The position numbers and the translations under genes are program-made. Shown piece by piece: positions 1 to 27,869 of a DNA stretch of 27,869 nucleotides; the stretch's first letter is position 1, and each line of letters starts with the position of its first letter. This DNA comes from a virus. The notes under the pieces were generated by a model, which was not told the DNA's origin, searched no databases, and saw only the letters and a program-made list of their open reading frames with translations. The stretch spans positions 1-27,869 of the IMG/VR virus record IMGVR_UViG_3300028030_000050; one strand, written 5' to 3'.

Positions 1-432
1 AGCAGCACCGTGTTCGCATTCCGCGACCTGGCCGTGAAGAAGGGCGGCTCTGACCTGGGGCTCCGCGTAGAGGAGCTGACCATCGAGCTGAACAACAACC
101 TGGCGGCGGTGACCGGGCTAGGGTCCGCAGACCTCCTGGCGGTCGAGCAGAACGGCCAGGTATCGGCAACCGCGCAGCTCACGCTCGAGTTCGATGACGC
201 CGCCATCTACAACGACTTCGTAAACGACAATGGCGACAAGTACGAGTTCATCTGGACCTCGGGCACCGACAAACTGACCGTGACCATGTACCGGGCCGTG
301 GTAGCAGAGCACGGCGACCCCCTGAGCGGTGCCGGACGTCTGACCGCCACCGCTACGTTGCAGGCGGAGTACAGCACCGCCGATGGTAAGTTCATCGAAA
401 TCGAGTTGGTGAACGACACCGCGAGCTACTAG
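1..432 (+). CDS. Phage tail tube protein, 5'-partial
   Basis: The reading frame is open from base 1 and ends at the stop at 430-432, so the true start lies outside the window; the GTG at 10 is probably an internal Val codon with no ribosome binding site in view. The visible 143 residues are strand-rich and acidic, with alternating polar and hydrophobic residues and a late segment of the kind seen in TP901/SPP1-like tube proteins. The gene lies directly before a tail assembly chaperone pair and the tape measure gene, which is the usual place of the major tail tube gene. Its subunits would stack into the tail tube around the tape measure. The family call rests on sequence feel plus synteny; the position is the stronger argument. 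Confidence 0.75.
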   Translation, partial: SSTVFAFRDLAVKKGGSDLGLRVEELTIELNNNLAAVTGLGSADLLAVEQNGQVSATAQLTLEFDDAAIYNDFVNDNGDKYEFIWTSGTDKLTVTMYRAVVAEHGDPLSGAGRLTATATLQAEYSTADGKFIEIELVNDTASY

Positions 433-445
433 AGGAGGCATGAGC

Positions 446-1024
446 GTGGCATTTTTGGAGCGGTTGGAACAAACTACCCGTACCCTCTACACCTACGAGC
501 TGGAGCCGGGCGTGCTGCTACACCTGCGCCCGGTCCCGGCCTACAGCGTCATACCGCGCCTAGGCGTGCGTCCGCAGACCATCGAGGCGTTTCTGACCAT
601 GCGCGACGAGCTGGACCCTAAACGCCCCGACGCCGAGCAGGTGGCGGCGGCGGCGCTCCGCAAAGCGGGGCTGGACGTGCTACAGCTCGCGGAGTTGAAC
701 GCAAAACTGAACGCGGCGTACCTGGTCTACGGTATAACCGCCGTGGAAGAGGCCGGCGAGGTCAAACCGCTGCGGCTGCGTTTCGATGACGCCGAGGGGG
801 AGGGCGTGCCCGTGACCGCGTTCCGGCGCGCCATCATAGACGCCTACGGTGAGGACACGCTGCGCGCGCTAGAGCGCAGGCTGCACGAGATTAGCGGCGA
901 GATACGCCCGGAGGAGGTCGCGCAGACGCGCGACGGGTTTCCGGGCCTGGATGCGGGCGCTGCACGTGATAGCGCGGGACTACGGGACGGACCCGGCGAC
1001 CCTGCTACGCCTGCCGCTGGGTGA
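446..1024 (+). CDS. Tail assembly chaperone (G-like, unshifted product)
   Basis: This is an acidic, helix-rich protein of about 192 residues between tail tube and tape measure genes, the position of lambda G-type chaperones that coat the tape measure protein during tail assembly. The ATG at 440 is only one base after an AGGAGG at 433-438. The in-frame GTG at 446 lies at a normal 7-base distance, so I prefer 446. The last part (from about 941 on) reads as low-complexity Gly/Ala/Asp/Pro sequence. The overlapping frame is open from 873 and encodes a more protein-like continuation, which suggests that many ribosomes shift frame here. The family is called from position and architecture, not from a specific motif. 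Confidence 0.7.
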   Translation: MAFLERLEQTTRTLYTYELEPGVLLHLRPVPAYSVIPRLGVRPQTIEAFLTMRDELDPKRPDAEQVAAAALRKAGLDVLQLAELNAKLNAAYLVYGITAVEEAGEVKPLRLRFDDAEGEGVPVTAFRRAIIDAYGEDTLRALERRLHEISGEIRPEEVAQTRDGFPGLDAGAARDSAGLRDGPGDPATPAAG

Positions 1025-1139
1025 GTTCGCGTTCGTCCTAGCGGTCCATCAGGAGGGCACGGCGTGGGAGGCGCTGGAGCGCCAGAAGGCGGAGCAGCGG
1101 GCGCGGATGGAGGCTAGAGGGGGTAGCCCGTGGCGATAA
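942..1139 (+). CDS. Frameshifted C-terminal extension of tail chaperone (GT-like)
   Basis: This frame is +1 relative to the upstream chaperone and is open from 873 to 1139. It encodes a compact helical stretch (LLRLPLGEFAFVLAVHQ) followed by a charged Lys/Glu/Arg tail. It has an ATG at 951, but there is no ribosome binding site before it, so independent translation looks unlikely. The best shift site I see is GGG TTT C at 935-941: a Phe tRNA could slip from TTT to TTC and continue at 942. A CCC G in the gga ccc ggc stretch near 983 is a second candidate. A -2 shift would give the same frame. The fusion would be about 232 residues, and its T-like tail would bind tape measure and tube proteins. 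The stop at 1137-1139 overlaps the tape measure start. Confidence 0.65.
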   Translation, partial: RAWMRALHVIARDYGTDPATLLRLPLGEFAFVLAVHQEGTAWEALERQKAEQRARMEARGGSPWR

Positions 1140-4100
1140 CGCGCGAGGAACTCGAAATCGTCGTCAAGCTCCGTGACCTAGCGAGCCAGGCGCTACATCA
1201 CCTAGGCCAGGAGCTGGGCGGTATGGACAAGCACGGGATGCGTGCTAGGTCCGGCATCATGGCCGTGACCGCCTCCCTCACGGAGGCCGTGCCCGCATCT
1301 ACGGCGGTAGCCGGAGCGCTATCTGGCGTAGCAGCCTCTATAGGCGGCCTAGCGGTTCACTCCGTGCTAGTGGCCGATAGGTTCCACGTCCTGCGCAACG
1401 CATTTCGCACGCTCGTTGGTGACGCCGATGAGGCAGACCGGTTTTTTGAGTCGCTCCGCCGCCTCGCCGCCCAGACCTCGTTCTCGTTCGAGGGCGTCGC
1501 AAAACTGAGCCAGCGCCTCCTAGCGGTAGGCTACTCCACCCGCCAGACCATCCCACTAATCCGCACCCTAGGCGACGCCGTGGCTGCCGTTGGCGGGGGT
1601 GAGGAAACCCTGGAGCGCGTCGTCAACGCGCTCGCGCAAATAAAATCCAAGGGCAAGTTGGCCTCCGAGGAGATGCTGCAACTAGCCGAGGCGGGGATAC
1701 CGGCCTGGGACGCGCTCGCCCAAAAACTAGGCGTGGACATACCTACGGCGATGGAGATGGTCGAGCGGGGTGCCATCAGCGCCGATACCGCTATAGCCGC
1801 CCTCGCCCAGGGGCTCAATGACCGGTTCGGCGGGGCGATGGAGCGCAACGCCGACAACATAGTCATCCTCTGGTCCAACGTCCGCGACAACCTAGAGGAG
1901 GTGTTCGCGGTCATCGGCGAGTGGGTAGAGAAAACGTTCCACGTTCCCGCCGGCCTACACAACCTAATCGCCTGGCTAGGCCGCCTACGTGACATGCTAG
2001 CTAACGGCGGCATAGACCGGCTACTGACGCAGCACCGCCGCGCCATCATGCTGCTAGCAGGCGCGATAGCCGGGGCGCTCACCCCGGCCATCGTAACGTT
2101 CTCCATCTCGTTCGCCCGCGCCATCGCCGTCATGCTCGGCGAGTTATCGCCCTGGATGGCCCTAGGCATGGGCGTAGCGCTGGTCATGCATAAGCTGGGC
2201 GTCACGGTAGGCGACGTGGTTAGCGTCGTCAAAATCCTGGCTACAGGGCTACGCGGGCTCTGGCGCGTAGGCGTGGCCGCCGCTAAGGGGCTGCTACTCC
2301 AGTTCGACGTCCTCTGGGCAACCCTGCGCCAGTTCCCGCGCCTCCTCAAGGGCCTAGGGTACGCCCTGATAGCTCCGTTCCGAGCAGCGGGGGATGCCGT
2401 TGCTAACCTAGCCCGCGCCCTAGGCGCGTTCGTGCGAGGCGATTTCAAAACCGCTGGCGACCTGGCTAGCGCCGCCAACCCACTAGCTGCATGGAGGCGC
2501 TACTGGAGCCGGGCGGCTGACGTGTTCCGAGATGCCGGGAGCCGTATCAAGACTGAGCTAGGCGACGTAGCGGGCCGCACGCGCGAGATTACCGACCTGA
2601 TGGCGGAGGGGTTCGGCGACCTCGCTACGGCGGTACATGGTAGAGCTGCTGAGGATATATCCCTCGCCATCAACGACATCCAGGACGCCCTCGGCGACCT
2701 GGGCGCGCAGCTTAAAAACGCATTCCCAGGCGCTACGAACGCCGCGCGCGAGGCCCTAAATGGCCTCAACGACAGCGGCCAGCAGGCCGTGACATGGAGC
2801 GAGGAGCTGGCGGCCAACCTCGACAAAATCCTCACCCGCCTCCAGCGCCTACCTAACACCGCCGGCTACTACGGGCGCGAGCGACCCGGTCATGCCCCGG
2901 TAGGTACGCCGCCCTACCCTATCAGGCCACCTAGCGAGCCTAACCCGCGTGAGGTCGGCGGTACGCCGCGCAACCTGCTGGCCGATTGGTCCGACCTGGC
3001 TCAGTACGTCCAGGGCTACGCCGCCGAGCTGGACGAGGCCACATACGCCGCCGCGCGCAACCGCGAGGAAACCCGCCGGGATGCGAGGATGCTGCGAACC
3101 CTGGCAGATACGCTACTGGTGGCAGGCCGGGCCTATGGCAACCTGGGCATTAGCCTCCGCGAGTACCAGCAGCACCAGCAAGAGCAGGCCCGCTGGCTGC
3201 GCGACCTGGCTCAGTACGTCCAGGGCTACGCCGCCGAGCTGGACGAGAGCGCGTATGCCCAGGCCAGGGCGCGTGAGCAGGCTGATAGGACCGCTCGCAT
3301 GTACCGTGATTTCGCGCTCTCCATGCGCCTCGCCGGTATCCAGTCGGGCAACCTAGGGTTCACCGTCAAAACCCGCCTGCTACCCGCGCTCCAAAACGCC
3401 CGTGAGGAGCTGGAGCGCATAGTAGGCGTGCCGCTAGTCCGCTGGCTCAACGACGCTACCGTGGGGACCGAGGCGTTCATGCGGCGATGGAAACAGGCCC
3501 GCGAGCAGATGCGAAAAATCGGCTATGACCTAGCCGTGGCGCTCGCTAACGGGATGCGCCAGGCTATCGAGGGCGGGAGAATACAGGACGTACTAGGGTC
3601 GCTACAGGACGCTATCCTCAACGGCATAGGTGCGTTAGTAGACGCCGCCGTGCCCGGTCTAGGGCGACTAATAGTAGCGCTCGGCAAACTGTTTATCAGC
3701 ACCGTCCGGTGGATAAACGAGCAGTTCGCCAAAATGACCCCCGCCTACTGGCGGTACATGCGTGAGCGGGCGGAGAAGGAAATGCGTAAACTCGGCGAGG
3801 GCCTGGCGTTGCTCTCCGCCAACGCATTCGCCCGCGTCGTCGAGCACACCCACCAGTTCTTGTTCTTCGTCTGGAAGGACATCAGCGTCGAGGTCGATAA
3901 AACCGCGAAGCATATCGCGCAGACGCTAGATAGCGCCGTAGCAGGCGCGCTGCGCGGCGGCATCATTGCGGCGCTGCGCGGCGAGAAGGACTGGAAACAG
4001 AAACTCAGAGAGGGCATCCGTGACGCTATCATTGCGGGCATCGCTGACGCCCTCCTACAAGGCGCGGTGTTCAAGGGGTTGCTCGGGCAATGGCTCGACA

Positions 4101-4483
4101 AACTGAACGAGGCGTTGGCCGCCGGCGATTTTGCGTCGGCAGACAAATATGCCCGTGAGATAGCTAAACGCCTACCCCTAGTTGAGGACACCATCGCTAA
4201 ATACGCGGCGATGTGGAGGGACGCCCTGAGTCAGTATGGAGTAGGTAGCCAGCAGCCGACTAACTCCTCACCTACAACACCCCCTAACGCTACCTACAAC
4301 CCTAACGCCATGACCTACAACGTACCCACAGGGCCTATCCTGGCGGCTCCTAACTGGGTAGACCAGTTCGGCGATTACGTCCATCGGTTCGGTGACGCCG
4401 TGGACCGGTTCGCCCGCAACGGCGTCCGGGTCCAAGTCAACGACCATCTAGGTGAGCACTTGCGTGGGAGCGTCCTACCATGA
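1130..4483 (+). CDS. Tail tape measure protein
   Basis: At 1117 residues this is the longest gene of the window. Residues about 80-240 match the tape-measure N-terminal domain pattern (a conserved stretch with TSFSFEGVAKLSQRLLAVGY, then KGKLASEEMLQLAEAGIPAW). Residues about 300-360 are strongly hydrophobic and could insert in the host membrane during DNA entry. The middle is helical, with a Pro-rich break near 585-600. A segment at about 621-690 is repeated at about 691-760. The C-terminal 90 residues are Pro/Asn/Thr-rich. The start is a GTG at 1130 with an AGAGGGGG site 6 bases upstream. The protein sets tail length; by the usual length rule the tail would be roughly 160-170 nm, which is an inference. 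Confidence 0.95.
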   Translation: MAITREELEIVVKLRDLASQALHHLGQELGGMDKHGMRARSGIMAVTASLTEAVPASTAVAGALSGVAASIGGLAVHSVLVADRFHVLRNAFRTLVGDADEADRFFESLRRLAAQTSFSFEGVAKLSQRLLAVGYSTRQTIPLIRTLGDAVAAVGGGEETLERVVNALAQIKSKGKLASEEMLQLAEAGIPAWDALAQKLGVDIPTAMEMVERGAISADTAIAALAQGLNDRFGGAMERNADNIVILWSNVRDNLEEVFAVIGEWVEKTFHVPAGLHNLIAWLGRLRDMLANGGIDRLLTQHRRAIMLLAGAIAGALTPAIVTFSISFARAIAVMLGELSPWMALGMGVALVMHKLGVTVGDVVSVVKILATGLRGLWRVGVAAAKGLLLQFDVLWATLRQFPRLLKGLGYALIAPFRAAGDAVANLARALGAFVRGDFKTAGDLASAANPLAAWRRYWSRAADVFRDAGSRIKTELGDVAGRTREITDLMAEGFGDLATAVHGRAAEDISLAINDIQDALGDLGAQLKNAFPGATNAAREALNGLNDSGQQAVTWSEELAANLDKILTRLQRLPNTAGYYGRERPGHAPVGTPPYPIRPPSEPNPREVGGTPRNLLADWSDLAQYVQGYAAELDEATYAAARNREETRRDARMLRTLADTLLVAGRAYGNLGISLREYQQHQQEQARWLRDLAQYVQGYAAELDESAYAQARAREQADRTARMYRDFALSMRLAGIQSGNLGFTVKTRLLPALQNAREELERIVGVPLVRWLNDATVGTEAFMRRWKQAREQMRKIGYDLAVALANGMRQAIEGGRIQDVLGSLQDAILNGIGALVDAAVPGLGRLIVALGKLFISTVRWINEQFAKMTPAYWRYMRERAEKEMRKLGEGLALLSANAFARVVEHTHQFLFFVWKDISVEVDKTAKHIAQTLDSAVAGALRGGIIAALRGEKDWKQKLREGIRDAIIAGIADALLQGAVFKGLLGQWLDKLNEALAAGDFASADKYAREIAKRLPLVEDTIAKYAAMWRDALSQYGVGSQQPTNSSPTTPPNATYNPNAMTYNVPTGPILAAPNWVDQFGDYVHRFGDAVDRFARNGVRVQVNDHLGEHLRGSVLP
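2992..3037 (+). repeat. 46-bp direct repeat in tape measure gene, copy 1
   Basis: This is identical base for base to 3202-3247, 210 bases downstream. It encodes DLAQYVQGYAAELDE. Protein similarity continues for about 50 residues after the identical core, so the duplicated unit is 70 codons. Confidence 0.95.
3202..3247 (+). repeat. 46-bp direct repeat in tape measure gene, copy 2
   Basis: This is the second copy of the repeat at 2992-3037, in the same reading frame. The flanks diverge at both ends (2991 versus 3201, and 3038 versus 3248). Confidence 0.95.
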
Positions 4484-6024
4484 GTGACCGCTGGAAACTA
4501 GCCATCTACCACCCTGGTAGTAACACACCCGATAGCACCTACACGGACACGTCACCTGGCGGGATAGTAGACGGGTTCGAGTGGACCCTCGCGGCTACTG
4601 GAGCTAGCAAACAGCTCCGGTTTCGGGCCGTGCCTAGCATGACCGACCTCCCACCCCGCGCCCTAGTAGAGTTAGACGTGGGCGGCGACCGCCAGTTCCG
4701 GGGCGTGCTAGTGCAAACCTGGAGCCCGCAGGACACTAACGTCCGTGAGTACGTGGCCGTTGGCCTAGAGCTGCTAGTGCAGCAGGACGTTGCTGAGAGT
4801 CTAGACATCACTGAGGCCGACCCCGCCAACTGGTTTTACAACCTAGCGGATGCACTTGCCTATGCTGGGACGTGGTTCGAGGTCGGGGACACCGAGCAGG
4901 ATGGCTCGACGCTCGCGATGGAAAACTACCAGGGCCTACCCGCTAGCCAGGTGTTCGACGACCTAACCCGCGCCTGCCAGCACACCCGCGCCTGGTGGCT
5001 CACGCTCGATGGCTACATCGTTTTCAAAGACCCGACGGGCAGCACCTTAACTATTAGCTCTGATGACCCCGGACTAGAATGGCGGGCCGAGGACTCCACC
5101 GAAACCTATGACCGTGTGGAGTTGTATCTGCTAGGTAGGCCCCAACCGCCTGATGTCCGCTGGGACTACGGTGAACCTGGCCCGGCTGGCCGCCGGCCAG
5201 TTATATATTCGTACAGGACCAGCGCTGACCGCTATAAGAGCACGCGGGTGCTTACGCTTCCTACACAACTGGATTTTTTAGCTCGCGGTAGTGGTACGGC
5301 CTACGCGAGTTCGTCGAGCTGGCAAAACCTCAGTAACGTTAGCGACGGCGATGACGGCACATATGCGTCATACACGTCATCTAGTCAATCCTCTAGCCAG
5401 ACCGTTTGGGTGACTCACACATATAACGCAGATGAGCCGGTGATGTACTGGGGCCGCGTGCTATTCGACAGCGCGGGTACTCGGGCAACAATGTACATAG
5501 TGCATGAGATAGTTACCGACTCCGACCTCATCGGTAGCTCTCTAGTGTTAGACCTCGGCGACGTAGGCAAAAAACGCTCTGCATGGATTGCTCACCCGTG
5601 GCCTCCACAAGCTGATAATGCGCTGACGCGCCGAACAAAAATCGGCATTACGTTTTACGATGTCCCGGCGAACACCACGCTCAAGGTGTACTCGGTCGAG
5701 CCATACTACTACTCTCCGGCTAAGCTCGACCGCTACGCCAAACGGTTCGTGCAGCTCCCCTCCCAGTACCCTGGTGCCTACGTACAGCAACAGCTCCAGA
5801 ACACCGGCGTCTGGGAGGTAACCGTTACGGACCTAGCGGGTGAGGACCGGACGTTCCGGGTGAGCGAGATACAGAACCGGTACACCATCGCGAGTGGGGC
5901 CTGGAGCCGGATAGTGTTCGGCGGGGACACTCTAGGCGAGGCAGCTAGGATGGTGCAGATACGTGACCAGCGCGTGCATGATAGCGCGTTGCTCAGCGCG
6001 GCTAGTGAGCGGAGGCAAGCGTGA
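4480..6024 (+). CDS. Tail hub / baseplate-type protein with inserted beta-rich domain
   Basis: The gene overlaps the tape measure stop (ATGA) and follows it directly, the place of distal tail or hub proteins. The N-terminal 150 residues (FRGVLVQTWSPQ, then VGLELLVQQ) look like the ring-forming first domain of phage hub proteins of the Gp37/late-control-D kind. Residues about 237-410 are Ser/Thr/Tyr-rich and read like an inserted beta-sandwich, with SDGDDGTYASYT resembling ligand-binding jelly-roll modules. This part is clearly more AT-rich and uses different codons from its surroundings. The last 100 residues return to the hub-like style. The role is probably tail tip structure plus host surface binding. 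The hub call is moderate and the binding-domain call is an inference. Confidence 0.6.
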   Translation: MSDRWKLAIYHPGSNTPDSTYTDTSPGGIVDGFEWTLAATGASKQLRFRAVPSMTDLPPRALVELDVGGDRQFRGVLVQTWSPQDTNVREYVAVGLELLVQQDVAESLDITEADPANWFYNLADALAYAGTWFEVGDTEQDGSTLAMENYQGLPASQVFDDLTRACQHTRAWWLTLDGYIVFKDPTGSTLTISSDDPGLEWRAEDSTETYDRVELYLLGRPQPPDVRWDYGEPGPAGRRPVIYSYRTSADRYKSTRVLTLPTQLDFLARGSGTAYASSSSWQNLSNVSDGDDGTYASYTSSSQSSSQTVWVTHTYNADEPVMYWGRVLFDSAGTRATMYIVHEIVTDSDLIGSSLVLDLGDVGKKRSAWIAHPWPPQADNALTRRTKIGITFYDVPANTTLKVYSVEPYYYSPAKLDRYAKRFVQLPSQYPGAYVQQQLQNTGVWEVTVTDLAGEDRTFRVSEIQNRYTIASGAWSRIVFGGDTLGEAARMVQIRDQRVHDSALLSAASERRQA

Positions 6025-6410
6025 GTTGGGTAATCGCCAACGATAGCACTAGCCTAGATGTGGCCGTGCAGCGCATCCCGCGCTGGCCGGAGCGCTACGC
6101 CAACACCGCGCAACCTACACCAGCCGGTAGCCGGCTGGTGGGGGATACGCTACGCCAACCTGAGCCGCTAGTGGTCTACCTGCTCGTAGATGAGGCCGAC
6201 CTCTGCTCCGCCGTAGCCTACGTAGAGGACATCCTGGACATCACTAGCGGCGACTCGCGGCTGGAGTACACCGCCGCGTCCGGCGGCACCCTGACGTACT
6301 ACGCGCATGGCTGGGCGCGCTACGAGTACACGCCTAGCGCCTGGGATACGGCTCGCGGAGTGCTGCGACTAGAGCTGCTGCCTAGCCAGGCTGAGGACGT
6401 GAGAGCGTGA
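6021..6410 (+). CDS. Putative distal tail / tail tip protein
   Basis: This 129-residue strand-rich protein starts at a GTG (6021) that overlaps the preceding stop (GTGA) and has a GGAGG site 5 bases upstream. I recognise no family motif. Its location between the hub-like gene and another small tail gene, with translational coupling, makes a structural tail role likely. The C-terminal half (many Tyr, Trp and Thr, ending in a RGVLRLELLPSQAEDVR stretch) suggests a compact beta fold. It could be a distal tail adaptor domain. Confidence 0.5.
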   Translation: MSWVIANDSTSLDVAVQRIPRWPERYANTAQPTPAGSRLVGDTLRQPEPLVVYLLVDEADLCSAVAYVEDILDITSGDSRLEYTAASGGTLTYYAHGWARYEYTPSAWDTARGVLRLELLPSQAEDVRA

Positions 6411-6422
6411 TAGGATGCGGGT

Positions 6423-6920
6423 ATGGCGGTTAAGGTAGAGCTGCTCGACGGTAATGCTGCCGTGCTGACCAGCGTGGACGTCCTGGCCGCCCGTGGCCTA
6501 ATCGCTGGTGCAGTCCGCGCTGGAGCGGCCAGGGCCGTGGACGCTACAGACTGGATTATGCACGGGGACCGGGTTAACCTACCTATCCCCTTGTCGCTAG
6601 AGGTCCGTCTAGCGACATCCGACCTAGATGACGTGGCGACTGCGCTAGATGCGCAGGTGGACACTCTGCGCGACCATGCGCGAGCCACGCGCTCCATCAG
6701 GGTCATCTCTACCAACTGCCACCTACGTATACCGGTACGTGGCCTAACCGAGGTCACCCAGACATGGCGCGGCCCTACGTCTATCACTATGACCCTATCC
6801 TGGCTCCGCTCGGGGCTCACCCAGCGGGCCACGCCGTTGTCTACTGATGCCGGTCAGCCTCTATTAGATGACTCCGGCGAGCGCCTGTACGGCCTACGCG
6901 CGTTTGGAGGAGGTAACTGA
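6423..6920 (+). CDS. Putative tail tip protein
   Basis: This is a 165-residue protein of unknown family in the tail tip region. The start ATG at 6423 has only a weak upstream site (AGGATG), so it may depend on coupling to the gene ending at 6410. The sequence alternates helix (DDVATALDAQVDTLRDHA) and strands (TSITMTLSWL), a pattern seen in distal tail or receptor-adaptor proteins. It ends next to a fibre-like gene that it overlaps by one base. The last 25 residues are Gly/Asp-rich and flexible. The tail role is inferred from position only. Confidence 0.45.
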   Translation: MAVKVELLDGNAAVLTSVDVLAARGLIAGAVRAGAARAVDATDWIMHGDRVNLPIPLSLEVRLATSDLDDVATALDAQVDTLRDHARATRSIRVISTNCHLRIPVRGLTEVTQTWRGPTSITMTLSWLRSGLTQRATPLSTDAGQPLLDDSGERLYGLRAFGGGN

Positions 6921-7549
6921 TGCCTGAGTTTGGACCCTGGGTAGAAAACGAACTAAGTGATGCGGATGCTGCCGGTGCAAAAATAGTAGTGGTCAAAAGC
7001 GGCGCTAGCTACCGGGCCACCGGCAACGCCGCACATGGCCCGGCAATACTCGACGCCAACGGCCACGTGATTAGTCGCCTAGCCTATGAGGGGGCGGCAG
7101 ACGGCGTAGCCACCCTTGACGCCGACGGCAAACTCGCCCAGCCGCGCCGCGTGTTAGACGTTGCATACGCGCTCCAATCCAAGGTCTATACTACTACTAC
7201 GGTTATCGGTGGCTACATCATGCCAACACCCCGTATACAGCTCACTCTATCCTCTGGCTCCGTGGTGTTGCTCGACGCCATGCTCAACCTAGATACTAAT
7301 GGTGATTATTGGGCGCTCTCACAGCTAGCATACTCTGATGACGGCGGCAACAGTTGGAGCATTTTTGGAAAAGCGAGTGGTGCTTACTTGGCGAATTACC
7401 AGAGCGTACCTCTAGTTGGAGCGCAAAAAATCAGCAGCGCTGCGACGCGGACATATGGTATCTCGATAGGCAATGTGTCAGGACATAGTGACACGATAAA
7501 AGCGCTCAACGGCTATGGTTTCCTCCGCGCTATTGTGGTGGACTTCTAA
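6920..7549 (+). CDS. Tail fibre-like / receptor-binding protein
   Basis: At 209 residues, this is the last gene before the lysis genes, the usual place of fibre or receptor-binding genes. Residues 40-80 carry ILDANGHVISRL and VATLDADGKLAQP, the repeated D-x-D/N-G-x-hydrophobic pattern of phage fibre shafts. The C-terminal half (after about residue 85) is Ser/Thr/Tyr/Gly-rich with many strands, as in a trimeric beta tip. It is encoded in noticeably more AT-rich DNA than the neighbours, which points to exchange of the tip. The start ATG has a GGAGGAGG site 6 bases upstream. The fibre call is good; receptor binding is an inference. Confidence 0.65.
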   Translation: MPEFGPWVENELSDADAAGAKIVVVKSGASYRATGNAAHGPAILDANGHVISRLAYEGAADGVATLDADGKLAQPRRVLDVAYALQSKVYTTTTVIGGYIMPTPRIQLTLSSGSVVLLDAMLNLDTNGDYWALSQLAYSDDGGNSWSIFGKASGAYLANYQSVPLVGAQKISSAATRTYGISIGNVSGHSDTIKALNGYGFLRAIVVDF

Positions 7550-7551
7550 CC

Positions 7552-8223
7552 ATGACCAAACGCGCCATCCTCACCGCCGCCCTCCGCGCCGCTACGGAGG
7601 CGCGGGACCGTTACCGCGTGCCTATCGTGCCCAGCATCGCAGCGGCCCAGGCCGCTCTAGAGAGCCGCTGGGGGCAAAGTGAGCTAGCACGAGAGGCAAA
7701 CAACCTTTTCGGCGTCAAGGCGGGTAAGTCTTGGGATGGACCTACCTACACGTTGCCTACCCGTGAGTTCGACCCTGAGCGCGGCTGGCACACCGTACCC
7801 GCCGCCTTCCGCGCCTATGGTACGTGGACGGAGTGTATCCGTGACTACGGGGACATCATTGCTACCCGTCCCTGGTTCCGCGACGCGCGGGAGGCGGCTA
7901 TACGCGGTGACGCGGAGGGGTTCCTGAACGGGCTCTTGGCGCGTCCAGGGCGTGAGCCTGGCTGGGCGACCGACCCCGCCTACAAAGACCAGGTGCTAGA
8001 CATCGCGCGGCGCTATGGGCTACTAGACGGGCCGCAACGCCTAATGATTGACCGCCTGTACCTTAATGGCGCGGAGGTGGAGCCGGTAGCCGTGAGCCTA
8101 GCTGAAACGGACACGGCGGGCGTCAAGCTCTACGTCACCTGGCGGTTGCTAGACCGTCCTAACCTACTAGGACGACTCCGCCTAGCCTGGCAGGTGTTCC
8201 TGGCGGGAGGAGGTAGGCGGTGA
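7552..8223 (+). CDS. Endolysin, glucosaminidase family
   Basis: This 223-residue protein carries the classic FlgJ/GH73-type signature AALESRWGQSELAREANNLF at residues 34-53. Glu37 is the likely catalytic acid. The rest of the fold continues through GVKAG, a Tyr-Arg-Ala-Tyr stretch and a final RDAREAA-type helix near residue 125. It would cleave the N-acetylglucosaminyl bond of peptidoglycan and open the wall at lysis. There is no signal peptide, so it needs a holin. Residues about 165-223 are a further unknown segment, possibly a wall-binding or interaction part. Its stop overlaps the next start (GTGA), so the two genes are coupled. Confidence 0.9.
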   Translation: MTKRAILTAALRAATEARDRYRVPIVPSIAAAQAALESRWGQSELAREANNLFGVKAGKSWDGPTYTLPTREFDPERGWHTVPAAFRAYGTWTECIRDYGDIIATRPWFRDAREAAIRGDAEGFLNGLLARPGREPGWATDPAYKDQVLDIARRYGLLDGPQRLMIDRLYLNGAEVEPVAVSLAETDTAGVKLYVTWRLLDRPNLLGRLRLAWQVFLAGGGRR

Positions 8224-8495
8224 GGCGCTGGTTTGCTACTCCGCTAGCGGCCATCTTGCTAGGCGTAGCGCTTACCGCCTGGACCTGGCTAATGCTAGGT
8301 TGGGCCGCCGCCTGGCGGTTAGCGGTAGTCCTAGCCGCGCTAGGCGTTGCGGATGCTGCGTTAGGGCGCTACCGGACCCCGCTTAGTTGGGAGATTAACC
8401 GCGCCTGGCACCGTGACCCGCTGCGTTACTGGCTCTGGTTCATAGGCGTAGGTGTAGCGCTAGTGCTACTGCACCTGCATTTCACGGGGGTCTAG
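8220..8495 (+). CDS. Holin-like small membrane protein
   Basis: This 91-residue protein has about three hydrophobic segments (roughly 7-26, 30-47 and 70-86) and an N-terminal basic start (RRW). It is coupled to the endolysin by a GTGA overlap and has a GGAGGAGG ribosome site. Size, topology and position fit a class I holin that forms pores in the inner membrane for endolysin release. It could also be an accessory membrane protein, because two other holin-like genes follow. The stop codon (8493-8495) lies inside a perfect 24-base palindrome. Confidence 0.6.
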   Translation: MRRWFATPLAAILLGVALTAWTWLMLGWAAAWRLAVVLAALGVADAALGRYRTPLSWEINRAWHRDPLRYWLWFIGVGVALVLLHLHFTGV

Positions 8496-8505
8496 ACCCC
8501 CGTGA
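8482..8505 (+). terminator. Perfect 24-bp palindrome over a stop codon
   Basis: Two 11-base arms (TCACGGGGGTC and its complement) flank a TA centre, so the RNA would fold into a very stable hairpin. The stop codon of the upstream membrane gene lies in it. No T tract follows (TACTCTATAG), so it may attenuate or stabilise mRNA ends rather than act as a classical terminator. Confidence 0.6.
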
Positions 8506-8529
8506 TACTCTATAGATGAGGCTCAATAA

Positions 8530-8555
8530 CCATTTTCCCGGAGGCGGGAAAATGG
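8530..8555 (+). terminator. Perfect hairpin between lysis genes
   Basis: The 11-base arms (CCATTTTCCCG and its complement) enclose a GAGG tetraloop. It sits just upstream of the AGGAGG of the next gene at 8558. The loop itself carries a Shine-Dalgarno-like GAGG. It could mark an RNA processing or termination site, or modulate translation of the next gene. Confidence 0.55.
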
Positions 8556-8569
8556 TCAGGAGGTGACAA

Positions 8570-8791
8570 ATGGAACGGAAACCCTGGTACATGTCAAAAA
8601 CATTCTGGTCGCTGCTCGTGACGGCGCTGGTGACGTTCTGGGACGCCGTGCGCCTAGCGGTCCCCAGCCTACCGGACATCCCGCCGGAGGTGCGGCATTG
8701 GCTCCAGGCCCTCGGTCTACTGGGAGCAGTCTATGGTCGCGCGGTTGCGGACCGTCCTCTGGGCCTGCGCGCTCACTCTCGCACTCGCTAG
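8570..8791 (+). CDS. Holin-like protein (PPEVRHWLQALG type)
   Basis: This 73-residue protein starts with basic and aromatic residues and a short hydrophobic segment (about 10-25: FWSLLVTALVTFWDAV). It then has PSLPDIPPEV and a second weak hydrophobic segment ending in YGRAVADRPL, a layout I associate with small phage lysis membrane proteins. It has an AGGAGG site 7 bases upstream. Its 3' end overlaps the next gene by 59 bases in another frame. A holin or anti-holin role is inferred from layout and position between the endolysin and an XhlA-like gene. Confidence 0.6.
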   Translation: MERKPWYMSKTFWSLLVTALVTFWDAVRLAVPSLPDIPPEVRHWLQALGLLGAVYGRAVADRPLGLRAHSRTR

Positions 8792-9056
8792 CCACGCGCT
8801 AGCGAGTGGCCGAGCTGGGGCGCGTGTAGAGTTCGGCCCGTTCTCCATCCGGGCCTACGCCGAGCAGGTGCTCGCCTACGTAGGCCCGCTAGAGGTGGAC
8901 GCCGGGGTGGACCTGCGTGGACCATCCTGGACCGTCACGCCCTACACCGCCGTGGTGTATGACACCGGCACATTCTGGCTCGCGGTAGAGGTAGCGCGTC
9001 CGCTATCCCCTACCGCCGGTTTTCGTTTCGCGCTATCAGGTGGGGTGGCATGGTGA
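8733..9056 (+). CDS. Small secreted, beta-strand-rich protein of unknown function
   Basis: The 107-residue product begins with a clear signal peptide: basic MVARLR, a hydrophobic core of about 14 residues, and an Ala-x-Ala cleavage motif near residue 24. The mature part of about 83 residues alternates polar and hydrophobic residues, in the way of amphipathic strands, and ends in Trp after GGVAW. That C-terminal aromatic residue is typical of outer membrane barrels, but the protein is too short for a normal single-chain barrel. It overlaps the upstream gene by 59 bases in a different frame and has a GGGAG site 8 bases upstream. No Cys follows the signal, so it is not a lipoprotein spanin. The function is unknown; an envelope role at lysis or exclusion is possible. 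Confidence 0.6.
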   Translation: MVARLRTVLWACALTLALASHALASGRAGARVEFGPFSIRAYAEQVLAYVGPLEVDAGVDLRGPSWTVTPYTAVVYDTGTFWLAVEVARPLSPTAGFRFALSGGVAW

Positions 9057-9265
9057 GCGAGATAGAGGAGCGCCTCGCGGCATTGGAGGCCAAGATGGAG
9101 TATTACGAGCGGGCATTTAAGCGCCTAGACCGCATTGCCGACGACCTGGCCGAGATAGGCAAGGATTTAGGCGCGTTGCAGGCGACGCTCAAAATCACCT
9201 GGGGTATTAGCTCAGCGCTGCTGCTACTATTGCTGACCGCCATCGTCGGCGCGTATTTCAAATAG
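9050..9265 (+). CDS. XhlA-like holin-associated membrane protein
   Basis: This 71-residue protein has an N-terminal charged coiled coil (about residues 3-45, heptad-like Leu/Ile spacing) followed by one C-terminal hydrophobic helix (about 48-68) and a short basic tail. This is the layout of the haemolysin XhlA family, which works with holins in phage lysis modules. It overlaps the preceding stop and is the last plus-strand gene before the convergent minus operon. The start may be the ATG at 9050 or the adjacent GTG at 9053. Confidence 0.75.
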   Translation: MVSEIEERLAALEAKMEYYERAFKRLDRIADDLAEIGKDLGALQATLKITWGISSALLLLLLTAIVGAYFK

Positions 9266-9295
9266 TTAGGCCAGGACGCATGTCCCGGCCTAACT
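9264..9295. terminator. Bidirectional terminator hairpin between convergent operons
   Basis: The 14-base arms (AGTTAGGCCAGGAC paired with GTCCCGGCCTAACT, one A-C mismatch) enclose a GCAT loop. The structure includes the end of the stop codon of the upstream gene. It lies between converging transcription units, so it probably ends both. No strong T tract is present. Confidence 0.7.
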
Positions 9296-9309
9296 AGCAT
9301 GTAGGGTAG

Positions 9310-10002
9310 CTACGCCTGTATAGGCTCGCCTTCGTCACCATCTGAGCCGTTTCCGTTATCACCCCCCTTCTTGACCTCCTCGATGGTGTCATGCATCGCC
9401 GCTAGGAGTTGCGCCAGCTCCTCCGCGTGGTCAGGGTGCAGCCCCAGCAACACCATCTGACTCACGGCGCTACCGTCGCTAGCCATCAGCGTGTTATTAC
9501 TGATGGCCGCCCAGAGGTGTGGCCTCAGCCAGCTCGGGGCATCCTGGTAGGCGGCCCCGGCGGTCACATGGTCGCAGCGGTCAATCCACGCCTCGACCTC
9601 ATGCACCGCCTCCTCATCGAGCGGCGTCCATTGCAGGGTGTAGGCTAGCTCGGCGTAATCTCGCATGACCTGAGAGGGTTCACCCCGGCTGAGCAGGTAC
9701 ATGCCTAGCGCGCCCGCGATGTTCACCGTCACCACCCAGTAGCGGCCATCATGCGGCCCCACCAGCACCGCCGTGTAGTGAGGCCGCTCCTCATTGCGCG
9801 ACTCATGGTAGTCGCGCATGGCCTCCATGAGTTGGACCTGTAGCGGGCTCTTAGTGCTCGCAATCACCGGGATGGACCCACCGAACATTAGCGCGGGGCC
9901 TGGCATGATGTCCTCAGTTAGGCTGTCTACCACCGGTTTTACGTCCGCCGGGTAGATGTTAGGCACCCAGGGCATTTTCTCATTACTCATCCGCTCGCTC
10001 AT
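9310..10002 (-). CDS. Hypothetical protein of minus-strand operon
   Basis: The gene encodes 230 residues with no motif I recognise. It starts at the ATG at 10002 with a GGAGG site. The N-terminal half is strand/helix mixed (TAVLVGPHDGRYWVVTVN), the middle is helical and acidic, and the last 20 residues are a Gly/Asp/Asn/Glu-rich flexible tail. It has its own predicted promoter at 10041-10069 and ends at the convergent terminator. It could be an early host-takeover or lysogeny-associated accessory gene. I cannot assign a function. Confidence 0.75.
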   Translation of the reverse strand: MSERMSNEKMPWVPNIYPADVKPVVDSLTEDIMPGPALMFGGSIPVIASTKSPLQVQLMEAMRDYHESRNEERPHYTAVLVGPHDGRYWVVTVNIAGALGMYLLSRGEPSQVMRDYAELAYTLQWTPLDEEAVHEVEAWIDRCDHVTAGAAYQDAPSWLRPHLWAAISNNTLMASDGSAVSQMVLLGLHPDHAEELAQLLAAMHDTIEEVKKGGDNGNGSDGDEGEPIQA

Positions 10003-10040
10003 TTCGCTCCTCCTTTCAGTAGCCGCCTGGCTACAGGCTC

Positions 10041-10069
10041 AGTATAGCACATTATGCCTACTATGTCTA
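10041..10069 (-). promoter_or_regulatory. Sigma70-like promoter with extended -10
   Basis: On the minus strand, TAGACA (10069-10064) is followed after 17 bases by TATACT (10046-10041), preceded by TGC, which gives the extended form TGCTATACT. The same extended -10 recurs at four places on the plus strand. It reads towards the gene ending at 9310. Confidence 0.7.
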
Positions 10070-10294
10070 GTGCAGGTACAGCTCCGCCGCCTGCATCTCC
10101 GCCGCGCTCCACGCCGCCAGCCTCCAACTCGCCCAGATAGCGAGCGCTAGCGCTAGATGCACCGCACCGACAACTACCCACCAGCGCCAGCTAGAGCCCC
10201 AGAGCAGGCGCAGCGCTAGCAGCAGCAATAAGGCCAGCAGGTACTCACTCACCGCGCCCGCCGCCAGCAACCAAAATAGCTCACTCCCTACCAT
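10067..10294 (-). CDS. Small membrane protein
   Basis: This 75-residue protein is mostly hydrophobic, with about two membrane segments (roughly residues 5-32 and 37-58) separated by a SSWRW loop. It starts at the ATG at 10294 with GGAGG 8 bases upstream, and its 5' end overlaps the preceding minus gene by 14 bases. It is paired with another small membrane protein, which suggests they act together in the envelope, perhaps in superinfection exclusion. No family is recognised. Confidence 0.6.
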   Translation of the reverse strand: MVGSELFWLLAAGAVSEYLLALLLLLALRLLWGSSWRWWVVVGAVHLALALAIWASWRLAAWSAAEMQAAELYLH

Positions 10295-10496
10295 GAGTAG
10301 CCTCCGCCCAGGCCGAGAGCGCGAGCATGGTGATGCTCATACCCACGGCCAGCAGGTACACCACACCATAGGCCCAGGTGGGTACGGGGCCTAGGTGCAT
10401 TGCCTGCATCCCTAGCCCCACTACCCAGGCTGAGCCCAGGACCGCTACCACTCCTAACGCCGCCGCTATTAACGCCGCCAAAACTCCAGCCATCAT
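10281..10496 (-). CDS. Small membrane protein
   Basis: This 71-residue protein has two hydrophobic helices (about 4-30 and 39-62) and a polar C-terminal end. Its ATG at 10496 overlaps the stop of the upstream minus gene (ATGA), so the two are translationally coupled. Together with the following membrane gene it forms a pair in the operon that runs away from the divergent promoter. The function is unknown; membrane exclusion proteins of phages have this size and topology, but that is an inference. Confidence 0.6.
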   Translation of the reverse strand: MMAGVLAALIAAALGVVAVLGSAWVVGLGMQAMHLGPVPTWAYGVVYLLAVGMSITMLALSAWAEATHGRE

Positions 10497-10735
10497 TCCA
10501 CCTCCCGTAGGTCCGTATACTGGCGCAGGCTGACCACCGGCCAGTAGTTACCAGCCGCCGCCAGCAGCCGCTCGTATGCCGCCTGGATAACCTCCCGCGC
10601 CATAGCCCGCGCCAGCACAACCTCACGACCGCCGGCGGTTACAACTACCAACCTCCAGAGGCCATCACCGCCGGCGATGCGCACGTCGTCGCCGGGTCCG
10701 AGAACGTAGAACCCGTCCTCATGCCTCACTACCAT
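10493..10735 (-). CDS. Hypothetical protein, 80 residues
   Basis: This is a soluble protein with an N-terminal strand-rich half (FYVLGPGDDVRIAGGDGLWR, SH3-like in feel) and a helical C-terminal half. It starts at the ATG at 10735 with GGAGG 6 bases before it and overlaps the upstream gene by 17 bases. The N-terminal pattern (long-range Gly-Asp turns between short strands) resembles another small gene at 17532-17798, which has a similar PGDLIQVVDVERGEQPVG stretch. The two may be distant relatives. The function is unknown. Confidence 0.55.
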   Translation of the reverse strand: MVVRHEDGFYVLGPGDDVRIAGGDGLWRLVVVTAGGREVVLARAMAREVIQAAYERLLAAAGNYWPVVSLRQYTDLREVE

Positions 10736-11012
10736 CGGTAACCTCCTTCCACAACTCGCGTAGCCGCTGGGTGTGAGCTGCTAGGTGTGACAACACCGCG
10801 CAGGGGTGTGACCCTGGCAGCGGCTGGAACACCGGCGGCTCGACGCCCGCGCCACGCAGCGCCGCCTCTAGCGTGTCTACCGCCATCCCGTATGCCCTAA
10901 CTAGGTTATCGGCCTCCCGCCGCAGCATGGCGGCCGTGTTAGGCAGGTCCAGCAACACCTGGATAGCCTCGTTACCTAGCTCTATCAGTTCAGGGTCTAT
11001 CGGTTTGCTCAT
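10719..11012 (-). CDS. Hypothetical protein, first gene of minus operon
   Basis: I place the start at the ATG at 11012 (protein MSKPIDPEL...), which has an AGGAGG site. A longer frame reaching 11105 would run back through the promoter into the opposite gene. The 97-residue product is largely helical (residues 10-55) with a Pro-rich turn (VFQPLPGSHP) and a final helix. As the first gene after the divergent promoter it is transcribed opposite the XRE regulator, as a repressor or maintenance gene would be. I see no DNA-binding motif in it. Confidence 0.6.
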   Translation of the reverse strand: MSKPIDPELIELGNEAIQVLLDLPNTAAMLRREADNLVRAYGMAVDTLEAALRGAGVEPPVFQPLPGSHPCAVLSHLAAHTQRLRELWKEVTDGSEA

Positions 11013-11018
11013 CTGCTG

Positions 11019-11073
11019 CCTCCTCTCGCTAGCATTATATGACATCGCGGGGTATAATGCTACTGAGAGGAGG
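11019..11073. promoter_or_regulatory. Palindromic divergent promoter / operator
   Basis: Two 21-base arms, 11019-11039 and 11053-11073, are inverted copies with two mismatches, around a 13-base spacer. Each arm carries a TATAAT (11034-11039 on minus, 11053-11058 on plus) and, further out, the AGGAGG ribosome site of the gene it faces. The -35 position of each promoter falls inside the arm of the other and is weak, so the two promoters compete for overlapping DNA. This is a typical layout for a genetic switch. Confidence 0.75.
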
Positions 11074-11081
11074 TGATAGAC

Positions 11082-11324
11082 GTGGCCGAAACGCCCAGCA
11101 ACCACATACTGAGGCGGCTCCGTAAGCAGCTCGGGCTATCCCAGCCAGAGCTGGAGGCCATAGCCGGCGTATCGCTGTACTACATAGGCCGGATGGAGCT
11201 AGGCCGGCATTGTCCTAGCCTACGCACCATCCGCCGCCTGGCGCATGGTCTACACGCAGCGGGGCTAGACATGGACGAGCAGGATATAGTCTGCCTGCTA
11301 GTCCGCGAGTGGGAGTGTACGTAG
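11082..11324 (+). CDS. XRE/Cro-like helix-turn-helix regulator
   Basis: The start is the GTG at 11082, 8 bases after the AGGAGG; the GTG at 11073 lies inside that site. The 80-residue protein is essentially a single HTH_3 domain: helix 1 (HILRRLRKQLGLS), the HTH at residues about 19-40 (QPELEAIAGVSLYYIGRMELG) and the closing helices (LRTIRRLAHGLHAAG). The size and single-domain form resemble Cro more than a two-domain CI repressor. It lies at a divergent palindromic promoter that it very probably binds. Confidence 0.85.
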   Translation: MAETPSNHILRRLRKQLGLSQPELEAIAGVSLYYIGRMELGRHCPSLRTIRRLAHGLHAAGLDMDEQDIVCLLVREWECT

Positions 11325-11336
11325 AGGAGGTACTAG

Positions 11337-12320
11337 ATGAGCCGTACTGAAATAGTGCAGCAGGGGCCAGTCATGTCGCTGGCCGAGATGCGTGAGGTCG
11401 CTGAGGCTATGGTCGCGAGCGGCCTCACGTCGTTTCAGACCCCAGAGCAGGCGCTCGTCCTGATGCTCCAGGCGCAGGCCGACGGGCAGCACCCGATGAA
11501 GGCCGCGCAGGAGTACCATATTATCCACGACGAGCGGAACAACCGGACCTACCCTAGCCTCCGCGCGGACGCCATGCTCGCGCGTTTCCAGCGGGCCGGT
11601 GGCCGGGTGCGGTGGATAGAGCGGACGCCTAGGGCGGTCGAGGCTGAGTTCTACCACCCCGGCCTGGTCGAGCCCGTGCGCGTCCGCTGGACACTAGAGG
11701 ACGCGCAGCGGGCGGGGCTGGCTAACCGCCGGAGCTGGCGGCAGTACCCGCGCCAGATGCTCACCGCCCGCGTGGTTAGTGAGGGCGTGCGTATCGCGTA
11801 CCCGGCGGTGGCGACCGGCATCTACACGCCGGAGGAGGTACAGGATTTTGACGCTACGCCGCCAGTCCGCGTAGAGGCCGAGGTGGTGACCGCCGAGCCC
11901 GCCTCTAGTGAGGAGATAGACGAGGCCCTGGAGTCGCGCGAAGAGGGTGGTGGTGAGCAGGCCGCGCCGACGCCCGCGCAACCGGCTAACGACCGCGCTA
12001 CGCTCGCACGTGCAGTAGGCGCGTTGTTCGAGGCCCTGGGGTTGGTAGACCGCGAGGTCAACAGGCAGCTACTCAACATCGTGCTAGAGGCAGACATCCA
12101 GAGCCCTAGTGAGCTGACCACCGACCAGCTCAAGCGGGCCTGGGAGTACCTAACGGCTCTGGCTATGGCCGCCGGCGATGCTGACCAGAGCAAACTGCCG
12201 CGCCTGCCCGAGTACGTGGCCGCCGTGGTAGCCACGGGCTCCGCGCCTCCTAGCGACGCCGAGGCGCTGATGGTAGACTACGTGACGTGGCTAGAGTCAG
12301 CGGAACCGGTAGACGAATAG
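11337..12320 (+). CDS. recT: RecT-like single-strand annealing protein
   Basis: This 327-residue protein has the RecT/RedB-type pattern found in many phages: an N-terminal helix region ending in MLQAQADGQHPMKAAQEYHI, then SLRADAMLARFQRAGG (about residues 65-80), a Trp/Glu strand pair, and the WTLEDAQRAGL to YPRQMLTARVVSEGVR block (about 121-155). The C-terminal third (after 185) is acidic and poorly conserved. RecT proteins anneal complementary single strands in phage recombination and replication. No partner exonuclease is seen nearby, which is unusual for a full recET-type pair. It is followed by a hairpin and then the replication gene. Confidence 0.75.
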   Translation: MSRTEIVQQGPVMSLAEMREVAEAMVASGLTSFQTPEQALVLMLQAQADGQHPMKAAQEYHIIHDERNNRTYPSLRADAMLARFQRAGGRVRWIERTPRAVEAEFYHPGLVEPVRVRWTLEDAQRAGLANRRSWRQYPRQMLTARVVSEGVRIAYPAVATGIYTPEEVQDFDATPPVRVEAEVVTAEPASSEEIDEALESREEGGGEQAAPTPAQPANDRATLARAVGALFEALGLVDREVNRQLLNIVLEADIQSPSELTTDQLKRAWEYLTALAMAAGDADQSKLPRLPEYVAAVVATGSAPPSDAEALMVDYVTWLESAEPVDE

Positions 12321-12419
12321 GGATATAAGCTCACCACCTCCCCGGTGAGTGGGGAGGTGGTGGGTGAAAGGAGGCGCTAGACGAGCGCAACTACATTCTA
12401 CCATGACCGGAGGTAACTG
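12321..12419 (+). promoter_or_regulatory. Leader with strong hairpin and 5-codon micro-ORF
   Basis: The hairpin at 12332-12362 has perfect 12-base arms (CACCACCTCCCC and its complement) and a GGTGAGT loop. It is followed by GGTGAAAGGAGGC, a ribosome-site leader like the one before 16167 but with no start codon after it. A micro-ORF at 12403-12420 (ATG plus four codons) spans the next ribosome site and its TGA overlaps the ATG of the replication gene (12420). The hairpin may terminate or attenuate transcription of the replication gene. Confidence 0.5.
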
Positions 12420-13283
12420 ATGCGATTGCGAAAAATGCCCAGCCCCTATACGAGTATAGCGAATGACGTACTCCGTGACCAGACCCTCTCGCTCCGCGCG
12501 AAGGGGCTACTGGCGCTCCTACTGAGCCTGCCTGATAACTGGCGGTTCAACCTCACGTGGATTGTCGAGCAGAGCCGCGAGGGGCGTGATGCTACTAGAG
12601 CGGCGCTGGCTGAGCTGCGAGAGAGGCGCTACGTGGTCACGGCTCCAGCCCGCGACGAGAACGGAAAACTAGCGGGCCACGACTGGTACATCAGCGACAG
12701 CCCGATAGACCCAGATACACTAGAGGCCGCGGGCGTAGAGCTGGATGAGGAGCAACCCGCCGAGCTACGGGAACCTAGTACTACGGCAAACCCGCAGTAC
12801 GGGGAAACCGCAGCTACAAATAAAGAAGTAACAAATAAAGAGCCTACAAAAACATCTCCTACTACTACTTACTCACCCCTTAGTACACAGGCGAGCCGCC
12901 TGGTGAGTCAGAAGGAGATGTGGGTCAAAACAAAAAAACGAGAGCAGGAGGTGCTGGGCGCATTACGCGCCCACGACCCAGGGCTAGTGCCTAGGCTCAA
13001 CGGCCTGCACGTCAGGCTAAATAGGCGCGATAGCCGTGAGGCCATGATGCGCTGGGTGGCTCACCAGCTACACCCTAGGCTCCAGGAGCTGGGGCCGGGG
13101 CCGTTCGTGACCACCATCGAGCAGGCGCTCGATAAAATCGAGGCCAACCCGATGATTAACAATCCGTTCGCCTACATCGCCAAACAACTAGAGCGGGCGC
13201 GTGTAGAGCAGCACGCCCGCGTAGCACATGGACAGCCGGCTATCCCGCCGGAGCAGTTTTTGGCGATGCTAATGGAGGTGTGA
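12420..13283 (+). CDS. Helix-turn-helix replication protein (replisome organizer type)
   Basis: This 287-residue protein opens with a winged-helix segment common to phage replication initiators (residues 10-70: DQTLSLRAKGLLALLLSLPD, then a helix-turn-helix and ALAELRERRYV). The middle (about 120-160) is a Thr/Asn/Lys linker in an AT-rich stretch of DNA with a repeated 11-base word. The C-terminal part (about 165-285) is helical and could be a DnaD-like or helicase-loader contact region. It follows the recT-like gene and precedes RusA, and is probably the origin-binding protein. There is no Walker motif. Confidence 0.7.
   Translation: MRLRKMPSPYTSIANDVLRDQTLSLRAKGLLALLLSLPDNWRFNLTWIVEQSREGRDATRAALAELRERRYVVTAPARDENGKLAGHDWYISDSPIDPDTLEAAGVELDEEQPAELREPSTTANPQYGETAATNKEVTNKEPTKTSPTTTYSPLSTQASRLVSQKEMWVKTKKREQEVLGALRAHDPGLVPRLNGLHVRLNRRDSREAMMRWVAHQLHPRLQELGPGPFVTTIEQALDKIEANPMINNPFAYIAKQLERARVEQHARVAHGQPAIPPEQFLAMLMEV
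12816..12841 (+). repeat. AT-rich 11-bp direct repeats in replication gene
   Basis: ACAAATAAAGA occurs at 12816-12826 and 12831-12841. They lie in the most AT-rich stretch of this gene, in the linker region. Origins of lambdoid phages lie in the same place, inside the initiator gene. This could be an origin, but the repeat also simply encodes Thr-Asn-Lys-Glu twice. Confidence 0.4.
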
Positions 13284-13285
13284 TG

Positions 13286-13651
13286 ATGAGCGAGCAGGTA
13301 CAGGACAGGCTAGAGCACGTGGATTTCGGCGGCTGCCCCTGGTGCGGGGCGGAGCGGCACGTCGAGATAGACGGCATTAGCGCCGTGACGCCGCCAGAGG
13401 ACTGCTGCATCGAGAGCGTCGTCTGGCAGCTCGCCTGGCGGCATCAGAGTCCGGAGTACCAGGACACGGTGCCGGCCATGATGCAGGTGCTCCGCGACAA
13501 GCTCGACGCTGAGGGGCTCACCGGCGCGGCGCGAAAAAACCGCATCAATCAGGCTATCCAAGCGGTGCGCGAGCGGCGGCGCTCTAGTGAGCGCATAATC
13601 TCGGCTATAGCAGGAGTGCTCGCTAGGCGGGCTACGGCCCAGAAACTCTAG
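13286..13651 (+). CDS. Small Cys-containing protein, zinc-ribbon-like
   Basis: The encoded protein has 121 residues. The ATG at 13286 lies 7 bases after GGAGG; GTG 13280 and ATG 13283 are in frame but closer. Near the N-terminus it has a CPWCGAE motif, then a CC pair about 25 residues later, which together could bind one zinc ion. The rest is helical, with a basic stretch (RKNRINQAIQAVRERRRSS). The start overlaps the replication gene end, so the genes are coupled. A role in replication or transcription is likely from context, but no family is recognised. Confidence 0.6.
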   Translation: MSEQVQDRLEHVDFGGCPWCGAERHVEIDGISAVTPPEDCCIESVVWQLAWRHQSPEYQDTVPAMMQVLRDKLDAEGLTGAARKNRINQAIQAVRERRRSSERIISAIAGVLARRATAQKL

Positions 13652-13660
13652 GAGGGGAGA

Positions 13661-14056
13661 ATGATGGCGAAACGGAAACCAAAAATCGGGAGGCGGTTGA
13701 TGGTCTACATGCCCTGGCCGCCTAGCATCAACGACTACTACGGCAACCGGCGCGGCGGTGGCCGCTACCTACTCCCTCACGCCCGCGCGTTCCGGCGCTC
13801 CGTGGGCTGGCTGGTCAGCGTAGCTAGCGATGGCTGGGGACGGCTGCCTATAACCGGCCCCGTGCGCGTGCAGCTCCAGGCATTCCCGCCGGACCGCCGC
13901 CGCTATGACCTGGATAACCGCGAGAAGGCCATTTTCGACGCACTCGAGGCCGCTGGGGTCATCAAAGACGACAGCCAGGTGGTCGAGAAGGCTGCGAAAA
14001 AAATGGAGCCGGTCACCGGCGGGGCCTACCTGGTCATAGTCGAGGAGCTGCTATGA
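13661..14056 (+). CDS. rusA: RusA-family Holliday junction resolvase
   Basis: This 131-residue protein has the RusA layout: MPWPPSINDYYG (residues 17-28), a central strand pair, the acidic motif YDLDN (82-86), Asp93 in the following helix, and KDDSQV (102-107). These Asp residues correspond to the metal-binding set of RusA. It cuts four-way junctions, resolving recombination or replication intermediates before packaging. It lies with recT-like and replication genes in one operon. The start may be the ATG at 13661 or 13664; the site is GGAGGGG. Confidence 0.9.
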   Translation: MMAKRKPKIGRRLMVYMPWPPSINDYYGNRRGGGRYLLPHARAFRRSVGWLVSVASDGWGRLPITGPVRVQLQAFPPDRRRYDLDNREKAIFDALEAAGVIKDDSQVVEKAAKKMEPVTGGAYLVIVEELL

Positions 14057-14277
14057 GCCTGCTACGAGCCGAGTCGCACGTCATGCTGGCCGAGGCCAAC
14101 GCGCAGGATGCTCTGGACATCCTCGACCGGCTACGCGCCGCCCATCCCCAGCACGTAGACATTGCGCGGAGTAACCTCACCGAGGCGCTCCGCCGCGTCA
14201 GGGTGGCTCTGGGCGCGATAGCCGACGCGATGGCGGCGGAGAGGAGGCAACGTGATGAGCAGGACACGACAGACTGA
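14053..14277 (+). CDS. Small helical protein, unknown
   Basis: This 74-residue protein starts at an ATGA overlap with the RusA stop and has a GAGGAG site, so it is translationally coupled to it. The product is two long helices (about 5-30 and 38-62) with heptad-like Leu/Ala spacing, which suggests a helical hairpin or dimer. The last 12 residues are charged. No family is recognised. Confidence 0.6.
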   Translation: MSLLRAESHVMLAEANAQDALDILDRLRAAHPQHVDIARSNLTEALRRVRVALGAIADAMAAERRQRDEQDTTD

Positions 14278-14695
14278 GGCGGTATATGCAGAGTACCGGC
14301 GCGCGGCGGAGTTTCACGCCCGCGCACTCGAGGGGCTAGTGTCCCTATGGCATAGGGGCGCGGCTATAGTCCTGACCTGGGCGCTGCTGGAGCTACTAGC
14401 GGTCCCCGTGCGCATTAGCCGCTGGGACTATGCAGCCCTAACGCTAGGGCTCCTAACGGCTCTGGGCTATCTGGCATACCCCCGGTACGCCTATGACCAT
14501 GTACGGCCTAACGACATGACCCGCGACCACGCGGACATACTGGCGGGCGGGGCCGAGCGCGTCTACGCGCAATGGGCGAGTGACGCCTACCATGCCGCCT
14601 GGATGCAGATGCAGGCCAACCGCCGTGAGGCGTACCGGGTGGTTGCTCTAGCCGTGGTGCTGGCGGTGAGCCTGCTAGTGCAGATGTACGGATAG
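14255..14695 (+). CDS. Membrane protein with three hydrophobic segments
   Basis: The ATG at 14255 (7 bases after GAGGAGG) is preferred to the GTG at 14252. The 146-residue protein has hydrophobic segments at about 35-55, 60-76 and 126-144, with a charged helical loop in between (ADILAGGAERVYAQWASD). It is the only obvious multi-pass membrane protein of the early region. Its function is unknown; early phage membrane proteins often act in exclusion or host modulation. Confidence 0.65.
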   Translation: MSRTRQTEAVYAEYRRAAEFHARALEGLVSLWHRGAAIVLTWALLELLAVPVRISRWDYAALTLGLLTALGYLAYPRYAYDHVRPNDMTRDHADILAGGAERVYAQWASDAYHAAWMQMQANRREAYRVVALAVVLAVSLLVQMYG

Positions 14696-14710
14696 GAGAG
14701 GAGGCGCGAG

Positions 14711-15070
14711 ATGAGAGTACCTGAGCAGTTAGTGGAGAGGGCGCGAGCGCTGCTGCTCGCGGCTGGTGAGGATGGCATACCACGCTGGTCATTCCCGGCG
14801 CTATTCGGCGATGACCGCATGGCTAGAGCGGCTATCACCGAGGTGAGGCTCCGGGGCTGGTTGCCCGTAGTAGTCACTAGGCGCGGCGAGCACACCATCT
14901 ACAGGGTGGCTCAGAGCGATGAGGAGTACCGGCGCTACAGGGCGTCGCTCATCAGCCGCATCCGCTCGCTCGCGGACGTGATAGACGGCCTGGATAGGGC
15001 CTGGGAGGGACATGCGGGCCGGCGCGTCTACCAGCTCCGCCTCTGGGACGAGGAGGTCGTAGATGAGTAG
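14711..15070 (+). CDS. Winged-helix-like small protein
   Basis: This 119-residue protein has a helix-strand pattern near residues 20-66 (a helix-turn-helix-like DDRMARAAITEVRLRGW followed by a strand pair LPVVVTRRGEHTIYRVA). This resembles a winged-helix DNA-binding domain. The C-terminal part is a long charged helix (SLISRIRSLADVIDGLDRA) that could dimerise. It overlaps the next gene by 8 bases. DNA binding is an inference from the pattern. Confidence 0.6.
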   Translation: MRVPEQLVERARALLLAAGEDGIPRWSFPALFGDDRMARAAITEVRLRGWLPVVVTRRGEHTIYRVAQSDEEYRRYRASLISRIRSLADVIDGLDRAWEGHAGRRVYQLRLWDEEVVDE

Positions 15071-15410
15071 GATACCGGTCAGGGTACACGTGGATACCGG
15101 CGCGCTCCGGGCCACGGTGGATGGCTGGGTGGACGCCGAGGCGCTAGCGCGCGCCGAGGACGGTATAGGGGTTAGGGTCGAGGTCGAGAGCGTGCTGGGC
15201 ATGAGCGCCCGCGCTATCACCACCCCCACGTTCCCGCCGGAGCTGGTAGATAGCTACATGACCCGCGAGCTGAGTAAGGGCCAGGCGTTAGACCGCCTGG
15301 CCTCGCTCTGGCGCTCCGGCTCCTGGCCGCTCTACGCTACGGCTGATGAGATAGAGGACCGGCGGTTAGTGCCGCTGCCCGGCAGTCAGCCACTCATGGA
15401 GGTGCAGTAA
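15063..15410 (+). CDS. Hypothetical protein, 115 residues
   Basis: The gene starts at an ATG overlapping the previous stop region, with GAGGAGG 8 bases before it. The N-terminal half is strand-rich (RVHVDTGALRATVDGW, VRVEVESVLG) and the second half has two helices around an LSKGQALDRLASLW stretch. It shares one base with the four-HTH gene that follows, so the three genes 14711-16135 form one translational unit. No family is recognised. Confidence 0.6.
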   Translation: MSRIPVRVHVDTGALRATVDGWVDAEALARAEDGIGVRVEVESVLGMSARAITTPTFPPELVDSYMTRELSKGQALDRLASLWRSGSWPLYATADEIEDRRLVPLPGSQPLMEVQ

Positions 15411-16135
15411 TGGCGCGGATTAACCTGGATGGCTGGTACACGGTTACCGAGTTAGCGGAGCTAGCCTGCACTAGCCGCCATGCCGTCCTCTACCATCTCC
15501 GGCGGCATGAGCGCAAGGGCATGGCCTACATTCAGAGAGGTAACCGGCTACTCATCACCCCTAACGCGGCGGAGAGGTTTTTGGCTGGCGGCGGTATCCC
15601 ACGCGGCTGCCCGCGCCCCGGCTACACCCCGCTACAGGAGCTAGCGCCCGCGCTAGGCGTGTCGCCTAATCTCCTGCGCAAACAATGCCTCACCGGGCGC
15701 GTTGACTGCTACCGCTACCGCCATACCATCTACGTGCATACGTACCAGGCCCGCGATGCCAACGCTGGGGGGCTGCCGCCTGGTTGGGTCTGGGCTAGGG
15801 AGATAGCTGCGCAGATTGGCCTCAGCCGCTCCGCGTTAGTACGTAGGCTACGCCGTCGCGGGAAACCAATCCGCCGCATCATGCATCAGGCGGCGGTTAG
15901 GAGGGCGGATGTCAACGAGGTCATGGACATCGCGCCAGCAGGCGCGGTCCCAGTCCAGCGCGTAGCCCGTCTAGCTGGTGTGACACGTAACGCCGTTACG
16001 TACTGGTGCCGCTACCACGGCTACCCGGTCTACTACCAGTCACGCGGGGGTGGCCGGGTAGCGATGATAGCTAGCGACATCGCCGCTAGGTATCTAGCGG
16101 GGAGGCGAGGCCGGCGAGTGGACAATGTAGCATAG
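15410..16135 (+). CDS. DNA-binding protein with four tandem HTH units
   Basis: This 241-residue protein reads as four repeats of one MerR/excisionase-like unit, a helix-turn-helix followed by a short strand: residues about 10-58 (YTVTELAELACTSRHAVLYHL), 72-115 (YTPLQELAPALGVSPNLLRK), 126-172 (WVWAREIAAQIGLSRSALVRRL) and 179-230 (VPVQRVARLAGVTRNAVTYW). Each has the A-L-A/G-V-S/T-x-x-x-V/L core. The protein is strongly basic. A repeated promoter with a 16-base dyad follows immediately, so it may bind such sites. Multi-HTH proteins of this length are uncommon. Confidence 0.75.
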   Translation: MARINLDGWYTVTELAELACTSRHAVLYHLRRHERKGMAYIQRGNRLLITPNAAERFLAGGGIPRGCPRPGYTPLQELAPALGVSPNLLRKQCLTGRVDCYRYRHTIYVHTYQARDANAGGLPPGWVWAREIAAQIGLSRSALVRRLRRRGKPIRRIMHQAAVRRADVNEVMDIAPAGAVPVQRVARLAGVTRNAVTYWCRYHGYPVYYQSRGGGRVAMIASDIAARYLAGRRGRRVDNVA

Positions 16136-16147
16136 ATATGCTATACT
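16119..16147 (+). promoter_or_regulatory. Sigma70-like promoter with dyad operator
   Basis: TGGACA (16119-16124), 17 bases, then TATACT (16142-16147) preceded by TGC. A perfect dyad TAGCATA-GA-TATGCTA (16128-16143) lies in the spacer and -10. The 19 bases 16127-16145 are identical to 20419-20437. It drives the gene at 16167. Confidence 0.8.
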
Positions 16148-16166
16148 GGGGGTGAAAGGAGGCAGT

Positions 16167-16670
16167 ATGAGCGTGATTAACTACGCAACTGACCAGGCCC
16201 GCGTCAACAACATTCATTGGGCCGTGCAGGTTGCGCTCGAGCAGGCGCTCGGGACGACTCACGTGAGCGTCACCCCCGACGAGATGCGCGTGCTGGAGCG
16301 CCTGGGGATTAAGCCGCGCGTCTACAGTACTAACGTTGGTGATGAGCGCCGCTACTGGGTGGAGTACAGTCCTCTAGCCCCGCGCCTACTCACGCAGGCC
16401 ATCATTGCGGCCAACGCCCAGAGCTGGAACCTGTACGAGCCGGGCGCTGACCCCCTGGCTCCAGAGGCCGTGGACATGGTGCGTAGGCCGGAGCGCCCTG
16501 TGGGGGTATCTGATGGTGACGCGCTACGCGCGGCCTGGACCATCCTAACGGCCCTCCGCTACAACATAGACGAGCGGGCTCCGTTGGGGCGGTTCGCTCG
16601 CGAGGCCCTCAACAAACTGGTAGACCAGGTAGCCTACCAGGTGATGCACGTAGACGTGGAGGGGTTTTAG
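16167..16670 (+). CDS. Hypothetical early protein, 167 residues
   Basis: The start is the ATG at 16167 (MSVINYATDQ), with AAAGGAGG upstream; an earlier GTG would lie inside the leader. The protein is helical and mildly acidic, with no motif I know. The C-terminal 25 residues (EALNKLVDQVAYQVMHVDV) form one amphipathic helix. It is the first gene behind the repeated promoter and should be strongly expressed. The end of the gene, including the stop, forms a perfect 14-base-arm hairpin. It may be an early host-takeover or anti-defence protein, but this is only an idea. Confidence 0.65.
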   Translation: MSVINYATDQARVNNIHWAVQVALEQALGTTHVSVTPDEMRVLERLGIKPRVYSTNVGDERRYWVEYSPLAPRLLTQAIIAANAQSWNLYEPGADPLAPEAVDMVRRPERPVGVSDGDALRAAWTILTALRYNIDERAPLGRFAREALNKLVDQVAYQVMHVDVEGF

Positions 16671-16685
16671 TCCCCTCCACGTCTA
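16651..16685 (+). terminator. Perfect hairpin over the stop codon
   Basis: The arms TAGACGTGGAGGGG (16651-16664) and its complement (16672-16685) enclose the loop TTTTAGT, which holds the stop codon. The stem is 14 perfect base pairs. No T tract follows; the next gene's AGAGGAGG starts right after the stem. It probably attenuates transcription or protects the 3' end of the first cistron. Confidence 0.65.
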
Positions 16686-16700
16686 GAGAGGAGGTAGTAG

Positions 16701-17051
16701 ATGAGCGTGATGGTAGTGACAGACAGGATGCGGATGCTAGACCGGATACGTGAGCAGATTACCCCTAGCACCTGCGTTAATGCGGCCCGCGTCCTCACGG
16801 TGCTAGAGCGCCTGGGCCTAGTAGAGGACTATAGTGACCCCGACGCCTTGGAGGGCATTCCCCTCCAGGCGGTGCTTGATGACCTTTACGCCGGGCGCGC
16901 AGATGTTCTGGAGCTGACGGACACGGAGCGGATGGAGCGCGGGCTCTGGCGGGTATACCAGGGACCGCCTAGCGCTCTGCGGGCCGTTGCGTTGAGGTGG
17001 GTGAGTGAGCCTAACCACCTGGTTAGGTGGCCCGGAGAGGAGGTGGAGTGA
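16701..17051 (+). CDS. Hypothetical protein, 116 residues
   Basis: The protein contains a helix-turn-helix-like central part (residues 22-60: CVNAARVLTVLERLGLVEDYSD, then IPLQAVLDDLYAGRADVLELT) that looks like a winged helix with ARVLTVLERLGLV as a recognition element. The remainder is Trp- and Arg-rich. It starts at an ATG with AGAGGAGG just behind the hairpin. It overlaps the next gene by one base (TGATG). DNA binding is possible but unproven. Confidence 0.6.
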   Translation: MSVMVVTDRMRMLDRIREQITPSTCVNAARVLTVLERLGLVEDYSDPDALEGIPLQAVLDDLYAGRADVLELTDTERMERGLWRVYQGPPSALRAVALRWVSEPNHLVRWPGEEVE

Positions 17052-17551
17052 TGGCCTGGCCTACTAACGCCGCCGCATTGCTGGCTCAGGTGTACCGGCG
17101 CCTCACGCGCGTAGACGAGGAGCTGGGCCTCTCGGCCCTCCCGCCCGGCGAGATAGAGCATATGGCGGGCATAGCGCGGGACGCCGCTAGAGCATTGCGT
17201 CAGGGCATTTGCCCCCACGGCGGCCCGCCGGGACCGAGTGACCCCGCCGCTCGCGCGTGCTGGGCATTGACCCGCGCCGCCTATTTTGCGGCCCTCGACG
17301 TGCAGATGGAGCTAGAGGAGGCGCTGGAGGTCGAGGGGGTAGACCAGCGCGTGGCCCGGCTGGGCGGAGCCCGCGCTGCTGCCGCCATAGCTAGCGACAT
17401 AGCCGAGGCGCTAGGCTACCCCAGCGCCCGCGATTACCGTGAGGCGGCTAGTGACGCCATAGAGGAGGGTGACCCCTACCGCGCTCCCGAGGCGGAGCTG
17501 TTCTGCGCCAGGTACTGTGAGGAGGTTAGCAATGGTGCTAATCAGGACTAA
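17051..17551 (+). CDS. Hypothetical Ala-rich helical protein, 166 residues
   Basis: I start it at the ATG at 17051 (MAWPTNAAAL), which is coupled to the preceding stop and has GAGAGGAGG upstream. A longer frame from 17027 lies within the previous gene. The product is almost all helical, with one Cys-containing loop (QGICPHGGPPGPSDPAARAC) and a second Cys pair near the end (FCARYC). Whether these bind metal cannot be told. No family is recognised. Confidence 0.65.
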   Translation: MAWPTNAAALLAQVYRRLTRVDEELGLSALPPGEIEHMAGIARDAARALRQGICPHGGPPGPSDPAARACWALTRAAYFAALDVQMELEEALEVEGVDQRVARLGGARAAAAIASDIAEALGYPSARDYREAASDAIEEGDPYRAPEAELFCARYCEEVSNGANQD

Positions 17552-17798
17552 CAACGGCGGGTACTACTACCCCGCCCCCGGTGACCTAATCCAGGTCGTG
17601 GACGTCGAGCGCGGTGAGCAGCCGGTAGGCTACCGCGTAGCCGCGACTAATACCCAGACCGGTACTAGGGTGTATCTAAGTCGGGTATACCCGCTACCAA
17701 GCGTCGCCCAGGTCGCCAGCGACGCTCTCATCGAGCGCCTGGCGGCGCTGGGCGTTGTAGTAGTTGACGCGGCTGGTGAGGAGGCCATAGATGATTGA
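17532..17798 (+). CDS. Hypothetical strand-rich protein, 88 residues
   Basis: The start is the ATG at 17532, with GAGGAGG before it; the longer frame from 17469 is a shadow inside the upstream gene. The first 60 residues are strand-rich (GGYYYPAPGDLIQVVDVERG, then YRVAATNTQTGTRVYLSRVY), like a small barrel. The last 25 form a helix and a strand. The PGDLIQV stretch resembles LGPGDDVRI of the minus-strand protein at 10493-10735. It overlaps both neighbours, so all three are coupled. Confidence 0.6.
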   Translation: MVLIRTNNGGYYYPAPGDLIQVVDVERGEQPVGYRVAATNTQTGTRVYLSRVYPLPSVAQVASDALIERLAALGVVVVDAAGEEAIDD

Positions 17799-18285
17799 CC
17801 CCGTAGGCTGGCTGACCGCAGCGGCAGCAGCCATAGCGCTGCTAATCGGCGGCCAGCCTACCGGCTGGGGGTTCCAGGCCGGGGCCGTTATAACTGACCA
17901 GGGCGTGACGCTAGGCGTCACGCCCGTGGTCATTATGGACCTATACCTATACCCGCCCCACTTCGACGCCATTACTCTCGGCGGGACCGTGATAGTGACC
18001 GCCCCAGGCAAGCCCCCTGGCTGGCAGCGTTGGGTAGACCACTATGAACTGGGACACGTGGACGGCTGGCAGCGGTTCGGCCTCGCCTACCCTAGGGCCG
18101 TGCTCGAGCACCCATGCGCCTATGACCCGGCAGCGCCGCTAGTTAATCATTGCTCCCCCTGGTACATGCGCCAGCCGTGGACCGCGCCTATCCCGCCTCC
18201 CCCGACGCACTACGCCCTGCACGTGACCATACCGCCCAGCTCCTGGCCCGCCGCGAGCACCGCCGCCGCGCCCTGGCATAAGTAG
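17791..18285 (+). CDS. Membrane-anchored protein with HxExxH-like motif
   Basis: The 164-residue product has an N-terminal hydrophobic segment (residues about 5-20, rich in Ala/Ile/Leu) without a strong basic start, then a strand-rich region, and at about residue 84 the stretch DHYELGHVDGWQRFG. This resembles the zinc motif of small metallopeptidase-like proteins in which a HExxH is followed by a Trp/Arg/Gly stretch, but there is an extra Tyr between His and Glu, so the motif is atypical. The C-terminal tail is Pro/Ala-rich. It could be a peptidase-like or degenerate protein outside the membrane. I cannot assign a function. Confidence 0.55.
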   Translation: MIDPVGWLTAAAAAIALLIGGQPTGWGFQAGAVITDQGVTLGVTPVVIMDLYLYPPHFDAITLGGTVIVTAPGKPPGWQRWVDHYELGHVDGWQRFGLAYPRAVLEHPCAYDPAAPLVNHCSPWYMRQPWTAPIPPPPTHYALHVTIPPSSWPAASTAAAPWHK

Positions 18286-18302
18286 ATATATAGTGCTATA
18301 AT
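18273..18302 (+). promoter_or_regulatory. Extended -10 promoter before 18323
   Basis: TATAAT (18297-18302) is preceded by TGC, giving TGCTATAATG as in the other copies. CTGGCA (18273-18278), 18 bases upstream, is a weak -35. The upstream dyad is partial (TATAG-TG-CTATA). The AGGAGG of the next gene follows. Confidence 0.65.
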
Positions 18303-18322
18303 GAGGGAGAGAGGAGGCGGAT

Positions 18323-18652
18323 ATGCGGACACTTTTTTACCGGATGCACAGCGGGCGCGTTAGTGAGGCCGAGTTTTTGGCCGAGGCCAGCTCTTGGCGC
18401 TGGGATTTTGACGAGGCTGGCGCGCTCTATGAGCGCCAGTTGCCTGGGGTCTACAGCGCGTTTGAGCGCCCGGTGGACCTGCTCACCTACTACGACGGCT
18501 CTAACGATGACCTGGACGTGGCGATTTTCGAGGGCGAGGTAGTGGATCGACCCCAGAGTGATGCGCGGAATGAGGTGCTGGTGCGTCCTACGCGCCTGGT
18601 GGGATGGACTAGCGTGCGCGAGCTGGCGGCGGAGGCGGGTTGGACATTATAG
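18323..18652 (+). CDS. Hypothetical early protein, 109 residues
   Basis: This single gene has its own promoter and a strong ribosome site (GAGGAGG). The protein is acidic and mixed alpha/beta, with DLLTYYDGSNDDLDVAIFEG in the middle followed by EVLVRPTRLVGW. I do not know the family. The next promoter's palindrome starts at 18645 and includes the stop codon, so the gene is bounded by regulatory sequences at both ends. It also carries the only GATC of the window (18545). Small acidic proteins in such places are often inhibitors of host functions; that is only an inference. Confidence 0.6.
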   Translation: MRTLFYRMHSGRVSEAEFLAEASSWRWDFDEAGALYERQLPGVYSAFERPVDLLTYYDGSNDDLDVAIFEGEVVDRPQSDARNEVLVRPTRLVGWTSVRELAAEAGWTL

Positions 18653-18670
18653 CATGACAATGCTATAATG
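18641..18670 (+). promoter_or_regulatory. Strong promoter with perfect 11-bp-arm operator
   Basis: TGGACA (18641-18646), 17 bases, TATAAT (18664-18669) with TGC before it. The inverted repeat CATTATAGCAT-GACA-ATGCTATAATG (18645-18670) is perfect and carries TATAAT on both strands. The stop of the upstream gene lies inside it. This is the best-conserved copy of the promoter family. Confidence 0.8.
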
Positions 18671-18692
18671 GAAGCGTGAAAGGGGGCAGCAA

Positions 18693-18908
18693 ATGACGGC
18701 GATGGTTAAAATCTACGACTGGCGGGCGCGCAAATCGCACATCATCACTAAGCGGTTCCCTAGCATCATCGAGTATGCGTTCTGGCTCCAGAAACTGTAC
18801 CAGGCGCACGGCTGGGAATGGCGCACGCAGGACGGGTTCACGTTCCACGCCAAAGCGACCGACCAGCGCTACGTGGACATCTACCCGACCAGCAAGGGGG
18901 TGGCCTGA
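18693..18908 (+). CDS. Hypothetical protein, 71 residues
   Basis: This is a basic, aromatic-rich small protein. The first half is helical with strands (MVKIYDWRARKSHIITKRF) and the second half carries WEWRTQDGFTFHAKATDQRY. It starts at an ATG (18693) with AGGGGG upstream, just behind the strongest promoter. It overlaps the DnaJ-type zinc gene by one base (TGATG), so both are expressed together. No family is recognised. Confidence 0.55.
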   Translation: MTAMVKIYDWRARKSHIITKRFPSIIEYAFWLQKLYQAHGWEWRTQDGFTFHAKATDQRYVDIYPTSKGVA

Positions 18909-19216
18909 TGGCCGCCCCTATCGTGCTAGCTAAATGGCCCTACCGCTCAGGTGAGCAGGACCGCTGGGTGTACGAGAGCCGGACCTGCCCGTGCTGCGGG
19001 GGTGAGGGCATAGCCCCCGAGGGCGGCTGGACCTGCGGGCTCTGCGGCGGGTCGGGGGTCGTGTTCGAGGACGGGTACTACGACGGCCAGGCCGCCCGTG
19101 CCCTGAGCCTGGCAGCTAGTAGCGACCCTAATGACCGGCGGGCGCTGCTGGACCTGTGCGGTTGCGCAGACCGGGAGTACCAGGAGAGGCATAGAGAGGA
19201 GGCGCGAGAATGGTGA
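18908..19216 (+). CDS. DnaJ-type zinc-finger protein
   Basis: I start it at the ATG at 18908, which is coupled to the stop before it; a longer frame from 18818 lies inside the previous gene. The 102-residue product has two CxxCxGxG motifs, CPCCGGEG at about residue 27 and CGLCGGSG at about residue 41, which together bind one zinc ion as in the DnaJ central domain. It has no J domain, so it is not a co-chaperone itself. A later DLCGCADRE stretch may add Cys. Phages often encode such small zinc proteins; their role is not known. Confidence 0.7.
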   Translation: MAAPIVLAKWPYRSGEQDRWVYESRTCPCCGGEGIAPEGGWTCGLCGGSGVVFEDGYYDGQAARALSLAASSDPNDRRALLDLCGCADREYQERHREEAREW

Positions 19217-19479
19217 CCGTGAGGCGAGTAGGCGACCTGATTGAGGTAGCCGACGGGCTATACCGGCTAACTGGCCGCGTGACCTACGGCCCGCTTTACG
19301 CCCTATTTAGGGGCTGGCTACACACCATACGGGGCCGCGAGGTCATCGTGGCCCGGAAATGGCGGGCCACCGGCCAGCTCGTGATGGCGGCTGATTTACA
19401 GGCCGAGGAGCGTGAGCAGGTAGAGCGGATGGTCACGCAGGCCATCCGAGGCTGGGAAACGGAAGGAGGTAGTAGATGA
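19210..19479 (+). CDS. Hypothetical protein, 89 residues
   Basis: The gene starts at the ATG at 19210 with GAGAGGAGG upstream and overlaps the zinc gene by 7 bases. The protein has a strand-rich basic first half (YRLTGRVTYGPLYALFRGWL, HTIRGREVIVARKW) and a helical end (EEREQVERMVTQAIRGW). The basic strand part could contact nucleic acid. The stop overlaps the next start. No family is recognised. Confidence 0.55.
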   Translation: MVTVRRVGDLIEVADGLYRLTGRVTYGPLYALFRGWLHTIRGREVIVARKWRATGQLVMAADLQAEEREQVERMVTQAIRGWETEGGSR

Positions 19480-19898
19480 ACGTGCCGATTACTCTGTACC
19501 TGAAAATGACAAACTGGCAGGCAGGCTACCCTAGCGAGGAGCAGGTGCTCAACTACCTCTGGCTACCAACGGATGGTAGCTGGTGGGTTAGCAACCTCGG
19601 CGGGCGCGAGCCCGTGCTAGTGGCCTACCCCCGCGCCGGGGGCTGGATGCTCGAGTGGTACTCGGCCAAACGTGTAGGCCCCGCCTGCGCCGGCGGATTG
19701 CCCGTACTCCAGGCGAGCGTACATGGGCCGGAAAAACTCCGGCTGCACCAGGGCGCGGTCATCCGCGACCCTAACGGCGAGCCCTACCACCCCGGCTGGG
19801 TGCCGGTGGTCTGGTGGGATGCCCGCCGGAACCGCTGGAGCGAGGCCGATGAGCAGCGCTGGCCCTACTGGTGCCCGGAGGCTCCTCGTGATGAGTGA
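19476..19898 (+). CDS. Trp-rich hypothetical protein, 140 residues
   Basis: This 140-residue protein is unusually rich in Trp, with pairs such as GSWWVSN, PVVWWDARRNRW and RWPYWCPEAP. It is mostly strands and loops and starts at an ATG with GGAGG 9 bases before it, overlapping the preceding gene. The pattern resembles short phage DUF proteins with a beta core, but I cannot name one. The stop overlaps the start of the next gene (ATGAGTGA). Confidence 0.55.
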   Translation: MNVPITLYLKMTNWQAGYPSEEQVLNYLWLPTDGSWWVSNLGGREPVLVAYPRAGGWMLEWYSAKRVGPACAGGLPVLQASVHGPEKLRLHQGAVIRDPNGEPYHPGWVPVVWWDARRNRWSEADEQRWPYWCPEAPRDE

Positions 19899-20169
19899 CC
19901 GCCGCCTGGCCGCCGCCCTAGCCCTGGCCCTCCTAGACCCGGAGGGCCAGGGCATGACCCTCGCGGAGTTCGTGGCCGCGCTCCACGCCGCCGATGCCTG
20001 GCATGGCCTGCACTACGGCAGGTCGGTTGGCATAGCCGAGCACGTGATGAGGGCTGTGGGAGCCGCGAGCGCCGAGATGCTGACCTGCCTCTCGGATAGC
20101 GAGGAGCAGGCGCTACGGATTGCGCTAGGGTTAGAGGATGAGGTGACTGATGACGCCGGGCATAACTGA
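19891..20169 (+). CDS. Hypothetical helical protein, 92 residues
   Basis: The start is the ATG at 19891 (MSDRRLAAAL), overlapping the upstream stop; an earlier ATG at 19723 lies in a shadow frame inside the Trp-rich gene. The protein is nearly all helical and acidic, with no recognised motif. It overlaps the next gene by 20 bases. The operon of coupled small genes runs from 18693 to 20413. Confidence 0.55.
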   Translation: MSDRRLAAALALALLDPEGQGMTLAEFVAALHAADAWHGLHYGRSVGIAEHVMRAVGAASAEMLTCLSDSEEQALRIALGLEDEVTDDAGHN

Positions 20170-20413
20170 GGGGACTATCAGCAGACTGCGTACCGCGCTC
20201 GCCGAGGCGGATGCCGTAGACCTAGCCCTGGAGCTGGCCGACCTAGAGGAGTTACAGGCGCGGCTCTACCGCGATGCGGTGGACGCCATCGCCGCCGATG
20301 AGCCGGGTGGTCGGGTGAGGCACGAGGTGCTGATGGCTCTCCGGGAGGCGGCGGGTAGTATAGCCGGTGAGGTCTACGCCGCGCTAGAGGCTCAGCTCGC
20401 AGGCGATGAGTAG
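20150..20413 (+). CDS. Hypothetical helical protein, 87 residues
   Basis: The gene starts at the ATG at 20150 with GAGGTGA 5 bases upstream. It is an acidic, entirely helical product, with heptad-like Leu/Ala repeats in residues 10-45 (ALAEADAVDLALELADLEEL). This looks like a helical bundle or coiled-coil dimer. It is the last gene before the repeated promoter at 20411. No family is recognised. Confidence 0.55.
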   Translation: MTPGITEGTISRLRTALAEADAVDLALELADLEELQARLYRDAVDAIAADEPGGRVRHEVLMALREAAGSIAGEVYAALEAQLAGDE

Positions 20414-20439
20414 ACGTAGTAGCATAGATATGCTATAAT
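20411..20439 (+). promoter_or_regulatory. Promoter with dyad operator, copy of 16119-16147
   Basis: TAGACG (20411-20416), 17 bases, TATAAT (20434-20439) after TGC. The dyad TAGCATA-GA-TATGCTA at 20420-20435 is the same as at 16128-16143. It reads into the 52-residue gene at 20458. Confidence 0.8.
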
Positions 20440-20457
20440 GAGGGTAGGAGGTGGCAA

Positions 20458-20616
20458 ATGACTAAGCGCGAGATGATGGTGGCTGAGGCTACTCTCCAGC
20501 GGATGCTCATCACCTACCCCGCTGCTCTCTGGCTAGAGGACATAGACCCTAGCGACTACTCTACCCTCGATGAGTTTTACGCGGCCCTCAGCCTGCTACG
20601 AGCCGAGAATAGCTAA
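20458..20616 (+). CDS. Small protein, 52 residues
   Basis: ATG at 20458 follows TAGGAGG and a strong promoter; the frame runs to TAA at 20614-20616. The protein MTKREMMVAEATLQRMLITY... is helical and acidic, with DPSDYSTLDEFYAAL near the end. It stands alone between a promoter and a terminator, so it is a complete, probably highly expressed unit. Short single genes of this kind are often regulators or inhibitors, but nothing in the sequence shows its target. Confidence 0.75.
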   Translation: MTKREMMVAEATLQRMLITYPAALWLEDIDPSDYSTLDEFYAALSLLRAENS

Positions 20617-20629
20617 CCCCTAGACGTAG

Positions 20630-20655
20630 AAGCCCCCGGCTAGCGCCGGGGGCTT
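20630..20655 (+). terminator. GC-rich terminator hairpin
   Basis: The arms AAGCCCCCGGC and its complement are perfect (11 bases) around a TAGC loop, followed by ACTTATT. It separates the early operon from the terminase/head operon and overlaps the region just before the -10 of the next gene. Confidence 0.8.
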
Positions 20656-20666
20656 ACTTATTGCGG

Positions 20667-20672
20667 TAGAAT
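20667..20672 (+). promoter_or_regulatory. -10 element of a probably leaderless gene
   Basis: TAGAAT ends 6 bases before the ATG at 20679, so transcription would begin about at the start codon. There is no ribosome site and no clear -35, because the hairpin occupies that place. Confidence 0.5.
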
Positions 20673-20678
20673 AGAGCT

Positions 20679-21461
20679 ATGGCGGACTGGAAAAACCGCA
20701 TCGTGGGCACGGGTGAGGTGGACCCTGGCGAGCTGACCCCTAACCCGCTGAACTGGAGGCGTCACCCTAGCACCCAGCAGGCCGCCGTGCGTGAGGCGCT
20801 GGAGAGGCTGGGCTGGGTGCAGCAGGTCATCGTCAACCGGCGCACGGGCCGCCTGATTGACGGCCACCTGCGCGTAGAGCTGGCGCGTGAGCGTGGTGAG
20901 CGCGTGCCCGTGCTCTACGTGGACCTAGAGGAGAGTGAGGAGCGGCTGGCGCTGGCTACACTAGACCCGCTAGCGGCCCTGGCCGAGGCCGATGATGAGG
21001 TGCTGGCGCGGCTCCTAGAGGACGTGCAGATAGAGGACGGTCCGCTGGCGGAGGTCATCAGCACGCTGGCCGGTGAGGAGCTGGAGGCCGTCCATGACCC
21101 TGACCCTGAATACTACACCGGCAAGCTCGACGGGCTCATCTACGAGCCCCAGGAGAGCGAGCCTCCGCCAGTTGCTGAGCTGTACGACACATCGAAAACC
21201 AGCGAGCTAGAGGACGCCATCATGGAGGCGGACCTGCCTGATGACGTGCGAGCGTTTTTGATGCTCGCCGCCCGCCGATTCACCGCGTTCCGCTACGACC
21301 GCATTGCTGAGTATTACGCTCACGCCTCCCCAGAGGTGCAGGAGTTGATGGAGCGGCTGGCGCTGGTCATCGTGGACTACGACCAGGCCATAGAGCTGGG
21401 GTTCGCGCGGCTGAGTGACGCCCTGGCCGAGGAGTATGAGCGGGTGATGGGGGATGCGTAG
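20679..21461 (+). CDS. ParB/Srx-like N-terminal domain protein
   Basis: This 260-residue protein has the ParB-nuclease/Srx fold pattern in residues about 12-95: a PNPLNWRRHP start, a helix (VREALERLGWVQQVIV), strand and turn GRLIDGHLRVELA (the DGHLR at 61-65 is the family's conserved turn) and VPVLYVDLEESEERLA. Phage proteins of this kind usually bind DNA and are often linked to base modification or methyltransferase genes. The C-terminal half is acidic and helical and unknown to me. It is the first gene of the packaging operon and overlaps the glycosyltransferase-like gene by 8 bases. There is no partner ParA, so plasmid partition is unlikely. Confidence 0.8.
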   Translation: MADWKNRIVGTGEVDPGELTPNPLNWRRHPSTQQAAVREALERLGWVQQVIVNRRTGRLIDGHLRVELARERGERVPVLYVDLEESEERLALATLDPLAALAEADDEVLARLLEDVQIEDGPLAEVISTLAGEELEAVHDPDPEYYTGKLDGLIYEPQESEPPPVAELYDTSKTSELEDAIMEADLPDDVRAFLMLAARRFTAFRYDRIAEYYAHASPEVQELMERLALVIVDYDQAIELGFARLSDALAEEYERVMGDA

Positions 21462-22353
21462 AGCGGCTGTGCTAATCCTCACGCACCGGAGGCCAGATAG
21501 ACAGTACACGCTCCAGATGCTGGAGCGTCAGGGATACACGGGGCCGGTGTACCTGGTGGTGGACGACATGGACCCTACGCTGGGTGAGTACCAGGACAGG
21601 TATGGTGAGCAGGTGCTGGTGTTTTCCAAGGCGGACATCCGCCGGACATTCGACGTTGGGGACAACCTGCCAGGCTCCGCCGCCGTCGTGTTCGCCCGCA
21701 ACGGAGCCCGTGTCCTAGCGGAGGGCCTGGGGCTCACTCACTACGTTGAGCTAGATGATGACTACCAGTACATGGCGTTTAACTATGACCCCCAGGGCCG
21801 CGCCGCCCATTTCGACTCTAGTAACCTGCCTAACCTGGACCGCGTGTTCGCCGCCTACTTCAACGCCCTGGACGCCATGCCAGAGCGCGTGGTGTCCCTG
21901 GCGATGGCTCAGACCGGCGATTTCATCGGGCGCGTCGTCGGACAGCCTCTCTACGTCCGACCGAATATTTACCGCAAGGCGATGAACGTCTTCTTCCATA
22001 GGCTCGACCGGCCCTACCAGTTTCCGGGCCGGATAAACGAGGACGTGAACGCCTATACCTACCTGGCCGGGCTGGGGACGCTGCACATGACACACCCAAT
22101 GATGTACGTCTACCAGCTCAGGACGCAGCAAAACCCAGGTGGCATGACCGTGGACTACCTCGACAAGGGGACGTGGGTCAAAACGGCCTACTCCATCCTA
22201 CGTAGGCCGGATGCCGTGAGGGCGCAGGAGCTGGGGCCGGTGAACCGGAGGGTGCATCACCGGATAGACTGGGAACGGGCCGTGCCTAGAATAGTTAGGG
22301 AAACCATTAAGCGGCGAGCGGTGGACGCTATAGGAGGTGAACGTGGCGATTAA
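21454..22353 (+). CDS. Glycosyltransferase-like protein (TET-associated type)
   Basis: This 299-residue protein has a GT-A-like layout: VLILTHRRPDRQYTLQMLER at the start, a strand PVYLVVDD near residue 35, the acidic YVELDDDYQYM (residues 98-107, the likely metal/nucleotide-sugar site), and a later RINEDVNAY (194-201). I relate it to the TET-associated glycosyltransferases, which sugar-modify 5-hydroxymethyl bases of phage DNA. No TET or methyltransferase gene is in this window. It overlaps the ParB-like gene and the small terminase gene. The substrate is unknown; a protein glycosyltransferase remains possible. Confidence 0.65.
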   Translation: MRRAAVLILTHRRPDRQYTLQMLERQGYTGPVYLVVDDMDPTLGEYQDRYGEQVLVFSKADIRRTFDVGDNLPGSAAVVFARNGARVLAEGLGLTHYVELDDDYQYMAFNYDPQGRAAHFDSSNLPNLDRVFAAYFNALDAMPERVVSLAMAQTGDFIGRVVGQPLYVRPNIYRKAMNVFFHRLDRPYQFPGRINEDVNAYTYLAGLGTLHMTHPMMYVYQLRTQQNPGGMTVDYLDKGTWVKTAYSILRRPDAVRAQELGPVNRRVHHRIDWERAVPRIVRETIKRRAVDAIGGERGD

Positions 22354-22783
22354 ACCGAGCCGCAGCACACCTAGCCGCATTAGGGGGCGCGAGCTGGAGT
22401 ACAAGGCACTCCAGCTCAGGAAAGCGGGCGCGTCGTTCCGCGCGATAGCCGAGGCGCTGGGGGTGTCGAAAACTGCCGCACATAAGGCAGTCCACCGGGC
22501 TCTGGACCGGCTAGACCACGGCACCGACGAGTATGCCAAGCGGACCCTCAAGCTGGAGCTGGAGCGCCTCGACGAGATGTTTCTCGGCGTCTACCCCCGC
22601 GCCAAGCGGGGCGATGAAAAGGCCATTAACTCAGCCCTCAAAATCATGGAGCGGCGTGCCCGCTACCTAGGGCTTGACGCGCCTACGCCTATCGAGCACT
22701 CGGTTGCCCGCGACACCCTAGACGCCCTGCTCGCGCCGGTGCTAGAGGTCACGGTCGAGCAAGCCGGGGAGGGTGAGGGGTAG
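22343..22783 (+). CDS. terS: Terminase small subunit
   Basis: The GTG at 22343, 5 bases after TAGGAGG, is the best start. The 146-residue protein has an N-terminal HTH (residues about 15-50: ALQLRKAGASFRAIAEALGV, then KTAAHKAVHRALDRL) and a helical middle (LKLELERLDEMFLGVYPRAK, NSALKIMERRARYLGLD) that is the usual oligomerisation part. It lies directly upstream of the large subunit gene, which is the standard order. It would recognise the packaging site and regulate the motor. The last 30 residues are acidic and would contact the large subunit. Confidence 0.85.
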   Translation: MAIKPSRSTPSRIRGRELEYKALQLRKAGASFRAIAEALGVSKTAAHKAVHRALDRLDHGTDEYAKRTLKLELERLDEMFLGVYPRAKRGDEKAINSALKIMERRARYLGLDAPTPIEHSVARDTLDALLAPVLEVTVEQAGEGEG

Positions 22784-22786
22784 GCC

Positions 22787-24151
22787 ATGCCTACGGTAGA
22801 CGCGCGCCGCGCGTTGGAGGTGCTGGCATCTGACCCGGCGCTATTCGCGGCCAACGTCCTAGGCGTCAACCTCTGGTCGCGCCAGCGTGAGGTGGCGGCG
22901 GCGCTAGCCGGTAACCCGCGCGTAGCGGTGAGGTCCGGTCACAAGGTCGGTAAGAGCACGGTCGCGAGCGTGCTCGCGCTCTGGTGGTCACACACGCGCC
23001 CGCAGGCCCGCGTACTGCTCACGGCCCCGTCAGACCATCAGGTCAAAAACATCCTCTGGCGCGAGGTGCGTCGCCTGCACCGTACCGCGCGTGTCCCGCT
23101 AGGCGGCCAGATGGCGCTAGACCATAGGACCGGCTACCGGCTGAGCGGCGGGCGCGAGGTCATAGGGCTGACCACCGACGAGAGTGAGCGCATCAGCGGC
23201 ATCAGCTCCCCTAACCTGCTCATCATCGTAGACGAGGCCGCTGGCTACCCCGAGCACCTCTATGAGGCGCTGTTCGGCAACCTGGCCGGCGGCGGGCGCA
23301 TCCTACTAATCGGCAACCCTACCCAGACTACGGGCACGTTCTACGAGGCATTTCACCGTTCGCGTGACACCTGGGCTACCCTGCACATACCTAGCACCAG
23401 CAGCCCGTGCGTTACCGCCGTGGAGCCCTGCATCCCCGGCCTGGCTACCCGCGAGTGGGTCGAGTGGGCGCGGGGGTACTGGGGCGGGCCTGAGAACCCG
23501 GTGTACCAGGCCCGCGTGATGGGCGAGTTCCCCGGCCAGGCCGAGAACGCGGTCATCGGCCTGGCCCTAGTCACGGCTGCCAGCGAGCGCTGGTACACCA
23601 CACCCGCCGAGGGTCTGCTGCACATCGGCGTGGACGTGGCCCGCTACGGCAGCGACCGGACGGTACTATTCCCCCGCCGTGGCCTGCGCGCCCTGGAGCC
23701 CGTGGTGCTGCGTAGCCTGGACACCGTGGAGGTGGCCGGGCGCGTCAAACGGCTGGCCGCTGAGCTGCGCGTGGCCGATGAGGTGCCGGTAGTAGCCGTT
23801 GACACCATCGGCGTAGGCGCGGGCGTGCTGGACATCCTAGCCCGCGACCGTACCCTCGAGGCGCGTGGGGTCAACGTGGCCGAGCACGCTACCGCTGAGG
23901 GTTACGCCAACCTGCGGGCGCAGCTCTGGTTCGCGGTGCGTGACTGGCTCGAGGCGGGCGGGGCTATACCGCCTATGCCGGAGCTAGAGGCGGAGCTAGT
24001 GTCTGCAACGTACACGTTTTCGGCTCGCGGGCTGCTAAAAATCGAGGAAAAAGATAAAATACGGGAGAGGCTCGGGCGCTCACCAGACCTCGCCGATGCG
24101 CTAGCCCTAGCCATCTACGACCCGCCGGTGGGGGTGAACATACACATATGA
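22787..24151 (+). CDS. terL: Terminase large subunit
   Basis: The 454-residue protein has an ATPase half with Walker A SGHKVGKS (50-57), Walker B LLIIVDE (144-150, catalytic Glu150) and the coupling motif LLIGNP (173-178). The nuclease half has GVDVARYGSD (281-290; Asp283, Asp290), VVAVDT (335-340; Asp339) and RSPDLADAL (431-439) as metal ligands. It cuts concatemers and drives DNA into the procapsid. The start ATG has GAGGGG upstream, and its stop overlaps the portal start. Confidence 0.97.
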   Translation: MPTVDARRALEVLASDPALFAANVLGVNLWSRQREVAAALAGNPRVAVRSGHKVGKSTVASVLALWWSHTRPQARVLLTAPSDHQVKNILWREVRRLHRTARVPLGGQMALDHRTGYRLSGGREVIGLTTDESERISGISSPNLLIIVDEAAGYPEHLYEALFGNLAGGGRILLIGNPTQTTGTFYEAFHRSRDTWATLHIPSTSSPCVTAVEPCIPGLATREWVEWARGYWGGPENPVYQARVMGEFPGQAENAVIGLALVTAASERWYTTPAEGLLHIGVDVARYGSDRTVLFPRRGLRALEPVVLRSLDTVEVAGRVKRLAAELRVADEVPVVAVDTIGVGAGVLDILARDRTLEARGVNVAEHATAEGYANLRAQLWFAVRDWLEAGGAIPPMPELEAELVSATYTFSARGLLKIEEKDKIRERLGRSPDLADALALAIYDPPVGVNIHI

Positions 24152-26202
24152 AGCTGACTGACGCTCTACGGGCGCTCGCCAAACGCGCGAGCCCGCTGCC
24201 ACTACCTAGGCCGGGTGCTGGACCGGTGAGCCTGCTCATCGGCGACCTGGCCCAGCCGGACGTCAAACCTATCGATACCAAACCCGAGCAACTAGGGGCC
24301 TACGCGGGCTGGGTCTACGCCGCCGCTAGCCTGCTGGCCCGCGACGTGCGTGCTCAGCCGGTGCACCTGTACCGGCTACCGTCGCGCGGTGGCGATAACC
24401 GCGTCGAGGTAGAGATGCCGCAGGTGCTCAAACGGCCTAACTCCATCATGGCCTGGGGCGACCTGCTAGAGCTGACGCAGCTCCACCTCGACCTGGCGGG
24501 TGAGGCGTTCTGGCACTTAGTGACCGACCAACGGGGCCGCGTGATAGGTATCCAGTCGCTCGCGCCGCATTGGGTCACGGAGCCCGTGGTTAGCGATGAG
24601 GGCCTAGTGGCCTGGCGCGTGCAGGTGCCGGGTTGGGGGCAGGTGCGCGAGCTACCCGCCCAGGATGTAGTCTGGTTCCGCTACCCCCACCCGGCTAGCC
24701 CCTGGCGTGGGGCTAGCCCCGTCGAGGCGTTCGGCGTTGCCCAGCATTTCGACCTCTACCTCCGGGCCTACGGCGCTACCATGCTCCGCAACGATGCTGG
24801 TGTCCCCACTGGCATCCTGAGCACTAACCTGGACCTGCGCGAGGACCAGATAGAGGCCATCAGGGAGCGCTGGATAGAGCGCTACTATCGGCGTCGCGAT
24901 GGCGTGGCCGTGCTCACCAACGGGGCCACGTATCAGCCGATTGCCATCCCGATTTCCGACATCAAGTTTTTGGAGCTGGGCCGGTTTAACCGCGACATGA
25001 TACTGGGCATCTATGGCGTGCCCGCGTCCAAACTCGGCCTCGTAGATGACGTTAACCGGGCTAACGCCGAGGCTAACGATGCTACCTATCGGGCCAACGC
25101 CCTGCATCCCCGGCTGCGCCGCATTGCTGAGGCCGTCACTACGCACGTGCTGCCGCGCGTCATGGACCGCCGCTCGCGCTACGTGCTCGAGTTCGAGAAC
25201 CCCGAGCGCGGCGACCCCGAGCTAGAGCTGCGCTGGTACACAACCGGCCTCTCGCTAGGGGCCATCACCCGCAACGAGTACCGCCAGCGCCTAGGGCTAG
25301 AGCCTGCGCTGGACGGGGACGTGTACCTGGTGTCTACCAACAAGGAGCCGGTAGCGCAGGCCCGAACGCCTAGCCAGACGCGCTCCGGCATGGCCCAGCG
25401 GTTGCGCCTGACTGAGCTAGAGTTCGTGGCCGCCCAGGAGCCGCTGGAGCGCAAACTGAGGGCCAACGTGCGACGCCTATTTACGGCGGAGGCCAAACGG
25501 GTCATCGCCGCCGCCCGCCGCGTAATAGCCCAGCGCTCCGGGCTCCAAACCCGTGACTGGTATGACGAGTTACTAGAGGAGAGCACCGAGGACTGGACCG
25601 AGAAACTGCTAGAGGCATGGGTCGAGGGGATGGAGCGTGGCTGGGAGCTAGCGGAGCGCGTGCTCGATGAGCAGGCCGAGGGGACTAGCGTCACCTGGGA
25701 GTTGTACAACCCGCAGGCCGTGGAGTACGCCGAGCGCTACGTGGCGGCCCTGGTGCGTGGCATCCTAGACACTACGCGCGAGGGCATTAGGGAGGTCATC
25801 GCGGCGGCCATCAGCGAGGGCTGGGGTCAGGACAAAACCGCCGAGGCGCTGCGCATCCTCTACGACCAGTTCAAGGGCGCGCGGGCTAAAACCATTGCCC
25901 GCACGGAAACCGCCCGCGCCATCAACTGGGGACAGCGCGAGCACGTGCAGGAGGCGGCCAGGCGCTGGGGCATGGAGGTCAAACGCCGCTGGGTCGCGGT
26001 CATGGACGAGCGGACACGCCCTACGCACGCCGCCGCCCACGGGCAGCTCCGCGACCTGCATGAGCCGTTTGAGGTAGGCGGCGCGTACCTGATGTTCCCC
26101 GGCGACCCTAACGGGCCGGCGGGCGAAACCATCAACTGCCGCTGCACGGTGATGTATGACGTAGTACACTACGGGGGAGGGACTACTAATGAGCACGAGT
26201 GA
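24148..26202 (+). CDS. Portal protein fused to MuF-type minor head protein
   Basis: This 684-residue protein combines two usually separate genes. Residues about 1-420 are an HK97-type portal (ASLLARDVRAQPVHLYRL, LKRPNSIMAWGDLLELTQLH, then GVPASKLGLVDDVNRANAEA), forming the dodecameric DNA gate. Residues about 430-684 are a MuF-like region, with a helical linker and the signature AKTIARTETARAINWGQREH (near 582), RWVAVMDERTRPTHAAAHGQ and the ending NCRCTV. It overlaps terL (ATGA-type) and the protease gene. Confidence 0.9.
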   Translation: MKLTDALRALAKRASPLPLPRPGAGPVSLLIGDLAQPDVKPIDTKPEQLGAYAGWVYAAASLLARDVRAQPVHLYRLPSRGGDNRVEVEMPQVLKRPNSIMAWGDLLELTQLHLDLAGEAFWHLVTDQRGRVIGIQSLAPHWVTEPVVSDEGLVAWRVQVPGWGQVRELPAQDVVWFRYPHPASPWRGASPVEAFGVAQHFDLYLRAYGATMLRNDAGVPTGILSTNLDLREDQIEAIRERWIERYYRRRDGVAVLTNGATYQPIAIPISDIKFLELGRFNRDMILGIYGVPASKLGLVDDVNRANAEANDATYRANALHPRLRRIAEAVTTHVLPRVMDRRSRYVLEFENPERGDPELELRWYTTGLSLGAITRNEYRQRLGLEPALDGDVYLVSTNKEPVAQARTPSQTRSGMAQRLRLTELEFVAAQEPLERKLRANVRRLFTAEAKRVIAAARRVIAQRSGLQTRDWYDELLEESTEDWTEKLLEAWVEGMERGWELAERVLDEQAEGTSVTWELYNPQAVEYAERYVAALVRGILDTTREGIREVIAAAISEGWGQDKTAEALRILYDQFKGARAKTIARTETARAINWGQREHVQEAARRWGMEVKRRWVAVMDERTRPTHAAAHGQLRDLHEPFEVGGAYLMFPGDPNGPAGETINCRCTVMYDVVHYGGGTTNEHE

Positions 26203-27286
26203 GCAGCAGACCCTAACCATCCGCTCCGCCGCCGAGGTGCGAGCGGGTGAGGGGCGGCGTATCACGTTTAGGGCCAACACGCCCGACGTTGACAGCTATG
26301 GCACGATTATCAAACCCGAGGGGATTGATACCAGCCGCTTCGAAAAAAATCCCGTGTTCCTCTGGGGCCACGACAGCACCGGGGGGTTCGGCGGCCCGCC
26401 GGAGCTGGAGAACGTCCTAGGGCGCGTCGTGGAAATCCATCGCTCCCCAGAGGCCCTGGACGTAGTAGTGGAGTTCGCGGACGCCGACATCAACCCCCGC
26501 GCGGACCAGGCGTATCGGATGGTCAAAGCCGGGTTCCTGAACGGCGTCAGCATCTCGTTCTGGCCGAAGCGCTGGCACACCGAAACCATCACGCGGGAGG
26601 TGGACGGTCAGAGTTGGAGTGAGGAGGTCATCGTCTACGACGAGTCCGAGCTGGCCGAAATAAGCCTCGTGCCGCTGCCCAGCAACCCTAACGCCCTGGC
26701 GCTGGTGAGGTCTATGGCCCGCGCCGCCGAGCTAGAGGTGCGCGGCGTGGTGCCGCGCGACGTGAGCCGGAAAACTGCCCCGGAGGGTGAGGATTGGAAA
26801 AAACCAACACTCAGCGATTTCACCGACCAGCCGTGGGACGAGCTGAGCGACGCGCAAAAACGGCGCATCGCCGGGCATTACGCCTGGGCCGCCAGTATGC
26901 CGCCCGAGCGGTTCGGCGACCTAAAACTCCCACACCACCGACCCTCTGACGGGGCCGTGGTCTGGAACGGTGTCCGCGCTGCAATGGCCGCGCTCCTAGG
27001 CGCGCGAGGGGGCGTGGACATCCCCGACACCGACCGCCGCAAGGTGTACGACCACCTGGCGAGCCACTACCGCCAGTTTGACCGAGAACCGCCCGAGTTC
27101 CGCTCCTACACCGCCGAGGAGTTGGACCGCATGTTCGCCGAGCCCGCCGCTAGCGCTCCACCTACCGGTGCAGACGCCGCGCAGCGTGACGTGGTAGAGG
27201 CCGTGCGCTCCATCGCCGAGCGGCTGCTGGTGCGGGACTACATCCGCAGGAAACTAGACACCGTAGGAGGGAACCAACATGGATAA
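26189..27286 (+). CDS. HK97-type prohead protease with C-terminal extension
   Basis: The first 180 residues are a prohead serine protease: PDVDSYGTIIKPEG near residue 32, FLWGHDS with the likely catalytic His61, NGVSISFWP with Ser121, and AEISLVPLPSNPNAL with Glu157. It would trim the scaffold and capsid precursor. Residues about 205-310 form an extra domain (WKKPTLSDFTDQPWDELSD, DLKLPHHRPSDGAVV, VYDHLASHYRQFD) that I have seen attached to some phage head proteins. Its function is unknown. A C-terminal basic helix (315-365) follows. The gene overlaps the portal-MuF gene and ends inside the capsid start. Confidence 0.9.
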   Translation: MSTSEQQTLTIRSAAEVRAGEGRRITFRANTPDVDSYGTIIKPEGIDTSRFEKNPVFLWGHDSTGGFGGPPELENVLGRVVEIHRSPEALDVVVEFADADINPRADQAYRMVKAGFLNGVSISFWPKRWHTETITREVDGQSWSEEVIVYDESELAEISLVPLPSNPNALALVRSMARAAELEVRGVVPRDVSRKTAPEGEDWKKPTLSDFTDQPWDELSDAQKRRIAGHYAWAASMPPERFGDLKLPHHRPSDGAVVWNGVRAAMAALLGARGGVDIPDTDRRKVYDHLASHYRQFDREPPEFRSYTAEELDRMFAEPAASAPPTGADAAQRDVVEAVRSIAERLLVRDYIRRKLDTVGGNQHG

Positions 27287-27869
27287 ACAGCCTGAAATCC
27301 TAAACGAGCTGGAACGCGCCCTGGAGCCCGTCACCGGGGCCATCGCCGAGATTCGCACCGAGCTGGAAACCCTGCGTAAGGCGGGGGCCGCGCCTGACGC
27401 CACCGAGGTCCGTGACCTGGAGGCCCGCATCGCCGAGCTGGAGGAGCAGGCGCGGCTGCGCGGGGCCGGGGTCGTAGGCAAACCTGAGCAGGCCCGCGAG
27501 GTGGACGTGGACACCTACCTGCTGGCCCGCGCCGCCGCCAACTCCCCGGAGCTGCTCCGCGAGAGCCCGCGCCTCCAGCGCGCTATTGACTCTAGCGTCA
27601 TCGCCAACGCGGGCCGCCTCAACCCCGAGCAGGCCGACCAGTTCGTGGACTATCTCGTTGACCAGACCGTCACCCTCAAGCTCGCGAACGTCCGGCGCAT
27701 GAACGCGCCCTCGGCGCTCATCGAGGAGCTGCTGGTAGGCACCCGCAAACTCCGCAAGGCCACCGAGTTCACCGCGCCTAGCGCCGCCAACGCCATCAGC
27801 ACCCGCAAACGGGAGTTGAGCACGGTCGAGGTCATCTGGGGCGAGGACATTACCCTGACGTTCCTCGAG
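27279..27869 (+). CDS. Major capsid protein, 3'-partial
   Basis: The ATG at 27279 follows TAGGAGGG, and the frame is open to the end of the window (197 residues seen). Residues about 5-65 are a charged coiled coil (ELERALEPVTGAIAEIRTEL, EVRDLEARIAELEEQARL), typical of the scaffold-like delta domain of HK97-type capsid precursors. The capsid body then begins (LNPEQADQFVDYLVDQTVTL, LVGTRKLRKATEF). The protease upstream would remove the delta part. The call rests on position, the coiled coil and the fold-like pattern. Confidence 0.85.
   Translation, partial: MDKQPEILNELERALEPVTGAIAEIRTELETLRKAGAAPDATEVRDLEARIAELEEQARLRGAGVVGKPEQAREVDVDTYLLARAAANSPELLRESPRLQRAIDSSVIANAGRLNPEQADQFVDYLVDQTVTLKLANVRRMNAPSALIEELLVGTRKLRKATEFTAPSAANAISTRKRELSTVEVIWGEDITLTFLE

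Follow-up and report, generated by a model that had tools for sequence, protein, structure and literature searches.

A family of predicted phage promoters with a candidate dyad operator in the spacer of three members

Five predicted promoters, termed P1 to P5, were found in the window, which is the whole stretch of DNA analysed here (27,869 bp, or 27.9 kb; 64% G+C) and covers a virus record no larger than that, and three of them, P2, P4 and P5, carry in their spacers a dyad with the features of an operator. We favour, with a probability of about 0.58, a reading in which P1-P5 are sigma-70-type promoters and the dyad in P2, P4 and P5 is an operator for a dimeric phage repressor, the likeliest being a small XRE protein. 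Each of P1-P5 would then be a phage promoter with an extended -10 (TGC-TATAMT), its short transcript covering a single small gene or a few of them. The 16-bp operator TAGCAT-N4-ATGCTA would occupy the 17-bp spacer and the start of the -10 in P2, P4 and P5, and would be bound by a dimeric phage-encoded DNA-binding protein, likeliest the XRE protein encoded at 11073-11324. The bound dimer would cover the spacer and the -10 and keep RNA polymerase out, and loss or titration of the binder would allow the small genes to be transcribed together. Repressor sites located between the -35 and the -10 are textbook, for example Arc at P22 Pant.

Gene layout and the promoter family

The DNA belongs to a phage with an uncultured host and no close known relatives. 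Rightward tail and lysis genes extend to about 9265 and a leftward small-gene set spans 11011 down to 9310; these are followed rightward by genes for the XRE protein, RecT, a replication-initiation-like protein, a RusA-like protein and small proteins, and the final part of the window carries ParB-like, glycosyltransferase, TerL, portal/head and protease genes (ParB-like and some other gene names derive from sequence, not from a family match). A hairpin at 9262-9300, where the rightward genes, which end at 9265, meet the leftward gene 9310-10002, is probably a two-way terminator. P2-P5 divide the rightward small-gene block (16167-20616) into four units, and family searches with genes 16152, 18323, 18693 and 20458 of the block gave no match. 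A GC-rich hairpin on the plus strand at 20632-20652, 3' of the last gene of the block (RNA fold -26.5 kcal/mol), is a probable terminator closing it.

P1 (10041-10069, minus strand; TAGACA-N17-TATACT with the TGC extension) precedes the single leftward gene 9310-10002. The four others are on the plus strand: P2 (16119-16147; TGGACA-N17-TATACT), which overlaps the 3' end of an HTH gene and precedes a small-gene unit starting at the ATG at 16167; P3 (18274-18302; TGGCAT-N17-TATAAT), which precedes gene 18323-18652; P4 (18641-18669; TGGACA-N17-TATAAT), ahead of the unit starting at the ATG at 18693; and P5 (20411-20439; TAGACG-N17-TATAAT), ahead of gene 20458-20616. Aligned from -35 to -10, the sites read TAGACA tag TAGGCA taat GTGC TATACT (P1), TGGACA atg TAGCAT agat ATGC TATACT (P2), TGGCAT aag TAGATA tata GTGC TATAAT (P3), TGGACA tta TAGCAT gaca ATGC TATAAT (P4) and TAGACG tag TAGCAT agat ATGC TATAAT (P5). 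TGC-TATAMT, in which TATAMT is the -10, is common to all five, as are a TRG-type -35, a G directly 3' of the -10 and, within the 17-bp spacer, a TAG at positions 4-6, which had escaped the earlier note. That note had described five sites sharing an extended -10, all of which were recovered in place with an exact TGCTATAMT; it had credited four of them with a -35 at 17 bases, and such a hexamer is in fact present at all five (TAGACA, TGGACA, TGGCAT, TGGACA and TAGACG). The site it placed at 18273 is real but is best registered from 18274, which gives a spacer of 17 bp; its -35 is weak. Its observation that AGCAT lies exactly 5 bases 5' of the TGC in three sites was also correct.

TGCTATAMT has six exact matches in the 27,869 bp, compared to a mean of 0.35 in shuffled sequences, and none of 100 shuffles reached six; the sixth match (18646-18654, minus strand) is the antisense half of a palindrome at 18645-18670. 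When positions 9000-22800 were scanned with a generic sigma-70 rule, nine sites were obtained compared to 2.9 in shuffles, and P1-P5 were the top five. All five match the sigma-70 hexamers at 10-11 of 12 positions, with the TG extension and a spacing within the 16-18 bp range. Upon leaving out one site at a time, the model built on the other four gave the omitted site the best score of the whole window in every case but that of 18274, where one non-member scored higher than P3; this non-member is most likely the antisense half of the P4 palindrome, the next-ranking site when all five are used for the model. Scanning the window with the model revealed no further family member. All five sites are located at gene junctions, often overlapping the stop codon of the preceding gene, and an AGGAGG-like ribosome-binding site and an ATG follow a short distance 3' of each. 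That P1-P5 are a predicted promoter family preceding small-gene units is well supported because of the consensus, the position, the leave-one-out recognition and the presence of one promoter in synteny in the related phage L004.

A dyad in the spacers of P2, P4 and P5

The dyad TAGCAT-AGAT-ATGCTA lies within the spacer and -10 of P2 (16128-16143) and of P5 (20420-20435), and P4 holds the palindrome CATTATAGCAT-GACA-ATGCTATAATG (18645-18670), with perfect 11-bp arms, which includes TAGCAT-N4-ATGCTA at 18650-18665. The earlier note had picked out this perfect 11-base-arm repeat as well as 19 identical bases shared by two sites (16127-16145 and 20419-20437), and both were verified. It had missed that TAGCAT-N4-ATGCTA occurs three times in the window, compared to 0.01 expected, and only at P2, P4 and P5, so that every copy sits in the spacer of a family promoter. 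P1 (10041) and P3 (18274) retain only the outer TAG...CTA without the full dyad. The earlier reading is thus partly supported, as regards the promoter family and a dyad operator at three of five sites, whereas one regulator shared by the whole set would be a further assumption because 10041 and 18274 are devoid of the full dyad.

Between P4 and P2/P5, the left arm is identical (6/6), as is the ATGC (4/4), whereas the N4 centre differs at every position (0/4), the adjoining N3 matches at 1/3 and the first 20 nt of the leader are identical at 7/20. Since the arms are kept at P4 while the centre and flanks differ, the dyad has the appearance of a two-fold symmetric protein site. It looks like the operator of a dimeric protein and not like a recent duplication, and a candidate operator is supported in P2, P4 and P5, three of the five sites, because the arms are conserved, the centre is free and a palindrome also occupies a promoter spacer in the related phage L003. 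A nucleotide search of P2 against known phages gave only 18-nt chance matches.

It is unlikely that P1-P5 are simply copies of one strong constitutive promoter scattered across the small-gene block, the dyad hitch-hiking with them. Such copying would account for the 80% identity over 49 nt, leader included, between 16116-16164 (P2) and 20408-20456 (P5), and for a promoter-plus-leader repeat in L004 (50 nt, 82%). However, it accounts for P2/P5 and not for P4, because P4 has the arms of P2/P5 but neither their centre nor their leader, which is not expected from duplication followed by drift. The spacer is also better conserved than the -35: between P2 and P5 it is intact from the left arm onward (14/14 over arms and N4) and the -35 matches at only 4/6. 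P2 and P5 could partly be duplicates of each other, which counts against the operator reading.

The symmetry could also arise from two extended -10s facing apart and directing divergent transcription with no need for a regulator, which we consider fairly unlikely. TGCTATAAT is present on both strands at 18645-18670, and the geometry ATTATA-N12..14-TATAAT recurs in both XRE-divergent regions, that of the window and that of L004, and in an unrelated phage, L009, as a perfect palindrome, TTATAGCATAGATATGCTATAA, between two divergent genes. In opposition to this, 20411 has only a poor -10 on the minus strand (TACTAC) and 16119 a weak one (TACATT), yet at both sites the 7-bp arms are perfect, and no leftward gene start is found upstream of P2, P4 or P5. 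Moreover, in the bidirectional promoters described so far the starts flank or fall inside one shared -10 (PMC12825309), but the two -10s of P4 are 18 bp apart. Finally, it is very improbable that the dyads act in RNA, as hairpins in read-through transcripts that pause, process or attenuate the message: the RNA fold at 18641 (P4) reaches -16.1 kcal/mol but those of P2 and P5 only about -8 to -9 kcal/mol, the dyads are not followed by a U-tract, and each is placed 5' of the start site of its own promoter. An Rfam search gave no match.

The promoter sequences, their positions and family likeness, the dyad and the way it is conserved, and similar arrangements in two relatives are read directly from the DNA. 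From these we infer that the sites are transcribed and bound, that binding represses and does not activate, and which protein is the regulator. Overall, P1-P5 are a real and tidy promoter family that is probably regulated.

Candidate regulators and related phages

The preferred candidate binder of the dyad is the small XRE/HTH_3 regulator encoded on the plus strand at 11073-11324 (83 aa or slightly shorter, matching HTH_3/HTH_31), because its divergent promoter has half-sites of the dyad word joined to the -10 hexamer of either strand. This predicted promoter pair for the XRE gene and the leftward operon (11030-11062), overlooked at first reading, reads TAGCATTATA-N13-TATAATGCTA; on either strand a -10 hexamer adjoins a TAGCAT/ATGCTA half-site without a gap. 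As regards autoregulation, the region carries half-sites only and no full TAGCAT-N4-ATGCTA. The presence of only half-sites at its own divergent promoter counts against the XRE protein as binder. By sequence, it is the likeliest candidate.

A second protein, predicted to consist of four tandem MerR/excisionase-like winged helices, is encoded directly upstream of P2 (15410-16135, plus strand). That it regulates the block directly behind its gene, as activator or repressor, is quite doubtful. Its gene ends within P2 and the same order of gene and promoter is seen in L004; the protein is 42% identical in L004, yet the dyad is absent from that phage. The structural model, obtained from a two-sequence alignment (mean pLDDT 73, pTM 0.34), was used for domain types and, given the pTM of 0.34, not for their arrangement. 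Foldseek searches with single domains gave weak matches including TraN, RacA, Pukovnik Xis and BldC, none below E 0.001. Since BldC attaches to direct repeats in multimeric form (PMC5859096), the 16-bp dyad would be a poor fit for four tandem MerR/Xis-like domains of that type. This protein is less likely than the XRE protein to bind the dyad.

L004 (14 kb) shares with the window TerL (65%), the four-winged-helix protein, RusA and several small genes. A promoter near 7900 occupies in L004 the position equivalent to P2, behind the HTH module and ahead of the small-gene block, and its counterpart of 11030-11062 in the window is the divergent region (2327-2374) that separates XRE from a leftward operon. 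GTATATAATGCGTATTGAGGAGGAAC is present both in the promoter near 7900 and in the leftward promoter beside XRE, as part of the 50-nt, 82% repeat. This repeat includes the ribosome-binding leader, and plain duplication could explain it. In L003 (18.4 kb; TerL 66% and portal 56% identical), the promoter TTGACA-TGGTGCTAGCACCATGC-TACACT (5474-5446, minus strand) has CATGGTGCTAGCACCATG in its N17 spacer, most of which is filled by an 18-bp perfect palindrome; three copies of GGTGCTAG are found in L003, all in the divergent intergenic region of this promoter. The L003 and L004 promoters appear to be comparable designs with different words. Each of the three phages carries its own word at its own promoters, in what is a small sample, and these words do not by themselves identify the binder.

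The searches run yielded no close relative with an orthologous dyad for phylogenetic footprinting. The four-winged-helix protein retrieved only L004 from viral contigs and nothing from genome contigs or known phages. TerL retrieved relatives at 65% identity or below (66% for L003) and otherwise distant bacterial loci only, and RecT retrieved 77 loci that, apart from L004, have at most RusA and a distant portal in common with the window. A search of viral contigs for the dyad returned three unrelated, AT-richer contigs (L009, L027 and L028), two of them matched by a pattern that already specified the -35 offset, which deprives these of independence as evidence; the matches look like chance or convergence.

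One tentative and rather improbable generalisation is that, in this phage group, the 17-bp spacer of each regulated promoter holds a palindrome that is peculiar to the phage and changes along with the regulator, the words being TAGCAT...ATGCTA in the window, GGTGCTAGCACC in L003 and GCGTAT words in L004. If true, each phage would switch its accessory block via a private operator without cross-repression by relatives. The general principle is already known and the control circuit is of a familiar kind, although the phage that carries it has no close known relatives. For a phage group in which this analysis found no cultured relative, the promoter/operator word is concrete and can be tested, and it links the small genes of an unfamiliar block through common control; if the binder were confirmed, it would predict which genes are switched together and give a simple reporter for the regulator.

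Comparison with known systems

Because the 28-kb fragment shows neither an integrase nor a CI-like cleavable repressor, a lysogenic role of the circuit would be conjectural. The stoperators of cluster A mycobacteriophages are asymmetric 13-bp sites for a monomeric repressor that also stops elongation (PMC9283540, PMC4351075); the window resembles them in having repeated short sites across a phage genome, but its site is symmetric and confined to promoters, with none of the asymmetry, single orientation and off-promoter location of stoperators. Cluster O mycobacteriophages have 17-bp dyads, presumed targets of a dimeric phage protein, that are likewise repeated, but their more than 30 copies lie mostly away from promoters (PMC4351075), unlike the window, where all copies are within promoters. 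Bidirectional promoters, which share a single -10 (PMC12825309, PMC10268837), are similarly symmetric in sequence; the window sites differ in having separate -10s, with two of them at P4 instead of one shared by the strands and with the symmetry lost on the antisense side at P5, where the minus-strand -10 is poor.

The extended start-associated sequences (ESAS) of cluster K mycobacteriophages are inverted repeats upstream of the starts of many small phage genes, with 17-bp arms, a 4-13 bp spacer and an association with a 13-bp start-associated sequence, and their specificity differs between subclusters (PMC3203893). The window likewise has inverted repeats before small phage genes and words that differ from those of L003 and L004, but its dyad is embedded in a TTGACA/TATAAT-type promoter, and the 13-bp GGGATAGGAGCCC that accompanies start codons in cluster K was absent from the leaders of the five genes when these were read directly.

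One repeated site is found at several promoters (three) of the same phage, as in dispersed regulons. SPBRE of the Bacillus prophage SPbeta is a 15-bp motif bound by MrpR, a repressor with a recombinase fold; it occurs in about 10 promoter regions, mostly of phage genes of unknown function, and was recognised in silico long before its repressor (PMC10516654). The window shares with SPBRE/MrpR a repeated element at promoters of phage genes of mostly unknown function, and differs in that its site is a 16-bp dyad within the promoter spacer. C1 of phage P1 acts at 22 asymmetric 17-bp operators that are dispersed over the genome and control lytic genes (PMC8546580); candidate repressor sites are dispersed in the window as well, but as three symmetric sites in 28 kb. 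By analogy, and with no claim of membership, the dyad set would work like the dispersed regulons of SPbeta SPBRE/MrpR and P1 C1, in a small-gene context like that of ESAS.

Small genes and the packaging operon

Two small genes of the window belong to rightward units (14711-15070 and 18818-19216), whereas their counterparts in L004, a 14-kb relative of the window phage, are found on the minus strand at 1581-2297, in the leftward operon divergent from the XRE regulator gene. Small genes thus shift from one promoter unit to another.

The ParB-like gene is placed ahead of TerS/TerL and is preceded by a -10 box both in the window (TAGAAT, within 20660-20690) and in L004 (TATAAT, within 9225-9245). 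As the box ends 6-7 nts upstream of the ATG in both phages, these sequences suggest that the packaging operon is expressed as a leaderless transcript, a feature that would be conserved between the two.

Hairpins and a glycosyltransferase gene

Strong hairpins are present after RecT (CCACCTCCCCGGTGAGTGGGGAGGTGG, 12330-12366) and near a gene end at 8495 (CACGGGGGTCTAGACCCCCGTG, 8482-8506); both are probably terminators or intergenic structures. The segment 21454-22353 matches the TET-associated glycosyltransferase family (Pfam PF20691, E 8e-24), which points to glycosylated modified cytosines as a predicted component of the phage DNA; a TET-like oxygenase was not noticed among the window's genes.

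Likenesses on other viral contigs

A perfect palindrome, TTATAGCATAGATATGCTATAA, is present between two divergent genes at 9780-9806 of L009, a 36% G+C contig unrelated to the window. Its word is identical to that of P2 and P5, two extended -10 promoters of the window, and this likeness likely results from convergence on symmetric extended -10 boxes.

In the relative L003, the type IV CRISPR proteins Csf1, Csf2 and Csf3 were matched weakly and in order at 1677-5194, followed by a CysH/PAPS-reductase-like gene; the contig also encodes phage TerL, portal and tail genes. The segment is possibly a phage-borne type IV-B-like locus; all of these matches are far under curated cut-offs.
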